From positions 62,001-126,000 of the forward strand of contig JAHLLB010000005.1 of assembly GCA_020444425.1 (NCBI GenBank): a stretch of DNA of 64,000 nt, in the 5' to 3' direction. The translations under genes were made by a program, and so were the position numbers. Shown piece by piece: positions 1-64,000 of this stretch. The notes under the pieces were generated by a model. That model had not been told where the DNA came from. It saw nothing but the letters and a program-made list of their open reading frames with translations, and did not search any database. Numbering within the stretch: position 1 is the first letter of the stretch; every line of letters starts with the position of its first letter. Source of the stretch: a bacterium (GTDB taxonomy: Bacteria > Electryoneota > Electryoneia > Electryoneales > Electryoneaceae).

Positions 1-171
1 CTTTGAGACTTCTCCAGCTTCATTGTTTTTGTTGTCGAAATCATATAAATATGATTTAGTAACTATATTGTTTTTTGATATTCCTCCTCTAATTTTATTT
101 AAAAAAAAGAGTCTCACTAGGCTATTCGTCATAATGAATGCTTCTACTTTTTCGGCTACATGCTTTGCCAT
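1..171 (-). CDS. Partial AT-rich gene of unknown function, running off the left edge
   Basis: A minus-strand frame stays open from position 171 to base 1 and continues beyond the window. The ATG at 171-169 has a GAGG ribosome-binding motif five bases upstream (minus strand) and gives 57 visible residues beginning MAKHVAEKVEAF. The peptide looks coding (mixed charged and hydrophobic residues), but I do not recognise the family. The segment is far more AT-rich than the rest of the window, which suggests recent transfer. A hydrophobic stretch upstream in the same frame, back to about 322, could be an N-terminal extension, but it comes from T-rich codons and is less convincing. Confidence 0.4.
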   Translation of the reverse strand, partial: MAKHVAEKVEAFIMTNSLVRLFFLNKIRGGISKNNIVTKSYLYDFDNKNNEAGEVSK

Positions 172-313
172 GATCGCCTCATATTCTATTAATCCTGTAT
201 TTGTTGAAAGAAATAATAGTAAAAAAAAACAGAAAATCAAAACCAATAACCTCAGCACTCTCTTGTTCAGCAGTGTCGCCCAATTTGATGAAATATACTC
301 GGCAACTAGATGA

Positions 314-427
314 GTAGTTAAAGTTCAAGAATCCGACCTGCGACTGTATCCCAACAGCCCCGACTACCGCCTGATACTGAACAACATCCTGTTCCCCGCC
401 GCGAAGAAGAAGGAGCAGAAGACGTAA
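314..427 (+). pseudogene. 3' remnant of a GC-rich gene truncated at the AT-rich junction
   Basis: After an in-frame TGA at 311-313 the plus strand is open for 37 codons to TAA at 425-427. The visible end includes LYPNSPDYRLILNN and a lysine-rich tail. There is no start codon or ribosome-binding site, and base composition changes abruptly at about 320, exactly where the coding-like sequence begins. The end is followed directly by a terminator. This fits the 3' end of a host gene whose upstream part was replaced by the AT-rich segment. The family is not identified. Confidence 0.35.
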
Positions 428-432
428 ACAAT

Positions 433-464
433 AAACCCCGCGACGATTCGTGTGGCGGGGTTTT
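433..464. terminator. Bidirectional intrinsic terminator
   Basis: AAACCCCGC pairs with GCGGGGTTT around a short loop, with A-rich sequence on the left and TTTT on the right. It lies between the plus-strand remnant and the minus-strand glycosidase and can serve both. Confidence 0.7.
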
Positions 465-485
465 CTCAGCTCTTCAGCCAAACGA

Positions 486-2996
486 TCAATACTGAATGGT
501 CAACGTGACGGTTCCGGAGGTTCGTTCACCGCTCATCGTCGTCCAGATCACGCCGTCATCTTCGACGGTCTCTTCGTGCGTCGTGTGCCCGTCATCTCCG
601 ACAACTCGCATGCTGTCGTATCTGGTTTGTGACACCAGTTGACAGCTCCAAATCTGACCCGGCGTACCACGCAGCTGAACCGTCAACTGCCGCCGCGACT
701 CGGACCAACTCACATCCTCCACCAGCACGGACGCCGATACCAGGTACGGTATCTCCGGCACGCCCCGCTCAAATTCCAGTGTGGACGGTGACCCGTACAA
801 CACCGCCGATCCGCACGGTTCCCCATCCCTGAGAATCCGCCGGAACGCCAGCGGTGCGTCGGGCAATGCGTCGCCGTGGACCGTCACCTCCACTGTCTGA
901 CCGTTCACTGTCAGCGGGAATGTGTGCGTCTCCCACTGCGACGGCCGCTCCGGCGTGATCCGCACGCCCCACGGGTCTTCGCGCACGCCCGCCAGTGAAT
1001 ACAACACGTTCATGTACCAGCCGCCCATCCAGAGGAATGTCGGCTTGTCGAAGCTGCCATACTTCGGGGACTCGGGATCGGAGAAACGGTACTCGTAGAA
1101 CGATGCCTGCCCGTTCGGGCTGTTACGGACACCGTCCAGCGTGAGGAATTTCTGCAACGACGCCAACGCGCCGTCCGCATCGCCGGCGTGCAGTTGCGCG
1201 AAGGCGTACCACGCGTTCCCGTGTGGCCAGACGCCGCCGTTGATGTAGGTGTACGCCGCCCCCGCCTCCGGGCCGTGGAAGTTGTACGCGTCTTCCAGCA
1301 GATGAAAGTCGGCCGGCATCACAATCCGCAGCCCGATCTCCGGGTCGACGAGCTCGCGTGTCGCCGTCGCAACCATCGTCTCCGCACGGTCCGGCGGCAA
1401 CTGATCGAACCACGCCGCGACCAGCGACCCGGCGTACAGATGCGTGTCCAATGTGTCGCCGATGGTGTTCAACAGGTAGCCGTGCTCGTCCGACCACAGA
1501 CGCTCGTTCAGGCTGTCCAGCAACTCATCCCGCACCACCTGCCACTCGTTCGGAACCAGTTCCGCATGCTCGAGTTTTGCCGCGATGAAGGCCGCGTCCT
1601 CCAGCGCCCGCGCGGTCAACGAGGTCAGGTACGCCCGCGCGCCGGGCACATTCCCGATGTCCCACCAGTCCGGGTAATTGCCATGAACGAGGCCGTCCTG
1701 TCCACGTTGCGACAGCGCTGCCGCGAGGCTGTGTTCCAGCTCCGGTAGCAAAGAGCTAACCGTTTCCGTGTCCCCGCTGTGCCGCAGGTACGCCGCGGCA
1801 AGTTGGATGAACCACAGGTGATTCCACGAGTTGTCGCCGCAGAATTCGGTGACATACTCGCCGTCTTTCCAGTAGTAGGCGTGCGCGAGGGTCGAGTCGG
1901 CACGGGTTAACGAGTGCAGGAAACGCAGATCCGCACGCACCGTCTCCGTGTCGAAGTAAACCGTCCCGAGATTGGTCAACAGCATGTCGTGCGTGAAGAA
2001 AAAGTTGTACTGCGCCGGGCAGGGCATCGGCACCAGCGACCCGTTCAGCCAGTGACGGTCCACCTGCATCACCGCCTTCGCCCAACGCTCGGTGTGGGTC
2101 AGCGAACGGTCCGGCTCGTACACGGTCGACCGGTCAGCGTACGCCATCACGTTCTGTTCATGCGCGCGCACGTCCTCACGCCACCCGTCCCGCACCCGGT
2201 AAAACGTCTCGTACGCCTCACGTAACCGGCAGGACGCGATCAGCAGCGTGACCTCACGCTGGCCCAACGCCGGAATCACCAGATCTGCGCTGAACTCGGC
2301 GCGTGCATGCGTTGACGCCGACCAGTCTGGCTGTTCCTCTTCCTTTAATCCATCCACCAGCAACAACACACTTGCGGAATCGGTGTCGGCGTAAGGATAA
2401 TCCAGCTGCAATGCGTGTTGAGTGTCCCAATGGACAAGCTGCGCCGGCTGGCGTTCGGTGTACGTGTGGCAGGTGCGGAGCGTCGTGTTCAGCCGGGCGC
2501 CGAGTGTCAGTGCGACCGGCTCGGCGTCTGGATTCTCAAGCGAGAAGGTCACTGCCATCAGCGGTAACGTCTGCCCGAACTCGTACGTGATCGACTGTTT
2601 CAGGGTAATAAACTGGCTGAAGGTTGCACGGTAGGGTGTCCAGTCACAGTCCCACGGCACGTCGTTGAGCACGCTCATTCCGCCAACCGCTTCGCCGGTG
2701 TCGTTGTCACGATACTGCAGCAGCAGTTCGAGGGTGCGGGTGGTGTCGCGGGTCCAGTAATCCTGGCTTGGGTCGAGACTGTTGGCGACGGGCGTGTAGA
2801 AGCTGATGCGTGTCGGCGCCGGCTTGCGGCGGTGGAATTCCGCGCCCACATACGACCCACCAACCTCGACGATGTCATAGTCACCGTCGCTGGTCACCGT
2901 GATGGCTGGCCGGTTCGGAGTTTCCCCGGACCCGAATGACAAGCTGCTCAACAGGACCAGCAACCCGGTGATGACAGGCCGGTATCGTTTGTTCAT
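486..2996 (-). CDS. Secreted six-hairpin glycosidase (GH94/GH63-like)
   Basis: An 836-residue protein with an N-terminal signal peptide (residues 1 to about 23, hydrophobic core VITGLLVLLSSLSFG). Residues 30-270 look like a beta-sandwich, followed by an (alpha/alpha)6-barrel-like region to about 690 and a small beta domain at the end. The stretch NGGVWPHGNAWYAFA resembles the NGGVWP motif of GH94 phosphorylases and related clan members, and the terminal GVRITPERPSQW segment resembles their C-terminal cap. Acidic residues in FCGDNSWNH and DWWDIG are candidates for catalysis. The likely role is breakdown of alpha- or beta-glucan-type oligosaccharides outside the cytoplasm; the substrate cannot be told. 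It has no T9SS tail, so it is probably periplasmic. It is monocistronic, facing away from the cupin gene. Confidence 0.7.
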   Translation of the reverse strand: MNKRYRPVITGLLVLLSSLSFGSGETPNRPAITVTSDGDYDIVEVGGSYVGAEFHRRKPAPTRISFYTPVANSLDPSQDYWTRDTTRTLELLLQYRDNDTGEAVGGMSVLNDVPWDCDWTPYRATFSQFITLKQSITYEFGQTLPLMAVTFSLENPDAEPVALTLGARLNTTLRTCHTYTERQPAQLVHWDTQHALQLDYPYADTDSASVLLLVDGLKEEEQPDWSASTHARAEFSADLVIPALGQREVTLLIASCRLREAYETFYRVRDGWREDVRAHEQNVMAYADRSTVYEPDRSLTHTERWAKAVMQVDRHWLNGSLVPMPCPAQYNFFFTHDMLLTNLGTVYFDTETVRADLRFLHSLTRADSTLAHAYYWKDGEYVTEFCGDNSWNHLWFIQLAAAYLRHSGDTETVSSLLPELEHSLAAALSQRGQDGLVHGNYPDWWDIGNVPGARAYLTSLTARALEDAAFIAAKLEHAELVPNEWQVVRDELLDSLNERLWSDEHGYLLNTIGDTLDTHLYAGSLVAAWFDQLPPDRAETMVATATRELVDPEIGLRIVMPADFHLLEDAYNFHGPEAGAAYTYINGGVWPHGNAWYAFAQLHAGDADGALASLQKFLTLDGVRNSPNGQASFYEYRFSDPESPKYGSFDKPTFLWMGGWYMNVLYSLAGVREDPWGVRITPERPSQWETHTFPLTVNGQTVEVTVHGDALPDAPLAFRRILRDGEPCGSAVLYGSPSTLEFERGVPEIPYLVSASVLVEDVSWSESRRQLTVQLRGTPGQIWSCQLVSQTRYDSMRVVGDDGHTTHEETVEDDGVIWTTMSGERTSGTVTLTIQY

Positions 2997-3117
2997 GATT
3001 CATCCCCTTCGCGGTACTACCCCGTCAAAGGTACACCATTTTTGCCACGATCCAGCGTGTTCCTTGCGACAGGGCACTGTATCTTTGGGGAGCCTGATGA
3101 AGCAGCCTGAGGGGTCC

Positions 3118-3636
3118 ATGTCCACCGTACCCGCATCCTATCCGCGCGCACTCAAGCCGCCAACCGGCGAGCTAGTCACGCTGACCGATAATCTCATCGA
3201 CGCCGCGATCTTCGCGTCCCGGGAAAGCCCGCGTAAACGCATCATTCTGCCATTCCATGACGGTCCGGAGAACACGCTGCACCGCATGCTGAACGCTGTC
3301 CAGCCAAGCAGCTACATCCGCCCGCACCGGCACCTCGATCCGCCGAAGGATGAGGCCCTGGTGCTGCTGCGTGGAGCGCTGACCTTCTACACGTTCCACG
3401 AGGATGGGACCGTCAACGAAATCAGCCGGGTCAAGGCGGGGACGGCCTCGTTCGGGATTGACGTCAAGGCTGGAGTTTTCCACACCTTTGTCGCCACCGA
3501 ACCGGATACCGTTGTCTTCGAGGTCAAGCCTGGCCCGTGGTCACCGGCGACCGACAAGGATTTTGCCACCTGGGCACCGGACGAAGGGGCGGAAGGGTGT
3601 GACGAGTTCATGGACCGGTTGCTGCGGATGGGGTAA
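3118..3636 (+). CDS. wbuC: WbuC-family cupin-fold metalloprotein
   Basis: A 172-residue protein. The motif SPRKRIILPFHDG followed by LHRMLNAVQPSSYIRPHRH is the hallmark of WbuC proteins, usually linked to O-antigen or surface polysaccharide loci. The cupin metal ligands are probably the histidines of RPHRH, the glutamate in KDEALVLL and the histidine in GVFHTFVA. The start at 3118 has GAGGGG just upstream; an ATG at 3097 with GGGGAG is a reasonable alternative that adds seven residues. There are no polysaccharide genes beside it, so the role is inferred from the family only. It converges on znuB across a repeat-containing gap. Confidence 0.8.
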   Translation: MSTVPASYPRALKPPTGELVTLTDNLIDAAIFASRESPRKRIILPFHDGPENTLHRMLNAVQPSSYIRPHRHLDPPKDEALVLLRGALTFYTFHEDGTVNEISRVKAGTASFGIDVKAGVFHTFVATEPDTVVFEVKPGPWSPATDKDFATWAPDEGAEGCDEFMDRLLRMG

Positions 3637-3756
3637 GACTTGAGGTGGAATCGGGTGTGATACAAACGAAACCGGATCAGGGTGTGTGCCCTGATGAGCT
3701 GGCAGATCGGGTTGGGTGGATTGAGTTGTCTGGTAACTTGGGTGTCTGAAAGCGAA

Positions 3757-3793
3757 CAACGGGGGACACTTTGTCCCCAAAGTGTCCCCGTTG
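3757..3793. repeat. GGGGACA-family hairpin, probable bidirectional terminator
   Basis: A 12-bp perfect stem, GGGGACACTTTG against CAAAGTGTCCCC, with a TCCC loop and flanking CAAC/GTTG. It lies between the convergent cupin and znuB genes. The same GGGGACA...TGTCCCC core recurs about ten times in the window. Confidence 0.7.
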
Positions 3794-3840
3794 TCTCAGG
3801 CCCGTGCCTGCTGCCAAGCGCGGATGAAAACCGGGCGGAT

Positions 3841-3960
3841 GATCCCAGACATGAATGTCTGGGGCATGGTTACTGTGGGTACTTGAACGCAGGTCAATCC
3901 CGGACTGAAGTCCGAGTGCAGGTCAGCGCAGATGATCCCGACGAGCAAGCTCGTCGGGGC
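3841..3960. repeat. Cluster of REP-like palindromes
   Basis: Three short palindromes in the cupin-znuB gap: CCAGACAT/ATGTCTGG (3844-3862), CGGACTGAAGTCCG (3901-3914) and GACGAGCAAGCTCGTC (about 3940-3956). The first recurs at 25481-25508 and the second at 25545-25559. No gene is visible in 3637-4017. Confidence 0.65.
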
Positions 3961-4017
3961 AAACACCTTAATTCTCCGCCGTCCGCAGCTTAGAGACGGT
4001 CGCCCGCAGCTCATTGT

Positions 4018-4839
4018 CTACACAAACCGCTTGACGCCCCAGACCGCGGCGAACAGCGCCGTCATCACCAGCACCACCGCCGGTCCGGGCGCGAGATCGA
4101 TGTAATAGCTGGCGTACAGCCCGATCACACCACTCAACACCGCCGCGAGACTGCCAAAAATCATCATCCCACGGATACGGTTCGCAATGATGTATCCCGT
4201 CGCTGCCGGAGTGACCAGCAGCGCCGTCATCAACGCAATCCCCACAGCCTGCAACGAGGCGACAATCGTCACCGCGATCAGTCCGAGCAGCAGGGTATCG
4301 TAGCGTCTCACTGGCACATGCAGCACCCGCGCGTGCTCCGGATCGAACGAGATCAGCAGCAGCCGTTTGTAAAATACCGTCAGCAGCAGCAACACAATCA
4401 CCGCCGCGACCAGCATTCGCACCAGGCTGTCATTCCCAACTGCGAGGATGTTGCCGAAGAGAAAATGTGTCAGGTCGGCGGAATAGCTTTCAGTGGTCGA
4501 AATCAGCACCACACCGAGCGCGAGCATGCCGGAGAAGGTGATGCCGATGGCGACGTCTTCCTTCAGCCGCACGTCGTGCCGGATCCACCCGATCAGCATC
4601 GTGCTGATCGCCGCCGCCAGCAACGCCCACCAGAACAGGCTGTCCTTTTCCGCAAAACCGAGCAGGTAGCCGACCGCAACCCCGGGCAGGATCGCATGCG
4701 CCAGCGCGTCGCCATAAAATGACATCCCGCGCAGCACGACGAAGCTCCCGATGATGGCGTTCAACACGCCGACAATCGTCACCACCGCCAGCGCGCGCAG
4801 CATGAACGGATACCCAAGTGGGTCAAGCAGGAAGTCCAT
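4018..4839 (-). CDS. znuB: Zn/Mn ABC transporter permease (ABC-3 family)
   Basis: A 273-residue integral membrane protein with about eight hydrophobic segments. The N-terminal GSFVVLRGMSFYGDALAHAILPG region is characteristic of ZnuB/TroC/MntB permeases of metal-uptake ABC transporters. It would form the channel moved by the ATPase encoded at 4839-5600, bringing Zn2+ or Mn2+ into the cytoplasm. Its start overlaps the stop of the ATPase gene (shared base 4839), a typical translational-coupling arrangement. Last gene of the lgt-znuA-znuC-znuB operon. Whether zinc or manganese is carried cannot be settled from the permease. Confidence 0.92.
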   Translation of the reverse strand: MDFLLDPLGYPFMLRALAVVTIVGVLNAIIGSFVVLRGMSFYGDALAHAILPGVAVGYLLGFAEKDSLFWWALLAAAISTMLIGWIRHDVRLKEDVAIGITFSGMLALGVVLISTTESYSADLTHFLFGNILAVGNDSLVRMLVAAVIVLLLLTVFYKRLLLISFDPEHARVLHVPVRRYDTLLLGLIAVTIVASLQAVGIALMTALLVTPAATGYIIANRIRGMMIFGSLAAVLSGVIGLYASYYIDLAPGPAVVLVMTALFAAVWGVKRFV

Positions 4840-5600
4840 TAATGCCGTCCGCCGCAGCAGGTGTCCGAAACCAGCACCGAACCCTGGTCTGTGGTCACGA
4901 CATGCAGGTGGCTGCCGTAGGTGCGCGTCAGGTTCTCCGTGCTGAAAATGTCCTCCGGCGTGCCATCCGCGATCAACCGCCGGTTCAGCAACAATGCACG
5001 CGGGAAACGTTCGGTGGCGAGATTGAGGTCATGCAACGCGACCAGCACCGGAATCCGCCGCTCGCGCAACGTGTCCAGCACCGCGAAAACATCTTCCCGC
5101 GACGGCTGGTCCAATCCGACCAGCGGCTCATCCATCAACAAGACATCCGCCTTGATCGCGATCGCGCGTGCGATCAACACACGTTGCTGCTGGCCGCCGG
5201 AGAGTTCGTTGATCCGGCGCTTGCTCAGGTCGCTGAGATGTACCAGCTCAAGCGCGTCGGATGCGGCCTGCTTCGCTTCGCGTTTCGGCAGCTTCAGTTC
5301 GAGGCCGAGGGTGACGGCGTCCAGCACCGTCAGCGGAAAACCCCAGTCGAGGGAGGGTTTCTGCGGCAGGAAAGCGATGCGTAGTGGGGTTCCGTTCACG
5401 GGATGCAACGAAAGCCAACCGGCCTGCAATGCTTTCAGGCCGGTTAATGCGTTGAACAGGGTGCTTTTTCCGGCGCCGTTGGGACCGACTACCGCGATAC
5501 GTTCCCCCTCATGCACCGCAAAGCTGATGTCTTCAAGCGCGACAGCGTCCCGGTAAACGACTCGCAGCCCGGCCGCTTCAATCAACAACCGCTCACTCAC
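4839..5600 (-). CDS. znuC: Zn/Mn ABC transporter ATP-binding protein
   Basis: A 253-residue ABC ATPase. Walker A is GPNGAGKST, the Q-loop follows in AFLPQKP, the signature is LSGGQQQRV, Walker B is VLLMDEPLVGLD and the H-loop is LVALHDLN. This matches the ZnuC/TroB/MntA group that powers metal import. The start overlaps the end of the substrate-binding gene by four bases and its stop overlaps the permease start, so all three are tightly coupled. The C-terminal end has an extra CCGGRH, a cysteine- and histidine-bearing tail that could touch metal, but this is speculative. Confidence 0.93.
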   Translation of the reverse strand: MSERLLIEAAGLRVVYRDAVALEDISFAVHEGERIAVVGPNGAGKSTLFNALTGLKALQAGWLSLHPVNGTPLRIAFLPQKPSLDWGFPLTVLDAVTLGLELKLPKREAKQAASDALELVHLSDLSKRRINELSGGQQQRVLIARAIAIKADVLLMDEPLVGLDQPSREDVFAVLDTLRERRIPVLVALHDLNLATERFPRALLLNRRLIADGTPEDIFSTENLTRTYGSHLHVVTTDQGSVLVSDTCCGGRH

Positions 5601-6652
5601 CGCTGTATCGCTCCAGGTCGAGTGGGATCAGATGTGTGGACACGGCGCGGCTTCAGCCCCTCAATCATCTGTTCGAGGTTGTACTCCATGTAATCGATGT
5701 ACGTCGTCGCGCGGGAGCCTTCCGACGCCAGCCCGCCCGAATACAGCCGCCGTACTTCGATCCGCAGATCGTTCGCGATCTGCTGCGCCACCGACTCATC
5801 AATCGGCGAACCCGTGAAGATTGTCGGCACCTTCATCCGGCGGATCAACTCCTCCAGACGCGTCATCTGCTTCAAGGACGGCGAGGACGCCATGTTCGCG
5901 TTCGGCATGATCGTGCCGACCTGCGTGAATCCGTAACGGTCGGCAAAATACCCGAGGAACAAGTGGTCGGTGATCAGGTGACGTGACAACGGCGGGATCT
6001 CTTCCACCAGCCGCAGCATCCGCCCATCGAGATCGAGCAGCTTTGTTTTGAACCACTGCGCGTTGGTGCCGTACGCATCCGCGTTGGCCGGGTCATGCTT
6101 GCCCAACGCTTCCTGGATGTTTGCCGTCCACACGATCACGTTGTGCGGATTGGTCCAAACATGCGGATCGCCAACGGTCGGCAACACCGGGTCCGGTTCA
6201 ATCTGATGTCCGGAAGTGTCCGAATAAAACTGGCCGCGAATCTCATCCTGCGCCAGACGGTGATAGTTGGACATCTCCTGGAAATGGCGCGCGCGAATAC
6301 CATTGGAAACCGAAACCACATCCGCCGCCGTGCCCGACTGCTCAACCATGCCCTCGACAAAAGGTTCCAATCCGAGGCCGTTGATGAAGACAAGGTCAGC
6401 GTCGCTGACCGCACGCAGGTCGCTGGGGGTCAGCTCATACTCATGCGGGTCAGCTTCACCCGGAACCAGGATCGTCAGCTCGATCTTGTCCTTGCCGACT
6501 TCCTGCACAACATTGCCGACGATGGTCGTGGTCGCGACCACGCGCAACGACCGGCCAAGGTTGATATCTTCAGCCTTCTTCTTCCGCTGGCAACCCAACG
6601 GAAGCAGCAACACGAGCACGAGCAGTATCAGGATCCACCGCTCAGTCCGCAT
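5597..6652 (-). CDS. znuA: Zn/Mn-binding lipoprotein of the ABC transporter
   Basis: A 351-residue cluster A-I solute-binding protein. The start at 6652 has a strong AAGGAGGAA ribosome-binding site; an in-frame ATG 15 bases upstream is actually part of that site. A lipobox PLGC places the lipidated cysteine at residue 21. Likely metal ligands are the histidines of DPHEYELTP and DPHVWTNPHN, a histidine in ITDHLFLGYFADRYG and an acidic residue near GSPIDESVA. There is no long histidine-rich loop of the kind seen in E. coli ZnuA, so a Mn/TroA-type specificity is possible. It overlaps the 3' end of lgt by 11 bases. Confidence 0.9.
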   Translation of the reverse strand: MRTERWILILLVLVLLLPLGCQRKKKAEDINLGRSLRVVATTTIVGNVVQEVGKDKIELTILVPGEADPHEYELTPSDLRAVSDADLVFINGLGLEPFVEGMVEQSGTAADVVSVSNGIRARHFQEMSNYHRLAQDEIRGQFYSDTSGHQIEPDPVLPTVGDPHVWTNPHNVIVWTANIQEALGKHDPANADAYGTNAQWFKTKLLDLDGRMLRLVEEIPPLSRHLITDHLFLGYFADRYGFTQVGTIMPNANMASSPSLKQMTRLEELIRRMKVPTIFTGSPIDESVAQQIANDLRIEVRRLYSGGLASEGSRATTYIDYMEYNLEQMIEGLKPRRVHTSDPTRPGAIQR

Positions 6653-7472
6653 GTTTCCTCCTTGCATTCCAGATCATCAATACCCCCGCGAGGGCTAAAA
6701 AGATAGAATAAAACGAACCGCGGCTAAGATCGAGGATCAGAGAGGCATCCGGCTCCCGGAATTGTTCGCCCACGATCCGGACGATTCCATACAACACCAG
6801 GAACTCACCGCCGAGTTGACCCGGATGTTCCCGGATCACGTTCGATTTCCACGCGCGCAGCTGCGTGTACACCAGGCACAGCAACCCCTCCAGCGCTGCT
6901 TCGTACAACTGGGATGGATGCCTAGGCGGAATCTGGCTTACCGGTGTCCCCGGCGCGGCGGACTCCGGGAAGATCACCGCCCACGATACGTACGAGATTC
7001 GGCCCCATAACTCGCCGTTGATGAAATTCGCGATCCGGCCAAGCATCAACCCCGGCGGCGTCATCACCGCCATCATGTCCGCCAGCCGCCAGAAGTTGAT
7101 CTTGTACCGTTTCGCCACCCAGATCCCGGCGAGGACAACACCGGCAAACCCGCCGTGACTCGCCATCCCGCCACGCCAGACCTCGACAATCGTCCACGGT
7201 TCACGCAGAAACTGCGGTAGATCGTAGAGCAACATGAAGCCCAGCCGTCCACCGAGCAACGCGCCGAGCACGAGGAATAGCATCGCGTCCGCTTCCTGGT
7301 TTTTCGTCAACGGCGACAGTCCCGCACGCCGAAACCGGCCGAACAACCAGAACGCGAACAGGAACGCGAGCACATACGCCAGCCCGTAGTACCGCAATCC
7401 GATGTCCCCGCCGAAATGAATCAGGAACGGATCGAGATCATGTACCCAGTACTCGGTTGTCGCTGTGTCCAC
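6642..7472 (-). CDS. lgt: Prolipoprotein diacylglyceryl transferase
   Basis: A 276-residue inner-membrane enzyme that moves diacylglycerol from phosphatidylglycerol to the lipobox cysteine of prolipoproteins. Seen directly: GGRLGFMLLYD, WRGGMASHGGFAG (the HGG region) and the Lgt signature GRIANFINGELWGR, with about seven membrane segments. I chose the GTG start at 7472, which has GGGAG six bases upstream; an ATG at 7700 would add a non-conserved, low-complexity extension. The first gene of an operon with the metal transporter, whose binding protein is itself a lipoprotein substrate. The multiheme lipoproteins at 28871 and 32621 are further likely substrates. Confidence 0.92.
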   Translation of the reverse strand: MDTATTEYWVHDLDPFLIHFGGDIGLRYYGLAYVLAFLFAFWLFGRFRRAGLSPLTKNQEADAMLFLVLGALLGGRLGFMLLYDLPQFLREPWTIVEVWRGGMASHGGFAGVVLAGIWVAKRYKINFWRLADMMAVMTPPGLMLGRIANFINGELWGRISYVSWAVIFPESAAPGTPVSQIPPRHPSQLYEAALEGLLCLVYTQLRAWKSNVIREHPGQLGGEFLVLYGIVRIVGEQFREPDASLILDLSRGSFYSIFLALAGVLMIWNARRKHAD

Positions 7473-7795
7473 CCTTCGCTCCCGATCAGAATACCCAAAA
7501 GCCCCCGGAGTATAGCACCCCCACCCCCGCAGGCCAAGAGTGCCCGCCGTCAACACGCCGGAGCGAGGGCCGGATTCTGAGTGCAATCCGTGCAGTCCGG
7601 ACCTGATTTGTGCAGCCGTCAGCCCCGTTACGAACGCATTCAGCCGGCAGGTGTCCGCACTCGCATCATCAGGATCAAGCTGAACCGTAAGTAGAATCAA
7701 AACTTATCGTTGATTGTACAGGAGAGACGAACTGCGGCGCGATTTTTGCAGTATCTTTTCACATGCCAGGGTCACATTCCGCCGGGGGGATACCT
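7473..7795. other. Intergenic region between divergent lgt and propeller genes
   Basis: About 320 bases holding the divergent 5' regions. I see no RNA gene or convincing repeat. GGGGGGA at 7784-7790 is the ribosome-binding site of the plus-strand gene. Confidence 0.5.
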
Positions 7796-10210
7796 GTGAA
7801 ACACACAGCACGGTTCGTTGTCGCGATCTGTTTCTTTCTCACGGTTGCCACCTACTCACACGCTCAACCGCCGGAACCGGTGCTGCTGCAAACCTGGGAC
7901 GGGTTCAGCGTCAGCGAATTCACCATCGCGGACGGCTACGCCTGGGGCCTCGGCGGAGCGTACCAAGACCCGGAACTTTACCGGCTGGATCTGACCGGCG
8001 ACGGTGACGGCGAGTTCGTGCTCGATCTGCCCGCACGATGCACCGGCCTCGACGCCGAAAACGGCCTGCTGATCCTCACCGCCGGGTGGGAGGGACTGTA
8101 CCTGATCGACATCAGCGATCCGCTCAATCCCGTCTGGCTGTCAACATTTCACATGCCAGGCGAACCGCAGGATGTCGTCATCCGGGACGGCATCGCGTAC
8201 GTCGCCTGTAGCTATTCCGGGCTGGTCACCGTGGATGTGACGAATTCCGCGTTGCCGGAGATTACCCAGTACTACATGGCGGGCGAAGCCGATCCGCTCG
8301 ATCAGGTCGCGATCCATGATGACGTCCTTGTCGCAACCGCACGTAGCTATGGATTTATCTCCTTCTCAGTGACCGATCCGACCCATCCCGCGCCGTTGGA
8401 TACGTTGCTTGCGAATCACGGGTCAGATTCCGGCCTGTCCAACCTGAACCTGTCCGCCGATCGACTCAGCCAGCCCTATGTTGTCTGGGGAGACGATGGC
8501 TGGAACTTCTACACCGGGTTCCTTTTGCAAATTGCCACCCTTCAAGATGGTTATTTCGGCGAATTGGCGGAGCATGACTTCGGCTCTACCACAGGCGGCG
8601 GGTCGGCCAGCGCCGCATTGCAGGGACAAACCCTTGTCGCCAGCATGTTCAACGATACCGGTGTCTACGACATCACCGATCCCGCCGACCTCGATCCGTA
8701 TTACTTCTACCCCGATTCAACACTCGGGTACATGCTCATTGAAGGTGATTTTCTGTACGCCCGGAGCGGTACCGGCATGAACCTGTTTTCCCTCAACGGT
8801 CCACTCGCCCGGCCCGGGTGGCCTGCCCATCCCGACCCGGCGCTTCGTTCGCACAGTACCACGCAGAGTCCGGCCCGAGTGGCCACCGATCACTCTCTGG
8901 AGAAACGGTCAACCGGTCGTGTGATGGATACCGAGGATTGGGACATTACCGAGCTGAACTCATTGCAGCTCGATCCGGATTTCGGCGTCGATGATATGTT
9001 GTATCACAACGGCGCGTTGTATCTCATCGCCCATGCTGGACAGTATCTCGAGCAGATCCGGGTCGTAGATGCCCGAAATCCCTATCACTTGCAAGATGCC
9101 GGCTCAGTCCCCGCATTGAGCGGGACCAACTATGACATGACGATCACCGGCGACACGATGATCGTCGCTGTCAGTGCCGGGTTGAAACTGTTTGATCTCA
9201 GCGATCCGGTGGATCCAACCTACATGGACCTGATCGCGTTGGATGACACGCTGGATCATATCGCAGCCCACGGAAACCGGGTCTTCGGCTACAACGACAC
9301 TCGTCTACTCAGCCTGGACATCTCCGATCCGGACAACCCTATCCAGGTTGATGCGCTGCATACCGGGCCCTTCGAACGAGCGGCGGTTTCCCCGGATGGC
9401 CACTGGCTGCTGCTGGCATCCACGTACAGTTACGCGGATCGTCCCTACGATTTCCAGGTGTTCGGACGCGCGGAGCTGTTCGCCCTCGGTTGGATTGGTG
9501 ACAGACCGTACAAAGTGAAGCAATGGGAAAACGGCGATGGCGACTACTACACTATCAAACGGATTGGTTTAACCAACACGCAACTGCAGACCAGCTATTC
9601 CCTCAGCAGTCCGGATGAATGGTGGGCGGGTGCGTCGCTGATCTGGGATTTCAGCGAGCCCTTCTACCCCTTTGTGCTCCTGAACGACTACCGAACCTTT
9701 GTTTCCGCGCCCAGCCGGGCGGCCTGGCACGAGGAGTACCTGCTGTACAGTATGGCCGGACTGGTGATCCATGATATCAGCGATCCGCAAAACCCCGAAC
9801 TGTTGCTGCAGGACAGCACCGTAGTATCCAGAAACACCTGCCTCGACTGGCCGTTTTACTTCGCCACCAGCGGTTCGGTGCTGACGGCGTACCAGCTCGA
9901 TTCGACGACTGTCGATGAACCGGATGATTCGTCACCCGGATCACTATCTGACTTCGCCATCCATTCGATCTACCCGAACCCGTTCAACCCGGAGGCGACG
10001 ATCACCATCGACATGCCGGTAGCAGGCACGGCGAAGGTGACCGTCTATGACATCCTCGGACGAGAGATCCGCACGCTCACCAACCGGAGGTACGGAGCGG
10101 GCAGGCACGCTCTTGCTTTCAACGGAGCCAACCTGCCGAGCGGGTTGTACTTCGCGCGGCTCGACGTCGCAGATTTCACCGAAACACACAAGATGGTTAT
10201 GTTGAAGTAG
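7796..10210 (+). CDS. Secreted LVIVD-repeat beta-propeller protein with T9SS tail
   Basis: An 804-residue protein starting at GTG 7796 behind a GGGGGGA ribosome-binding site. The signal peptide core is FVVAICFFLTVATYSHA. The body has repeated units of the LVIVD type, for example GLYLIDISDPLNPVW, LKLFDLSDPVDPTYM and LLSLDISDPDNPIQV, which fold as propeller blades. A low-complexity linker (about residues 360-385) divides two propeller-like halves. The last 80 residues are a type A sorting domain: IYPNPFNPEATITI, then DILGREIRTL, then SGLYFARLD, ending in MVMLK. This predicts export across the outer membrane by the type IX system and anchoring or release at the surface. The biological role is unknown. 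Confidence 0.85.
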   Translation: MKHTARFVVAICFFLTVATYSHAQPPEPVLLQTWDGFSVSEFTIADGYAWGLGGAYQDPELYRLDLTGDGDGEFVLDLPARCTGLDAENGLLILTAGWEGLYLIDISDPLNPVWLSTFHMPGEPQDVVIRDGIAYVACSYSGLVTVDVTNSALPEITQYYMAGEADPLDQVAIHDDVLVATARSYGFISFSVTDPTHPAPLDTLLANHGSDSGLSNLNLSADRLSQPYVVWGDDGWNFYTGFLLQIATLQDGYFGELAEHDFGSTTGGGSASAALQGQTLVASMFNDTGVYDITDPADLDPYYFYPDSTLGYMLIEGDFLYARSGTGMNLFSLNGPLARPGWPAHPDPALRSHSTTQSPARVATDHSLEKRSTGRVMDTEDWDITELNSLQLDPDFGVDDMLYHNGALYLIAHAGQYLEQIRVVDARNPYHLQDAGSVPALSGTNYDMTITGDTMIVAVSAGLKLFDLSDPVDPTYMDLIALDDTLDHIAAHGNRVFGYNDTRLLSLDISDPDNPIQVDALHTGPFERAAVSPDGHWLLLASTYSYADRPYDFQVFGRAELFALGWIGDRPYKVKQWENGDGDYYTIKRIGLTNTQLQTSYSLSSPDEWWAGASLIWDFSEPFYPFVLLNDYRTFVSAPSRAAWHEEYLLYSMAGLVIHDISDPQNPELLLQDSTVVSRNTCLDWPFYFATSGSVLTAYQLDSTTVDEPDDSSPGSLSDFAIHSIYPNPFNPEATITIDMPVAGTAKVTVYDILGREIRTLTNRRYGAGRHALAFNGANLPSGLYFARLDVADFTETHKMVMLK

Positions 10211-10877
10211 AGATTATATTACGACTTAACCCCCTCGACTACGAGTACGGTGGCTGGCCGAAAGGCCGACGCCACGGTTCCAGTATCCACTCGTTGTCTG
10301 ACCTCACGCACGGCAGACCGAAACAGCGGTTCAGGCAGGACTTCTGACAGGGAGAAATAGCGCTGAACCCGTATTTCGATGGGGCTGTTCCGGCTGTATT
10401 TGCCTGCGTGAACAGGCGACCCAATTATCCCAAAAATATTAGATACGCTCAATAAATAAATCATTGTTATAAGTAAACTTCGAAGGCTCTCGGGGAGCCC
10501 GAAGAAGCGGATTTTTCCAAAAAAACCTCGGTGGCTGTTGTGAACGTGACGCCCCGCCGAGTACAATTCCAACGTTCCTCGCACTGCTCTCTCTGCACGG
10601 GCCGAAGTAAAGAGTTTGGGTCCGAGTTTGTGACGGCTTCTCGCACTGCCAACCAAGGCTGTTACAGACGATTCTGCTTACCATGTACGGGTTCCAGCAC
10701 CAGCCTCTCGGACACGAGTGTATACAACATAATCGTGTTCACAGCCAGGTCTCCGTCCACCCTTGGACGAGCGAAAGGAGGTAGTGCGTTCGCCTTAGCA
10801 ACGTTCCAATTCAGCTCACCTGCTGCAAATTGAGTTCGTGCTCCACGTGATGGAGATAACCACAAGGGGAAGGAACC
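10211..10877. other. Long intergenic region, no gene supported
   Basis: A hairpin at 10249-10275 (GGCC-GAAA-GGCC core inside GTGGC/GCCAC) may end the upstream gene. The rest (about 600 bases) has lower G+C around 10430-10470 and no frame with a start, ribosome-binding site and coding character. The final GGGGAAGGAA at 10867-10875 is the ribosome-binding site of the next gene. Confidence 0.5.
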
Positions 10878-13139
10878 ATGAGAAAAGCTTTTCTGCTGCT
10901 GTTTGTCATGCTGTTGATAACCGCTATCGCCGGGGCGACAGACGTCCAGAAAGAGCAGGTCAATGCGGCGATTGAACGGTTCAACGCGGGCTATACACTA
11001 TCTGCTGAAGAGTTCCACCTTCTGAAGTCGGTTGACTTCCAGTTCAACCAGGGACCGGTGATTGACTACGCCGGTGGCCCGGACGCATACGGCTACATTT
11101 TTGCAGACATCGATGAGCCGGACGGCCCGACCTACAACTGGTATGACATCTCGGCGACCGGTACCGACATCGCTCCGAACCTTTCGGACGACGATGTTGA
11201 AGGTCCGCTGCCGATCGGGTTCACCTTCAACTTCTACGGTGTTCCCTACACCAATTTTTACGTTCACTCCAACGGCGTCATCGGCTTCACCGGTGGCTTC
11301 ACTGCTCCCTTCACCAACGCCGCCCTGCCGGGTACTTTCGGCGGTCCGGTCATTGCCTGGTGCTGGGATGACTTCAACGTAGCGAGCGGCGCGGCTGGCT
11401 CTGTTTACTACGAAACCATTCCGGATTTCGAACCGGGTGTGGACGCGTTGATCGTTTCCTACGTGGATTGCGCACACTACGGCACAGGTTCTGGCTTCAT
11501 GTCTGGCCAGACCATTCTGCTCGAAGACGGTCGCATCATCACGCAGTACGACTACTTCGATGCCGCCTGGCCGGTCGATACGCAGACCATCGGTCTGCGG
11601 AACGCTGACGGCTCCATCTTCCTGCAGGCGGACTTCGACGGTACCCCGGCGAACTATCCGTACGATGACCTCGCCATCGAGTTCAGCATTATGGCTGGCG
11701 ATGCCAACGTGATGGGCTACGTCACCGATTCTTCGACCAACGATCCAATCGCTGGTGCGATGGTTTCCATCGGTAACGGCATGGATGAAACCGACGCGAC
11801 TGGTTACTACGAAATCTTTGACCAGTTCAGCGGTGACAACAACGTCATGATCTCTGCAAACGGCTACTTCACCTACATGGGTGCGGTCGTTCTGGATCCG
11901 GGCGACAACGATTACGACTTCCAGATGGATGCTCTGCCGCCGCCGGTGTCGGGTGACTACTTCACCGACTTCGAAGCGAACCAGGGTTTCTTTGATGGGA
12001 CCGGTACCTGGGAATGGGGTACCCCGACGTCCTCTCCGAGTTGGGCCTATTCCGGCGACAACTGCTGGGCGACTGTCCTCGCGGGTAACTACAACGACAA
12101 CGATGACGACTGGCTGACCTCGGTCACCTCGTTCGAGGCGAACGACGCAACCGCCATGCTGAGTTACTACCACTTCTACGATTACGAACAGAACTACGAC
12201 GGCTACAACCTGCAGATTTCGTTCGATGGTGGTGACACTTGGGAAGTCAAGGATCCGATCGGTGGGTATCCGGATTCGGATGTTGTCGGATTGGACCAGG
12301 AACCTGGTTTCAACGGCACCACGGCGGATTGGGAATACGTCGAATACGACTTCAGCATGTACGAAGGTCAGCCGTTCTGGGTTGCCTTCCGTCACGGTAC
12401 CGACAGCTCGGTCAACGGCTATTCTGGTGCGGCGATTGATGACTTCTTCTGGTATGCCGGTTACGAATACCAGGTGTTGATCACGCCGGTCCAGGGTACC
12501 ACGGTTCCGGGCAGTGGCGGCATGATTGTCTACTCTGCGGAACTGATCAACAACGTCGGCGCGCCGATGCAGTTTGACGCGTGGACATGGGCGACTCTGC
12601 CGGACGGCAGCAATTACGGTCCGATCCAGCAGGTGCCGGTTGTGATCCAGCCGGGTTCAACCACGATCCCGCAGCTCGTGCTGCAGGTTCCGGGCATGGC
12701 CCCGACCGGTCTGTACACCTACCACGCCGCAATCGGTGACTTCCCGAACACCATCGTGTACGAAGACATCTTCTACTTCTGGAAGGTCGGCTTTGGTTCG
12801 ATGGGTGGTCAGTGGGCGGACACCGATTGGTCGCTGGCCATGAATGGTCTCGCGAGCCCGACCGAACTTCCGCAGGAATACGAAGTGGCGTCGGTCTATC
12901 CGAACCCGTTCAACCCGACCGCGAACATCAACGTGGCGCTGCCGGAAGCGGCAGACCTGTCTGTCCGTGTCTACAACATCAACGGCCAGATGGTCGCTGA
13001 GTTGGCGAACGGTCAGTTCCAGGCTGGTCACCATAACCTCGTTCTGGATGGTTCGAGCCTGGCCAGTGGCCTGTACTTCGTGCAGACACAGGTTCCGGGA
13101 CAGCTGAACAACGTCCAGAAGGTCACCCTGATGAAGTAG
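10878..13139 (+). CDS. Secreted multi-domain surface protein with T9SS tail
   Basis: A 753-residue protein with a signal peptide (AFLLLFVMLLITAIAGA). In order: a nidogen-like beta domain (about 90-270, LPIGFTFNFYGVPYTNFYVHSNG), a carboxypeptidase-regulatory-like domain (about 275-355, GYVTDSSTNDPIAGAMVSI), a MAM/immune-inhibitor-A-like sandwich (about 365-540, FEANQGFFDGTGTWEWG), a beta domain also found near the ends of the proteins at 15513 and 62863 (about 545-640), and the T9SS tail VYPNPFNPTANINVALPEAA ending in VTLMK. Codon use is very regular, suggesting high expression. It is probably a structural or adhesive cell-surface protein; no catalytic motif is visible. It is followed by a strong terminator. 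Confidence 0.85.
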   Translation: MRKAFLLLFVMLLITAIAGATDVQKEQVNAAIERFNAGYTLSAEEFHLLKSVDFQFNQGPVIDYAGGPDAYGYIFADIDEPDGPTYNWYDISATGTDIAPNLSDDDVEGPLPIGFTFNFYGVPYTNFYVHSNGVIGFTGGFTAPFTNAALPGTFGGPVIAWCWDDFNVASGAAGSVYYETIPDFEPGVDALIVSYVDCAHYGTGSGFMSGQTILLEDGRIITQYDYFDAAWPVDTQTIGLRNADGSIFLQADFDGTPANYPYDDLAIEFSIMAGDANVMGYVTDSSTNDPIAGAMVSIGNGMDETDATGYYEIFDQFSGDNNVMISANGYFTYMGAVVLDPGDNDYDFQMDALPPPVSGDYFTDFEANQGFFDGTGTWEWGTPTSSPSWAYSGDNCWATVLAGNYNDNDDDWLTSVTSFEANDATAMLSYYHFYDYEQNYDGYNLQISFDGGDTWEVKDPIGGYPDSDVVGLDQEPGFNGTTADWEYVEYDFSMYEGQPFWVAFRHGTDSSVNGYSGAAIDDFFWYAGYEYQVLITPVQGTTVPGSGGMIVYSAELINNVGAPMQFDAWTWATLPDGSNYGPIQQVPVVIQPGSTTIPQLVLQVPGMAPTGLYTYHAAIGDFPNTIVYEDIFYFWKVGFGSMGGQWADTDWSLAMNGLASPTELPQEYEVASVYPNPFNPTANINVALPEAADLSVRVYNINGQMVAELANGQFQAGHHNLVLDGSSLASGLYFVQTQVPGQLNNVQKVTLMK

Positions 13140-13186
13140 CACAAGGGGATACACCCGGCGTTCTGGCATACGCCGGGGTGTGGGGT

Positions 13187-13221
13187 GCGGGGACATCGAT
13201 TTCGATGTCCCCGCTTTTTTT
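13187..13221 (+). terminator. Strong intrinsic terminator (GGGGACA family)
   Basis: A perfect 13-bp stem, GCGGGGACATCGA with its complement, a TT loop and seven T residues. It follows the T9SS protein. A weaker ACACCCGGCG/CGCCGGGGTGT hairpin precedes it at 13151-13181. Confidence 0.9.
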
Positions 13222-13235
13222 GTGCCAATGGAAAA

Positions 13236-13261
13236 GGGGACATCTCTAGTGAGGTGTCCCC
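13236..13261. repeat. Second GGGGACA hairpin
   Basis: GGGGACATCTC and GAGGTGTCCCC around TAGT. Exactly the same arms occur at 56302-56326. It is placed to terminate hflX on the minus strand. Confidence 0.7.
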
Positions 13262-13284
13262 GGTTGTTCTCAGGTTGGTGGTTG

Positions 13285-14586
13285 CTACGCCCGCACCGGC
13301 ATCCCGAGCGTGCGCAACGCGTTGTCGACATCCGGCTTCGGTCCGCTCAACGTCAGCTGAATCACACCCTCATGCCACTGCTTGTTGCGCAGCTCAAGCG
13401 AACCGCCGATCTGGTCGAGCAGCTTCAGCTGGTCCGGCGTAACCTCGAGATCCACGTCGGATTTGCTGACGAACAGCCGTTCCTCAAGCACATCCCGCAG
13501 CTCCCAGATTCGCATGCCTTTCACCGCGGAAACAAACAGAGCCTCCGGATGGTTCTGCCGCGCCTTATCAACAATCGCCGGGTTGTCCACCTGGTCGATC
13601 TTGTTGAACACCAGCAGCGTCGGCTTTTCCTCGAGGCCAAGCTCCTTCAGCACCTTCTCGGTCTGCACGATCTGATCCTCGAACAACGGATGCGACAGGT
13701 CGGCGACGTGTACGATCACGTCCGCCGTCTGCGCTTCCTCGAGCGTTGACCGGAACGACGCGACCAGGTGATGCGGCAGCTTGCGGATGAACCCGACGGT
13801 GTCGATCAGCAGGAACTGCCGTCCGGACTCGGATCCTACCTGCCGCCACTTCGGGTCAAGTGTGGCAAACAAACGGTTTTCCACGAACGCGTCCTTCGTG
13901 CCGCTCAACGCGTTGAGCAGCGTCGACTTGCCGACATTCGTGTAGCCGACCAACGCCGCGGTGGGTGTCCCGCGACGGCTGCGGCGGCGGGTTTCACGCT
14001 GCTGGCCGATCTTTTCCAGCTTCTTCCGCAGCATGGTGATCCGCTGCGTGACGATCCGGCGGTCCACCTCGAGCTGCGTTTCACCCGGACCACGGAAGCC
14101 GATACCGCCCTGCTGCCCGGCGAGGTGAGACCACATCTTGGTCAGACGCGGCATGTAGTACTGCAGCTGCGCCAGCTCAACCTGCACTTTCGCTTCGGCG
14201 GTGCGCGCACGGCGGGCGAAAATGTCGAGGATCAACGCGCTGCGGTCAATCACTTTCAAACCCGTCTTCTGTTCGAGGTTCCGCACCTGAACCGGTGTCA
14301 AATCCTCGTCGAAGATGAGCAGGTTCGCGCCCTTGTTCTTCGCCTCATGCGTCAACTCGGACACCTTACCAGAGCCGAGATAGGTTGCCACGTTAGGCTT
14401 CATCCGCGGCTGAGTCATCCGGCCGACAACATCCGCGCCGGCGGTATCCGCGAGCGCCTCGAGCTCGTCGAGGTGATCTTCCACGACCCACACCGGCGTC
14501 GTTGGACCAACCACAGCCGCGAGCATCGCGGTTTCACGTCCTTCTCCCTCGGTCGGGAGAACCTGCATCGATTCAAGCGAATTCAT
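13285..14586 (-). CDS. hflX: GTPase HflX
   Basis: A 433-residue GTPase that binds ribosomes, typically splitting stalled or stress-arrested 70S particles. The N-terminal HflX domain (about 25-190) contains YLGSGKVSEL, DEDLTPVQVRNLE, DRSALILDIFARRARTAEA and GGIGFRGPGETQLE. The G domain has G1 GYTNVGKST, G3 DTVGFIRKLPHHLV and G4 NKID. The length is ordinary for the family. It stands alone, facing the T9SS protein; the large repeat cluster lies upstream of it. Confidence 0.95.
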   Translation of the reverse strand: MNSLESMQVLPTEGEGRETAMLAAVVGPTTPVWVVEDHLDELEALADTAGADVVGRMTQPRMKPNVATYLGSGKVSELTHEAKNKGANLLIFDEDLTPVQVRNLEQKTGLKVIDRSALILDIFARRARTAEAKVQVELAQLQYYMPRLTKMWSHLAGQQGGIGFRGPGETQLEVDRRIVTQRITMLRKKLEKIGQQRETRRRSRRGTPTAALVGYTNVGKSTLLNALSGTKDAFVENRLFATLDPKWRQVGSESGRQFLLIDTVGFIRKLPHHLVASFRSTLEEAQTADVIVHVADLSHPLFEDQIVQTEKVLKELGLEEKPTLLVFNKIDQVDNPAIVDKARQNHPEALFVSAVKGMRIWELRDVLEERLFVSKSDVDLEVTPDQLKLLDQIGGSLELRNKQWHEGVIQLTLSGPKPDVDNALRTLGMPVRA

Positions 14587-14875
14587 AAGACAATCTCGGA
14601 ATGTGATCTACGTGCAAGGTACAGCGTGACCAGGCAATGCCGAAGGCAGCAGCCCATCACGCGAAGAGGGAGGGGTCTCCCCGCTCGGGGTTCAAAGAAA
14701 CCGGCTGTTGAACGAGGAGCGGATTAGATCATCGAAGGAACTCCAGTTGTGACGGGTTCTGCGCGTTATGATTCTGCCGCGCCCATCCCGCCGTCATTCC
14801 GAGTAAGCCAAGTATACGGCGAAGTTGACTGGCCACGCAACGTGTTTCTGATCCTGACGGGGGATACACGACAGG

Positions 14876-15155
14876 CACCGAAGGTGCCGTATCTGTATAG
14901 CTCCGGGTGTCAACCCGGAGACTGGTCATGGGTGAGGAGACGGCGGAGCGTGGCGCCGAAGGTGCCGTATCTGTATAGCTCCGGGTGATAACCCGGAGAC
15001 TGGTCATGGGTGAGGAGACGGCGGAGCGTGGCGCCGAAGGTGCCGTATCTGTATAGCTCCGGGTGATAACCCGGAGAGGGGTCATGGGTGAGGAGACGGC
15101 GGAGCGTGGCACCGAAGGTGCCGTATCTGAATAGCTCCGGGTGTCAACCCGGAGA
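14876..15155. repeat. 78-bp tandem repeat, about 3.6 copies
   Basis: The string CCGAAGGTGCCGTATC recurs at 14878, 14956, 15034 and 15112, giving an exact 78-bp period. Each unit holds the palindrome CTCCGGGTG/CAACCCGGAG or its GATAAC variant plus a spacer containing GGTCATGGGTGAGGAGACGG. Copies differ by only a few bases, so the array is young or being homogenised. The period is a multiple of three, which creates a misleading repetitive reading frame on the minus strand. Confidence 0.9.
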
Positions 15156-15512
15156 GCGGATGGCCTGTCTCACCCCACGCTGACTACCGCGTAGCAGCGG
15201 AACGTGCATAGCGTGTGGCTTCAGCCACACGAACGGGATCACCATTTTCTATTTGTTCGGAGCGTCCGGTAGGGACGCTACCCACCATCCTCAAGTGAGC
15301 GGCCAGCTTTGAAATACCACCCCTTCAGGGTGGGGGCGGCAGGAGGAGTGAAGGGGTGCCGTTCTCCGGGTTGACACCCGGAGCTATTGAGATGCCACCC
15401 CTTCGGGGTGGCGACGATGGCATGCCCACGACATTCATGTCGTGGATCATCCGAAGGTGGATGAACAACGATGCCTGGGAGCAAAAGTGCTACCGCGGAT
15501 CAACGAAGGCGA
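15156..15512. repeat. Cluster of REP-like palindromes
   Basis: No gene is visible. Palindromes present: CGTGTGGCTTCAGCCACACG (15212-15231), GCGTCCGGTAGGGACGC (about 15260-15277), CACCCCTTCAGGGTGGGGG (about 15318), CTCCGGGTTGACACCCGGAG (15363-15382), CCACCCCTTCGGGGTGG (about 15396-15412) and CCACGACATTCATGTCGTGG (15426-15445). The part 15178-15285 is a composite block also present at 47763-47882. Confidence 0.8.
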
Positions 15513-16988
15513 TTAATCGACACCAGAGTTCACGGGACGATGATCCCTGCTGGCGGAGCCATCAAGGGCACGCCCGTATTCGTGCTTCTCAAACTGGAAC
15601 GAGTCTCCGATGATGTCAAGTTGGTCCGGATCGCCGAAGTGGACGGTGAAGGTGTACGTGCCCGCCGGAGCGGCGGGCGGGATGTACTGCTGGATTGTGT
15701 CGGCTTCGTAGACCTGGTCCGGTTGGAAGACACGCCGCATCGACCACACCGTGGACTCGTTGCCGCCGGGGAAGGTGACCGTTGACCAAAGACGCAGGTA
15801 GCGCGGATTCGCCATGTTGTTCAACAACGCGCCGTGGTAGGTGATGAAGCCACCGTTCGCGGGGACGTCCGTCTGCATGGCGTCCAGCCCGATTTCGATA
15901 CGCCGGCTGATGTACGGGTTGACAAACCAGCGCACCTCCTGGTTCAGGATGTCCATGTCGCCGTCGCCGTCAATGTCGGCGGACGCGAGTTGCGTGTCCT
16001 GAGAAACGAACGCTTCGCCGTATTGGAAGCCCGTGAACGTAAGATTATCACCGGAGTTCACCAGGATCTGGTTGCCGTAGGCGACATCCGTGTCGCCGTC
16101 GTTGTCCACATCCAGCGGCGTCAGCGGCAGCGGCTCGAGTGGGTTGAACGTGTAAATCCGGTGTTCATCGAGATTTGTGCCGTCCACATTTTCCCACCAG
16201 ACAACCCGGCGCCAGGTAAGATCCGTGTGATAGTCGGACGCGAGGATGTCGTAATCGCCGTCGTGGTCGAAATCGATCGCGACAGGTCGCATGAAGTGAC
16301 GGTCGGGGTTGAATGTCAGCTGGAAGATGTCGTAGCTGGTATCCGGCTGTGCGATGTACAGGTTGAGCGGATCGCCGCCAGGCCCGTACGCGGCGAAATC
16401 GAGCAGACCGTCCCCGTTGAAATCGGCGAGGTTGGAAGCTTCGACATAGCGGTACGCGGAAGCATAAACGTCGGCGGAGAAGTTGCCCGCACCGTCGTTG
16501 AAATAGACCCACAATCCGGTGATTCCATCTGAAACGATGAAATCATTGTCGCCGTCGCCGTCGATGTCGCCAGCAGAGAGGGTGCGGCTCGGACCACCCT
16601 CGTTGAACTCGTGGATCACGTGCGCTTCGAACTCCCAATCGCCCAAGTTCTCGATCCAGCCGATGTGGGGACCTGAAAGAGTTGTGCCTGAATAGACCGC
16701 GTCAATCAACCCATCGTTGTTGAAATCCGCGAACGCCCCCTTTTGGATGTTCGTTGGCAAGGGATTGTCGTACTGTTGAACCGTCCAATCGCCGGGGAAT
16801 GAGTTTGAAGTAACCTCAATCCAAGGCCCAACGCCGAAAAGATCCAAGTCGCTGTCGGCGTCAATGTCATTCAAGGTCCATGGCCCAGGGGGACCGCCAG
16901 GTAGGGGAACGTTTTCCCACAACTGCTGCGCAGTTGCCGGCGTGGCGAAGAGGAACAGCAGAAAAGTATAGAAGAAGGCGGATTTCAT
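15513..16988 (-). CDS. Secreted FG-GAP/VCBS-repeat protein with an eroded C-terminus
   Basis: A 491-residue protein with signal peptide FFYTFLLFLFATPATA and a GGAG ribosome-binding site six bases before the ATG. Repeats with calcium-loop motifs (DIDADSDLDLF, DFNNDGLIDAV, DIDGDGDNDFI, DFNGDGLLDFA, DVDNDGDTDVA, DIDGDGDMDIL) form a seven-bladed-type propeller. After them comes the beta domain shared with the proteins at 10878 and 62863. Those two then continue into a T9SS tail, but here the frame runs into a dispersed palindromic repeat (15541-15571) and stops 15 residues beyond it. The protein therefore probably lost its sorting tail. The function is unknown; it is likely an extracellular or periplasmic binding protein. 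Confidence 0.8.
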   Translation of the reverse strand: MKSAFFYTFLLFLFATPATAQQLWENVPLPGGPPGPWTLNDIDADSDLDLFGVGPWIEVTSNSFPGDWTVQQYDNPLPTNIQKGAFADFNNDGLIDAVYSGTTLSGPHIGWIENLGDWEFEAHVIHEFNEGGPSRTLSAGDIDGDGDNDFIVSDGITGLWVYFNDGAGNFSADVYASAYRYVEASNLADFNGDGLLDFAAYGPGGDPLNLYIAQPDTSYDIFQLTFNPDRHFMRPVAIDFDHDGDYDILASDYHTDLTWRRVVWWENVDGTNLDEHRIYTFNPLEPLPLTPLDVDNDGDTDVAYGNQILVNSGDNLTFTGFQYGEAFVSQDTQLASADIDGDGDMDILNQEVRWFVNPYISRRIEIGLDAMQTDVPANGGFITYHGALLNNMANPRYLRLWSTVTFPGGNESTVWSMRRVFQPDQVYEADTIQQYIPPAAPAGTYTFTVHFGDPDQLDIIGDSFQFEKHEYGRALDGSASRDHRPVNSGVD

Positions 16989-17208
16989 ATAGTCTCCGGG
17001 TTGATCGATTCAGATCAAATATGCCAACAGACCGGCTGGCGCGGCAAGCCGGATACGAATTCAGACGACAATAAATCGCGTGCTACACTTTGTCGTGAGG
17101 ATGGCAGAGGTTGTCTGGTTTGGGGACACCCTGGTCACAAGAGTGCGCGTCGCTCGCGAAGGCCCGGGCCACTCTGCCGACCATTGATTTCCAATTACCG
17201 GCAATCGC

Positions 17209-19263
17209 TTACCGTTCACCTGCGACCGGCACCGCATCCCGTTCCGGTGCGGACTGCTTTTTGTCACGCGCGACAAGCGTTTCCGCGATCAACGCCAGCA
17301 GCGCGATCAGCAGCAACCACGGCGTCATTTCGCGCCCGACCCGCGCCTGCGTTAACGCGTCCGCCAGCGTTTCGTCCTCCGGAATGCGCAACTCACTGCC
17401 CGGCCAGCCACTCTGCGACGCGCTGAGATCACTCTCGCTCACCGGCACATTCGCGGCCGCGAGGTTGACCGTCTTCTCATCGACCTGCAACTCGTACGAT
17501 CCCGGCCAACGCGTGTCCGGTGTGATCCACACCTGCCGTCCACCACGGAACGCCGGTTCTGCGCTCAACCGCTGGTCCTGCGGAGCGATCACCTCGCCGG
17601 AGGATCGACCCGTGCCGTCCGGCACCGGCCACAGGATCGGATCGCCGCACGCAATCTCGCCTGCCTGCGGTTGCGCGCCCGCCAGCCACAGCACACCCTG
17701 CTGCAGCATCGGCGCGAACACACCGCTGACCGGCCAGTCAGTCCATTCGGTGTCCATCGCGGATGGTGTCAACCACACCCGCCCCGCGCTGTCCGTGCGT
17801 TCGAGCAGGAACGCCGTCCCGTCACTGAGCCGCACCAGCGCTTCGGTGCCCGATCCGCCGGTAACCGTGTACACCCGCGCAACGGACGGTTTGTCATACC
17901 GTCCTTCGCCTTCGAGCAGGCCGTTCAACGCCGGATGATCACGGTTCAACGTGTCCCATTCTCGCACCCCTCGCGCACCGCCTTCAACCAGCCCGCCGAA
18001 GCCGAATTCGGGCAGCACGGTTCGGCTCCACGCCGCGAGGTCGGCGTTCTCACCGAGCACCAGCCACAGCCCGCCGCCGCCGTCCGTGAACTGTTTCAGC
18101 CGCCGCGCGTCCGCCTGGGAGGGCGACACCGCGCCCGCATACACCACCGCGTCGTAGTTGTCCAGGCGCGCGACATTCCGCAACGGTCCGGGCCGAACGG
18201 TGACATCAAACACCGTGCTCTTGCCCTCGGGATTGAGCGCCAATTCAGCGTAACGCAACGCGCCGAAATCGTCCCCAACCAACAGGATCGACCGCTCGCC
18301 TGGCACCGTCAGCACAAAGTGATGCGTGTTGTCCGCCAGCAGGGCGTCGGTCAGGTCGAGCTCGATCCGCCCGACATGCTGCCCACTCTCCGGCACCCGG
18401 AACGAGTACGCCTGCTCCACCGCGCCGGACTCCGGCACCGTCAACTCGCCTTCCGCGACGACACGCCCGTCCAATGTGATCGTTACCAGCACCGGGATTG
18501 ATTCGCGTCCGCCGAATTGCTGCACGCTGACGTTCATCGTGCCGGTCGCGCCGGGACGCAACATCACCTCACCCAGCCGCATCCCGGTGATCGCGAGGTT
18601 CGGGATGTCGTCCCCGGCCAGCGGCATGCGCCACAACGTGATGTCATCCGCCAGCTCCGGCAAGGAGTCCGGTGCAGCGCCCGCGAAATCTGAGAGGACG
18701 ATGATTTCCTTCGAGGCCGCGTCCGATTCCTCCAGGTAGCGCGCCGCCCGGTGCAGCGCCGGTGCGAATGATGCCGCGCGGCCATCGGTCTCAAACTGAC
18801 GCAGCCAGCGCGGCACCTCGCCATTTGCCTCTCGCGGGGCGATGTCACGGTCACCAGTTGCATCCGCCGTCACCAGTCCAACCTCACCCCCGGCACGCCA
18901 GATCGCCTGCGCGATCTCCGTCGCCCGATCCACCGGCACCTCTTCGCCGCGACGCGCACTCATGGACGCCGACTGGTCGGCAACGATCACCGTCGCGCTC
19001 GACCCGGCCCCAGCGAAACCCGCGGTCTGCAACGCCGGACGCAGAAACGCCAACGCCAGCGCGAGCACGGCCAGCGTGCGCAGAATCAGCAACAGGATTT
19101 GCTTCAAGCGGAGCTTGCGCATCCGTTTCGTCTGCAACCGGCGGAGAAATTCCAAAGACGAGAACGGTTGTTTTTTCAACCGCCGCCGTCCGAGCAGGTG
19201 GATGAGGATCGGTAACGCCGCGAGCGTCAATCCGATCCAGAACGCGGGTGCGAGAAAGGTCAT
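17209..19263 (-). CDS. BatA-like membrane protein with vWA-type domain
   Basis: A 684-residue protein. The N-terminal 80 residues are the BatA N-terminal domain (FLAPAFWIGLTLAALPILIHL, then a KRMRKLRLKQ basic patch and LRTLAVLALALAFLRPALQ). A von Willebrand A-like domain starts at about 90 with the MIDAS motif DQSAS in VIVADQSASMSARRG. The central region resembles a class I amidotransferase-like fold found in such proteins, and a C-terminal membrane helix (LLLIALLALIAETLVA) lies just before a charged tail. Family members are envelope proteins of the aerotolerance type, often next to MoxR and BatB; none is beside it here. The gene's last codons lie within a short dispersed repeat (17206-17224). 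Confidence 0.8.
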   Translation of the reverse strand: MTFLAPAFWIGLTLAALPILIHLLGRRRLKKQPFSSLEFLRRLQTKRMRKLRLKQILLLILRTLAVLALALAFLRPALQTAGFAGAGSSATVIVADQSASMSARRGEEVPVDRATEIAQAIWRAGGEVGLVTADATGDRDIAPREANGEVPRWLRQFETDGRAASFAPALHRAARYLEESDAASKEIIVLSDFAGAAPDSLPELADDITLWRMPLAGDDIPNLAITGMRLGEVMLRPGATGTMNVSVQQFGGRESIPVLVTITLDGRVVAEGELTVPESGAVEQAYSFRVPESGQHVGRIELDLTDALLADNTHHFVLTVPGERSILLVGDDFGALRYAELALNPEGKSTVFDVTVRPGPLRNVARLDNYDAVVYAGAVSPSQADARRLKQFTDGGGGLWLVLGENADLAAWSRTVLPEFGFGGLVEGGARGVREWDTLNRDHPALNGLLEGEGRYDKPSVARVYTVTGGSGTEALVRLSDGTAFLLERTDSAGRVWLTPSAMDTEWTDWPVSGVFAPMLQQGVLWLAGAQPQAGEIACGDPILWPVPDGTGRSSGEVIAPQDQRLSAEPAFRGGRQVWITPDTRWPGSYELQVDEKTVNLAAANVPVSESDLSASQSGWPGSELRIPEDETLADALTQARVGREMTPWLLLIALLALIAETLVARDKKQSAPERDAVPVAGER

Positions 19264-19552
19264 GAGTGTGTGGTCGTCGTCATCGGTTATGCGTTGTAGT
19301 CACCTCAACGCATGCAAGTTCCCAAAGGTAGCCGCAAGAGAACACGTGTCAAGCAAAAGTTGATTCTCGACCTTAAGACCGCCCGGCTCCGAGCCATGGA
19401 GAATTTCTTCACGTTCGCTAACATTCTCGTGGCAACTCAGCGACAAAAAACCGTAGTTTAAGAAATTCTCAAAATTCGTGAAGTTGGGTTCGGCCGTTCG
19501 CTATGCACTGCATTCACCCCCACCCAGCTTGCTGTTTTCCGGAGGGAGAGGC

Positions 19553-20659
19553 ATGTACAGAATTATCCTTACTCTGCTGATACTCCTGTGTTGCGTCGCG
19601 CTTGCGCCCGCACAGGAACGCACCGTTGTCATGCAGCACCAGCTGAATGTCGACCTGGTTGCGCACAGCCGGGACGTCGATACGTACGCCAACGGTAGCG
19701 CGGTGCAGCTCTATGTCCGCGACCTTACCGATACCGACCAGCGCGAACTCTGGGCGCTGAAGGTCGATGCGAACGGAAACCTGCTCTGGAACCGTCAGAT
19801 CGCGACCACCGATTCCAGCTTGCGGATTGTCAGCTCACGTATTGTCGCTCTGCCGGACGGCGGCGCGGCGGTCGCGTGGTCGGTCAACGAAACCAGCGCG
19901 TGGGAAGTGGAACCGCACGGCATCCACGCCGCTCGTATCACCGCGATCGGCACCGTGCTCTGGACACGCTCCGGTGGGTATGGCCGGCCGGAACGTGAGA
20001 AGCTGGTCAACGACATCGCGCTGCTGAACAACTACGTGATCGGCATCTCGTTGTGGATGGAAGGCCCGGACGGCGACCCGGTGCACTACCTCGCCAAGCT
20101 GCGGTACAATGGTACGATCCTGAGTTTGACCACCATTGATGTGCCGTTGACGACGGTCGACGATGTCCAGCTGACCGGCAACGAACTGGTCTTTCTCGGC
20201 CTCGTTGGCACCACCCCGTCGATTTACAAGACAGATCATCAGGGCAACGTCATCTGGAACAGTACGCTGAACACGGGCCTGCTGCTGCACACCGTGTCAC
20301 GCCGGCCGGACGGCGGCTTTTACGTCACTGCGAACATCGCGGGTGAGGACGGGATCCGTCTCGTCGCGTTGGATTCGATGGGTGCTGAGGAATGGCACAC
20401 CGACTACCTGCCTGGCACGAACGGCATCACCGAAAGCGTCGTCCAGTCGCTGCACAATAACATGGCGTTTGTGCGCACCTATGACCGCTCTGTCGACCTG
20501 TTCAGTGCCAGTGGCGACAGGCTCTGGTCCGGACTCAACAACTGGTGGGTACACACCGAATACCTGCATCCGATCAAGTTGTATACCAACGGCGACGTGC
20601 TGCTCGGACAGGAAGAGAACTACACCACAGTCTCCCTGATCCGGCTCAGCAACCAGTAA
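19553..20659 (+). CDS. Secreted propeller-like protein, paralogue lacking a sorting tail
   Basis: A 368-residue protein starting at ATG 19553 after GGAGGGAGAGG. The signal peptide is IILTLLILLCCVALAPAQ. Repeated units (WALKVDANGNLLWNRQI, HAARITAIGTVLWTRSGG, YKTDHQGNVIWNSTL, VALDSMGAEEWHTDY) suggest a PQQ- or kelch-like propeller. It aligns along its length with the next gene (21266-22693), including ATTDSSLRI against ATADSGLIM and LPDGGAAVAW against LHDGGVVVTY, but it ends at LIRLSNQ where the paralogue continues into a T9SS tail. It may therefore be a periplasmic version or a truncated copy. The function is unknown. Confidence 0.75.
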   Translation: MYRIILTLLILLCCVALAPAQERTVVMQHQLNVDLVAHSRDVDTYANGSAVQLYVRDLTDTDQRELWALKVDANGNLLWNRQIATTDSSLRIVSSRIVALPDGGAAVAWSVNETSAWEVEPHGIHAARITAIGTVLWTRSGGYGRPEREKLVNDIALLNNYVIGISLWMEGPDGDPVHYLAKLRYNGTILSLTTIDVPLTTVDDVQLTGNELVFLGLVGTTPSIYKTDHQGNVIWNSTLNTGLLLHTVSRRPDGGFYVTANIAGEDGIRLVALDSMGAEEWHTDYLPGTNGITESVVQSLHNNMAFVRTYDRSVDLFSASGDRLWSGLNNWWVHTEYLHPIKLYTNGDVLLGQEENYTTVSLIRLSNQ

Positions 20660-21265
20660 AAACACAACCCTCGCTCCTTCGGGAGCGGTTGGACCGATAC
20701 CCCCGGCGCGTGACCCCCCGGGGGTATCACCAGTTTTGCATCCCGCGTCCCCCGGAAACCGCCTCCTGTCGTACAAAGTTGATGGAGCACAGGGTACACT
20801 TCGGCTACGTACGGCGCGCAAAATCGACACCCGATCCACGTTGGACAGTCAGAACGCGGGCAATACCCTCGGGTGTCGCCCTTCAGGTATGCCGTGCCAG
20901 CCCTTTTCGGGCACCGTTCCTTGACAGTCGCAGAACCGATTCAGGCACCCCCGGTCTCGACAGAGACACGTTTTTTTGGGTTCGGTGATCTGGGTCACAC
21001 AATACCGTCATCTCTCCGGAGTACTGTTGGGGGTGAGCGGGGCAGTCTTCGGCATTCCGAACATTTGCCCCACACTCTGCAACTGCCGGCGTGATGAAAC
21101 GTTTAACCATCAGCCCGGATGCGAACGATTCGCTCAAGTCGCACGCGTCCGAATCCCGGTGGACCATACCACCCGGATGAGTTGCAGGACCCGTGGCCGG
21201 TCGATGACCGGAGGAGGTGAGAGAAGGGCCACGGAACGCTCAAAATGAAGCGATGAGGTGGGAAG
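20660..21265. other. Intergenic region with two hairpins, no gene supported
   Basis: CGCTCC-TTC-GGGAGCG (about 20673-20689) and GATACCCCC/GGGGGTATC (20696-20728) follow the upstream gene and may end its transcript, though neither has a T-tract. The remaining 530 bases show no coding frame. AGGTGGGAAG at 21256-21265 is the ribosome-binding site of the next gene. Confidence 0.5.
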
Positions 21266-22693
21266 ATGAAGCTTCGAAACGTGTTGTTTGCACTGCTAAC
21301 CGGCCTGATTGCAGTTTCGGCCACCGCCATCCCAATCGAATTGTGGGAAGAAACCTACGCCACCGACGGGCACCAGGCGAAAGCCATGGACCTGGCGATC
21401 TTTGACAACGATGAAGCCGTGCACGCCGTCGCCATTGCCGGCGCTGGCATTACCGGCCCCAGTTTGCGTCTCGATCGCATTGACGGTGACGGCAACCTGA
21501 TCTCCCAGACCACCGTCGCCACGGCGGATTCCGGGTTGATCATGAACGTTCGCCTGCTGCCGTTGCATGATGGCGGCGTGGTCGTCACCTACACCAAGAA
21601 CTGGAAGCCGGAATGGTACGATACCACCGGCACGCCGCAGCATAACCTTTGCGTCGCGCGGGTCGCGGCGAACGGTGACATCCTTTGGAACGACGAAACC
21701 TTCGGCTTCAGCCGGATTGAAAAGCAGGTTCGTGAGGTGGGATTGCTCACCAACACGATCTATTTCGGCGGATGGTGGGGCGCAAGTTCGCAGTCCAATG
21801 GCGGCCGCACCGCGCACATCACCAGCTACGATCTCGACGGCAACCACCTCGGCACGGTGCTGGTGGACGAGCCGCAGGAGATCAGCCGTGTCGCCGACAT
21901 TGAATTCACCGGGGACGCCCTGTTCATGACTGGTTCACTGGTCAACGGCGGCGAGTTCCTGACGCGGGTCAATTACGACGGCGAAATCGAGTGGTCGCTG
22001 CCGTCCGAAATGGACCTGATTACCGAAATGACGATCGGGTTTGATGGCTACATCTACCTGACCGGCATGAACAGCAACCAGAATTATCTCGTCGCCAGCG
22101 CGACGCAGGCCGGTTCGTACAACTGGCAACGGATCTTTGAAGAAGGCGTGCCGAACCCGCCGAGCCAGGCGATTCTGCAGATCCTCGACGGCCGATTGGT
22201 CGTGTGGAAAAACAACCTGCAGCTCGTGCTGATCAGCTCCGATGGCACCCGGTTGTTTGAGGGCGGCCAGTACGGCGAACCCGACGACTGGGACGGCAAT
22301 GCGATTGCGATGTACGCGGACGGCGACCTGCTGCTCAGTTCGTCCGGCGTCGAGGACAGCGTGCTGCTGACCCGTGTCACCAACGGCACCAATGACGTCG
22401 GCGAAACCGGCAACGCGGCCCGTGTCACCGAGTTCGAGCTCGCACCGGCGCACCCGAACCCGTTCAACGCGATGACCACCCTGCAGCTCGCGGTTCCGTC
22501 CGCCGGGCAGGTGCACGTCAGCGTCATGGACATTCTCGGCCGCTCCGTGGACGCGTGGTCACTGAACGCACCGGCGGCAGGCACGTACGAGCTGTCGTGG
22601 TCGGCGAATGGATTCGCCAGCGGATTGTATTTCGTCCGCGCGGTGAGTTCGGCCGGCGCTGTTTCGATGCAGAAGATTGTGCTCGTGCGGTAA
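21266..22693 (+). CDS. Secreted propeller-like protein with T9SS tail
   Basis: A 475-residue protein with signal peptide NVLFALLTGLIAVSATA. Propeller-like repeats occupy residues 25-385 (LRLDRIDGDGNLISQ, CVARVAANGDILWNDE, TSYDLDGNHLGTVL, TRVNYDGEIEWSLP). A T9SS type A domain follows: AHPNPFNAMTTLQLAVPSAG, MDILGRSVDAWSL, SGLYFVRAVS, ending KIVLVR. It is the tailed paralogue of the gene at 19553. Surface or extracellular location is expected; no enzymatic motif is visible. Confidence 0.8.
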   Translation: MKLRNVLFALLTGLIAVSATAIPIELWEETYATDGHQAKAMDLAIFDNDEAVHAVAIAGAGITGPSLRLDRIDGDGNLISQTTVATADSGLIMNVRLLPLHDGGVVVTYTKNWKPEWYDTTGTPQHNLCVARVAANGDILWNDETFGFSRIEKQVREVGLLTNTIYFGGWWGASSQSNGGRTAHITSYDLDGNHLGTVLVDEPQEISRVADIEFTGDALFMTGSLVNGGEFLTRVNYDGEIEWSLPSEMDLITEMTIGFDGYIYLTGMNSNQNYLVASATQAGSYNWQRIFEEGVPNPPSQAILQILDGRLVVWKNNLQLVLISSDGTRLFEGGQYGEPDDWDGNAIAMYADGDLLLSSSGVEDSVLLTRVTNGTNDVGETGNAARVTEFELAPAHPNPFNAMTTLQLAVPSAGQVHVSVMDILGRSVDAWSLNAPAAGTYELSWSANGFASGLYFVRAVSSAGAVSMQKIVLVR

Positions 22694-22873
22694 CGGCTAA
22701 ACGTTGGCGTAAGCCTCGTGGACGGAGTGACTTTCGCTCAACGTTCCGCGGCTGACGCCCGGCTCTGCAAGTAGAAAATCCGTGGGTGAAGCCACCCGCG
22801 CTTAACAAAACAAGCGGATGTTTGGATTCCGGATGCGTTATCTGATGACATGCCCAAGGTCAGATAACCGTGG

Positions 22874-22912
22874 ACGGGGACACGAGGCAGGAATGTGTCC
22901 CCGTTTCATTTT
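22874..22912 (+). terminator. Intrinsic terminator (GGGGACA family)
   Basis: ACGGGGACAC and GTGTCCCCGT form a 10-bp stem followed by TTCATTTTT. It is about 180 bases after the T9SS-tail gene. Confidence 0.8.
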
Positions 22913-22958
22913 TACACCAGTCTCTCGTCCCTCGTCTTTTGTCCCCCGGAACCGGTAG

Positions 22959-22990
22959 ATCATCCCTGCTGGGGGAGCCATCAGGGGCAC
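22959..22990. repeat. CCCTGCTGG/CCATCAGGGG palindromic element
   Basis: Begins ATCATCCCTGCTGG and ends GAGCCATCAGGGGCAC. Near-identical copies lie at 15541-15571, where the element forms the 3' end of a coding sequence, and 47636-47667 (inverted). Confidence 0.75.
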
Positions 22991-23097
22991 GAGATAGTGT
23001 AGAAGATCCCAGGTACCAACTGGCGTCGTACCCACTGATTTTCAGCTTACATGCCCACGACATTTATGTCGTGGCTTATCCACACTGGAACAATGTG

Positions 23098-23291
23098 TCA
23101 TCCTGAACGAAGTGAAGGATATCCAGCTAATCTGAACTTGAATGGTGTGTCATCCTGAACGAAGTGAAGGATCTACAAATGATCCGCACGTGAAAGTCGC
23201 GTCATTCTGAACGAAGTGAAGAAGGTCGGGCTTAGTTAACCGTTATCAAAGCTGGAGATTCTTCATTCCACTTCGTTCCATTCAGAATGAC
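23098..23291. repeat. Four copies of a GTCATCCTGAACGAAGTGAA repeat
   Basis: Direct copies start at 23098, 23149 and 23201 (spacing 51 and 52 bases), and a fourth, inverted copy occupies 23257-23291. The sequence resembles the widespread dispersed bacterial repeat TCATTCTGAGCGAAGCGAAG. A CCACGACATTTATGTCGTGG palindrome precedes it at 23055-23074. No coding sequence is visible in 22694-23518. Confidence 0.85.
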
Positions 23292-23385
23292 ACCCTATCA
23301 CCTTACATCTTATATCGACCGCTGATCACCGACTGCAGATGGGTGCCCCGGGGCTTCAGCCTCGGGTCTCACATCGACAAGTGTA

Positions 23386-23507
23386 ACCCATCAGGGGACA
23401 TCTGTGGCACCTGCAGATGGTGGATCTGTGTGATACAGCCGGATCGATACCCACCATGGGGTTCGTGTGACGGCTGGTTCTGTGCCACAGTTGTCCCCCT
23501 GATGGAT
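23386..23507. repeat. Long inverted repeat next to the response-regulator 3' end
   Basis: CCATCAGGGGACATCTGTGG at 23388 pairs with CCACAGTTGTCCCCCTGATG at about 23485-23504, enclosing about 75 bases that contain a second GATGGTGG/CCACCATG pair. It could fold into a long hairpin and terminate the minus-strand gene, or be a small miniature element. Confidence 0.6.
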
Positions 23508-23518
23508 GTAGCCTGTCT

Positions 23519-25006
23519 TTATTCTGTCTCCAAATGCCCGACCAATGTCCGCAGCCGTCCCCGGCTCAGGCCCAGATACTTTGCCGTCGCGAGCTGGTTG
23601 CCGTCGAACTTGTCCAACGCTTTCCGCACAATCTCATAGGTCAACTCGTCCAGGTCGAGCCCGTTCGGCGGGAGCTGAACCATCCCCGGCTGCAACACCC
23701 CTGCGCCGCCATCCTCACCGACGCCGCCCTGCATTCGTTGATCCAGCTCAGCGAGGTGCGTCGAATCCAGCTCGACAGCGTTGTACAGCAACACCGCGTG
23801 TTCGATCAAGTTCCGCAACTGACGCACATTGCCCGGCCAGTTGTACTGCTCGAGCATGCGCACCGCTTCCCGGCTGATGAACCGGAAATCACGCTGCTTT
23901 TCGCGAGCGAATTCGGCGAGAAACAGCTGCGCCATCGGCGGAATCGACGCCCGCTGTTCCCGTATCGGCGGAATCTCGATCCGTCCGACCGCGAGCCGGT
24001 AGTAGAGGTCCGAGCGGAAGCCGCCGGCCTGCACCTGCTTTTCCAGGTCACGGTTGGTCGCGGCGATGACCCGAATGTCCAACGGGATCGCCGTCGTGCC
24101 GCCGACACGGTAGATCACCTTTTCCTGCAACGCGCGTAGAAGTTTCGCCTGCATCGGCATCGGGATTTCGCCGACTTCGTCGAGGAACAACGTGCCGCCG
24201 TTCGCGGCTTCCATCTTCCCGCTCGCGCCCTTGGGCAACGCACCGGTGAACGCGCCGCCGACATACCCGAACAGCTCGCTTTCGAACAAACTGTCGCTGA
24301 TCGCGGCGCAATTGACCGTCACGAACGGCTTGCTCGTGTCGTCGCTGTCACCGTAATGCACCACCTTCGCCAGCACTTCTTTGCCAGTGCCGGTTTCGCC
24401 CTCGATCAGCACCGGAATGTTGCGGTCGTCGTTGTAGCGCAACGCTGTATCCACAATCGCGCGGAACTTGCGGCTGAACACACCGATCACGGTCTTGTCC
24501 GCAAGCACGACCGTCGAACGCATCGGCCGGTCGCCGTTCTCAGTGTCGGCCGCCGGAACATCGCCCGACACCTGAGCGGCACGCCGTTTCTTCCGCTTCA
24601 GGTCGTCATACTGCTTCGCCACCCGTTCGACCACCTGCAACAGGTCGGTGATCGGGATCGGCTTGGTCAGCATCTCGGTGGCACCTTCACGCAACGCACT
24701 CAGTGCCGTCTCAACATCCGCAAAGCCAGTAATCAGGACGACTTGCGTATCTTTCCCGTTCGGGTGCGCACGGATTTCATGCAGCAACTCGAGCCCATCC
24801 AGGCCCGGCATACGCACGTCCGAGATGACGATCGGAAACTGTTCCGACTCGAACTGTTTCTTCGCCTCGAGACCGTTGTCGCATTCGACAACCTCGCTCG
24901 CGGTGAACTCCGTCAGCACCCGTGCGAATACCGCACGGCTGATCTCGTCGTCGTCCACCAACAGGATTCTTTTCCGCAATTCGAGCATCGTCGCCCTGTG
25001 TCTCAT
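23519..25006 (-). CDS. NtrC-type sigma-54 response regulator
   Basis: A 495-residue regulator. The receiver domain (about 10-125) has acidic DDD at 18-20 and the phospho-acceptor Asp63 in VISDVRMPG. The AAA+ domain (about 180-410) has Walker A GETGTGKE, the sigma-54 contact loop GAFTGA intact, and Walker B GGTLFLDEVGEIP. A Fis-type helix-turn-helix closes the protein (GNQLATAKYLGLSRGRLRTL). It activates sigma-54 promoters after phosphorylation. No histidine kinase is encoded nearby, so it is an orphan in this window. The start at 25006 is uncertain; ATG 24988 (MLELRKRI) is an alternative. Targets are unknown. Confidence 0.93.
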   Translation of the reverse strand: MRHRATMLELRKRILLVDDDEISRAVFARVLTEFTASEVVECDNGLEAKKQFESEQFPIVISDVRMPGLDGLELLHEIRAHPNGKDTQVVLITGFADVETALSALREGATEMLTKPIPITDLLQVVERVAKQYDDLKRKKRRAAQVSGDVPAADTENGDRPMRSTVVLADKTVIGVFSRKFRAIVDTALRYNDDRNIPVLIEGETGTGKEVLAKVVHYGDSDDTSKPFVTVNCAAISDSLFESELFGYVGGAFTGALPKGASGKMEAANGGTLFLDEVGEIPMPMQAKLLRALQEKVIYRVGGTTAIPLDIRVIAATNRDLEKQVQAGGFRSDLYYRLAVGRIEIPPIREQRASIPPMAQLFLAEFAREKQRDFRFISREAVRMLEQYNWPGNVRQLRNLIEHAVLLYNAVELDSTHLAELDQRMQGGVGEDGGAGVLQPGMVQLPPNGLDLDELTYEIVRKALDKFDGNQLATAKYLGLSRGRLRTLVGHLETE

Positions 25007-25053
25007 GACAATGGATGGAGGGAAGGGGGGATGAACAAGCAGGCCCGTACTTC

Positions 25054-25265
25054 GTATCCGGGGACACTTTGGTGACAACGTGTCCCCGGATACGTCCGTG
25101 CCCGTGTCTTCCCATGCGTCTTGCCCGTGTTGGCTCGGCCAACGCGGGTCCGCCCCACTGCGTCAAATATACGGCGCGGAAATCCACAAAACGCGTGAGA
25201 GTGGTTGAAATCAACCACTCCCGGTCCAGGCCTACGTTTGGATGCCCACGACATTTATGTCGTGG
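25054..25265. repeat. Palindrome cluster upstream of the response regulator
   Basis: A 14-bp perfect stem GTATCCGGGGACAC/GTGTCCCCGGATAC (25054-25093), CCCGTGTTGGCTCGGCCAACGCGGG (25124-25148 in two arms), GAGTGGTTGAAATCAACCACTC (25199-25220), and CCACGACATTTATGTCGTGG (25246-25265). Parts of these recur at 25441-25465, 23055 and 15426. Confidence 0.75.
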
Positions 25266-25347
25266 CTCAGCTGAATGATCAATTCCGGATGCCCGTTGGC
25301 GCTTGGTGTGTCCAGATTCTTCGAACCTGCCCCCGTGATCCGCGCAC

Positions 25348-25431
25348 GACCTCGCCAGCGGCGTCTATGTGATTCAGCTGCTCACCCCGGAAGGCCATCA
25401 CGCCACACAGCGCGTGACCTTGGTGCGTTAG
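25348..25431 (+). pseudogene. Relic of a T9SS sorting-domain gene (3' end only)
   Basis: In frame up to TAG 25429-25431 the sequence reads DLASGVYVIQLLTPEG, then HHATQRVTLVR. This matches the last strand of a T9SS type A tail (compare SGVYFIRVNAG...KKVMLLK at 61007). A TGA lies 12 bases upstream, there is no start, and repeats flank both sides. It is the surviving 3' end of a deleted secreted-protein gene. Confidence 0.75.
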
Positions 25432-25440
25432 TGGGTCTTG

Positions 25441-25740
25441 CCCGTGTTGGCTTGGCCAACGCGGGACGGGATCTCTGAATTCATGCCCCAGACATTCATG
25501 TCTGGGATGCTCCGGCGTCAATTTGATGGGGATCTGACGAGTCCCGGACTGAAGTCCGAGGACGTGGCTTCTGTGGTTCATTGACCGGCAACGAATCCCG
25601 GGCTGAAGCCCGAGGGCATGAACCCGGTTGGGGTGGGTTGATTCGGTGTGAAAAAGAAGGGGACAGCCACGTTTCGCGTCACTGTCCCCCATCCATTTTC
25701 CCGCAGCCCGCAGTCCGCAGTCCGCAGTCCGCAGCCCGAG
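25441..25740. repeat. Repeat-filled gap: palindromes, minus-strand terminator, heptamers
   Basis: Contains CCCGTGTTGGCTTGGCCAACGCGGG (25441-25465, two arms), CCAGACATTCATGTCTGG (25487-25504), CGGACTGAAGTCCG (25545-25558), CCCGGGCTGAAGCCCG (25598-25613), a GGGGACAG/CTGTCCCC hairpin with T-rich sequence on its minus-strand 3' side (25651-25690), and five units of GCAGYCC (about 25704-25738). No gene is seen. Confidence 0.75.
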
Positions 25741-25760
25741 TGACATGGTGCCCGTGATTG

Positions 25761-25782
25761 TCCGTCACGTCTGTTTGTGACG
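25761..25782 (-). terminator. Hairpin after the IsdG-like gene
   Basis: CCGTCAC and GTGACGG around an eight-base loop, just downstream (minus strand) of the stop at 25805. No T-tract. Confidence 0.45.
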
Positions 25783-25804
25783 GCTATCGCGGGTCAACCA
25801 CCGC

Positions 25805-26125
25805 CTATTCCGCGAACACCTCGAACGTCTCCATGTCCGAACGCATCGGCATCTGACGCTTCTCATCGGCCGCCTGCTTCATGTCCCCGAACGCACGGCT
25901 GTGGCCTTTCATGTACGCGCCGCTATCAACCCACTGCTGGAAGTTCGCCTCGGTTTCCCAGAAGGAGAGCACGATGTATGGCTTCCCCGGCTGCTTCGGA
26001 CGCAGGATCTTCACATCGACAAACCCCGGTTCCTTGTCCACTTCGCCCGCACGGGTCTTAAACATGTACTCGAACTTTTCCACATAGTCTTCCTGCACTG
26101 TGATCCGGTTCATCGCGCAAAACAT
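25805..26125 (-). CDS. IsdG/HmoA-like heme-degrading monooxygenase (ABM fold)
   Basis: A 106-residue single-domain protein of the antibiotic-biosynthesis-monooxygenase superfamily. The start at 26125 has GGAG six bases upstream. Visible residues match the IsdG group: Asn in MNRITV near the N-terminus, Trp in LSFWETEANFQQW and His in YMKGHSRAF, which in IsdG are Asn7, Trp67 and His77. IsdG-type enzymes open heme and free iron, or scavenge excess heme. Lying beside a locus with 69 heme motifs, a role in heme homeostasis is attractive, but related ABM proteins act on other substrates. It is divergent from the sigma-54 regulator at 26509. Confidence 0.75.
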   Translation of the reverse strand: MFCAMNRITVQEDYVEKFEYMFKTRAGEVDKEPGFVDVKILRPKQPGKPYIVLSFWETEANFQQWVDSGAYMKGHSRAFGDMKQAADEKRQMPMRSDMETFEVFAE

Positions 26126-26508
26126 GGCTATCTCCAAGTGATAACAATCAGTTCGGGTTGTGAAAGGAGGGACGAATTCATGAAGAATCACGCACGCACC
26201 CCCGTTATCCGCTATCCGCGTAAAAGGTAGGGATGCCTAACACATCGAGTCAACGAACGCGGGAGCTGCGGGGCTCAAAAACGAACGTGTTCGTGCCGGG
26301 ATTCGGCGGGCCGTCGTTCAAACCCCGTTGAGATTCGACAAGATCGCGGATTGTTGAGATATCGTTCACATGAAAGTGGTCCAGTATGTAATAGACGACC
26401 ACGATATCCGCTGTCTATCACACCTGATGCGCGAGATTGTGCATGACCTGTCTTGCCAGACGCCTGCCTGCTGCCGTATCCTTTCCTGTCCTTACGTTCT
26501 GGAGTTCC
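26126..26508. other. Divergent promoter region, no gene seen
   Basis: About 380 bases between the monooxygenase and the sigma-54 activator. No coding frame with a ribosome-binding site is present before ATG 26509. Confidence 0.45.
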
Positions 26509-28245
26509 ATGCACCACATTTTGTTCATTTGCAAGGGTCCATCCGGCCGCAGTCAAATGGCGGCGGCCTTCGCGCGTCAACTCGCACCGGACAACGTCGA
26601 GATCCACGCCGCCAGCCTCGAGCCGGAGATGGTACACCCCGTCGCACGCAAGGTGATGGCGGAATCCGGTCTTGAAATTCCGGAATCCAGCCCGGCGATG
26701 CAGGAGCTGACCGCCACCAGCTTTGAGGCAGTGGTGACCGTGTGCGTGCGCCTGCAGGAACAAAATCCGCAATTCCCAGGCTCGCCGGCACGGATTCACT
26801 GGGGCTTGAGCGATCCGCTGGTACTGGTGAAGGGAAACGGCAAAGAACTCACCGACCATTTTCGCCGGGTACGTGACGAAATCCGTGACCGGGTCCGCAT
26901 CTTCTTCGAACAGGGCTACTTCGAGGCGATTGTCGAGCTGCAACTCAGCTACGGCAGGCTGCTGAACGCGATGACGGACGGTGTCATCGCCCACGACAAG
27001 CATCGCAAGATCTTCTTCTTCAACCACGCTGCCGAGGACATCACCGGCCTTTCCGCCGATGAAGCGCTCGGATCTGATTGCCACGCCATCATGCCGGGCC
27101 ATTTCTGCGGCAAGGATTGCGAGGTCTGCATGAAGAATCCGAACATCGACGTGCGCGCCGACATTCCGATCGAGTATCGCCGCAAGAATGGCGAAATGCG
27201 CAGCCTGCGCATGTCGATCATGCCGATGATGGACGCTGAGGACCAACGCACCGGCGCACTGATCCTGCTCCGTGACATGACCGAGATGAATCTGTTGCGG
27301 ACACGGCTGGAAGCCAGCCGTGGCTTCCAGGGTATCATCGGCCTGCACCCCTCGATGACCAAGATTTACGCCAACCTGCGCGAGGTGGCGAAGGTCAATG
27401 TGCCGATTCTCATTGAAGGTGAGAGCGGCACCGGCAAGGAATTGGTCGCTCAGGCGATCCACAAACTGAGCCCGCGCACGAACAAGCCGTTTGTTCCGGT
27501 CAACTGCGGCGCACTGCCCGAGGGTACACTGGAATCCGAACTGTTCGGGCATGTCAAGGGCGCATTCACCAGCGCCATCCGTGACAAGAAGGGACGGTTC
27601 GAGCTGGCGGACGGCGGCATCCTGTTCCTCGACGAAATTGGCGAAATCAGCCAGAAGCTGCAGGTGAAACTGCTGCGTGTGCTGCAGGAAAAGTCTTTTG
27701 AACGTGTCGGCGGGGAAGAGCCGGTCAATGTGGACGTGATGGTCATCTGCGCGACCAACCGCAACCTGAAACAACTCACCGACTCCGGCCAGTTCCGCCA
27801 GGACCTGTACTATCGCCTCGCGGTGGTACCGATCCGCATCCCGCCGCTGCGCGAACGCAAGACCGATATCCCCCTGCTGATTGAATACTTCATCGAGCAG
27901 TTTGCCAATGAGAACAACATGGCCGCCGATGGGATTTCCAGCAATTCATTGAACGCGCTGATGCAATACGCCTGGCCCGGGAATGTGCGTGAACTGTCCA
28001 ATGCCATCCACTACGCGATGATCAAATCGCAAGGCGGTGAGATTCAGGAGCACCATCTGTCACCGGAAATATCCAGTAACTCTGTGAAACAGGGTGGACC
28101 GAAACGCGGACGCCGTCCCAAGCTGAACCCCGCCGAGGTGGAACAGGCACTGAAGGAAGCCGGCGGCAACAAAGCCAAAGCCGCGGATTCCCTCGGGGTT
28201 AGCCGCACAACCCTGTACCGCTACATCGAAGAATTAAAAGTGTAA
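26509..28245 (+). CDS. Sigma-54 activator with ArsC/LMW-phosphatase-like and PAS domains
   Basis: A 578-residue protein with GGAG before ATG 26509. Residues 1-135 form a low-molecular-weight phosphatase/ArsC-like domain: P-loop C8-x5-R14 ([13 protein letters not shown]), Cys79 in VVTVC, and Asp102-Pro in GLSDP. Position 86, where thioredoxin-linked ArsC has its third cysteine, is Asn. Residues 145-265 are a PAS domain with four cysteines (C191, C200, C204, C207). The AAA+ domain has Walker A GESGTGKE (about 303), GAFTSA instead of GAFTGA (about 351), and FLDEIGEI. The C-terminus is a Fis-type helix-turn-helix ([20 protein letters not shown]). It probably senses a redox, oxyanion or phospho signal and activates the cytochrome locus just downstream, which begins with a sigma-54-like promoter. 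Confidence 0.88.
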
Positions 28246-28257
28246 TGATTACAGTTC

Positions 28258-28281
28258 TGTCCAGAAAATCATTTCTGGACA
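28258..28281. promoter_or_regulatory. Perfect palindrome TGTCCAGAAA/TTTCTGGACA, candidate activator site
   Basis: Ten-base perfect arms with an ATCA spacer, 13 bases after the regulator stop and about 230 bases before the sigma-54-like promoter. Half-site copies follow at 28289-28299 (TGTTCAGAAAA) and 28379-28389 (TGTTCAGGAAT). Placement and repetition fit an enhancer for the Fis-type activator; it could instead be a terminator, though it has no T-tract. Confidence 0.55.
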
Positions 28282-28390
28282 CATCGAGTGTTCAGAAAAT
28301 CCTTCCGACCTGTTAATCCTCAGTAATACAGCGGTATTAGAGCCTACCCGCAGACTTCGTGTGTACGAAAATTCCGAGTGTTCAGGAATG

Positions 28391-28418
28391 AATGTCACGG
28401 AATTGTCATGAATTGTCA
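28391..28418. promoter_or_regulatory. Helically phased AATTGTCA repeats
   Basis: AATGTCA (28391), AATTGTCA (28401) and AATTGTCA (28411) are spaced exactly 10 bases, one turn of DNA. They lie about 90-115 bases before the sigma-54-like promoter, a spacing seen for bound activators or bending proteins. Confidence 0.4.
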
Positions 28419-28507
28419 CACCATTATTTCGTTTTCACACCCCCTAAGTTTGTTAAATCCAGCTTTATCAGTCGGTTAACAGTTAGGAGTGTCTTACTTT
28501 GTGAAAA

Positions 28508-28522
28508 TGGCACACAATCTGC
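28508..28522 (+). promoter_or_regulatory. Candidate sigma-54 (-24/-12) promoter
   Basis: TGGCACACAATCTGC matches TGGCAC-N5-TTGC at all positions except C for the first T of the -12 element; the GG and GC are correctly spaced. Transcription would start near 28534, 20 bases before the first gene of the cytochrome locus and directly downstream of a sigma-54 activator gene. Confidence 0.7.
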
Positions 28523-28553
28523 CAAGGGATGGGCAACTGGAATGGAGTCCGTT

Positions 28554-28796
28554 ATGTCCGTCGAGAACCGCTACCTGCTGGAGATCCTGACCTTGAGTCA
28601 GCGGATGCTCGAAGTTGCGCACAAGGGAACTGAGGTTCGATCGGACACGGAAAGCGGTATCGTCTTTGGCACGTTGCACGATTACGCGATGCACTTGCGC
28701 AAACTTTCCCTGGAACAGATCAAGCGGCACCGTCAGATGGGATGGTTTGACGAAGACGACGAAAAAGCGCTGGATTTTTATCGCGGCACTTTGTGA
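28554..28796 (+). CDS. Small hypothetical protein leading the cytochrome operon
   Basis: An 80-residue protein. I chose ATG 28554, with GGAG six bases upstream; an ATG at 28542 is possible. The product has no signal peptide or cysteine and looks mostly helical, with many charged residues (LRKLSLEQIKRHRQMGWF, then DEDDEKALDFYRG). I do not recognise the family. As first gene behind the candidate sigma-54 promoter and 74 bases before the nonaheme cytochrome, it may be a cytoplasmic accessory or regulatory factor of the locus. Confidence 0.6.
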   Translation: MSVENRYLLEILTLSQRMLEVAHKGTEVRSDTESGIVFGTLHDYAMHLRKLSLEQIKRHRQMGWFDEDDEKALDFYRGTL

Positions 28797-28870
28797 ATTC
28801 GAAAACAAGCAGTAGCGTTGAAGTTACTTCGGCGGTTCAGGGCCGCCAAACATTCAGGAGGAAGCCCCCA

Positions 28871-30340
28871 ATGTTTCGTAACCTGTTAGTCATGATGCTT
28901 GCGATCATGCTGGCTTTTGTGCTCTTCGGCTGTGAAGGCGAAGAAGGCCCACAGGGTCCGGCGGGTCCGCAGGGTGAAGTGGGTGAAGATGGTGAAGACG
29001 GTGAAGACGGCAAGGATGCCACCACTGATCCGTACACGTTCATCGGTAACAACGGTGATGAATGCGCCCACTGCCATGGCGCGACCGTTGACGGCTGGAT
29101 GGGCACCGCCCACCCGAACGCTTATGCTGATCTCGAAGCTGAAGACCAGGAAAACCCGTACTGCCTGCAGTGCCATGTGACCGGTGTTGACGAAATGGTC
29201 GCGTTCGGCGCCACCGAATTCCCGGGTGGCGAAGACATGTACGGCTACGACAACTATTTCGGCGTTGAAGGCGATTCCGCTGCCATGCGTCGTGCAGCCC
29301 TCGAAGGCGTGCAGTGCGAAGCCTGCCACGGCGCCCTCGGCCCGCTGGACGGCGTTGGTGCGCACCGCGCTGAAGTCGGCCTCTCGACCATCTGGGAAGA
29401 TGTCGGCGGCGAAATTGAATTCGAATCCACCTGCATGCCGTGCCACGAGCGCCAGCTCGAAGAATGGCAGATGTCCGGCCATGCCAACGCCGGTGGCAAC
29501 CTCGAAGGTTTCCGCGAAGAGCATTATGCCGGCGGTTCCTGCGCCCCGTGCCATACGGGCGAAGGTTTCATCGCGGCCAACGATCCGGCGCATGCTGACT
29601 ACGACGGCCCGTACAGCTGGGTCGGTTGCCAGACTTGCCACGATCCGCACAATGCGAACAACCCGGGACAGCTGCGTAACGTCGATCCGGTCTACGTTGA
29701 ATTCCATCCTGGCTACGATCCGGAAGAAGATGGCGAGATGGGGACGATGGACGGCTACTTCGCCGGCCAGACCTGCGCCCAGTGCCACCACGCGCGTCGT
29801 GACACCGACAACGTGTTGAACCAGATCGCGGAAGGCTACGGTCACTTCGGTCCACACAGCTCGCCGCAGATGGACATGTTCATCGGTTATGGCTGCTACG
29901 AAATCGATGGATACGAGTACGAGCGTGAAAACTCGCACCAGAACGTCCTGAGCAACGAAGAAGAAAACGGCTGCGTGGCCTGCCACATGGTCCGCTTCGA
30001 AGAGCTGCACGGTGAAGAAGCTGAGCACGTTTACCACCAGTTCGCTCCGGAAGGCGCGGCCTGCTATGGTTGCCACAGCCTCGATCCGGGTGACTTCGAC
30101 AAGGGTGGCGTCCAGACCGACACCGAAGCCAAGATGAACGAGCTCGCGGCTGCCCTCGGCTACACGGACTACATGGACTTCGAAGCGAACTTCGACAGCC
30201 AGGCTGACGGCGTGACTGTGCCTGAGCGCGAAGCTGCCTACGCACTGGTGTTCGTCATCAGCGACGGTTCGCACGGCATCCACAACCCCAGCTACTCGAT
30301 GGATCTGTTGCAGAACGCCATCGATCACCTGGCGGAATAA
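28871..30340 (+). CDS. Nonaheme c-type cytochrome lipoprotein with collagen-like linker
   Basis: A 489-residue protein starting at ATG 28871 behind AGGAGGAA. The lipobox LFGC puts the lipidated cysteine at residue 21. It is followed by a short collagen-like and acidic linker (GPQGPAGPQGEVGEDGEDG), then nine CxxCH heme-binding motifs (CAHCH, CLQCH, CEACH, CMPCH, CAPCH, CQTCH, CAQCH, CVACH, CYGCH). The last 80 residues carry no heme. The acidic linker could extend the heme domain from the membrane, so this is a good candidate for the outer-surface or barrel-associated terminal reductase. It is the first cytochrome of the locus. Confidence 0.88.
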   Translation: MFRNLLVMMLAIMLAFVLFGCEGEEGPQGPAGPQGEVGEDGEDGEDGKDATTDPYTFIGNNGDECAHCHGATVDGWMGTAHPNAYADLEAEDQENPYCLQCHVTGVDEMVAFGATEFPGGEDMYGYDNYFGVEGDSAAMRRAALEGVQCEACHGALGPLDGVGAHRAEVGLSTIWEDVGGEIEFESTCMPCHERQLEEWQMSGHANAGGNLEGFREEHYAGGSCAPCHTGEGFIAANDPAHADYDGPYSWVGCQTCHDPHNANNPGQLRNVDPVYVEFHPGYDPEEDGEMGTMDGYFAGQTCAQCHHARRDTDNVLNQIAEGYGHFGPHSSPQMDMFIGYGCYEIDGYEYERENSHQNVLSNEEENGCVACHMVRFEELHGEEAEHVYHQFAPEGAACYGCHSLDPGDFDKGGVQTDTEAKMNELAAALGYTDYMDFEANFDSQADGVTVPEREAAYALVFVISDGSHGIHNPSYSMDLLQNAIDHLAE

Positions 30341-30407
30341 TCGGCAGTAGCAGACTGGACGGTACCATGCCAGACACCGTCACCGTCTGTATCGGTTGAC
30401 CATTACG

Positions 30408-30449
30408 GACGACCGCCGGCGCCCCCAACATCCGGCGCAGGCGGTTGTC
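30408..30449 (+). terminator. Strong hairpin inside the cytochrome locus
   Basis: GACGACCGCC pairs with GGCGGTTGTC (one G-U), with an inner GCGCC/GGCGC stem. It has no T-tract. It may lower read-through from the nonaheme gene into the barrel gene or protect the upstream mRNA 3' end. Confidence 0.5.
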
Positions 30450-30518
30450 TGCTTTCGAAGGTCAAGCTAACACGTTGCAATACATGGGCTTACTTCCTTT
30501 CCCAAATGGGAGGAACGC

Positions 30519-31784
30519 ATGAACAGGAATTGGGGACGCTGGACAATCGTCACCCTGACAGCCGTCGCACTGCTTGCTGTCGCGGGCACCGCAACGGCTG
30601 ACGATTTCCGGCTGAAAGGGTCCATCGGTGGCAGCGCCTACGGCTACCAGGATCCCGACAACCAGCACCACGTGTGGATGGTGCAGCAAACGAGCGCGTC
30701 GCTGTACAAGACGGGATCCCCGTGGTCCCTCCATTTCAGCGGCGGCTGGACCGGCGACAACGTCTATAAGGAAGGCGTGGAGGACGACGTCCTCCGCTTC
30801 ACCCGCGGCTACCTGCGCTACGGCGATCTCGGATCACCGGTGCGCGCGAAGCTCGGCCGCTTCTTCCTCGTCCGTGGTCCGGCGATCGGTGTGCTGGACG
30901 GCATTGATGTCAACTACCGCTTCAAGCACGGCGTAAACGTTGCCCTCTTTGGTGGCCTCTGGGGCCCGATCACCCGGGAATTCGAATTCGAAGATCCGGA
31001 TGAGTCGATGGCGTTCGGTGGTGAGGTCGGCTGGGTGGGACGTAACGTGCTCTGGGCACGCCAGACCCACATCGCACTCTCCTACGCGAACATCCAGCGT
31101 GACAAGGAAGAGCTGCGCAATCGGGTCGGCCTGCAGACCACGCACCGGTTCACCAATTCCATTACGTGGTACAACCTGTTCCGTTTCCGCACCGAGGGCA
31201 CCCCGCTGCGGCGCTTCATCAGCCGCCTGCGCATGAACGGCGAGATCTGCTCGCGGATGCTGGAAGTCTCGGCGATTTCGGCTGAAGCGCCGGATGAAAG
31301 CTACTTTGCCGACTTCGATGAAACGACATTCTTCCGTGTCCGTGCCGCCGCCGACCGCTGGTTGGTCAAGGACATGTGGGGCTTGGGATTTGACGTCGCA
31401 GCCCTGATGACCGACGAGCCCGGCTACCGCATCGGACCGTACGCCAAATTCCCGTTCGGCCGCATCGGCTACCGGTTCTACGCCGGCGATCAACCGACTG
31501 CGAACGGCTTCTGGGCCCAGGCCAATTACATGATGCTCGACCAGCTCGAAGTGTACGGCTACGGTTCATTCGCCAGCTACGAATGGGAAGCGTTCGACAA
31601 CACGAACGACGACGCAAGCGAAATCCTGTCGCTGTACGGCGGCGTCAACTACTACCCGGCTTTCTTGCACGGTGTGTCGATGAAACTCGAGTACCAGCAC
31701 TTCCAGACACCGCAGTACGATCAGGACCGCCGGGCGATGATTGGCCTGCGCTGGGGATTTGACACCGCGGAGGTGACACGATGA
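30519..31784 (+). CDS. Outer-membrane beta-barrel (porin-like) of the cytochrome locus
   Basis: A 421-residue protein with GGGAGGAAC before the ATG and signal peptide VTLTAVALLAVAGTATA. The mature part is rich in alternating aromatic and polar residues in strand-sized runs (FRLKGSIGGSAYGYQ, SWSL-type strands such as WSLHFSGGWTG, RIGYRFYAGDQ, LYGGVNYYPAF, AMIGLRWGF), as expected for a barrel of about 16 or more strands. It has no CxxCH motif. In porin-cytochrome conduits such as MtrCAB a barrel sheaths a multiheme cytochrome; this gene sits between two cytochrome genes and overlaps the next by four bases, so the same role is likely. Sequence similarity to MtrB is not obvious. Confidence 0.75.
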   Translation: MNRNWGRWTIVTLTAVALLAVAGTATADDFRLKGSIGGSAYGYQDPDNQHHVWMVQQTSASLYKTGSPWSLHFSGGWTGDNVYKEGVEDDVLRFTRGYLRYGDLGSPVRAKLGRFFLVRGPAIGVLDGIDVNYRFKHGVNVALFGGLWGPITREFEFEDPDESMAFGGEVGWVGRNVLWARQTHIALSYANIQRDKEELRNRVGLQTTHRFTNSITWYNLFRFRTEGTPLRRFISRLRMNGEICSRMLEVSAISAEAPDESYFADFDETTFFRVRAAADRWLVKDMWGLGFDVAALMTDEPGYRIGPYAKFPFGRIGYRFYAGDQPTANGFWAQANYMMLDQLEVYGYGSFASYEWEAFDNTNDDASEILSLYGGVNYYPAFLHGVSMKLEYQHFQTPQYDQDRRAMIGLRWGFDTAEVTR

Positions 31785-32608
31785 CGACGAAACACACCAT
31801 CCGCATCGCTGCCCTGCTGATCGGGCTGCTGACCATTGCCTGGTTCGCCATCGGCGGGAACTACGGCCACCTGAACTTCAACCATCCGCTACACGTCGCG
31901 GACGCCGGAATGGCCTGTGAAGACTGTCACGCAGGCATCATGGACACGATGCTCGACGACATGATCCCGGTGCCGAACCACGACACCTGCGAGATGTGCC
32001 ACGACGTTGACGACGATTGCGAAACCTGCCACGTCGGCGATCCGATGGCTGCGCCTGCGGTGTACGCCGGTACGAAGTACACAACCTTCGCGCACGGCAA
32101 CCACGGTGATCTCGACTGCGTCGCTTGCCACGGTCCCGCCGAAGAGATGGAACCCGGCTACCCCACCAGCGAAAGCTGCCAGGGTTGTCACGAGGATCTC
32201 GAGGTAACACCCTCGACGCACCGTCTTGAAACCTGGGTGCACGATCATGGCATGGACGCGATGATGAGCGAGAACGATTGCGCCGCCTGCCACACCCAGA
32301 ATACGTGCGACGACTGCCACCAGGGCGAAAATATCCTGGCGAACACCCCGCACCCGCCGGAGTGGCGCTTCACCCATTCGCTGGATACCATGTATGGCTC
32401 GGAATGCCTGTCCTGCCACGAAACCCGTGACGACTGCATCGCTTGCCACCGTGCGACCGTGCCGACGCCGCACCCGCTCGGGCCAACGTACGCCAACAAC
32501 GCGGACGGCGGTGAACACGTTGATGAGGCCAGCGCCTTCCTGCTCGCCTGCCTCGCGTGCCACGATGTCGAAAACCAGGACCCGGTCTGCGCCCGGTGCC
32601 ACCAGTAA
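31781..32608 (+). CDS. Undecaheme c-type cytochrome
   Basis: A 275-residue protein overlapping the barrel gene by ATGA, so coupled in translation. An N-terminal hydrophobic segment (IAALLIGLLTIAWFAIGG) is a signal peptide or membrane anchor. It has eleven CxxCH motifs (CEDCH, CEMCH, CETCH, CVACH, CQGCH, CAACH, CDDCH, CLSCH, CIACH, CLACH, CARCH), one heme per 25 residues, with the last only one residue from the C-terminus. Extra histidines (FNHPLHV, FAHGNHG) are candidate distal ligands. Such dense packing fits a wire-like electron carrier; by position it could thread the barrel, as MtrA does. Confidence 0.88.
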   Translation: MTTKHTIRIAALLIGLLTIAWFAIGGNYGHLNFNHPLHVADAGMACEDCHAGIMDTMLDDMIPVPNHDTCEMCHDVDDDCETCHVGDPMAAPAVYAGTKYTTFAHGNHGDLDCVACHGPAEEMEPGYPTSESCQGCHEDLEVTPSTHRLETWVHDHGMDAMMSENDCAACHTQNTCDDCHQGENILANTPHPPEWRFTHSLDTMYGSECLSCHETRDDCIACHRATVPTPHPLGPTYANNADGGEHVDEASAFLLACLACHDVENQDPVCARCHQ

Positions 32609-32620
32609 AGGAGACGGACC

Positions 32621-33589
32621 ATGCTGAAGAAACTTGATACACGCTGGCTCCTCCCGATCCTGGTACTGACCGTCGCCGGTCTGCTGACGGGCTGTGGGAG
32701 TGAAGTCGCGGATGACTGGGATCCAGCCTCGCCCGCCGAGGCACGGCACCCGTTTGGTGAAACCAGCCACGCATCGTACATGGTGGCCCAGGAGTACGAT
32801 TTCGCCCAGTGTACCGAATGTCACGGTGACGAGCTGCGCGGGGTCGAACTCGGCGATCCGATGGACCCGGTGCGCGCATGCACCGAATGCCACAACACCA
32901 ACAACCACTTCGTTTACTTCGACAATGCGTTCGAACACTCGCAGTGGATGAGTGAAAACGAATACATGATGGACGAGTGCTATACCTGCCATTCCGCGAC
33001 CAGTCAAGCCGCAGATCAGCTGGACGTCGACTTCGGCGGAAGCTGCTCGTCCGAAGGCTGCCACGACAGCGAACTCGGTGCCCTGGCCTGCAACACCTGC
33101 CACGGTGACTTCGAGGGCAGCGCGTCCGTCATGATCGACTGGGCTCCCGAAAAGGGCGCACACATGACGCACCTTGCCGGCAGCGGCTGGCGCGCGGAGA
33201 TGACCTGCGCCGACTGCCACAGGCAACCCACTCAGGCCGTCGCCAACGGTCACTACAACGATGACACACCGGGCATGGTCGAAATCCGTTTCGGCAGCAC
33301 CGCACGGACTGGCGATTTTGATCCGGAGTGGAAAACGGACACCAGCACCTGCTCCAACGTCTACTGCCACGGGGGTGGTGAGGTTGACTGGCGGCTGCAG
33401 AACGTTGAGTTCACCTGCACCTCGTGCCATATGTATCCGCCGCCGGTCGAGCAGGGCCACCCGGATAACGATGATTGTGTCTCGTGCCACGGGGCTGTCG
33501 TCGGTGCGGACGGTGATGATGCTGATACGTTCGTCGAGATCTTGAACGAAGATCTGCACATCAATGGATCTGTCAACTTCAACGAGTAG
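32621..33589 (+). CDS. Multiheme lipoprotein with CxxCH and CxxxxCH motifs
   Basis: A 322-residue protein, 12 bases after the previous gene, with AAAGGAGACGG as ribosome-binding site. The lipobox LTGC gives lipidated Cys25. Nine heme motifs are visible: seven CxxCH (CTECH twice, CYTCH, CNTCH, CADCH, CTSCH, CVSCH) and two of the longer CxxxxCH type (CSSEGCH, CSNVYCH). The CSNVYCHG string is the signature of the CxxxxCH/CxxCH domain known from Geobacter outer-surface cytochromes. It is likely attached to the outer membrane and part of the same conduit. Confidence 0.87.
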   Translation: MLKKLDTRWLLPILVLTVAGLLTGCGSEVADDWDPASPAEARHPFGETSHASYMVAQEYDFAQCTECHGDELRGVELGDPMDPVRACTECHNTNNHFVYFDNAFEHSQWMSENEYMMDECYTCHSATSQAADQLDVDFGGSCSSEGCHDSELGALACNTCHGDFEGSASVMIDWAPEKGAHMTHLAGSGWRAEMTCADCHRQPTQAVANGHYNDDTPGMVEIRFGSTARTGDFDPEWKTDTSTCSNVYCHGGGEVDWRLQNVEFTCTSCHMYPPPVEQGHPDNDDCVSCHGAVVGADGDDADTFVEILNEDLHINGSVNFNE

Positions 33590-33650
33590 TACAAGTAGAA
33601 ACACGGAACTTGAGGAAACCACATTTCCTTCACTAAGGAGGCATAGATAC

Positions 33651-34184
33651 ATGCGAAAGATCCTGATCTTGCTCCTCGCCATCTTCGTGGTGGGAGCCTA
33701 TAGCGCTGACGTGTTCGCGCAAGACCACGCGTTCATCGGTGCGAAAAAGTGTGGCATGTGCCACAAGGGCGAAAAGAAAGGCATGATCCTCGAGAAGTGG
33801 GAAGAAGGTCCGCACGCCAAGGCGTACGAAACCCTCGCCACCGATGAGGCGAAAGCCATCGCCACCGAAAAAGGCCTTGGCAACCCGCAGGAAGCGGCCG
33901 AATGTCTCAAGTGCCACGTCACCGGCCACGGCATGGACGCAAGCCTGACCGCCGATCTCGATATGGCCAACGGCATCTCCTGCGAAGCCTGCCACGGCGC
34001 TGGTGCCGACTACAAGTCGATGAAGATCATGAAAGATCGTGAAGCTTCCATCGCCGCAGGCATGGTCGCCGCGCCGAAAGAAGGTTGCGTGTCCTGCCAT
34101 AACGAAGAGAGCCCGACCTACAAACCGTTCGTCCTGGAAGAGTACTGGGCGGAGATCGAACACGGTCTTCCCGAGGGCGAATAG
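33651..34184 (+). CDS. Tetraheme periplasmic cytochrome (cytochrome c554-like)
   Basis: A 177-residue protein starting at ATG 33651 behind AAGGAGG, with signal peptide ILILLLAIFVVGAYSADVFA. It has four CxxCH motifs (CGMCH, CLKCH, CEACH, CVSCH). The arrangement FIGAKKCGMCHKGEKKG, then AAECLKCHVTGHG, then GISCEACHGAGADY matches the cytochrome c554/c-prime domain, where such proteins are soluble electron shuttles. It is probably the periplasmic link between the inner-membrane quinol-oxidising proteins encoded downstream and the outer-membrane cytochromes upstream. Confidence 0.88.
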   Translation: MRKILILLLAIFVVGAYSADVFAQDHAFIGAKKCGMCHKGEKKGMILEKWEEGPHAKAYETLATDEAKAIATEKGLGNPQEAAECLKCHVTGHGMDASLTADLDMANGISCEACHGAGADYKSMKIMKDREASIAAGMVAAPKEGCVSCHNEESPTYKPFVLEEYWAEIEHGLPEGE

Positions 34185-34233
34185 TGAGTCGTTTTCCGTG
34201 TGAAACTGCCGTCAGTCCCCCAGACGGCGTGTC

Positions 34234-34268
34234 GGCCTGCAGCCGTGGAGCCCCCAAGGCTGCAGGCC
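34234..34268 (+). terminator. Perfect 11-bp hairpin after the tetraheme gene
   Basis: GGCCTGCAGCC and GGCTGCAGGCC with a 13-base loop, about 50 bases after the stop. No T-tract. It divides the locus into an outer-membrane part and an inner-membrane part. Confidence 0.6.
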
Positions 34269-34509
34269 ACATTTCCACACGGTTTCTTGTCGTCAGAAGT
34301 TTGTGAAGATTTGCACGAGCGGGTGTCGGTGAAGCACCCGCTTCGTTGTTACAAACTTAGAGGTTCGGAGAGCTTAACAATCGGTATTGAGGAGGGTTCG
34401 TTATTATATTCACAATGGCTGGATTGATCGAACGGCAAGCGATACCACGAAATGCCGAATTCTGACGCCGGCCAGCCTGAGACCGATTGTTTCCATGCAC
34501 AAACAACTT

Positions 34510-34552
34510 CGTGAGGAATACCTCACGCACTTAACGGACCCCACAGGGGTCC
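34510..34552 (+). promoter_or_regulatory. Twin hairpins in the leader of the 19-heme gene
   Basis: CGTGAGG-AATA-CCTCACG (34510-34527) and GGACCCC-ACA-GGGGTCC (34536-34552), both perfect 7-bp stems, 70-110 bases before the start. The 34185-34622 gap has no supported gene; these could be leader-RNA control structures or protein sites for a second promoter. Confidence 0.5.
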
Positions 34553-34622
34553 ACGCGTTGAACGACACGACACGGCAAGACGGGGTTCTGTTCAACGTCT
34601 AACCTGGTGGAGATGGATTCAG

Positions 34623-37199
34623 ATGCACGCGCAACCGCACACTCGTATCGGGTTCTTTCTGCTGATCTGGCTGCTGCCGGTTCTGCTGTTCGCGCAGGCG
34701 GCGGATGATTGCCTGATGTGTCACGCTGATACGGAACTGGAAGCGGAGGATGGTTCCATCGTCGGCGTTGACGAAGAATACTTCGGGGACAGTGTTCACG
34801 GTTTCTTCGATTGTGTCGATTGCCATGATCAACCCGGAGCGGACTGGGAAGACCTGCCGCACTTCAGCGTCTACCACCCGGTGGATTGCAGCATCTGCCA
34901 CGAAGACGCCGCAGGCAGTTACGATGGCAGCTTCCACGGTCGTGCGCTCGCAGGTGGCGAAGCCGAGGCGCCAGAATGCTCGCAGTGTCACGGTTCTTCG
35001 CAGGATCCCCATCGGATTCAGTCTGTTGGTTCAGGTGTTGCGGAAAATGCATGCCGAGTCTGTCACCGCAAGGAAACTCAGGCGTACCGCGGATCAGTGC
35101 ACCAGGTCGCACACGATCAGGGCAAACCAAGCCCGGGCTGCACCTCCTGCCACCCGACGCATGGCGCAGAGCTACCACCATCTGCTGGTGCGGTAAACAA
35201 TCTCTGTCTTTCCTGCCACAAAGATGCAATGCGGTCGGTGATGATCGGCGGCCACCCGTTCGGAGAAACGGAACAGGGCGCGATCAACTGTGCATCGTGC
35301 CATGATGTACACGCGACACACATCCCGGAAGTTGACTCCGGCACATTGCAGGCTTGCGTCGAATGCCACCCGGGCTACGAATCCCAGTTCGCAGGATCGG
35401 TGCATGAAGAAATGCTCGAATCCGAAAAGATGAACTGTTTGTCATGCCACAAAACGCATCAGGTTGCGGATACTGAAGAAGAAACGGAATTCGGCTGCGG
35501 TCAGTGCCATGAAGACGCGGAAGCCGTCTATCGAACAAGTGCTCATCGAATGGCACGTCTGCACGGGGACGTTGTCGCCGCAGAATGCGCGGACTGCCAC
35601 GGCGGCCACCATATTCTCCCGGCTTCCGATCCGGAAAGCCTGGTTCACCACGACAATATTCCAGGGATGTGCGGCGAATGTCATAGTGACAACACGGTGA
35701 TCACATCTGACTACGTTCGTTTGCCCATCTCACTGCCCAGCTATGAACGATCCGTGCATGGCATGGGACTGCAGGCAGGCAAGCCCACGGCAGTTTGCAC
35801 CGATTGTCATGGCAGCCATAACCTGCAATCAGCCAACGTTTCCACGAGTATGGTTGCGCGTCAGAATTTGACGCAGACTTGCGGACAATGCCATGAGGAA
35901 GAGGCGGCAATCTTTGGTGAATCGGTGCATGGCCGAGCGGTACAGCACGGCATCAAGGATTCTCCAGATTGCACTGGTTGCCATGAGGAACACCTGATTC
36001 TTCCGATCAGTGATCCCGATTCTCCAGTGAACCCGTCGAATATCAGTCATCACGCCTGCCGCGAATGCCACGAAGATCCAGAGTTGGCAGCACGCTACGG
36101 TCTTCCCACGGAAGTTGTGGAAAGCTATGAAGATAGCTATCACGGTTGGGCGCTTTCCCGTGGCGGCGGCATGGTCGCATCTTGCGAGGATTGCCACGGA
36201 ACTCACAATATCAAAAGCATTCACGATCCGGATTCCCGGATCCATCCGGATAACGTAGTTGCCATGTGTGGCGAATGCCACGACCAGTCCAACCCGACTT
36301 TTGCAGCCAGCTACAGTCACATCTCCGCTCGCGGTGCGTGGGGCATCCACGACTACGCGCGGGTGATCTACATCATCCTGATCGCGATCGTGCTCGGCGG
36401 TATGGCGTTCCACAATGGTCTCATTCTGTTCAAGACCATCCGCCACCACAAGCGCCACCACGAAGCGCAGGAAGCCGTGTTACGCATGACGAAGAACGAA
36501 ATCTGGCAGCATATCCTGCTCGCGTTCACCTTCATTGTGCTTGCGATTACCGGTTTTGCCCTGCGCTACCCGGACGCCTGGTGGGTCAACATCTTGACCA
36601 GCCTTGGGATGACGGAAACGGTCCGTGCCTTCACCCACCGCCTCATGGCCGGGATGATGATCGCCACGTCGTTCTACCACATCGCCTACCTCTGGTTCAC
36701 CGCGCGTGGACGTGAACTGATGAAGGCGATGATCCCGCATCCGAAGGACGCCGGTCGTGCGCTCGGCACAATGCTTTACTACATGGGCTTGAAGACCAGG
36801 CAGCCAAACCACGGCATGTTCGACTACACGCAAAAAGCCGAGTACTGGGCCCTCGTCTGGGGAACGATTGTCATGGCTCTGACCGGCTTCATCCTGATGT
36901 ATCCGGACCTGGTGACCGCGTTCCTGCCGGCATGGGTCATTCGAGTCAGTGAAACCATTCACTTCTACGAAGCGATTCTCGCTGTTGGTGCGATCATCAT
37001 CTGGCACTTCTTCTTCACCATCTTCATCCCGCGTGAGTATCCGATGAGCTGGATCTGGATTACGGGAAGAATGCCGAAGCACGAGTGGGACCACCACCAC
37101 AGCGATGAAACGAACGAACTGGGTCGTGAACCCAAGATCTTGCCCCCCACCGGCAAGTACGCCGACGGAGAGAAGGATGATCCGCTTCTTCCGCATTAA
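34623..37199 (+). CDS. 19-heme cytochrome c fused to membrane cytochrome b
   Basis: An 858-residue protein with signal peptide GFFLLIWLLPVLLFA. Nineteen CxxCH motifs lie between residue 30 (CLMCH) and about 553 (CGECH), arranged as repeated modules of the form SVHG..CTDCHGSHN..CGQCH. The C-terminal third (about 575-810) has five membrane helices with histidine pairs (WQHILL, FTHRLMAGM, FYHIAYLW, IHFYEAIL, WHFFFTIF) of the di-heme cytochrome b561/HydC type. The same logic, multiheme c joined to a quinol-oxidising b domain, is known in Geobacter CbcL, which has about half as many c-hemes. It is probably an inner-membrane quinol dehydrogenase feeding the periplasmic cytochromes. It overlaps the next gene. 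Confidence 0.9.
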   Translation: MHAQPHTRIGFFLLIWLLPVLLFAQAADDCLMCHADTELEAEDGSIVGVDEEYFGDSVHGFFDCVDCHDQPGADWEDLPHFSVYHPVDCSICHEDAAGSYDGSFHGRALAGGEAEAPECSQCHGSSQDPHRIQSVGSGVAENACRVCHRKETQAYRGSVHQVAHDQGKPSPGCTSCHPTHGAELPPSAGAVNNLCLSCHKDAMRSVMIGGHPFGETEQGAINCASCHDVHATHIPEVDSGTLQACVECHPGYESQFAGSVHEEMLESEKMNCLSCHKTHQVADTEEETEFGCGQCHEDAEAVYRTSAHRMARLHGDVVAAECADCHGGHHILPASDPESLVHHDNIPGMCGECHSDNTVITSDYVRLPISLPSYERSVHGMGLQAGKPTAVCTDCHGSHNLQSANVSTSMVARQNLTQTCGQCHEEEAAIFGESVHGRAVQHGIKDSPDCTGCHEEHLILPISDPDSPVNPSNISHHACRECHEDPELAARYGLPTEVVESYEDSYHGWALSRGGGMVASCEDCHGTHNIKSIHDPDSRIHPDNVVAMCGECHDQSNPTFAASYSHISARGAWGIHDYARVIYIILIAIVLGGMAFHNGLILFKTIRHHKRHHEAQEAVLRMTKNEIWQHILLAFTFIVLAITGFALRYPDAWWVNILTSLGMTETVRAFTHRLMAGMMIATSFYHIAYLWFTARGRELMKAMIPHPKDAGRALGTMLYYMGLKTRQPNHGMFDYTQKAEYWALVWGTIVMALTGFILMYPDLVTAFLPAWVIRVSETIHFYEAILAVGAIIIWHFFFTIFIPREYPMSWIWITGRMPKHEWDHHHSDETNELGREPKILPPTGKYADGEKDDPLLPH

Positions 37200-39717
37200 A
37201 AAATCAACCGCGCAGCGAGGGGTGATCTCATCTTTCGCTGTGGCGGCGTTCATGTTGACCTTCCTGCTGTTTTCAATAACAGCAGGAGCGTTTGCGCAGG
37301 ACGACGAAACCTGCGAGATGTGTCATGATGACCCGGACATGTCCCGTATGGAACAGGGCATCCCGCAATCCCTGTACGCGAATTCGGCGATGATCGAAGA
37401 GTCGGTCCATGCCGGATTCGGTTGCATCGACTGCCACCAGTCGCTGGATGGTGTCGAGGATTGGCCGCACGAGCCGAACTTGCCGGGCGTTGACTGCTCG
37501 ATGTGCCACGATGACGCGTTCGAAGAGTACATGGACGGGTTCTATCAGCACCTCGAGGCGCGCGGGTTCAGCAACATTCCCGGGTGTACGTCCTGCCACG
37601 GCAACCACGAGATCTCCGGTGAGGCCGACACACGCAAAGTCTGCGGTGTCTGCCACAATCAGGAGGTGAAGACGCTGGCGAAATCCGTCCACGGCACCAC
37701 CACGGACGCCACCATCTCCTGTACATCGTGCCACGCCGCGCACACGAAGAACGAACAGGGTGACATGCTCGAAGCCGATTGGCGGCTTGAAGTGACCGAC
37801 AAGTGCCTGAGCTGCCACCGGGACGATTCCGAAGGCTACCTCAAATCGGAACACTACACCGCTGTCAAGTCGGGCAGCGAAGAAGCTCCGATCTGCGTTG
37901 ACTGCCATGGTTTCCACGACATCTATGCCGTCGATGACCGGCACTCACCGGTGCACGTCGACAACATGGATGCTACCTGCTCGCAGTGTCACGAGGGCAA
38001 GGAAGCCACTGTCCACCGCAAGAGCGGGGTCGATGCCCGCCTGATGACCTGCGCCGCCTGCCACACCGGCCACGAGACCCATTTCGAAGGTCAGGCCGGC
38101 GGACACTTCCAGGAAGAAGTCAGCCTGACCTGCAACCGCTGTCATGAGAAAGATGCACACACGGACGACAACCTCGCCCACGCGTCCATCATGGGCGGGG
38201 AAGAAGGCACAGAATTCTCGTGCCTGCAGTGCCACTCGTACCACTACGAGGACGCCACCGAAGCTCACAAGGCCGGCGGCGGCACCTTGAGCTGCGCCAG
38301 TTGCCACGAGGAAGAAAATGACCTCTGGGCACGTTCCGCGCACGGTGTCGCCTATCGCAAAGGCCACACCGAAGCACCGAACTGCGAAACCTGTCACGGT
38401 GACGGCCAGATCCAGAAAATTTCCGAAGAGTTTGACGGACAATCGATCATTTCGCTGTGTGCGTCCTGCCACGCCGACCGTGACATGATTCTCCGCTTCC
38501 AGCTCAACCCGAACGCCGTCAGTGGCTACCTCAACACCTACCACGGCAAGGCGTATTCGCTGGGCTATCAGGGCGAGGATTTCGCGACTTGCGTCTCGTG
38601 CCACGACAACCACCTGATCCTGCCGCGCGACAATCCGGAATCGTCCATCGCGCAGCAGCACATCATGGAAACCTGTGGCCGCTGCCATGACGATGTAAAC
38701 AAGAACTTCGTCGCCCAACTACAGCACTACGATCCGATGGCGCACGAGGAACACCCGGTTCTTGACGTGATCCACGTGTTCATGGTCTGGTTGCTGCGGA
38801 TCACGCTCACCGTCTTCGGCATTCACACCCTGCTCTGGCTGTGGCGAGCCGGCTGGGATGGCATCCGCCATGGCCGCAAGATCCGGGGACGCAAGGGACA
38901 GGTGCGGTACATGCGCTTCGGAGTGTTCGAACGCGTCCAGCACGGTATCGTGATCGTCAGCTTCCTGCTGCTCGCGATGACCGGCCTGCCGCTGAAGTAT
39001 TCCTACACCGAAGCGTCCTACTGGATCGCGAACAACCTCGTCGATCTGCGCACCATGGCAATTCTGCACCGTATCGGCGCCGGCATGACCTTCACCTACT
39101 TCGCGCTGCACCTCGGCGGCCTGATGTACAAGCTCGTGCGCCGCAGGTTGACGCTGAAGAGCCTGCTCTGGGGTGTCGACAGTCTCGTGCCGCAACCGCG
39201 TGACATTAAGGACTTCTTCCAGCACATCGGTTTCTTCATCGGTGTCGCGGAACGGCCGACCTTCAACCGGTTTACCTACTGGGAGAAGTTCGACTATATG
39301 GCGGTGTTCTGGGGTGTCGCGGTGATCGGCGCGTCCGGCCTGACCCTGTGGTTCCCGGAATTCTTCACCAAATTCCTGCCGGGCTGGGCGATCAACGCTG
39401 CAATGATCATCCACTCCGAGGAGGCACTGCTCGCAACCGGCTTCATCTTTACCATACATTTCTTTAACGAGCACTTCCGTCCTGAGAACTTCCCGATGGA
39501 TGAAGTCATTTTCACGGGACGTGTCAGCGAACACTACATGATGGAAGAGCGCAAGGAGTGGTATGACCGGATGAAGGCGGAGGGCAAGCTGGACACCATG
39601 CGTGTCAAGCCGATGGCCGTGATTCCGCGAATCCTGCTCTACACCTTCGGTTTCAGTGCCCTGGCGATCGGGCTTGCGCTGCTGGTTCTGATCGTGGTCG
39701 GAACATTCACTGGCTAG
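37177..39717 (+). CDS. 17-heme cytochrome c fused to membrane cytochrome b
   Basis: An 846-residue protein starting at ATG 37177, inside the end of the previous gene, with GGAG five bases upstream. The signal peptide is [20 protein letters not shown]. Seventeen CxxCH motifs run from residue 46 (CEMCH) to about 500 (CGRCH). Membrane helices follow at about 530, 587, 629, 705, 741 and 816; histidines in [35 protein letters not shown] and TIHFFNEHF are candidate heme b ligands. It is a diverged paralogue of the 19-heme protein. The 23-base overlap suggests that the two are made together and may form one complex. Confidence 0.9.
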
Positions 39718-39790
39718 GGGACATGTACTGTACGGGTAACATGCATCGCTCAAGACACGGGTAACACGCACTGCTAATCAGATGTCCCGC
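39717..39790. repeat. Repeat-like segment after the 17-heme gene
   Basis: GGGGACAT at 39717 and ATGTCCC at 39782 are outer inverted ends; between them ACGGGTAACATGCATCGCT and ACGGGTAACACGCACTGCT are direct repeats 28 bases apart. It could be a decayed mobile-element end. The stop codon of the 17-heme gene lies in its first bases. Confidence 0.5.
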
Positions 39791-39822
39791 TATCAACCAG
39801 GTTACTTTATACCCCCCTTGTG

Positions 39823-39853
39823 AGACACCCGGTGCCGCAAACACCGGGTGTCT
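39823..39853 (+). terminator. Terminator hairpin ending the cytochrome locus
   Basis: AGACACCCGGTG and CACCGGGTGTCT form a perfect 12-bp stem, followed by TCGTCTC. It lies about 105 bases after the 17-heme gene. Confidence 0.7.
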
Positions 39854-39994
39854 TCGTCTCTCACCAGCAACAGACACCGCAATCAATCCACGAGAGGGAA
39901 CCACCGTTTCCACCCCATTGTAAACCATCCGGGCACCGATAACCGGGCACCGTTCCCGCTTGACACGTCTCAACCCGGAGCGCTAGCTTTTTCC

Positions 39995-41536
39995 ATGCAC
40001 GCACCCACGCCGAACATCCACCACACGACCCGTTCCCGGCTGATACTGTCCGTGATCCTGCTGACGCTGCTGCTCGTCTCGGCATTGTACCCGGTTGACG
40101 CCATCGCTCAAGCAGCCGACGACCACTGGACCATCCATCTGCCACAGAACCAGCAGGCGACCGCGCCGGTACGAATCGTCGGCGCCACCGCATATGTGGA
40201 TGCGCTGTCCTTCGCGGATGCCATTGGCGTCGACTACCATCGAGACGATCTCGGCCGCTACGTCTTCAGCTTCCCCGGCGCGCTGGCGATCTTTGCCCCG
40301 GAAGCGGCGTTCGCACGTCTGGACGGCATGACGTATCAGCTGCCTGCGTCACCGTTCAAAACCGATTCGCGCCTGTTCATTCCGGAGGCGACCTGGGTTG
40401 ACTATGTCAACCGCTTCACGCCCGGTCTGATCGCGCTGCACCGCAGCCCCCGCGCGCTGAGCTTCACGCCGCCGGAATCCGACATCCTCGAGATCGAGGC
40501 TGACCCCATCACCGCGAAAACCGACAGTTCGCACATCCGGTTGTTGCTGACCCGTCCGCAACGCGCCTCCCTCGCCCTGATCGACAGCACGCACCTGGCC
40601 GTACGTCTGCCGGAAGCCAATCCAGGCGATTTCAGCTACGCGCCCGAGGAAAACAAACCGGGCTATTCCTGGGACGCTGAGCAATCCCGCTTGATCATCG
40701 AACTGCCGCGCGGATTGTACGCCGCCCGGTTCTCCGGACCCACCGACGATTGCCGCTACACGCTCACCCTGTCGTTCGTCGAGGAGGAAAACGGCACCCA
40801 GTGGGATGTCAAAACCGCCCTTGAAGCCGACAAACGCAAGTGGACCCTCGACACTGTCGTCATTGACGCCGGACACGGTGGCAAGGATCCCGGTGCCATC
40901 GGACATTCCGGCATTTACGAGAAGGATCTCGCCCTTGAGACCGCGCTGGCAGTGCGTGAGGTGATGCGCAAACGGCTGCCCGGCATCAAGGTCGTGATGA
41001 CCCGCGACGACGACACGTTCATCCCGCTGTACGAACGCACACGCATCGCCAACCGTGCGAACGGCAAGCTGTTCGTCTCGATCCACTTCAATTCCGCCCG
41101 TGACCGCCGCGCGCATGGCCTCGAGACCTATTTTCTCGCCCCGGCACGGACCGAACGCGCGATGGAAATCGCCAAAGTCGAGAACGAAGTGATCCAGTAC
41201 GAAGAACAACTGCACGACTACCCGGATCTGGGCGACGAAGCCTTCATCCTCCTCTCGATGGCACAGGCGCAATTCGGTAAGGAGAGCGAAGATCTGGCGT
41301 CCATGGTGCTGGACGGAATGCAGGATCGGACCGGCCAGAAAAGCCGCGGGGTTGATCAGGCGGGGTTCTATGTGCTGATGGGTGCGTCCATGCCGGCGAT
41401 TCTCGTCGAGGGCGGTTTCCTTTCCAACGCCAACGAAGAGCGCCTTGTCCGCAGCAAGGAGTATCAGGCAAAGGTCGCCGAAAGCATTGTGGACGCGATC
41501 GAAGAGTTTGTCAGGAATCACGAGAATGACTCTTGA
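39995..41536 (+). CDS. N-acetylmuramoyl-L-alanine amidase (Amidase_3, AmiC-like)
   Basis: A 513-residue secreted cell-wall hydrolase that cuts the bond between N-acetylmuramic acid and the stem peptide. A signal segment (LILSVILLTLLLVSALYPVDAIA) is followed by a domain resembling a copper-amine-oxidase-N-like or AMIN region (about 40-290). The catalytic domain (about 290-510) has the zinc ligands VIDAGHGGKDPG, EKDLALE and VSIHFNS, and the catalytic glutamate in VEGGFLSN. The start at 39995 is chosen because it gives a clean signal peptide; the GGAG upstream is 14 bases away, so the start is not certain. Its last codons touch a MITE-like repeat. Confidence 0.9.
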   Translation: MHAPTPNIHHTTRSRLILSVILLTLLLVSALYPVDAIAQAADDHWTIHLPQNQQATAPVRIVGATAYVDALSFADAIGVDYHRDDLGRYVFSFPGALAIFAPEAAFARLDGMTYQLPASPFKTDSRLFIPEATWVDYVNRFTPGLIALHRSPRALSFTPPESDILEIEADPITAKTDSSHIRLLLTRPQRASLALIDSTHLAVRLPEANPGDFSYAPEENKPGYSWDAEQSRLIIELPRGLYAARFSGPTDDCRYTLTLSFVEEENGTQWDVKTALEADKRKWTLDTVVIDAGHGGKDPGAIGHSGIYEKDLALETALAVREVMRKRLPGIKVVMTRDDDTFIPLYERTRIANRANGKLFVSIHFNSARDRRAHGLETYFLAPARTERAMEIAKVENEVIQYEEQLHDYPDLGDEAFILLSMAQAQFGKESEDLASMVLDGMQDRTGQKSRGVDQAGFYVLMGASMPAILVEGGFLSNANEERLVRSKEYQAKVAESIVDAIEEFVRNHENDS

Positions 41537-41553
41537 ACCACGGAAAGACTATG

Positions 41554-41890
41554 AACCACGGAATACACGGAATAAACGGAAACCGACAACAGATTCGAAC
41601 CGCGAAAGACGCGAAAAGAGCGAAATAAAACCTTAAAGACTCTACTTCTGGTTAAATACAAAAGCCAAACCCTACTTCCGGTAATAACACTACCCTAAAA
41701 CCTGATTTTATTTGTACTATATTGGTATATGATATTTTAAAATCATTAATATTTTTTTATCATTATTCTTTAATCATTAGACTTTGATTTTTATCATCTT
41801 CTTTTGTCTTTATCCTTCCTTTCGCTTTTTTCGCGCATTTCGTGGTTATTCTTTGTCTTTTCTTCCGTTTATTCCGTGTCTTCCGTGGTT
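41554..41890. mobile_element. MITE-like AT-rich element with 28-bp inverted ends
   Basis: The left end (41554-41581) begins AACCACGGAATACACGGA; the right end (41863-41890) is its inverted copy, matching at 27 of 28 bases. A second, imperfect inner pair (41601-41627 and about 41820-41846) contains GCGAAAAGAGCGAAA-type sequence. The centre (about 41640-41815) is strongly AT-rich, with no coding frame. Accordingly the terminal codons of the TIM-barrel gene (STTEDTE) are read from the element. Confidence 0.7.
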
Positions 41891-42801
41891 GAGAGGTAGG
41901 TTTTCTTCATCGCCAGCGCGCCACGGTCCATCGAGTCTGCCGCCTCGCTGATCACCCACGCCGGATACCCGGTCAGCGCTAAAGCCCGCGCGAAATGTTC
42001 CGCCACCGGCAGCCACGGATCGCCCGGCTTGCCGAACATCGGGTCAGCGTCCTCTTCCGAAATCAATTCACCATGGTCGCGATGCTTCTTCTCACCCTTG
42101 GGGGTAAACTCGATCGGAGAGATGTGGTAGTGCATCTCCTCCCACTGTTCCGGACGCAGGTTCGCTTTCAGGTGGTCCATCGCCACGATGTAATCTTCCG
42201 GCTTGGTGAACGTCCAGCCGTTGTCCGTTTCGAGTTCGCTCAGTTGACGGCAATGCAGGTGCCCGAAATCGACGCACGGCCGGCAGCTCGGCACCTCACG
42301 GCAGATCGTCAGAATCTCGTCCAGCGATCCCAGCGAATTCACCTTGCCCGCCGTCTCCGGGTAAATGTGAACACCGTCCGGCAGGTCATTCGCCACGAAC
42401 TTCTGCATGTTCGTGATGAACCGGCCCAATGCGTTCTCGCGTCCACCGGCGGTTGTGCCCGGATGCAGCACAATCCGTGACGCACCCGCCAACGCCGCCA
42501 GCTCAGCCGTCTTCGCCAGGGACGCGAAACTGCGTTCGACGACATCATCCTTCACCGACGACAGCACGCAGTAATAGCTGGCGTGAATGCTGAAGTTGAC
42601 GCCGAATTCTTCCGCCTTCTCCCGGTGCTGCTCGGCCACTTCCGGACGGGTCCGCGGGCCGTGCACCATCTGCAGCTCGAGGATGTCGAGCCCGATGTCA
42701 TGCAGCCATTCTGCGGCGTTGACACGGTTCTTCTTGTACTTCTTCGTATCGAAAAACGACGTCGGAAATCCCGCCGGGCCAAACATTGCCGATTGTTTCA
42801 T
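41869..42801 (-). CDS. TIM-barrel protein of the endonuclease IV/xylose-isomerase-like type
   Basis: A 310-residue protein. MFGPAGFPTSF, LELQMVHGPR, FSIHASYYC, SRIVLHPG, IYPETAGK, CVDFGHLHC and YHISPIEF are the successive beta-strand ends of an AP-endonuclease-2-type TIM barrel, and supply the histidine, glutamate and aspartate ligands expected for three metals. Archaeal-type endonuclease IV homologues look like this, so an AP-site DNA repair nuclease is plausible, but sugar isomerase-like enzymes share the fold. The final seven residues (STTEDTE) are encoded by a MITE-like inverted repeat, indicating that the original C-terminus was replaced. The ribosome-binding site is weak. Confidence 0.75.
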   Translation of the reverse strand: MKQSAMFGPAGFPTSFFDTKKYKKNRVNAAEWLHDIGLDILELQMVHGPRTRPEVAEQHREKAEEFGVNFSIHASYYCVLSSVKDDVVERSFASLAKTAELAALAGASRIVLHPGTTAGGRENALGRFITNMQKFVANDLPDGVHIYPETAGKVNSLGSLDEILTICREVPSCRPCVDFGHLHCRQLSELETDNGWTFTKPEDYIVAMDHLKANLRPEQWEEMHYHISPIEFTPKGEKKHRDHGELISEEDADPMFGKPGDPWLPVAEHFARALALTGYPAWVISEAADSMDRGALAMKKTYLSTTEDTE

Positions 42802-43038
42802 GAAATCCGATCCGCTGGGTTGTTCGTGGAAATCTAATCCACCGGGAAAATAGGCGTGGTTGCTGGACGAAAACAGAGAATATCTCCGAGGATGCAGCCG
42901 GAGTACAGACTCTTCAGGTCGCTGATCCGGTACACCCCACCCAGATCTGGCAGATTGACAGGAGGGTCTGGGAGCTGGAAATCGATGATGATTTTCTCGA
43001 TATCCAGCATTTGATCAATGACTGCGACGGACTTTCGC
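42802..43038. other. Short intergenic region between NDH-2 and the TIM-barrel gene
   Basis: No gene supported. A minus-strand frame (42834-43097) overlaps the NDH-2 3' end and has no ribosome-binding site. Confidence 0.4.
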
Positions 43039-44391
43039 CTACGCCGCCCGGCGCGAATCCGCCCGATTGCTGTGTTCCGGATCTTCCGCCGTTTCACGCG
43101 TCCAGCGGATCATGCGAGCGTTCCGCCCATTGGTGAACCAGTTGTACGCCCACTGGACAAACACGATCAGCCGGTTGCCGAATTGCACCATCAACATCAG
43201 GTGCACCAGCAGCCACGCCACCCAGCCGGGAAAGCCCCACAGTTGCATCCGGCCGAAGTCCGCGATGGCGGCCTTCTTGCCAATCGTCGCCATCGTTCCA
43301 CGGTCACGGTACTCAAACTCCCGTACAGGTTTACCCTTCAACGTGCGCGAGATCCGTTTCCCGACATACTTCCCCTGCTGCATCGCGACCGCAGCGAGGC
43401 CGGGCAGCGGGTCGCCATGTTCATCCAGAGCCTGAGCAAGGTCGCCAATCACATACACATCCGGGTGTGTCACAACCTGCAGGGTGCGGTTGACTGGGAT
43501 CCGGCCGGATTTGTCGCTGTCGACACCCAGTTGCTGCGCGAGCGTGCCGATGCCGGCGTCGGGTTTTACCCCACCGGCCCAGATCACCGACCGGCTGGCA
43601 ATCCTGTGGTCCTGCTCATTCTTCGCATACCGGACACCCGTTTCGGTAATCTCGTTGACCATACTGCCGGTTAGCACCTCAACACCCAACCGGCGAAGCG
43701 AGGTCACCGCTTTCTCCGCCAACGGTTCTGTGTGCGCACCCAGCACACGGTCCATCCCTTCCAGCAGGATCACACGGCTGTCTGCGGGATCGATGTTGCG
43801 GAATTCGCCGGGCAGGGTCAGATGCGCCAGTTCACCAACCGCACCCGCCAACTCAACACCCGTTGGTCCGCCGCCGATGATGACAAAGGTCAACAATTCA
43901 CGCCGTTTCGCGGGGTCGTCCTCCAGTTCGGCGGCTTCGAAGGCGGATAACACCCGCGAACGGATTTCGATCGCATCCTCGACCGACTTCAAGCCGGGTG
44001 CGTCCTGTTCCCAGCGATCATTCCCGAAGTAATTGTGCGCGGTGGCGCCAAGGGCGAGTACCAATGTGTCGTAGTCCAACACCTTATCTCCCATCCGCAC
44101 CTGCTTCTTGTCCGCGAGGATGGTATTCAACTCGCCGTGCAGCACCTGAGTGTTCTTCTGCCGTCCGACCACGGTCCGCAGGGGAGAGGTGATGTCGCCC
44201 GGGTTCAGCATCCCGGTCGCCACCTGGTACAGCAGCGGTTGAAACAGGTGATAGTTCTTGCGGTCGATCAACACCACTTCAGCGTCCGCACGGCGCAACG
44301 CCTTGGCTGCGTGCAGTCCACCGAACCCACCGCCGACGATCACCACACGATGGTTGCTTCCGGTTCCCGCCGAATCGCGCGACTGTTGCAT
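43039..44391 (-). CDS. ndh: Type II NADH dehydrogenase (NDH-2)
   Basis: A 450-residue single-subunit NADH:quinone oxidoreductase without proton pumping. FAD-binding GxGxxG is in VVIVGGGFGGLHAA (about 15-30), NADH-binding GGGPTGVELAGA lies at about 170, and a second FAD motif is VYVIGDLAQA. The quinone-site region is AVAMQQGKYVGKRI. The C-terminal WVAWLLVHLMLMVQFGNRL segment is the amphipathic or membrane-docking part, and a basic tail follows. The start has AGGG seven bases upstream. It would supply reduced quinone, the presumed electron donor for the b-c fusion cytochromes 4 kb away. Confidence 0.92.
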   Translation of the reverse strand: MQQSRDSAGTGSNHRVVIVGGGFGGLHAAKALRRADAEVVLIDRKNYHLFQPLLYQVATGMLNPGDITSPLRTVVGRQKNTQVLHGELNTILADKKQVRMGDKVLDYDTLVLALGATAHNYFGNDRWEQDAPGLKSVEDAIEIRSRVLSAFEAAELEDDPAKRRELLTFVIIGGGPTGVELAGAVGELAHLTLPGEFRNIDPADSRVILLEGMDRVLGAHTEPLAEKAVTSLRRLGVEVLTGSMVNEITETGVRYAKNEQDHRIASRSVIWAGGVKPDAGIGTLAQQLGVDSDKSGRIPVNRTLQVVTHPDVYVIGDLAQALDEHGDPLPGLAAVAMQQGKYVGKRISRTLKGKPVREFEYRDRGTMATIGKKAAIADFGRMQLWGFPGWVAWLLVHLMLMVQFGNRLIVFVQWAYNWFTNGRNARMIRWTRETAEDPEHSNRADSRRAA

Positions 44392-44529
44392 CCTTGATCC
44401 CTGTTGTGTTTGGGTGTCCGAACCATGCTACGTTTTTCACAAATGGTACGTCAGTCGCCCCGCACATGTTCCAACCTGTCGGACTCATTCGCCCCTCGGC
44501 GAGCATTCGTTCGCTGCGAGCTCTGGTAC

Positions 44530-44563
44530 AACAAAACAGCCCGGGAACTGTTCCCCGGGCTGC
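44530..44563 (-). terminator. Intrinsic terminator of alaS
   Basis: On the minus strand CAGCCCGGGGAA pairs with TTCCCGGGCTG and is followed by TTTTGTTG. It lies 30 bases after the alaS stop. Confidence 0.85.
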
Positions 44564-44590
44564 GAATTGTTTTCATTGTGCGCGACTGGA

Positions 44591-47536
44591 TCAGAGCGAT
44601 TCAAGAATGCTGCTCAGTGTCTTCACGAACCCGGCTCGATCGGAAATCAGCGATTTGGCCGCGTCCACATCCTTCGCGCCAGCGGTCGCAAAGTCCGGCT
44701 TTCCACCACCACCGCCGCCGACCGTCTTCGCCACCGCGCCGACCAGCTTGCCGGCCATCAGGCCCTGCTTGATCAGGCCGGGAGTGACCACCGCAACGAA
44801 CATGTAGGTCTTGTCCATCGTCGCGCCGACAATCCCGAAGCCGTCCTTATTCGCCTGGGTCAGCTTTTCGATAATCTTGTCACCCACCTGCTGCAGCCCG
44901 TTCTTGTCGGAAACCGCATCGGTATGCGCGAACACCGCGGTGATCGGCGCGCCCTTAAACTCGAGATCGTGACCCCAGTCGGTGAGCATGTCAACCGAAC
45001 CCTGCAACGCCGCACGCTGCAGCCGTTCGATCTCCTTCTGCATCTCCTTCTGACGGTCGAGCAGCTTTGCGATCTTGTCCGCCGGATCGGATCCGCCGGA
45101 GCCGACCGTGCTGATCACACGATCGAGCGTGTCGCGTTCCTGCTGCATCCGTTCGTACGCTGCCGCACCGGCGGTGCATTCCACACGCCTCACACCCGCG
45201 CTTAAGCCGGTCTCGCTCTCGATCCGGAACAAGCCCGCTTCGCCGGTACGTGTCAGGTGCGTGCCGCCACACAGCTCCATCGAGAAGTTGTCGCCGCCAT
45301 CGTCGTCCCCGACGGTGATCACACGGACAACGTCATCGTACTTCTCACCGAACAACGCCATCGCGCCCTTCGACTTGGCTTCATCGATGGGCATCTGGGC
45401 TGCCGTCACCGGGTAATCGCGACGGATCGCCTCGTTGACAATCGCCTCGGCACGAGCGAGCTGTTCCTCCGACGGTTTCTCGAAATGCGTGAAGTCGAAC
45501 GTCATCTTTTCCGGCCCGACCGCCGACCCGGCCTGCGTTACATGCTCACCCAACACATCACGCAACGCCGCCTGCAACAGGTGTGTCGTCGTATGGTGCG
45601 GCAAGATGCGACCCCGGCGATCCTCATCGACATGAGCGGTCACCTTGACCGGCAGACTTGATCCGTCTGGTTGCTTCGCTACCGTTGCATAGTGAACCCG
45701 CCGGTCGCCTTCGTTCCGCACGTCGTAGACCTGAAACTCCCAGCCGTCACCGGAGATCGACCCGTAGTCACACACCTGGCCGCCGGACTCCGCATAAAAC
45801 GGCGTCTTCGCCAGCACCAACGCGTACTTGGTCTCGCCGTCTTCCTCCAACGTGCGCGCCAGGCGTAGTTCCGTAGATTCGCGCAGACTGTCATAGCCGG
45901 TGAACACCGAATGCTCGCCTTCGCTGACCGTTTCAAAGTCGGTTTCGCCCTGGACAAATTTTTGCCCGGCACGGCTGCGTTCCTTCGCCGCCGCCATCTC
46001 GCGATCGAACCCGTCGGTGTCAACCTCGATGCCACGTTCGCGCGCCATCTGCTGTGTCAGGTCCAGCGGGAAGCCGTAGGTGTCGTACAGCTTGAACGCG
46101 TCCGCCGCAGGAATCACCAACCCGGCCTTCAGCTCACGGAACTCATTGACCAGCTCATCCAGCTTCGCCGCATCCACATTGCTCACCGCCTTCAGCGTGG
46201 AGGCAAACTCGTCCAGGTTGCGGTCGATGTAGTTGTAATTGATGCTGTCACCGTTGCCGGTCGTCAGCTTGTCCAGCTCGGCGACGTACCGGTTCACCAA
46301 TCCGGACTTGCTCGTGACCAATTTTCCGGCGCCGGCCAGCTTCTCAGCCCACGCCGGCAGCTTGTCGCCGCCCTGCTTGTTGGCATGCTCGACAAAGGTG
46401 CGCGTGAATGAGTTGCCGAACACCGTCAAGCCGTTGTCCAACGTCCGCAGGAACGATTCCTCTTCCGCCCGGATGACCGTTTGGATGTGCTGCTGCCGTT
46501 CCTTGATCTCGGAGAAATGGTGGCCCATCACGTCCACCAGCACCGGCACCAGTGTGTGTACGAACGGTCCGTCCACACCCAGTTCCCGTACAAACCGGCT
46601 CGCCCGGCGCAGGATGCGGCGCAGCACATAGCCCCGGCCCTCGTTGCCCGGCAGGCCGCCGTCCGCAATGGCGAATGTCAGCGCGCGCAGATGGTCCGCA
46701 ATCACCCGGTGGGGGATGTGGATGCCGTTCAGTTCATAGGCTACTCCCGACCGTTCCGCGATCTCGCTGATGATCGGGCTGAAGACATCGGTTTCGTAGT
46801 TCGATTCGACACCCTGCATCACCCGCGCGATCCGTTCGAGCCCGGCGCCGGTGTCAACATGGGTCGCCGGCAGGTTGTGCAACTCGCCACTCTTGTCCCG
46901 GTGATACTGGATGAAAACCAGGTTCCAGAGCTCGACGAACCGGCCGGATTCCGTGTTTGGCCCGTCATTTTCAATCGTCTGACGTCCCGGGGCGGGCTTG
47001 CCGAGGTCGATGTGCAGTTCGGTGCACGGTCCGCACGGCCCGACCTCACCCATCTCCCAGAAATTGTCCTTGTGCCCATGTCGGCTGATGTGGCTTGGAT
47101 CGATGCTGGTTTCGGATTCCCAGAGACGGTGCGCTTCGTCGTCGTCGGTGAACACCGTCGCGTACAGCTTGTCCGCCGGCAGCTTGTACACCTCGGTCAT
47201 CAGCTCCCACGCCCAACGGATCGCCTCGGCCTTGTAATAGTCGCCGAACGACCAGTTGCCGAGCATCTCGAAAAAGGTGTGATGGTTCGGGCTTGGCCCG
47301 ACTTCCTCGAGATCGTTGTGCTTGCCGCTGACACGGATGCACTTCTGGCTGTCCACCGCGCGGCTGTACTCACGCGTGCCGGTGCCCAGAAAGACATCCT
47401 TGAACTGGTTCATGCCGGCGTTAATGAACAACAGCGTCGGATCATCCTGCGGAATCACCGGGCTGGAGGGGACGATCGTATGTTTCTGAGCGGCGAAAAA
47501 GTCGATGAACGCCTGCCGAATTTCGGCCGAGGTCAT
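44591..47536 (-). CDS. alaS: Alanyl-tRNA synthetase with an unusual insertion
   Basis: A 981-residue class II synthetase that charges tRNA-Ala. Motif 1 and 2 regions (DPTLLFINAGMNQFKD, RVSGKHNDLEEVG, HHTFFEMLGNWSFG) open the protein; the editing-domain zinc motifs HTTTHLLQAALR and ELCGGTHLTRTG, and a C-Ala domain with KPDFATAGAKD, follow. It is about 100 residues longer than E. coli AlaRS. The extra length is an insertion between LRTLDNGLTVF and AADAFKLYDTYGFPLD, starting with GNSFTRTFVEHANKQGGDK. The start has GGAGG six bases upstream. Confidence 0.96.
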   Translation of the reverse strand: MTSAEIRQAFIDFFAAQKHTIVPSSPVIPQDDPTLLFINAGMNQFKDVFLGTGTREYSRAVDSQKCIRVSGKHNDLEEVGPSPNHHTFFEMLGNWSFGDYYKAEAIRWAWELMTEVYKLPADKLYATVFTDDDEAHRLWESETSIDPSHISRHGHKDNFWEMGEVGPCGPCTELHIDLGKPAPGRQTIENDGPNTESGRFVELWNLVFIQYHRDKSGELHNLPATHVDTGAGLERIARVMQGVESNYETDVFSPIISEIAERSGVAYELNGIHIPHRVIADHLRALTFAIADGGLPGNEGRGYVLRRILRRASRFVRELGVDGPFVHTLVPVLVDVMGHHFSEIKERQQHIQTVIRAEEESFLRTLDNGLTVFGNSFTRTFVEHANKQGGDKLPAWAEKLAGAGKLVTSKSGLVNRYVAELDKLTTGNGDSINYNYIDRNLDEFASTLKAVSNVDAAKLDELVNEFRELKAGLVIPAADAFKLYDTYGFPLDLTQQMARERGIEVDTDGFDREMAAAKERSRAGQKFVQGETDFETVSEGEHSVFTGYDSLRESTELRLARTLEEDGETKYALVLAKTPFYAESGGQVCDYGSISGDGWEFQVYDVRNEGDRRVHYATVAKQPDGSSLPVKVTAHVDEDRRGRILPHHTTTHLLQAALRDVLGEHVTQAGSAVGPEKMTFDFTHFEKPSEEQLARAEAIVNEAIRRDYPVTAAQMPIDEAKSKGAMALFGEKYDDVVRVITVGDDDGGDNFSMELCGGTHLTRTGEAGLFRIESETGLSAGVRRVECTAGAAAYERMQQERDTLDRVISTVGSGGSDPADKIAKLLDRQKEMQKEIERLQRAALQGSVDMLTDWGHDLEFKGAPITAVFAHTDAVSDKNGLQQVGDKIIEKLTQANKDGFGIVGATMDKTYMFVAVVTPGLIKQGLMAGKLVGAVAKTVGGGGGGKPDFATAGAKDVDAAKSLISDRAGFVKTLSSILESL

Positions 47537-47635
47537 GCCGGGCCTCCGATGAAGACAGTACTCGGTTAAGGGTAACCGGTTGTCGGTATTCGCTAGATAG
47601 CGCTTGGTTCGGGCTCAACAAACACGGAGTTGAAT

Positions 47636-47757
47636 GTGCCCCTGATGGCTTGCCAGCAGGGATCATCTGCGTTTTCCAGCTTGCAGACAAGACTGCAGCT
47701 GTTTGCAAGTTTGCTGACTAGGCTGCAGCTGTTTGCAAGTTTGCTGAAAAGGCTGCA
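47636..47757. repeat. Palindromic element followed by a 30-bp tandem repeat
   Basis: 47636-47667 is an inverted copy of the CCCTGCTGG/CCATCAGGGG element. Next, CTGCAGCTGTTTGCAAGTTT starts at 47693 and 47723 with an exact 30-bp period, with a partial unit before (from about 47672) and after. Confidence 0.8.
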
Positions 47758-47762
47758 ATTTA

Positions 47763-47964
47763 CGCCGCGTAGCGGCGACGAGTGGTTAGCGTGTGGCTTC
47801 AGCCACACGAGACGAATCAACTCTATCCCACCATGGGAGTGATCTGTTCCCAACCACGCGTCCTGTAGGGACGCAGCTTCAAGAAGACCGGGCGCGCCCG
47901 CACCGAATGTTTCCGAACCAAACCACCCTGACGTCAGCAAGCCCGGACTTTTACGTCCGGGCTG
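47763..47964. repeat. Composite REP-like block
   Basis: CGCGTAGCGGCG, then CGTGTGGCTTCAGCCACACG (about 47790-47809), then GCGTCCTGTAGGGACGC (about 47859-47875) repeat the order seen at 15185-15277. A further palindrome GCCCGGAC-TTTTAC-GTCCGGGC lies at about 47940-47963. No gene is seen in 47537-48027. Confidence 0.75.
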
Positions 47965-48027
47965 GCTTCACACTTCAAACAGGAACCGGAAGATCGCGGT
48001 TCCAGACTGGCGGTGCAACTCTCGCGT

Positions 48028-48246
48028 CTACCGTTTGCCCGATTTCCCCGGGAACGGTCCTTTGCTGCGCGACTTGTGCTCCTTGCCCGTCACACGCAAA
48101 TACACCGCATACAAACCGTTCAGGAAAAACAGGGAAAAGAGCAGAATGCCGATCGGGTCCGCGCCGTGCGACCAACGATTGGAAAACATCACCGCCAACC
48201 CAACCAGGCCGACGAAGCCTCCGATCAATGCGAGAGAGCCACCCAT
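48028..48246 (-). CDS. Small two-helix membrane protein, unknown
   Basis: A 72-residue protein with two hydrophobic segments (LALIGGFVGLVGLAVMF and GILLFSLFFLNGLYAVYL) and a basic C-terminal tail (KSRSKGPFPGKSGKR). It begins seven bases after the stop of the gene at 48254-48763 and is the last gene of the recA block. I do not recognise the family. The ribosome-binding site is weak, so it probably depends on coupling with the upstream gene. Confidence 0.6.
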   Translation of the reverse strand: MGGSLALIGGFVGLVGLAVMFSNRWSHGADPIGILLFSLFFLNGLYAVYLRVTGKEHKSRSKGPFPGKSGKR

Positions 48247-48253
48247 GGGTCAG

Positions 48254-48763
48254 CTACTTGTCCTTCTCCTCATCACCCTCGTCGTCGTCGTCGTCAGACG
48301 CTTCGTCTTCCGCCGGGGCTTCCGGGGTGTCATCCGATGGCTCGAGGTCCTCACCCGCCCACGCATCTTCCAGTTCATCATCGCGGTACGGCTTCGGCAG
48401 GAACTTATCGAGCAGGAAGATCGCCAACGCGACCAACGCGCCCATGATGAGCAGGAACTTCAGGAATGAGAACTTCTTCTTGGGCTTGCCCATGATTGCC
48501 TCTTGTTGTTTCTTCGCACTTTTCAAAACCGTTGGAGCGGATTTCGCCAAGCGTTGCGCCGAAGACGATACCGTCTCCGCGCCACGCGTTCCGTAGTCGT
48601 AAGCCTCCCCGGCCACCTTACGCCCGAAGCCGCCAACTTCCTCGCTGAGGCGCTGAACGTCGGACTTCAAACGAGTCCACGCCCAAAGCAGAGACCCGCC
48701 CATCAGGCTGAGTTTCGTCAGGTTCTTCATCAGATTCTGGTATGGAGCTTTCATGTCTGACAT
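48254..48763 (-). CDS. Single-pass membrane protein with acidic tail, unknown
   Basis: A 169-residue protein. The N-terminal 80 residues are helical and amphipathic (SDVQRLSEEVGGFGRKVAGE), a membrane segment follows (FLKFLLIMGALVALAIFLLD, about 100-120), and the C-terminus is very acidic (ASDDDDDEGDEEKDK). The N-terminal half resembles YtxH-like or apolipophorin-like helices, but the match is weak. An ATG nine bases downstream is an alternative start. It is about 95 bases after recX in the same direction. Confidence 0.6.
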   Translation of the reverse strand: MSDMKAPYQNLMKNLTKLSLMGGSLLWAWTRLKSDVQRLSEEVGGFGRKVAGEAYDYGTRGAETVSSSAQRLAKSAPTVLKSAKKQQEAIMGKPKKKFSFLKFLLIMGALVALAIFLLDKFLPKPYRDDELEDAWAGEDLEPSDDTPEAPAEDEASDDDDDEGDEEKDK

Positions 48764-48858
48764 GGATAGACCTTTGGGAGTTTCACTTCACTCTGCCCAT
48801 GCCTGGAGCAGAGTGGAATGTACCGAGAGGAGTCCGCCAACCCAAGTTGAGGTACGAT

Positions 48859-49359
48859 TTATTCGCTCTCGGTGCCACCATCGGCACGCAGCAACTCCCG
48901 GATCAGTTCCTGACTGAATCCACGATTGGCGAGACGCCGGGCCAGCTTCGCCCAACCCTTGCGTGAACCCCGCTCAGATTCCGGAATTGAACCCCTCAAC
49001 GACTGCAACACAGCCCGCGCGTGATCACGCTCAACCTGCGGATCCCAGAGCTCATCCAACGCGGCTTCCGCGTGCTCCCGGGAGAGACCGTGCTCCATCA
49101 TCCGGTTCAACGCCTTGACCTGGCCCTGCCCGCCACGTCGCAGCTCCTGCTCCGCCCACAGCCGTGCCGTGCGTTCGTCATTGAGAAATCCCCGCTCGGT
49201 CAACGTCGCCAACGCGTCGTCAATCTCCACAGCGGGGAAGTGTCGTTGCATCAACTTGCGGCGAAGTTCCGCCACGGAATGGTCGCGCCGGGCGAGCAGA
49301 CGCACACCCTGTTCGTATGCCGACAGTGACGGCTGCTTCCGTGACAGGGACTCGCTCAT
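48859..49359 (-). CDS. recX: Regulatory protein RecX
   Basis: A 166-residue RecX homologue that limits RecA filament growth. It has the three-helix repeats of the family: ARRDHSVAELRRKLMQRHF, RGFLNDERTARLWAEQELR (with the FLND and W-x-E motif) and LARRLANRGFSQELIRELL. It starts 27 bases after the recA stop, the usual operon partner arrangement. Length is normal. Confidence 0.92.
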   Translation of the reverse strand: MSESLSRKQPSLSAYEQGVRLLARRDHSVAELRRKLMQRHFPAVEIDDALATLTERGFLNDERTARLWAEQELRRGGQGQVKALNRMMEHGLSREHAEAALDELWDPQVERDHARAVLQSLRGSIPESERGSRKGWAKLARRLANRGFSQELIRELLRADGGTESE

Positions 49360-49386
49360 GAGTTCATCATCGTCGTCTGGGACGCC

Positions 49387-50469
49387 TTACTTCTCGTCCT
49401 TGGCTTTCTCAGCCTGTTCAGCATCCGCCGGAGCTTTCTCCTTTTCTTCCGGCGCTTCGGCCAGGCCGATTTTCACCATCAGGTTGTCTTCGATTTCCTG
49501 CATCAGCTCCGGGTTCTCTTCCAGGAACAGGCGCACCCGTTCACGTCCCTGCCCGAGCCGCTCCTCGCCGTAGCTGAACCACGTGCCCGAGCGTGTGAAA
49601 ATCTCATGCTGCAGGCCGAGGTCGATGATATCCCCGCTGCGGCTGATACCCTTGCCGTAGAAGATGTCAAACTCCGCTTCCCGGAACGGCGGCGACATCT
49701 TGTTCTTCACCACCTTGACCCGTGTCCGGTTGCCGATGATGTTCGTTCCATCCTTGATCGACGCGATCCGCCGGATGTCCATCCGCACCGAGCTGTAGAA
49801 TTTAAGCGCGTTGCCGCCGGTCGTCGTCTCCGGGTTGCCGAACATCACGCCGATCTTCATACGGATCTGGTTGATGAAGATGAACGCCGTGTGCGACTTG
49901 GACACCGTACCGGTCAGCTTCCTCAGCGCCTGCGACATCAGGCGCGCCTGCAACCCGACATGGCTGTCGCCCATCTCGCCTTCAATTTCTGCACGGGGCA
50001 CCAACGCCGCCACCGAGTCGAGCACGACGATGTCCAACGCGCCGCTGCGAACCAGTGTCTCCGCAATCTCCAGCGCCTGTTCACCGGTGTCGGGTTGTGA
50101 AATGAGCAAGTTCTCCGTGTCCACACCCAGCGCCTGGGCATAGTTCGGGTCGAGCGCGTGTTCAGCGTCGATGAACGCCGCGTACCCGCCCAGCTTCTGC
50201 GCTTCCGCAATCAGGTGCAGCGTCAGCGTGGTCTTACCGGATGCTTCCGGCCCGTAGATTTCGGTGACTCGTCCACGCGGAACACCGCCAATGCCCAACG
50301 CCGAGTCCAGCGCGATCGAACCGGTCGGAATTACATTCACCTTAACCCGCGCGCCCTCATCACCCAACCGCATAATGCTGCCCTTGCCGAACTGCTTCTC
50401 GATCTGGGTGATCGCGAGGTCGATCGCCTGCCCTTTTTTCTCGTCCCTGCTCTTCGCCTGTGCCGCCAT
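49387..50469 (-). CDS. recA: Recombinase RecA
   Basis: A 360-residue DNA strand-exchange ATPase. Walker A is GPEASGKTT, Walker B is in [13 protein letters not shown], the L2 region is [20 protein letters not shown], and [13 protein letters not shown] follows. The C-terminal tail is acidic and alanine-rich ([18 protein letters not shown]), as usual. It heads the recA-recX pair and lies downstream of cinA and thpR, an order also known from Deinococcus (cinA-ligT-recA). Confidence 0.97.
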
Positions 50470-50505
50470 GGTCGCTGCCTTTATGTGTGTTTCGTGTCGT
50501 AAGTC

Positions 50506-50518
50506 TGTTCGTACAACA
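50506..50518. promoter_or_regulatory. Palindrome TGTT-N5-AACA upstream of recA
   Basis: TGTTCGTACAACA lies 37 bases before the recA start. It could be a damage-response operator, but it matches no LexA consensus well. Confidence 0.25.
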
Positions 50519-50533
50519 TCCCTGAACGCGAGC

Positions 50534-50568
50534 TACCGAGTACCGACTACCGCTTACCGATCACCTGC
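50534..50568. repeat. Degenerate heptamer repeat at the thpR 3' end
   Basis: TACCGAG, TACCGAC, TACCGCT, TACCGAT, CACCTGC: five 7-base units. The string CGCTTACCG-TCACCTGC also occurs at 17206-17224, at the 3' end of the BatA-like gene. Confidence 0.65.
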
Positions 50569-50575
50569 AATTGCT

Positions 50576-51136
50576 TCACCCGCCCAGTTTCACCTGTTCA
50601 AGCGGCGTGTACACCGGACCCTGCGGAGTCAACTGGCTCCGGATCAACGCCAGCTCGGTGATGTCATAATGGTACGTCTCAACATCCATCGCCTTCAGGC
50701 GTTTCGGCAACGGATCATGTCGGTCGATGAACTTTACCCGGCCCAGTGTCAGGTGCGCGGAAAATGTCCGCTGTTCCGGTTCGATCCCCGCCGCGACCGC
50801 CGCACGCTCGATCCGTTCCGCCATCGAACTGAGCCCGATGTTTTCCCGCACTCCGATCCACAACACCCGCGGATTGCGCTTGTTGGGAAAAGCCCCCAAA
50901 CCGCCAACAGCGAGGCGCAACGGGTGTTGCCAGTGCGTTGCCTCGTCACGAACCGCCGCCGCCAGCAAATCGGCCTGAGCCTGCTCCACATCACCGCAGA
51001 ACTTGACCGTCAGGTGCATCTGCGAACGCTCGACCCACTTGATCTTTGCGTCCGTCTTCGACAACGCGCCGCTGACCTCAAGCATACGGTCCTTGAGCAA
51101 CTCGGGCAAGGTGAGTGCGATGAATGTGCGCATCAT
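50576..51136 (-). CDS. thpR: RNA 2',3'-cyclic phosphodiesterase (2H family)
   Basis: A 186-residue protein with both HxTx motifs of the 2H phosphoesterases: HLTVKFCG (about 41) and HLTLGRVKF (about 127). The family opens 2',3'-cyclic phosphates on RNA and can reversibly form 2'-5' linkages (older name LigT). The start is taken at ATG 51136, where MMRTFIALTLPE matches family N-termini (RLFIAL). It lies 58 bases after cinA and about 105 bases before recA, all on the same strand. Confidence 0.9.
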   Translation of the reverse strand: MMRTFIALTLPELLKDRMLEVSGALSKTDAKIKWVERSQMHLTVKFCGDVEQAQADLLAAAVRDEATHWQHPLRLAVGGLGAFPNKRNPRVLWIGVRENIGLSSMAERIERAAVAAGIEPEQRTFSAHLTLGRVKFIDRHDPLPKRLKAMDVETYHYDITELALIRSQLTPQGPVYTPLEQVKLGG

Positions 51137-51194
51137 AGTGGGCGTAAAAATAACACAACATCTCGAATGAAACAAGTGTTCAGTATGAGGAGAG

Positions 51195-52466
51195 CTAAAT
51201 CAACTGAGGCTCGTTTCCGTGATCGTGCGGCTGAAATTGATCGAGCAGCAGCATCAACGCCGCCGTCGCGCTGCGTTCACGATTGACCTCGCGATCATCG
51301 GCGAACTGATGCTTTTTGCTGATGACGTTGACCGCGTCCGCGTATCCGATGTACACCAGCCCGACCGGCTTTTCCTCCGTACCGCCGGTGGGACCGGCGA
51401 TCCCGGTAATCGACAACGCGACGTTCCCGTGCGACCGCTTCAGTGCCCCTTCCGCCATTGCCTCCGCGACTTCCGCCGACACCGCGCCGTGCTGTTCCAG
51501 CATCTCCACCGGGACACCGATCTCTTCCATCTTCGCTTCGTTGCTGTACGTTATCCAGCCCCGTTCAAACCACGCTGTCGAGCCGGAGATGTCGGTCAAC
51601 CGTTTCGCGAGCAAGCCTGCCGTGCACGATTCCGCCGTCACCAGCTTCCAGCCCCGTTCCTTCAGCAGGTTGCCGACCGCTTCCTCGACCGAGAACGTCT
51701 CCCCGACACCAATAATCCACGGCTCCACCTTTTCCCGCACCAGGCGCTCCGCACGGCGAAGTAATTCGTTCGCGGCGTCCAGTGATTTGGCGTGCACCGT
51801 CAACCGCATCCGCACCCCCTTGTACGAAGGCAGGAACGCCATGTCCGCGTATTCTTCGATCTGTTTACGGTTATCCAGCTTTTCAAACAGGTCGGATTCC
51901 TTGATCCCGAAAGTGTGGATCGAGAGGAAACGCGTCGTGTCGCGTCCCTCGCTGCGCTTCTTCAGCCGTGGAATGATGAAATCCGTCATCATCGCCTTCA
52001 TCTCGGCCGGCACACCCGGCATCGCGGCGTAAAACCGGCCCTCACGCTCCACCCAGATCCCCGGCGCGGTGCCGAAGCGGTTCGGGATCGGTGTTGCCCC
52101 CTCCGGGAATTCCGCCTGCTCACGGCTGACCTCGTTGAAACTCAGCTGCCGCTTGCGGTAGATCTCACGGACGTGGTCCATCAGATCGTTGCGGAAAATG
52201 ATCGGCAGGTCGAAAAAGCGGGCGATTACCGATTTCGTCTTGTCGTCGTGCGTCGGACCCAACCCGCCCGTGATCAGCACGACGTCCGAACGGTGATACG
52301 CCTTCCGGAACGCTTCCAGCATCACGTCCTTGTCATCTGGCAACACCGTAATCGCGTGCACCGGCTGGCCGATTTCTGCCAACCGTTGCGCGATGAAGTT
52401 CGAATTGCTGTCGAGCGTCTGCCCGAGCAGGATTTCGTCACCGATGACGAGGATTTCCGATTGCAT
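51195..52466 (-). CDS. cinA: CinA: MoCF-like domain plus nicotinamide-nucleotide amidase
   Basis: A 423-residue two-domain protein. The N-terminal MoCF/COG1058 domain (SEILVIGDEILLGQTLDSNS, LITGGLGPTHDD) has ADP-ribose pyrophosphatase-type activity in studied relatives. The C-terminal PncC domain (TAESCTAGLLAKRL, ALSITGIAGPTGGT, PVGLVYIG) deamidates NMN in pyridine nucleotide recycling. Its ATG overlaps the stop of the upstream membrane gene (TGATG). Confidence 0.95.
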   Translation of the reverse strand: MQSEILVIGDEILLGQTLDSNSNFIAQRLAEIGQPVHAITVLPDDKDVMLEAFRKAYHRSDVVLITGGLGPTHDDKTKSVIARFFDLPIIFRNDLMDHVREIYRKRQLSFNEVSREQAEFPEGATPIPNRFGTAPGIWVEREGRFYAAMPGVPAEMKAMMTDFIIPRLKKRSEGRDTTRFLSIHTFGIKESDLFEKLDNRKQIEEYADMAFLPSYKGVRMRLTVHAKSLDAANELLRRAERLVREKVEPWIIGVGETFSVEEAVGNLLKERGWKLVTAESCTAGLLAKRLTDISGSTAWFERGWITYSNEAKMEEIGVPVEMLEQHGAVSAEVAEAMAEGALKRSHGNVALSITGIAGPTGGTEEKPVGLVYIGYADAVNVISKKHQFADDREVNRERSATAALMLLLDQFQPHDHGNEPQLI

Positions 52467-52807
52467 CAGTCATCCCCTCGCTTCGGGTTGAGCAGCGAAC
52501 TGATTAGCGAGATGATCACTGACCCGATCAGAGCCCACCAGAAGGTGTCCACCCCGAATCCCGGCACAATCGCGCCGACCAGCAGTAACATCAATGCATT
52601 GATCACCAGCAGAAACAGGCCGAGCGTCAGGATCGTCACCGGCAACGTCAGAATCACCAGCAACGGCTTCAGCAGGATGTTCATCAGCGACAGTACAATC
52701 GCCGTAACCACCGCCGCCCAGAAGCTTTCCACCACAATGCCCGGCAGGATGTACGCCGTCACCATCACTGCAACCGCCACCGCGATAATCTTCCACAGGA
52801 TCTTCAT
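52466..52807 (-). CDS. Phage holin family 4-type small membrane protein
   Basis: A 113-residue protein with four hydrophobic segments (LWKIIAVAVAVMVTAYILPG, FWAAVVTAIVLSLMNILL, LVILTLPVTILTLGLFLLV, FWWALIGSVIISLISSLL). The LNILLKP-like LMNILLKPLLVILTLPV string is the hallmark of the PF04020 'phage holin 4_2' family, which is common in chromosomes without phage and whose role is unclear. GGGGAG eight bases upstream supports ATG 52807. It is coupled to cinA by stop-start overlap. Confidence 0.85.
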   Translation of the reverse strand: MKILWKIIAVAVAVMVTAYILPGIVVESFWAAVVTAIVLSLMNILLKPLLVILTLPVTILTLGLFLLVINALMLLLVGAIVPGFGVDTFWWALIGSVIISLISSLLNPKRGDD

Positions 52808-53043
52808 CAAATCGCTCCCCGCTCCGTGTTCACGCCCGGCTTTGAATTCACAAATCCTGATAACATTTGCGTGAATGTACGCAAAGCCCGGGAACACGCA
52901 ACAGTTCCCGCATTGCGAATTCTTCTCACATGAGAAGACGAGCCGCCCTGGATGTACTATCTTTCCACTCGCAATCAAGGACAACGATCCCGGAGAAAAC
53001 CCGTCCGAACCGGGCCAGAGGGACAGCGAGCAGTGAACCCGCA

Positions 53044-53985
53044 ATGACAGAGACAACCGCACAAGGCCTTGTCCTCACCCGCGCGAAACAAGGGGTGCTG
53101 GTGCGTGACGATTCCGGCACGCAACACTGGTGCCGTGTCCCCGGGAAGGGGAAACGGATGGGCATGCCCGTCCCCGGCGACTACGTTGACTTCAAGCCGT
53201 CCACCACAACCAAAGACGGGTTCATCGAAGCCATTCACGACCGCAGCAGCTTCCTCGAGCGCTATTCCTACGGCCGCAAGAAAGAGATCGCCGCCAACAT
53301 CGAGCAACTGTTCCTGTTGACCACCATCCGTGAGCCGGTTGTCAGCCCACGCCTCGTTGACCGCATGCTGGTAGGCGCGTCCATCGGTAACATGAACACC
53401 ACCATCGTGCTCAACAAAACCGACCTCTTCAGCGAGGACGAGATCGAGCGTTACCTCGCGCCATGGCGGAACGTTTACCCGATCCACGCCATCAGTGCGA
53501 TGAGTGGGGAGGGGCTGGCCGAACTCGAGTCCCAGTTGCGCGGCAAGGTCAGCATGCTCGCCGGCGCGTCCGGCGTCGGCAAGTCCACCGTGCTCAACGC
53601 CCTCATCTCCGACCTCGACCTCGACACGTCCGCCATCTCCGCCGCGACCGACCGGGGCGTCCACACCACCACCGCCACGTTCCTCTACCCGTTGCCCAGC
53701 GGAGGAACCGTCGCCGACACTCCCGGCATCCGCGAGTTCTTCCCGGTCATCGATGACGTTAAAACCCTCGCGTTGCACTTCCCCGAGTTCGCAGAATACC
53801 AGGATCAGTGCCGCTTCGACGACTGCCTGCATCTCGAGAACAGCGCCGGTTGCGCAGTGCGTGACGCGGCGAATTCCGGTGCGATCCACCCCGACCGCTA
53901 CACCAGCTACCTGCTGCTGCGGGAGTCGTTGATCGACGGCCCCCGCCGAGGCCGCAAGGAAGAAGCACCACCGCCGGTGTTCTAA
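53044..53985 (+). CDS. rsgA: Ribosome small-subunit GTPase RsgA
   Basis: A 313-residue circularly permuted GTPase that assists late 30S assembly. An OB-fold (about 1-75, VPGDYVDFKPS) precedes the G domain, with G4 NKTD, G1 GASGVGKST and G3 DTPG in permuted order, then a zinc knuckle C-x4-C-x-H-x6-C (CRFDDCLH...GC). The start at 53044 is chosen because TETTAQGLVL begins the OB-fold; the ribosome-binding site is poor. It is divergent from the cinA block. Confidence 0.95.
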   Translation: MTETTAQGLVLTRAKQGVLVRDDSGTQHWCRVPGKGKRMGMPVPGDYVDFKPSTTTKDGFIEAIHDRSSFLERYSYGRKKEIAANIEQLFLLTTIREPVVSPRLVDRMLVGASIGNMNTTIVLNKTDLFSEDEIERYLAPWRNVYPIHAISAMSGEGLAELESQLRGKVSMLAGASGVGKSTVLNALISDLDLDTSAISAATDRGVHTTTATFLYPLPSGGTVADTPGIREFFPVIDDVKTLALHFPEFAEYQDQCRFDDCLHLENSAGCAVRDAANSGAIHPDRYTSYLLLRESLIDGPRRGRKEEAPPPVF

Positions 53986-54215
53986 AACGATACGGAATCT
54001 TCGTATCAAACCGTAACACATCTCTCCACTCGCGTTGTAAACTGATATTTCGCCTGCAGGATACCGGCCTATCTCTCTCGCCTTAACACCAGTATACAAC
54101 AACACATCCGTCGTTCGTTCCTCCGGACAAATCCCTGTTTCGTAACCCTCCCTCCGCAAACTGGCACAGAGTTCGCTTTGCCTAACATCGAAGACGCAAC
54201 GAGTGTGGGTGGATC

Positions 54216-54578
54216 ATGGAAACGATTCAGTTGACAGCCAGCAATTTCCGGGATGTGGTTCAGACAGACGGCATCGTGTTTATCGCAGCCGGCGCGGACT
54301 GGTGCCAGGATTGCCGCAAGTTTCAGCCGGATTTCGAGCAGATGGCGAACACATACCCTGAGCACCGGTTCGCGAAACTCGATACCGACCAGGAACCGGA
54401 ATTGAAGCAACTGTTCAACATCCGCTATATCCCCACGCTGATTGTGTACCGGGACGGTGAAATGCTGTACAACCAGCCCGGCGGTCCTCCGATGGACGTG
54501 TTCCTCGACATCGTGAGGCAGGCGGAGCAACTGAACATCAACGCGCTGAAGGAAGAGCGCGCAGAACATATCGCATAG
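54216..54578 (+). CDS. Thioredoxin-family protein
   Basis: A 120-residue cytoplasmic thioredoxin fold with active site WCQDC (rather than WCGPC) in AGADWCQDCRKF and cis-proline in RYIPTLIVY. It has no signal peptide. The altered CQDC dipeptide changes the redox potential and suggests a dedicated partner. A 57-residue gene follows within 81 bases, and a SpoT-like HD gene after that, so the three may be co-transcribed. Confidence 0.85.
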   Translation: METIQLTASNFRDVVQTDGIVFIAAGADWCQDCRKFQPDFEQMANTYPEHRFAKLDTDQEPELKQLFNIRYIPTLIVYRDGEMLYNQPGGPPMDVFLDIVRQAEQLNINALKEERAEHIA

Positions 54579-54658
54579 CAACAGACGTCAACATGATTGG
54601 ATCGGACAAACCGTGCGTGGGAACACGACACCGATCCGAAACGAAAAGGAGAGATGAG

Positions 54659-54832
54659 ATGGAACAGGAAACTCGTGAAGTGAAGCAGGCGATCAACGTT
54701 ACGTGGGTCAAGAGTGAATCCGGCCACACCTACCTGTGCCCGGCCAATGTCGCCGGCGACCTGACCGGTATGAGCGACGATCACCTGCGTGCGCATTGCG
54801 TGGACGAGTCCGCGAACCCGCACAACAACTGA
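54659..54832 (+). CDS. Small hypothetical protein
   Basis: A 57-residue protein with a good AAGGAG ribosome-binding site. The sequence contains TWVKSESGHTYLCPANVAG and DDHLRAHCVDES: two cysteines 25 residues apart with histidines between, which could bind a metal or be a thiol substrate of the neighbouring thioredoxin. The family is not recognised. Confidence 0.65.
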   Translation: MEQETREVKQAINVTWVKSESGHTYLCPANVAGDLTGMSDDHLRAHCVDESANPHNN

Positions 54833-55003
54833 GTCGATCAACGATTCAACTGCCAGTTTCTGGCATACGAACGCGGCCTCCGGGTCGCGTTTTGTATTTG
54901 TGTTGCGTTTTCGCAAATTTCCAATAGCGGGCGGCGGGGTACACGCAGTATCTTTTCCGCTTGAACTTGTCAGTCCGGGTCATGGGTCAACAGGTGGATG
55001 CGT

Positions 55004-56215
55004 ATGACAGACTTTGCCATCATGGAGGGGGAACGCGAACTGATCACCGTCGAGCATTTCATGAATCTGTCGGCGGAGATCAACTATCACCTCAGTGCGG
55101 AAGTGCCCAATGAGGACGCGCTGCTCGCACTGGTCACCGGTCCGGCGAAAGTCCCGGATCAGGACGCGTTGAAGCAAACAGTCGGGATCATCCGGCTGGG
55201 CTACGGCCGGACACGCCGGAAGATCGGGCCGATGGCGGTGCTGCACCCCCTGCGTACAGCCGCGTTGCTGTCACGCTGCATGCGCGATCCGGACATTCTC
55301 GATCTGCTCGGTGCGCTGTTGCACGACAAGGACGAAGACCTGCCGCTGAACCGTATCCCGGAGAAAAACCGGGACCAATTCGCCAACAGCTTCAACATGC
55401 TGCTGGAGAAAATCGGCAACGAGCAACAGTGGTATCTCGGCGAACGCCTGTCCTATCTGACACGGGAACCGGGCCTGCCCTACCAGGCGTATCTCGTGCG
55501 GCTGCTCGATGCGTCCGAACGGATGCCCGACTTGCTGCACGTCAAACTCGCTGACCGGCTCGACAACACGCTGGACCATCACATCCACCGGCCCGGTGTC
55601 ATCCGCTACAACTTCTATCGCAACCTGTTCGACCTGTTCTTCGTTTCCGTCTACAAGGGCGTGCGCATCCGGCAATATCACTTCCTGCCGGAACCGAAGG
55701 AAGGTTCGTTGCTGCTCGCGCAGCTGTTCAAGAACGCGTTGTTCCTGTCGCTGTTGCGTATCACGGGACGCTGCAACCTCGACGAAACCACCAAGTCACT
55801 GTTTGACGCCGTCGCCATCGCCAGCATCCGGGAAGCGCAATGGCTGGCGCTGGAACTGATCGCGACTCACGATGAATCGGAGATGCCCGACCTGCGGCGG
55901 CAGTTCATCGAGACGATGGAGTATTGCTACCACGGTGGCGCGACACAGGTTCACGCCGCCAACAGCGAGGGCAGCCTCGCGGGTTTCTTCCTCGAACGCT
56001 TCGCCAACACACGCGGACAAGATCGACGGGACGCCCTCATCGAGCTGTACGAGGACAAGGACTACCTGACGACGGTGATCATCACCTTCATCGCGACGTT
56101 CTCCGCTTTCCTCAACGATCCGGAGTTCTCCATCGAGGGGATCGACCGGGACGGGATACGTGCGGTGCCATGGGTCAACCCCAACGACCCCCCGCCGATC
56201 GCCCCAGTGGAGTGA
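55004..56215 (+). CDS. HD-domain protein related to RelA/SpoT hydrolases
   Basis: A 403-residue protein. The start at 55004 has AGGTGG six bases upstream; an ATG at 54998 is also in frame. The N-terminal half matches the (p)ppGpp hydrolase HD domain: His81 in VLHPLRTAALL, His107-Asp108 in GALLHDKDED with the ED pair, and KLADRLDNT. There is no synthetase or TGS domain, and the C-terminal half (about 215-390) is helical and unrecognised. It could be a stand-alone alarmone hydrolase (SAH-like) or a phosphohydrolase for another nucleotide. Confidence 0.75.
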   Translation: MTDFAIMEGERELITVEHFMNLSAEINYHLSAEVPNEDALLALVTGPAKVPDQDALKQTVGIIRLGYGRTRRKIGPMAVLHPLRTAALLSRCMRDPDILDLLGALLHDKDEDLPLNRIPEKNRDQFANSFNMLLEKIGNEQQWYLGERLSYLTREPGLPYQAYLVRLLDASERMPDLLHVKLADRLDNTLDHHIHRPGVIRYNFYRNLFDLFFVSVYKGVRIRQYHFLPEPKEGSLLLAQLFKNALFLSLLRITGRCNLDETTKSLFDAVAIASIREAQWLALELIATHDESEMPDLRRQFIETMEYCYHGGATQVHAANSEGSLAGFFLERFANTRGQDRRDALIELYEDKDYLTTVIITFIATFSAFLNDPEFSIEGIDRDGIRAVPWVNPNDPPPIAPVE

Positions 56216-56296
56216 CGTTGCCGGAAATCGCCCGCTGCGAACGGTCACAGACAGCACATTGTTCAAACGTGGCACATTGACAAATCAAGTGTGAAC

Positions 56297-56331
56297 AAAA
56301 CGGGGACATCTCAATGAGGTGTCCCCGTTTT
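56297..56331. terminator. Bidirectional terminator (GGGGACA family)
   Basis: AAAACGGGGACATCTC and GAGGTGTCCCCGTTTT around AAT. Symmetric A and T ends suit the convergent HD and mutT genes. The arms equal those at 13236-13261. Confidence 0.85.
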
Positions 56332-56375
56332 CTTCCAGACGATCTCGCCAGGGCAGGTCCGCGCGTGTACTTAGG

Positions 56376-56437
56376 CCGTTCCATTCGACAGGCCCGTGCT
56401 TATACAAAGACCGTTCCGTTCGACAGGCCCGTGCTTG
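56376..56437. repeat. 35-bp direct repeat, two copies
   Basis: CCGTTCC then TTCGACAGGCCCGTGCTT occurs from 56376 and again from 56411. It lies just beyond the 3' end of mutT. Confidence 0.65.
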
Positions 56438-56463
56438 CTTGCAAGCGCGGTTGTGTCGCGTCG

Positions 56464-56877
56464 TCACTGCTGATACGGAGAGTCCTTCCACTCACAATCA
56501 AACAACCGCGTATTCGCTGCGGGAAACTCGTAGTGCATAAGCTCATCCGCACGCACCCAGCGCCAGTCCGCCACCTCCAACGCCTGCGGTTCGCCGTTTA
56601 CATACCGCGCGTGCAACCCGGCCAGCGTCACGGTCAGCTCCGCATACTCATGCGTCACCCGGTTGAACTCCGGTCCCGCCGCAACCTCGACCCCCAGTTC
56701 TTCACGGATCTCACGTTCCAGCGCCTGCGCCACAGTCTCTCCAGATTCCACCTTGCCACCGGGCAATTCCCAGCAGCCGGCGTGTGAACCGCCTTGGGGA
56801 CGTTGCGAGATCAGAATCATGCCGTCGTCGCGCCAGATCAACCCGGCGGCGACCAGGATGTGTTTGCGTTCAGCCAT
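56464..56877 (-). CDS. mutT: NUDIX hydrolase, MutT (8-oxo-dGTP diphosphatase)-like
   Basis: A 137-residue protein with an exact Nudix box: GGKVESGETVAQALEREIRE followed by ELG. Upstream ISQRPQGGSHAGCWELPGG and the N-terminal HILVAAGLIWRDDG are typical of MutT, which removes oxidised dGTP from the nucleotide pool. Close NUDIX relatives act on other nucleotides, so specificity is inferred. The start at 56877 gives the normal family length; there is no strong ribosome-binding site. Confidence 0.88.
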   Translation of the reverse strand: MAERKHILVAAGLIWRDDGMILISQRPQGGSHAGCWELPGGKVESGETVAQALEREIREELGVEVAAGPEFNRVTHEYAELTVTLAGLHARYVNGEPQALEVADWRWVRADELMHYEFPAANTRLFDCEWKDSPYQQ

Positions 56878-57107
56878 GCGGCAAAGGTAGGGGTTCGAAT
56901 CCCACCGTGGAGAGAAAACCAGGCTGGCCCGGGTCATCTTGTGACCCGGGTATCCGGGAGTGAGAGGATCTCCGGGGACGCGACAAAATCTCGAAAAGTT
57001 AGCTTGCACGACGGGGAATTGCGTGATCGCGGCCTATATTAGCAAATCCAGACCGGGTCACATTCGTCACCCGACCTACAAAACCACCGGCTATGCAAGA
57101 GGTTGCC

Positions 57108-57647
57108 ATGATGCTTGTCAATCGTGCTGACGCGGCGCGCGCGGGAGTTCTCCTGATTCTCGCGATTCTTCTGCCGCTGACCGTGTTCTCCGCACCGAAA
57201 ACGTACCGGATCGACCTCCCGACACGGACGCTGACTCCCGCCGATGACGGCGGCCAGTGGTTGGCGCAACGCACGGACAGCGGGGCATCCACCATCGTCC
57301 TGCAGTTCCGGGATCATCCCGCGGACAACGTCAAGCGTGGTCTCAGCCAGGCTGGCGTACAGTTGCAGGAATACATCGGCGGCGGAGCCTGGGTGGCGTA
57401 CCTCCAGCCGGGCGTGGAATCTTCGGTGTTCGACAACCTCGACCTGCGTTGGGCGGGACCGATGCTGCCGGAGGACAAGGTCAACCACCGTGTCGCTGCG
57501 AATGACATGCCATCATGGGCGGTCACGCCGGACGGCAACCTCTACGCCGTCGTGATGATGAAGAATGTGCCCGAGAGTGAAGCCGAGGCGCTGATTTACG
57601 AAGCCGGTGGTGAGCCGGGTGCATTGATCAGCGTGCTCAACACGTAG
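57108..57647 (+). CDS. N-terminal part of a secreted subtilase, ended by in-frame TAG
   Basis: A 179-residue frame with AAGAGG five bases before ATG 57108 and signal peptide AGVLLILAILLPLTVFSA. The rest resembles an inhibitor-like propeptide region of S8 proteases (IVLQFRDHPADNVKRGL, then AWVAYLQPGVESSVFDN, then YAVVMMKNVPESEAEALIYE). It ends at TAG 57645-57647, but the same frame continues without another stop to 61007, where the catalytic domain lies. It is either a nonsense mutation, an assembly error, or a read-through codon; the following base is C, a context that favours read-through. Confidence 0.75.
   Translation: MMLVNRADAARAGVLLILAILLPLTVFSAPKTYRIDLPTRTLTPADDGGQWLAQRTDSGASTIVLQFRDHPADNVKRGLSQAGVQLQEYIGGGAWVAYLQPGVESSVFDNLDLRWAGPMLPEDKVNHRVAANDMPSWAVTPDGNLYAVVMMKNVPESEAEALIYEAGGEPGALISVLNT
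57645..57647 (+). other. In-frame TAG splitting the subtilase gene
   Basis: AACACG-TAG-CACGTA. The codons before (SVLNT) and after (HVLGEPDLPARLAQDPRVHY) are in one frame and read as a continuous propeptide-to-catalytic-domain boundary. Confidence 0.8.
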
Positions 57648-57680
57648 CACGTACTCGGCGAACCGGACCTGCCCGCACGG

Positions 57681-60600
57681 TTGGCGCAGGACCCGCGCGT
57701 CCACTACGTCACCAGCATCAGCCCGCCGCTGGAGATGCTCAATGCCGGTGTCCGTGCGGCGATGCACGTGAATGAGATCAACGAAGCCCCGTACTTCCTC
57801 GACGGCGCGGGCGAGACGGTCTGCGTCTACGACGGCGGCCTGGTTTATCCGCACGCGGATTTTGAGGATCGCATGACGCAGGGCGAGGGCGGGGTCGCCG
57901 CTCAGCACTCGACCCACGTCGCGGGAACCGTCGGCGGAAACGGTGACTACGCCCACCGCGGTATGGCCCCCGCTGTATCCCTCCTCAGCTTCGCGTACGA
58001 GGAGTGCGATCCGTATTGCTTCTACGACAGCCCGCAGGACATCTACGAGAACTACGAGACCGCACACAGTATGGGCGCACGCCTGTTCACCAATTCCGTT
58101 GGTGCGAACGTCGGCCCCAACGGTTACGATTGCGACTGGCTTGGCGATTACGAGTCCGTCAGCGCGTTGATCGACAGCCTCGTGCGTGGCGCGGTCGGCG
58201 ATCCACTGATCGTCACCTGGGCCGCCGGCAACGAACGCGGCGCGGGCTGCCCGGGCTCGTACGAGACCATGTCTGTCCCCTCCAGCGCAAAGAATACTAT
58301 CGTCGTTGGCGCGACCAACGACAACGACGGCATGACAACCTTCAGTTCCTGGGGTCCGACCGATGATGGCCGGATCAAGCCGGATGTATGCGCGCCGGGC
58401 TTCGGTGTGTCATCCTGCGACCTCGGCGGCGGCTACACCACCATGAGCGGCACCAGCATGTCGACACCGGCGGTCGCCGGGGTGAACGCCCTGCTGATGC
58501 AGGCCTGGCACCAGCGCATCAACCCGGACACGTTCCCCTTGCCGGAAACCGTCAAGGCGATCCTCTGCAACAGCGCCGAAGATCTGGGCACACCCGGCCC
58601 GGACTACACCTACGGATTCGGCCGCGTTGATGCACAACGCGCCGCTGACACTGTCATGCGCTTCGGGACGTTCGAGGGCATCGTTTCGGATGACGAACAG
58701 GTGACGCACACCTTCACCGTCCCCGAAGGACTGGATGAACTGCATGTTACCCTCGCCTGGTCTGATGTGCCCGGCGGTTACCTGCCGGAGTTCGCGTTGG
58801 TTAACGACCTCGACCTGACATTGGTCGATCCGTCGTCGAATGTCCGCTACCCGTACATCCTCGATCCCAGCGATCCGACCTTCCCGGCGACTCCCGGCAC
58901 CAACACCATCGATAACGTCGAGAAAATCAAGGTCAATTCTCCGGCAGCCGGCGAGTGGATGCTTGTGGTCAATGGTACCGATGTCCCAGTCGGTCCGCAG
59001 ACCTTCGGCGTTGCCGCCAATGTGACCTTGCAAGAAGGCGTGGTATCCGTCTCCGGCACCGTCATGGATCAGGACACACAGCTGGGTATCCCGGACGTGC
59101 TGCTCCGCCTGGACGGATTCCTCGGTACCGCATCCACGCTCACCGCTGCGGACGGGTCCTTCGAGCTCGTCGCCGTGCTCAACGGTGACACCCGCCTGAG
59201 CCTGAGCCGTGGCGGCTACCATCCGCTGCAGGTGTGGGTGGTTGATGACGGCACCGGCTACATCGACTTGAGCCTCGAAATGCAGCCGGGGGTGACCGGT
59301 ACTGTCGACGGTATTGTGGAAGGTTCGACCGGGACACCGATCCCCGGCGCGGACGTCTACATCGCAGAATACCCGGAGCTGATGGCGACAACCGACACAA
59401 ATGGCATGTTCATGCTCACGGGCGTGCCCGCTCTGGAACTGCTCACCGTTGTGATGGATTACCAGGGTAATTACTTCGACTACGCTTCCGTGTATCTCGA
59501 AATCGGCGGCAGCGCCAGCGTCGTGCTGATTCTCGATCCGGAAGCAGAAGCGAACGTCATCGGCCCGGATGATTTCGGCTATGTCGCCGTCCAGACCGGC
59601 ATGAACCACCCAGCCGCGCCGGACTACGATTGGATCGGCATCGACCCGCAGGAAGGTGGGTCCGGCACACCTGTCAACTTCCCGGAAGAAGAAACCGCCG
59701 TACTGGTCGATCTGCCGTTCGACTTCCCGTACTATGACGGCGTTTACGACCAGATCACCGTCAACGAAAACGGCTTCTTCTGCTTCGGCGACGTCACCGA
59801 TGATGACGATCCAGCCGACTATTCCAACTCGTCCCTGCCGGGCATTGATGGCCCGCCCGCGACCGTCGCCCCGTTCTGGGATGATATGTACGCCCCTGAA
59901 ACCAACTTCTCACACTACTACGATTCCGACAACGGCCTGTTTATCGCCGAGTGGTACGATACCCGACAGTTCCTCCCGAACACCGCCTACGAAACCTTCC
60001 AGGTGATCCTCTATGACCCGGTGTTCCACCAGCACGGTGCCTGGGGACAGTTCAAGTTCCAGTATGCGCAGGTGACCGATCCGTCCGAATGCAGCGTCGG
60101 CTTCGAGGATGAGACTGAGACCATCGGTATCACCATCCTCCAGGACGCCGTGTACCACGAGGACGCCCTCACCATCACCGAAGAATCGGCGATTCTGTTC
60201 TACCGGCCGTCCGTCATTCTCGAAGGTCATGTCGAACTCGATCCGCCGAACGCCGGTCTCGAAGTCACCGTCACCATCGGCAACCAGATGATGACCGCGA
60301 TGGGGGATTTCACTTTCGATCAGGGTATTCCCGGCTATTCGCTGATCACCTACTCGCTGGATGGCTACGAGTATCACCAGACTGCGGTGGAGCTACCGGA
60401 AAACGGCACTGTCACGCTGGATGATGTCGTGCTGTCGCGGCTGGACACCCCGCTGGAAGTCCACTACCAGGAATTGAACGGCAACTTCGACAACGGTGCC
60501 AACCTGTTCTGGAACGCACCGATCTTCGGCGGTGAGATTGACGAGTTCCTCGGTGCGTACCGGGTCTACAAGGACGGTCTGATGGTTACCCAGACCGAAG

Positions 60601-61007
60601 AACTGGAGTACGCCGACGAGATCCCGTGGGTCGAAGGTACGAGGTACTGGGTCACCGCGATGTATGCCGGCGGTGAATCCGACTCATCCCTGCACGCCAG
60701 CTATCTGTCCGGCCTGAGCGAGCGGTCGCTGGCCCTGCCGACGGAGTTTGAAGTCGCGCCACCGTGGCCGAATCCCTTCAACCCGAGCACCGCGATCAGC
60801 ATCGGCCTGCCGGAACCGGCGGAGCTGGACGTCGCGGTGTATGACCTGCTCGGCCGTGAGGTCGCGCGCCTGTCCAACCGGCAACCGCGCCAGGCGGGCT
60901 ATCACCGGCTGGTCTGGGATGCTTCCGGGCACGCGTCCGGCGTCTACTTCATCCGTGTCAATGCCGGTCCGCATGAAGCCGTTAAAAAAGTGATGCTGTT
61001 GAAGTAA
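57681..61007 (+). CDS. Secreted subtilisin-like protease (S8), catalytic part with T9SS tail
   Basis: 1108 residues counted from a TTG at 57681; coding character actually begins directly after the TAG at 57648. The catalytic triad is visible: Asp in VCVYDGGLVYPHADF, His in HSTHVAGTVGG, Ser in MSGTSMSTPAVAG, with the oxyanion Asn in TWAAGNERG. Next come a jelly-roll P-like domain (about 330-450), two carboxypeptidase-regulatory-like domains (VSGTVMDQDTQLGIPDVLL, VDGIVEGSTGTPIPGADVYI), a nidogen-like domain (LPFDFPYYDGVYDQITVNEN), a fibronectin III-like segment and the T9SS tail PWPNPFNPSTAISIGLPEPA ending KVMLLK. It is a surface-exported protease, if the TAG is bypassed or suppressed. Confidence 0.85.
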   Translation: MAQDPRVHYVTSISPPLEMLNAGVRAAMHVNEINEAPYFLDGAGETVCVYDGGLVYPHADFEDRMTQGEGGVAAQHSTHVAGTVGGNGDYAHRGMAPAVSLLSFAYEECDPYCFYDSPQDIYENYETAHSMGARLFTNSVGANVGPNGYDCDWLGDYESVSALIDSLVRGAVGDPLIVTWAAGNERGAGCPGSYETMSVPSSAKNTIVVGATNDNDGMTTFSSWGPTDDGRIKPDVCAPGFGVSSCDLGGGYTTMSGTSMSTPAVAGVNALLMQAWHQRINPDTFPLPETVKAILCNSAEDLGTPGPDYTYGFGRVDAQRAADTVMRFGTFEGIVSDDEQVTHTFTVPEGLDELHVTLAWSDVPGGYLPEFALVNDLDLTLVDPSSNVRYPYILDPSDPTFPATPGTNTIDNVEKIKVNSPAAGEWMLVVNGTDVPVGPQTFGVAANVTLQEGVVSVSGTVMDQDTQLGIPDVLLRLDGFLGTASTLTAADGSFELVAVLNGDTRLSLSRGGYHPLQVWVVDDGTGYIDLSLEMQPGVTGTVDGIVEGSTGTPIPGADVYIAEYPELMATTDTNGMFMLTGVPALELLTVVMDYQGNYFDYASVYLEIGGSASVVLILDPEAEANVIGPDDFGYVAVQTGMNHPAAPDYDWIGIDPQEGGSGTPVNFPEEETAVLVDLPFDFPYYDGVYDQITVNENGFFCFGDVTDDDDPADYSNSSLPGIDGPPATVAPFWDDMYAPETNFSHYYDSDNGLFIAEWYDTRQFLPNTAYETFQVILYDPVFHQHGAWGQFKFQYAQVTDPSECSVGFEDETETIGITILQDAVYHEDALTITEESAILFYRPSVILEGHVELDPPNAGLEVTVTIGNQMMTAMGDFTFDQGIPGYSLITYSLDGYEYHQTAVELPENGTVTLDDVVLSRLDTPLEVHYQELNGNFDNGANLFWNAPIFGGEIDEFLGAYRVYKDGLMVTQTEELEYADEIPWVEGTRYWVTAMYAGGESDSSLHASYLSGLSERSLALPTEFEVAPPWPNPFNPSTAISIGLPEPAELDVAVYDLLGREVARLSNRQPRQAGYHRLVWDASGHASGVYFIRVNAGPHEAVKKVMLLK

Positions 61008-61078
61008 GGGAAGCCACAGACGCAACGGAAGCAACAGAAGTAACAGAAGCAAAAACAGAACACAACAGAACAACCAAT

Positions 61079-61110
61079 CCGGGGACACGTACTCCGCTAC
61101 GTGTCCCCGG
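61079..61110. terminator. Terminator hairpin (GGGGACA family)
   Basis: CCGGGGACACGTA and TACGTGTCCCCGG form a 13-bp perfect stem, followed by TTTGT. It lies between the convergent subtilase and lipoprotein genes. Confidence 0.85.
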
Positions 61111-61138
61111 TTTGTCACTCGGCAGCTCGCTTATTTTC

Positions 61139-61213
61139 CTCACACCTCACACCTCACACCTCACACCTCACACCTCACACCTCACACCTCACACCTCATA
61201 CCTCATACCTCAC
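61139..61213. repeat. Heptamer tandem repeat (CACACCT)n
   Basis: About ten and a half units of CACACCT, the last two changed to CATACCT. The stop codon of the minus-strand lipoprotein gene (61210-61212) is inside the last unit. Confidence 0.95.
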
Positions 61214-62127
61214 AGCGGCTTCGCGACCACCTTGTCCAGCATGAACTGCGGGATCAACAGCAGGTCGCGTTTCGAGTCGTAGCCAATGTCGGCGGGCGAT
61301 TCGAGGTCGGTGAACAGCGGCGTAATGACGTGTTCGGCGTCCATCACATACACCGTTTTCGCATCCCAGCTGGTAAACGCGAACCGGCCGTCCTTCAGTT
61401 TGACCAGGCCGTCCAGTGAACCCATCGGGGAATCGGCGATTGAGGTAAACTCGCCGTCCCGGTTGATCTGGAAGAAGCCGGTCCCGCCGTACGGCACCAT
61501 GTACAGCATGTCCTGATCTTCGATGATACCATTCGGGTTGGTCAGTCCGGCATCACGGACCATGGTATCGACAACCGGCAGCATCTCCTCGCCTTCAAAC
61601 GTTACCGCGTAGATCCCGCCCGGCCCCTCTGTGCCGGTATCAGTGACGTAGACTACACCTTTCGCCGCCCAGACATCGTTGGCGAAAGTGGCGTCCGGCA
61701 ACGGAATGTCCATGACTGCCGTGCCATCCGCGATGTTGAAAACGCGGAGGACGTCAATGTCAGCGACCAGCAGCCAGTTTCCGTACCGGGCCATGCCCTT
61801 GGGTGCGTTGAGCGTAATGCCTTTCGTACCCCCGGCAATCCACTTCGGGTCAACGGTCTGGTCGTCCGGCGTAATTTTGGAAATGAACCCGTTGTCATCC
61901 TTCTGCAACGGCTGCGGTCCGCCGAGGTTGGATACGTAATACATGTCGGCTTCCTGATCCCAGAGCACCGATTCGGGTGTCTGGAAGCCGGCGTCATCCA
62001 ACGTCCAGCCGTTGTGCGTCATCGTTTCCGCTTCCTCCGCCGGTTGCTGGTTGTCGGCCTTCTGGCAACCGGTGACGGTGAGCAGCGCCACGAGGAGCAA
62101 TGCGGGTAGATAGTGCAGAGTTCGCAT
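61210..62127 (-). CDS. Lipoprotein with six-bladed propeller (SMP-30/NHL-like)
   Basis: A 305-residue protein starting at ATG 62127 behind AGGGGGA. The lipobox VTGC gives lipidated Cys21. Repeats such as SVLWDQEADMYYVSNLGG, GMARYGNWLLVADIDVLRVF, NDVWAAKGVVYVTDTGT, LTNPNGIIEDQDMLYMV and SLDGLVKLKDGRFAFTSWD form the blades of an SMP-30/gluconolactonase-like propeller. Asn and Asp residues in NPNG and NDVWAA are where that family binds a divalent cation. It could be a lactonase or a binding protein. The 3' end is eroded into the heptamer repeat. Confidence 0.8.
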   Translation of the reverse strand: MRTLHYLPALLLVALLTVTGCQKADNQQPAEEAETMTHNGWTLDDAGFQTPESVLWDQEADMYYVSNLGGPQPLQKDDNGFISKITPDDQTVDPKWIAGGTKGITLNAPKGMARYGNWLLVADIDVLRVFNIADGTAVMDIPLPDATFANDVWAAKGVVYVTDTGTEGPGGIYAVTFEGEEMLPVVDTMVRDAGLTNPNGIIEDQDMLYMVPYGGTGFFQINRDGEFTSIADSPMGSLDGLVKLKDGRFAFTSWDAKTVYVMDAEHVITPLFTDLESPADIGYDSKRDLLLIPQFMLDKVVAKPL

Positions 62128-62375
62128 GATCAATCCCCCTTCTGTTAGTCCGACGTTCGAATGTATAGCCGTGCACCCCGGTCGATGCAGGCCGTTGACG
62201 ACCCGATTTTCCGCAGGGGAGGTTGCTGTTCCGAAAATCTCGCGCAAAACGAAGATTCTTCTTTCCCGGAAAGTTATACATTCCTAACTTTCTCGAATAC
62301 TGCAGAACAAGGAACGTTTGACAGAACGGGTGGTGAAGTGGGATTCGCCGCCCGTCCATTGACCAGGGAGGAACA

Positions 62376-62780
62376 ATGGATCCATCGACCTTGAACTATC
62401 CCGCGATTGTTGTAGCCGCACTATCCGCATTTGTCATCGGGGGCTTGTGGTACTCGCCGCCGTTGTTCGGCAAGGGCTGGATGAAGGCGAACAACTTCAG
62501 CGATGACGACTTGAAAGGTGGCAGTCCGGCGTTGATCTACGGAATCGCGCTACTGTTGACGCTGATTATTTCGTTCAACCTGGCGATGTTCCTGAACGAT
62601 CCGTCAACCACACTGGCGTGGGGTTTGACCGCAGGCATTCTGGCAGGAATCTGGGCAGCGGCGGGGTTGTCGATTGTGGCCTTGTTTGAACGCCGGCCGT
62701 TGAGCTATCACTTGATCAACGACGGGTACCTGCTGGTGGCGTTCGGAGTGATGGGTCTGATCCTCGGTGCGTGGCGGTAA
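62376..62780 (+). CDS. DUF1761-like four-helix membrane protein
   Basis: A 134-residue protein with GGGAGGAAC before the ATG. It has four hydrophobic segments, with the conserved GGLWYSPPLFGKGWMKA string after the first helix, which is characteristic of DUF1761. The final segment is LINDGYLLVAFGVMGLILGAWR. Function is unknown for the family. It is monocistronic, convergent with the T9SS-tail gene at 62863. Confidence 0.85.
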   Translation: MDPSTLNYPAIVVAALSAFVIGGLWYSPPLFGKGWMKANNFSDDDLKGGSPALIYGIALLLTLIISFNLAMFLNDPSTTLAWGLTAGILAGIWAAAGLSIVALFERRPLSYHLINDGYLLVAFGVMGLILGAWR

Positions 62781-62808
62781 GTCTTTCCCTCCCCCCGGGA
62801 GGACGAAA

Positions 62809-62835
62809 CGGGCGGCTACGCACTCGAGCCGCCCG
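62809..62835. terminator. Hairpin between convergent genes
   Basis: CGGGCGGCT and AGCCGCCCG, a perfect 9-bp stem with a nine-base loop, between the DUF1761 and T9SS-tail genes. Confidence 0.65.
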
Positions 62836-62862
62836 ATTCAGGGGGAAGGTCTTCATAGAACT

Positions 62863-64000
62863 CTATTTCATCAGGACCAGCTTGCGGCTCTGGTTGAGAT
62901 GACCTGGGGAAACGGCGCGAACGATATACACGCCACTGGCCAATTCGGAACCGTCGAAGCTGAATTCATGCGTGCCGGCGCTGCTGATACCTTCCGCAAG
63001 CCGGGCAACTTCCTGACCGTGCATGTTGTAAACCGTCACTGCTAGTGGCGCGGCCTCCGGTAGGGAAACGCTGACCTGCGCCGTTGGATTGAACGGATTC
63101 GGGTAGGGTTCGCTGAGGGTATACTCCAGCGGAATTGCACTCGGGCTTTCATTCAGTGAAGCGGTCTGCTGGAACGCTTCCATCCCGCCTGCCTGCCAGG
63201 TATTCACCGGCTCCATGTCATCCGGCGAAATCACCAGCTTGGTGAACGCGAAGGCGTCAATGTTCTTGATCGGCCAGCTGTAGCTGCCAACCACCGCCTG
63301 CATGTAATAGATCCCCGGTGGGGCGAATCCCGGAACGGACTGCGACAGAGTGACGACAGCCGAGCTGGTGCTGGGGGCAAGTGTCAACCCCGTGAACTGT
63401 TGTGTCGGACCGAAGAGGTTACCATTCGGCAGTTGCACCCGGATCCAGGCGTCAAACACCTGCGCCACCGGTCCCCAGTTGTGCACCTGGGCGTTGTAGA
63501 CGAAGGCACCGCCAACGTTGGGCAGCGTCACCGGACCCGTTGTCCATGCTCTCACCTGCAGGTCGGCCGTGGTCTGCGGCAGCAACGTGTTGATGTAATT
63601 TTCCATCAGGTTTGGATCGGCGAAGGTGCGCACCCATTCCTGGTCGGTGTTGGTCGCCATCATCGCATGGTCGGCGGTGGGACGCAGAATCCAGCCATAT
63701 TCCTTGTCCGCGTAGTGATGAGTCGTTTCCACCCCGCTGACAGCGGATCCGTAGCCACCATCCATGAACATCGGCATGTTCGAAATTGGGTAGGTCACGT
63801 TCGAGATCGGGCCGGACAGGTACATCGGGACGAGATTGCCGGGATCAGCACCCAACCACGACCAGCTGATGCCGAACTGGAACAACGCCTCTTCCCAGGC
63901 GATGTTGCTTGATCCGGTCATGTCCCGTTCGCACTGCAGGTACACCGGCTTCCCGGCATAGAGGCATTCGATGATCATCTGTCGACGCTGGAAACTCATC
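62863..64000 (-). CDS. Partial T9SS-tail secreted protein (N-terminus outside window)
   Basis: At least 379 residues are visible; the frame continues past the right edge. The visible N-terminal part (MIIECLYAGKPVYLQCERDM, then FQFGISWSWLGADPG) resembles the end of a domain with a gingipain- or caspase-like or glutamine amidotransferase-like fold, but this is uncertain. Residues about 150-255 are the beta domain shared with the proteins at 10878 and 15513 (GGAFVYNAQVHNWGP, FDAWIRVQLPNGNLFGP). The tail is PYPNPFNPTAQVSVSLPEAA, MHGQEVARLAEG, SGVYIVRAVS, ending KLVLMK. Confidence 0.8.
   Translation of the reverse strand, partial: MSFQRRQMIIECLYAGKPVYLQCERDMTGSSNIAWEEALFQFGISWSWLGADPGNLVPMYLSGPISNVTYPISNMPMFMDGGYGSAVSGVETTHHYADKEYGWILRPTADHAMMATNTDQEWVRTFADPNLMENYINTLLPQTTADLQVRAWTTGPVTLPNVGGAFVYNAQVHNWGPVAQVFDAWIRVQLPNGNLFGPTQQFTGLTLAPSTSSAVVTLSQSVPGFAPPGIYYMQAVVGSYSWPIKNIDAFAFTKLVISPDDMEPVNTWQAGGMEAFQQTASLNESPSAIPLEYTLSEPYPNPFNPTAQVSVSLPEAAPLAVTVYNMHGQEVARLAEGISSAGTHEFSFDGSELASGVYIVRAVSPGHLNQSRKLVLMK

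Follow-up and report, generated by a model that had tools for sequence, protein, structure and literature searches.

The interval 28258-28522 is in all likelihood a sigma-54 control region for a small gene and the cytochrome genes behind it, as judged from sequence comparison, and the neighbouring activator very probably drives these genes through RpoN. The window, by which we mean the whole 64-kb stretch of DNA analysed, had been predicted to hold such a region between an activator and cytochrome genes. That original prediction is supported by the presence of rpoN, the neighbouring activator, a -24/-12 element at about 20 loci and recurring half-sites. The features are as follows, with positions in the window and distances counted from the expected start of transcription.

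26509-28245, + strand: activator gene, 578 aa, with ArsC/LMWPc-like domain, four-cysteine PAS domain, sigma-54 AAA+ domain and Fis-type HTH
28258-28281, no strand: inverted repeat TGTCCAGAAA-N4-TTTCTGGACA with perfect arms, leading candidate for the enhancer site
28289-28298, + strand: half-site TGTTCAGAAA, -245 to -236; GAGTGTTCAGAAA also found at the G006 locus
28379-28388, + strand: half-site TGTTCAGGAA, -155 to -146; AGTGTYCAG conserved in G003
28391-28418, + strand: direct repeats AATGTCA, AATTGTCA, AATTGTCA, -143 to -116
28466-28478, + strand: IHF-type site TATCAGTCGGTTA, -68 to -56, fitting WATCARNNNNTTR
28508-28522, + strand: putative -24/-12 promoter TGGCAC-N5-CTGC, expected start near 28534; position kept in about 20 loci
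28544-28547, + strand: GGAG ribosome-binding site, 6 bases ahead of the ATG, read directly
28554-28796, + strand: first gene of the predicted operon, 80-aa three-helix protein of an unnamed family (34-row alignment; AlphaFold2)
28868-39717, + strand: cytochrome cluster, six multiheme c-type cytochromes and a candidate outer-membrane barrel

The -24/-12 element, TGGCACACAATCTGC, is near-consensus as predicted and lies 31 bases ahead of the ATG at 28554. Its GG and GC dinucleotides are 10 bases apart, in keeping with the TGGCAC-N5-TTGC consensus, and it has a single core mismatch, C for T (CTGC instead of TTGC). Genome-wide, TGGCACNNNNNYTGC is not enriched (20 matches, compared with 46 for the reversed control pattern). 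We therefore dropped the word as sole evidence. When 39 loci were scored for sites matching at least 9 of 12 positions and lying 25-60 bases ahead of the small ORF, 20 carried one and shuffles gave 0.2; the 39 loci are related, some of them closely, and the 20 matches are not 20 independent events. This recurrence of position across loci is the strongest evidence for the putative promoter. The word is strong because of the cross-locus comparison; alone, it is not significant genome-wide.

The nearest relative, G003, has a weak version of the -24/-12 element (AGGCATACAATTGGC). Aligned with this genome, the region is conserved in blocks: the palindrome, AGTGTYCAG, AATGTCACGGAATTGTC, TATCARTNGGTTA and the -24/-12 element, with the IHF-type site included among them. 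The gap between the genes has 42.5% GC, compared with 59% for the whole window, and the commonness of the -24/-12 word has been described above. Both would suit chance matches in an AT-rich gap, with an ordinary promoter, or transcription running on from the activator gene, serving the operon. However, position is conserved over about 20 loci, the footprint is visible in G003 and no sigma-70 type promoter was found in 28200-28600, all of which make chance a very improbable explanation. The sigma-54 reading also depended on the genome having an rpoN gene. An intact one is present on another contig (PF04552, E 4.5e-51), with an open frame of 494 aa and an RpoN box.

The protein encoded upstream of the gap matches the Pfam domains LMWPc, PAS, Sigma54_activat and HTH_8, with PF00158 scoring 235 bits; its AAA+ sigma-54 interaction domain and HTH place it among the enhancer-binding proteins. 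The GAFTGA loop reads GAFTSA in this activator and in those of G003 and G004a; most relatives have GAFTGA. The four cysteines of the PAS domain are invariant in a 13-row alignment. The predicted fold of the N-terminus matches B. subtilis ArsC (1jl3, E 6.7e-12), and the PAS domain also has a fold match. The ArsC-like domain contains the CX5R loop and the DP motif, and one relay cysteine seen in relatives is missing. Against the NCBIfam ArsC models the N-terminus scores 87 bits with a cutoff of 174, making it ArsC-like and not classed as ArsC. Judging by these residues, a redox or oxyanion signal acting via the ArsC-like loop and the PAS cysteines is plausible. The literature covered, mostly excluding subscription papers, yielded nothing relevant on an ArsC/LMWPc-sigma-54 activator. 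A few kb farther upstream, at 23519-25078 on the - strand, is another gene for a sigma-54 activator, this one of the response-regulator type.

The palindrome, TGTCCAGAAA-ATCA-TTTCTGGACA, is perfect as first described, with 10-bp arms and a loop of 4, and would span -276 to -253 if transcription starts at 28534. Of 500 dinucleotide-shuffled versions of the region, 3 contained arms of this length. The palindrome is the sole match in the 4.48-Mb genome, also when as many as 3 mismatches are allowed, and its position and 24-bp length are kept in G003 and G002a. Both additional half-sites of the original prediction are present (TGTTCAGAA at 28289 and TGTTCAGGA at 28379). TGTYCAGRA occurs only four times in the 64-kb window, in the two palindrome arms and at these two half-sites, and no shuffle of the region out of 2000 held at least three such words. 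The half-site at 28289-28298 shows no conservation in G003. The prediction also relied on conservation of the sites in related genomes, and conservation in relatives was found. Inverted-repeat sites 80-300 bp upstream that are kept in orthologues, like those here, are characteristic of upstream activating sites.

The palindrome starts 13 bases past the activator's stop codon, which raises the question of whether it terminates that gene's transcript, or forms a 3' RNA hairpin, with the promoter driven from other sites. Compared with shuffles, its RNA has a somewhat better fold (z = -1.97), and several relatives have inverted repeats at the same place. However, no T-run follows the palindrome, and a search gave no terminator-like site; with the T-run absent, we set the terminator reading aside. 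In addition, TGTYCA words recur at related promoters, both as single half-sites and with other spacings. We consider an RNA role of either kind improbable and retain the palindrome as the main candidate enhancer site.

TGTYCA is enriched at five related promoters, with 4 words in the window, 4 in G003, 3 in G002a, 5 in G006 and 9 at a paralogous locus in the same genome, where 0.4-0.8 would be expected. At most other loci, TGTAAC words replace TGTYCA in the same interval. Shuffle counts for the two words are descriptive because both were picked after the sequences had been viewed. In the activator tree the TGTYCA loci are split between two clades; therefore, more than one change of the site, or more than one retention of an old site, took place. 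Comparing the recognition helices by eye, we saw no obvious difference that accounts for TGTYCA as opposed to TGTAAC sites. The paralogous activator/small-gene locus is made up of L032, with the activator, at the start of contig C37, and L166, with the small ORF, at the end of contig C66 (both in G000), and its -24/-12 element reads TGGCACGCAGCATGC. The two contig ends are probably adjacent across an apparent contig break, because both carry a TTGTCAG-type tandem repeat.

Downstream of the half-sites, the original prediction placed three AATTGTCA repeats phased at 10 bases. Two full copies are present, at 28401 and 28411, and the first copy is AATGTCA, at 28391. The AAT starts are indeed 10 bases apart; with one T missing from the first copy, the TGTCA words (28393, 28404 and 28414) are 11 and then 10 apart. 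Three TGTCA words within 21 bp were found in 0 of 2000 shuffles. In G003 the first copy is kept whole and the second for the most part, and the third is not conserved. At about -145 to -111 of the G003 locus (L064), AATGTCACG is followed by an inverted copy, CGTGACATT; the window has direct TGTCA repeats.

The TGTCA repeats could possibly serve a second regulator or be extra activator sites. More broadly, a regulator other than the neighbouring activator, OmpR/PhoB-like in the case of the repeats, might bind the TGTYCA sites or the TGTCA repeats, either with the activator or instead of it. The TGTCA-N6-TGTCA spacing resembles a Pho box, though 5 of 18 positions differ. AATGTCACGGAATTGTC is identical in the window and G003, reversed AATGTCACATAATTGTCA is present in L067, and the spread of TGTYCA loci over two activator clades would also fit another regulator. 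On the other hand, TGTYCA words are carried by this genome's own paralogous activator/small-gene promoter too. At all related loci the sites adjoin the gene for the activator; the TGTCA repeats were seen in three loci only. We regard another regulator as unlikely, though the likeliest of the competing explanations, and favour binding of the TGTYCA sites by the neighbouring activator.

The layout originally proposed, with enhancer, bending region and promoter, is supported for the enhancer sites and the promoter. For the bend, the AATTGTCA repeats are a less suitable location than 28466-28478. There, between enhancer and promoter, TATCAGTCGGTTA is a perfect fit to WATCARNNNNTTR, a site that the earlier prediction missed. 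WATCARNNNNTTR is the E. coli IHF consensus (PMC7962754). The corresponding site in G003 is likewise perfect and at the same -68 distance. Across 27 loci, 4 have a perfect IHF-type site in -95 to -50, compared with 0.22 expected, and 4 was never reached in 100 shuffles. We rejected the AATTGTCA repeats as first-choice bending element because their third copy is not conserved and the IHF-type site is. The genome has four HU/IHF-family genes, and the three that were scanned all score below the IHF cutoffs. The bending protein may therefore be IHF-like or HU.

The first gene after the putative promoter encodes the 80-aa protein, which has no match in Pfam or NCBIfam. AlphaFold2 models it as three helices with a pLDDT of 96. 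A fold search against the PDB returned nothing significant; matches to encapsulated ferritins had E values of about 1.5. In the 34-locus alignment of the family, A22, D31, D43 and H59 are invariant. The multiheme c-type cytochrome genes that follow begin at 28868, 31781, 32621, 33651, 34623 and 37105. Position and signal sequence point to the gene at 30519 as a candidate outer-membrane barrel, for which no relative was found in Pfam, NCBIfam or PDB sequences. Within the cytochrome cluster there is a 438-bp gap (34185-34622), followed by two large multiheme genes. These two genes may use their own promoter; the gap contains no strong -24/-12 match.

Among the 39 genomes of the phylum, 14 encode an activator with the N-terminal domain, and exactly the same 14 encode the small protein. 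Within the phylum, the activator is followed at most loci by about 220-520 bp, the -24/-12 element and the small ORF, and this arrangement recurs beyond the phylum. Scanning contigs outside the phylum, we found the pair in MAGs labelled Acidobacteria, Kapaibacterium, Kiritimatiellae, Deltaproteobacteria and others; many Desulfobacteraceae matches cover the PAS part only and do not imply an architecture shared with the activator. Cargo at other loci includes a molybdopterin oxidoreductase, a PAS kinase, a protein with a macro domain, and an Fe-S/CCG protein that carries a receiver domain. Genes for cytochrome bd and rubrerythrin are found nearby at L128 and L080. The protein encoded at L068:11585-13345 combines Fe-S dicluster and CCG (heterodisulfide-reductase-like) domains with a C-terminal response-regulator receiver domain, and its gene adjoins that of a PAS histidine kinase.

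It is conceivable, at a little less than an even chance in our estimation, that these loci represent an undescribed and widespread module, in which an ArsC-like/cysteine-PAS sigma-54 activator and a small three-helix protein are joined to interchangeable redox cargo. Such a module would command, as its cargo, either multiheme cytochromes, or a molybdopterin oxidoreductase, or a PAS kinase together with an Fe-S protein; in some other phyla the small gene is located close to genes for cytochrome bd or rubrerythrin. The small protein would possibly be a metal-binding partner or an anti-activator.

For the control region itself, we propose that a signal, probably redox or oxyanion, would be sensed by the N-terminal domains of the activator. 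The TGTYCAGAAA palindrome and the half-sites, between about -276 and -146, would form the enhancer bound by the activator, which is encoded just upstream. With the DNA bent at -68 to -56 by a protein of the IHF or HU type, the AAA+ assembly would open the sigma-54 polymerase held at TGGCAC-N5-CTGC, and transcription would start near 28534. The predicted output is that the three-helix small protein and the multiheme cytochrome genes are switched on. The weak -24/-12 element of G003, CTGC in place of TTGC, the TGTAAC words of other clades and the HU/IHF scores below IHF cutoffs count against this model.

The model describes multiheme cytochrome switching in an uncultured lineage at base level and is testable. 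It ties the switch to a sensor design, with an arsenate-reductase-like domain and a four-cysteine PAS, and to a partner protein without a name in the family libraries searched. The activator design and the small partner protein appear undescribed in literature that mostly excluded subscription papers. Should the pairing hold up, the small protein would be a marker of redox-controlled operons in several phyla.

The activator resembles thioredoxin-type ArsC in its predicted N-terminal fold, CX5R loop and DP motif. Unlike ArsC, this domain is fused to a transcription activator, scores below the ArsC cutoffs and has lost one relay cysteine. The cytochrome cluster is similar to the porin-cytochrome conduits of extracellular electron transfer in having several multiheme cytochromes around a candidate barrel, and differs from them in that the barrel has no recognisable relative in the databases searched. 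To our knowledge, a TGTYCAGAAA half-site with a 24-bp palindrome is neither an NtrC nor a NifA site. In the order of enhancer, bend site and promoter and in the distances between them, the predicted region nevertheless matches NtrC/NifA-class sigma-54 promoters, with which it also shares an AAA+ activator with a Fis-type HTH and RpoN in the genome. In Desulfovibrio, the sigma-54 activator DVU3142 adjoins the ohcBAC multiheme cytochrome complex and is predicted to control it (PMC4641369). DVU3142 is divergent from the ohcBAC operon, whereas here the activator is upstream on the same strand and the small-protein gene comes next. In both, a sigma-54 activator stands beside multiheme cytochrome genes, and because such an activator beside a cytochrome operon has already been predicted in Desulfovibrio, the control region is of a known kind.

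Follow-up and report, generated by a model that had tools for sequence, protein, structure and literature searches.

The window, the 64-kb stretch of DNA analyzed here, is part of a 4.48-Mb genome (91% complete) from an uncultured member of the phylum Electryoneota. Six c-type cytochrome genes lie on one strand between 28.8 and 39.7 kb and together encode 69 heme motifs, distributed as 9, 11, 9, 4, 19, and 17 in gene order; this script count agrees exactly with the figures of a first-pass annotation of the same DNA. By open reading frame (ORF), nine CxxCH motifs are found in 28793–30340, eleven in 31781–32608, seven together with two CxxxxCH motifs in 32621–33589, four heme motifs in 33564–34184, nineteen CxxCH in 34623–37199, and seventeen in 37105–39717. 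A six-frame scan of the whole window (stop-to-stop frames longer than 60 amino acids) yielded two or more CxxCH motifs in no other frame. An ORF with zero heme motifs (30519–31784) lies between the first and second cytochromes, and lipobox sequences (LFGC and LTGC) are present in the translations, their lipid cysteine being invariant among aligned orthologs. The likely starts of several genes differ from those of the longest ORFs: 26509 for an upstream activator gene, 28554 for a small ORF, 28871 for omc9, 33651 for c4, and 37177 for bc2. With these starts, the locus comprises omc9 (28871–30340), the barrel gene (30519–31784), c11 (31781–32608), lipo9 (32621–33589), c4 (33651–34184), bc1 (34623–37199), and bc2 (37177–39717), all on the forward strand. 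A chance arrangement is excluded because relatives throughout the phylum carry these genes in a similar order.

The product of the heme-free ORF was modeled with AlphaFold2 from an input alignment of only six sequences, drawn from the window and related loci, and the resulting model has 22 strands with a mean pLDDT of 77. Foldseek matched it to solved outer-membrane barrels with E-values down to 1e-10 and TM-scores of about 0.3–0.5, the matches being to barrels in general. No family match was obtained from Pfam at an E-value of 0.01 or from PDB profiles at an E-value of 10. The modeled product of 30519–31784 is thus an outer-membrane barrel, an assignment that the first-pass annotation had made dependent on such a model, and its account of a barrel and two lipoproteins encoded on the same strand is borne out. 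The start of c11 overlaps the stop codon of the barrel gene, and the two remain neighbors in relatives from several families. In PDB-profile and Pfam searches, c11 matches c7-type cytochromes; it has no match to TIGR03508 (DmsE/MtrA-type) at an E-value of 0.01 and reaches only 8e-5 against the MtrA chain 6r2q_A. No plasmid relatives of c11 were found. Its neighbor lipo9, a predicted lipoprotein cytochrome with an invariant lipid cysteine in its orthologs, scores above the cut-off for TIGR01904, a CxxxxCH/CxxCH domain. The genes for c11 and lipo9 are neighbors, and this gene order is conserved in relatives.

The lipoprotein–barrel–cytochrome half had been likened to the MtrCAB conduit, a comparison that holds for the porin–cytochrome-like layout but not for the families of the barrel and c11, which are not those of MtrB and MtrA. 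As in MtrCAB of Shewanella, a barrel and a wire are combined with a surface cytochrome, and the heme arms of bc1 and bc2 match DmsE/MtrA-type profiles, albeit below the cut-off. The MtrB barrel has 26 strands, whereas the barrel of the locus has 22 predicted strands and lacks an MtrB_PioB match; moreover, c11 is c7-type, and no OmcA/MtrC-type protein is present. An assignment to MtrCAB was ruled out because the barrel has no MtrB_PioB match and c11 is not DmsE/MtrA-type. Another parallel in layout is offered by OmbB-OmaB-OmcB of Geobacter, likewise a cluster of a barrel, a multiheme cytochrome, and a multiheme surface cytochrome with a putative regulator gene adjoining, and the CxxxxCH/CxxCH domain of lipo9 belongs to a family first described from Geobacter. 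For the barrel and c11, the likeness to OmbB and OmaB is one of gene layout; the inner partner c11 carries 11 hemes rather than 8, and the locus adds a second, OcwA-like lipoprotein as well as quinol-side proteins. The putative regulator adjoining ombB-omaB-omcB, OrfS, is reported not to control that cluster (PMC4589669).

That second lipoprotein is omc9, whose best PDB match is 6i5b (E-value 1.8e-15, summed over several short stretches), the structure of OcwA from Thermincola potens; nitrite and sulfite reductases rank after it. OcwA is a nonaheme, NrfA-related protein proposed to be a surface terminal reductase of an electrode-reducing bacterium, and it slowly reduces nitrite and hydroxylamine (PMC6703420). 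With OcwA, omc9 shares nine hemes and a C-terminal region of the NrfA superfamily, and a surface location has been proposed for OcwA. Cytochromes of the OcwA type are marked by open distal sites at hemes 2 and 5 and by a His-Met heme 9. In contrast to OcwA, omc9 is a predicted lipoprotein of a double-membrane phylum and carries a collagen-like linker, a feature named in the first-pass annotation; this glycine-rich stretch, which follows the invariant lipid cysteine, is kept in six orthologs. A Pfam match to Cytochrom_C552 lies above the cut-off, and a script motif scan found no CxxCK motif in omc9. Homologs characterized as nitrite or sulfur-compound reductases had been named in advance as an argument against electron export. 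Such relatives do exist, since the superfamily of omc9 includes nitrite and sulfite reductases, but the nearest solved relative is OcwA, itself a proposed surface reductase.

At the inner-membrane end of the locus, bc1 and bc2 each join a large multiheme part (19 and 17 CxxCH motifs, respectively) to a membrane cytochrome b, as originally described. The b domain of bc2 was modeled by AlphaFold2 as six long helices with a pLDDT of 90, and its sole significant fold match is FdnI of E. coli formate dehydrogenase (1kqf_C; E-value 1.8e-5, TM-score 0.77 over the FdnI chain), which is also its best sequence match by HMM comparison (E-value 1.9e-10). In the HMM alignment, H18, H57, H155, and H169 of FdnI, which we take to be the heme-b ligands of that structure, fall on H588, H630, H745, and H760 of bc2, with residues numbered along the translation from 37180. 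These four histidines are conserved at 99–100% among 115 homologs of bc1 and bc2, and two further b-domain histidines in the same set, H549 (99%) and H644 (96%), are also conserved. The b domain of bc1, which keeps the conserved histidines, was assigned by sequence profiles, with Ni_hydr_CYTB above the cut-off and a match to the formate dehydrogenase gamma subunit. Upstream of the pair, c4 encodes a tetraheme c554-type cytochrome (Cytochrome_C554, E-value 1e-17), a predicted periplasmic carrier.

A multiheme arm combined with an FdnI-like b domain and four aligned heme-b ligands sustains the proposed resemblance to Geobacter CbcL, which has nine c-hemes and a six-helix di-heme b domain and acts in Fe(III) reduction (PMC9129911). 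Homologs of CbcL/MtrH/MtoC carry 3–23 hemes, occur in 15 phyla, and sometimes adjoin mtr genes; they are found in both Fe(III) reducers and Fe(II) oxidizers and are thought to be bidirectional (PMC6295460). Both bc1 and bc2 have this CbcL/MtrH/MtoC architecture, which joins an N-terminal multiheme c domain to a cytochrome b with six helices and likeness to FdnI/HydC (PMC6295460, PMC9129911). Compared with CbcL, they carry 19 and 17 hemes rather than 9, their b domain has two extra conserved histidines, and they form a tandem pair drawn from two separate clades.

A genome-contig scan confirmed at least 576 relatives of bc2, the best 80 of which span many phyla. In a tree of the b domains, built by a quick method, midpoint-rooted, and containing some long branches, bc1-like and bc2-like sequences form two clades with a support of 100. 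Among the loci of those best 80 relatives, bc1-like and bc2-like genes share the retrieved locus in at least 36, and a c4 homolog lies near bc2 in at least 26; these values are lower bounds because many of the contigs are short. Outside the phylum, a barrel gene within 10 kb of bc2 was seen in just 4 of the 80 loci, many of them on short contigs, so bc2 by itself does not imply export. The synteny search proposed in the first-pass annotation showed the gene set recurring within the phylum: the related locus L035 keeps the order activator, small ORF, omc9, barrel, c11, lipo9, c4, and bc1, and the majority of the set is present in L036, L037, L042, L047, L048, and L051. In several relatives, the set is interrupted by extra multiheme genes or spread over more than one contig. 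A 17-heme protein of approximately 680 amino acids, absent from the window and without blastp matches to its proteins, adjoins or sits between bc1 and bc2 in L037 (11764–13815), L046 (7090–9132), and L050 (11988–14033).

The gene for a predicted sigma-54 activator (26509–28245, forward strand) precedes the cytochromes. It combines a low-molecular-weight-phosphatase/ArsC-like domain with a PAS domain, a sigma-54 AAA+ domain, and a Fis-type helix-turn-helix (Pfam LMWPc, PAS, Sigma54_activat, and HTH_8); its start was chosen from relatives, the longest ORF beginning at 26437, and the gene lies upstream of position 28508, from which the first-pass annotation had counted the locus. An activator gene also sits ahead of the cytochrome genes in L035, L037, and L048, and in all four orthologs the CX5R-S loop of the ArsC-like domain and four PAS cysteines are kept. 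The genome contains rpoN. Beyond the activator stop codon lies a palindrome, TGTCCAGAAAATCATTTCTGGACA (28258–28281), a predicted activator site (UAS) that is its own sole match at two or fewer mismatches in the 4.48-Mb genome. In 1.72 Mb of retrieved DNA, the only copies with 0–1 mismatch are those at the orthologous spot of L035 and L048, the search pattern having been drawn from these same three sites. A role for TGTCCAGAAAATCATTTCTGGACA as a terminator, given its position 13 nt past the activator stop, was disfavored, as it lacks a U-run and its arm sequences are conserved in relatives.

A predicted sigma-54 promoter with the −24/−12 element TGGCACACAATCTGC (28508–28522, forward strand) begins at exactly that first counted base and has one mismatch to TGGCRC-N5-TTGC. 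Near-matches to the −24/−12 consensus number 17 in the window against 12.8 expected, so that the element alone is not above chance, and a strict scan for TGGCAC-N5-TTGC-W returned one near-match, elsewhere in the window. Support for TGGCACACAATCTGC comes instead from position, since similar elements stand at the matching place in relatives: L037 and L048 carry one ahead of the small ORF, as the window does, and L035 has a weaker one. This small ORF (28554–28796, forward strand), the first gene past the predicted promoter, encodes a conserved protein of approximately 80 amino acids with 39–60% identity in L035, L037, and L048 and no family match. With the adjacent activator, rpoN, the unique conserved palindrome, and −24/−12 elements at matching spots, the sequence argues for the dedicated sigma-54 switch that had been proposed. 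A related link is known in Geobacter, where extra RpoN in one strain was accompanied by upregulation of omcB (PMC2725144); in the present case, unlike that one, the activator gene adjoins the cytochrome genes, and the genome holds a single copy of its candidate site. A second sigma-54 response regulator, with receiver and AAA+ domains, is encoded near the locus on the opposite strand of the window (23519–25078).

The description of the genes as one locus is upheld by their single strand and recurrent gene set, but the 438-nt gap between c4 and bc1 contains a strong hairpin (34234–34268, forward strand), a possible transcript boundary. The region 34215–34270 folds at −31.8 kcal/mol (z −3.5), and no U-run follows the hairpin. 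From its sequence, the locus may be split into two transcripts at this gap, and the sigma-54 promoter may therefore serve the first six genes only. No Rfam families were detected between 22 and 45 kb.

Of the readings considered, electron exchange spanning the entire envelope has the strongest support in these data, drawing on the heme motifs, the barrel and FdnI folds, the heme-b ligands, the OcwA relationship, the synteny, and the regulatory footprints. We further infer an outward direction and an external acceptor, and assign a probability of about 0.7 to the reading that the locus encodes a complete outward extracellular electron transfer chain. In such a chain, bc1 and bc2, as CbcL-type proteins whose b domains resemble FdnI, would oxidize quinol at the inner membrane, and electrons would pass through their periplasmic arrays of 17–19 c-hemes to the tetraheme c4. 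The 11-heme c11, predicted to be set as a wire in the 22-strand barrel, would carry them over the outer membrane, and the lipoproteins omc9 and lipo9 would deliver them to an acceptor outside the cell, for example an oxide of iron or manganese, an electrode, a humic substance, or another cell. The ArsC-like/PAS activator, acting through the palindrome at 28258–28281, would probably turn on at least the first transcript, conceivably in response to a redox or oxyanion signal.

The direction of flow is the point at which this reading meets its first competitor, in which the surface cytochromes take up electrons from Fe(II), FeS, or a partner cell, and these reduce the quinone pool at bc1 and bc2. 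Homologs of CbcL/MtrH/MtoC in Fe(II) oxidizers, thought to run both ways (PMC6295460), suit such a scheme, and haem-copper oxidase matches in the genome provide a possible electron sink. Against it stand the proposed role of OcwA, the nearest solved relative of omc9, as a terminal reductase (PMC6703420), the presence in lipo9 of a domain known from Geobacter surface cytochromes, and the part that CbcL plays in reducing Fe(III) (PMC9129911). These points do not settle the direction; we regard inward flow as unlikely. The organism evidently has several other respiratory options, since its genome contains three heme-copper oxidase matches and a dsr operon, and flow through the locus could be outward or inward. 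Family matches on contig C21 identify dsrA with a neighboring NIR_SIR gene, DsrC, and DsrM; on the same contig (L143, 5239–18130), a DsrD-like small ORF, DsrK, DsrJ, DsrO, and DsrP were recognized by eye only.

The relatives of omc9 raise a different possibility, namely that it acts as an enzyme at the outer membrane on a soluble compound of nitrogen or sulfur, such as nitrite, hydroxylamine, or sulfite, with the rest of the locus feeding it electrons. Its matches to MccA, a sulfite reductase, and to nitrite reductases, its Cytochrom_C552 match, and the slow reduction of nitrite and hydroxylamine by OcwA (PMC6703420) are compatible with this role; yet MccA and the nitrite reductases come behind OcwA, CxxCK is lacking, and a soluble substrate could reach the periplasm, leaving the barrel, the 11-heme cytochrome, and a second surface-type cytochrome superfluous. 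We consider such an enzyme improbable. Still more doubtful, to the extent that we give it very little credence, is an unrelated porin beside a purely periplasmic cytochrome chain: the contact between the barrel and c11 is putative, and the barrel matches are general and without a Pfam or PDB-profile family, but the two genes overlap, remain side by side in relatives that span several families, and are flanked by two lipoprotein cytochromes.

Several further features of the genome and the window were recorded. On contig C60 of the same genome (L137), two overlapping genes (4569–6311 and 6260–9817) encode proteins of 580 and 1185 amino acids with 20 and 46 CxxCH motifs and only weak DmsE-family matches. 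A five-heme QrcA-like protein (L141, 6542–7189; contig C46) is encoded on the window's own contig, approximately 48 kb upstream of the locus, and could be ActA of alternative complex III. The genome yielded no match to the MqnA/MqnD family. Within the window, TGGCRCCGAAGGTGC recurs three times with 78-bp spacing (14951–15121), possibly as a tandem repeat, and three secreted proteins (7763–10210, 10878–13139, and 21266–22693) carry Por_Secre_tail, a type IX-like C-terminal sorting domain.

The combination of parts had been called undescribed. Its elements are of known types and several have precedents, but no account of the whole assembly or of the paired bc1 and bc2 was found in the open-access literature searched, where absence counts as weak evidence. 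For Calditrichaeota and Zixibacteria, the same literature yielded nothing on a cytochrome with fused b and c parts; for BccR/CbcBA it held only unrelated uses of the letters, and Electryonea is not mentioned in it by name. A paper that includes Electryoneota covers sulfur cycling and respiration.

Returning to outward transfer, the pairing of bc1 and bc2 invites a tentative extension, which we hold as a whole to be possible but doubtful. The two might form an ancient paired unit, working either as a heterodimer or as two quinol oxidoreductases that are each suited to a different acceptor potential, in which H549 and H644 might hold a third heme b and the 17–19-heme arms might span the periplasm and feed the conduit with few diffusing shuttles needed. 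If this is true, the pair, whose members adjoin each other in many phyla, would be a common electron-export module of the inner membrane, as yet undescribed. Should the reading of the locus as an export chain be right, an uncultured FCB phylum would gain a readable electron-export system, an OcwA-like reductase would be placed in a double-membrane envelope, and a paired CbcL-type module would be recognized across many phyla. With a predicted binding site and promoter, the switch lends itself to direct testing, and the ArsC-like and PAS domains of its activator hint that electron export responds to a redox or oxyanion cue.
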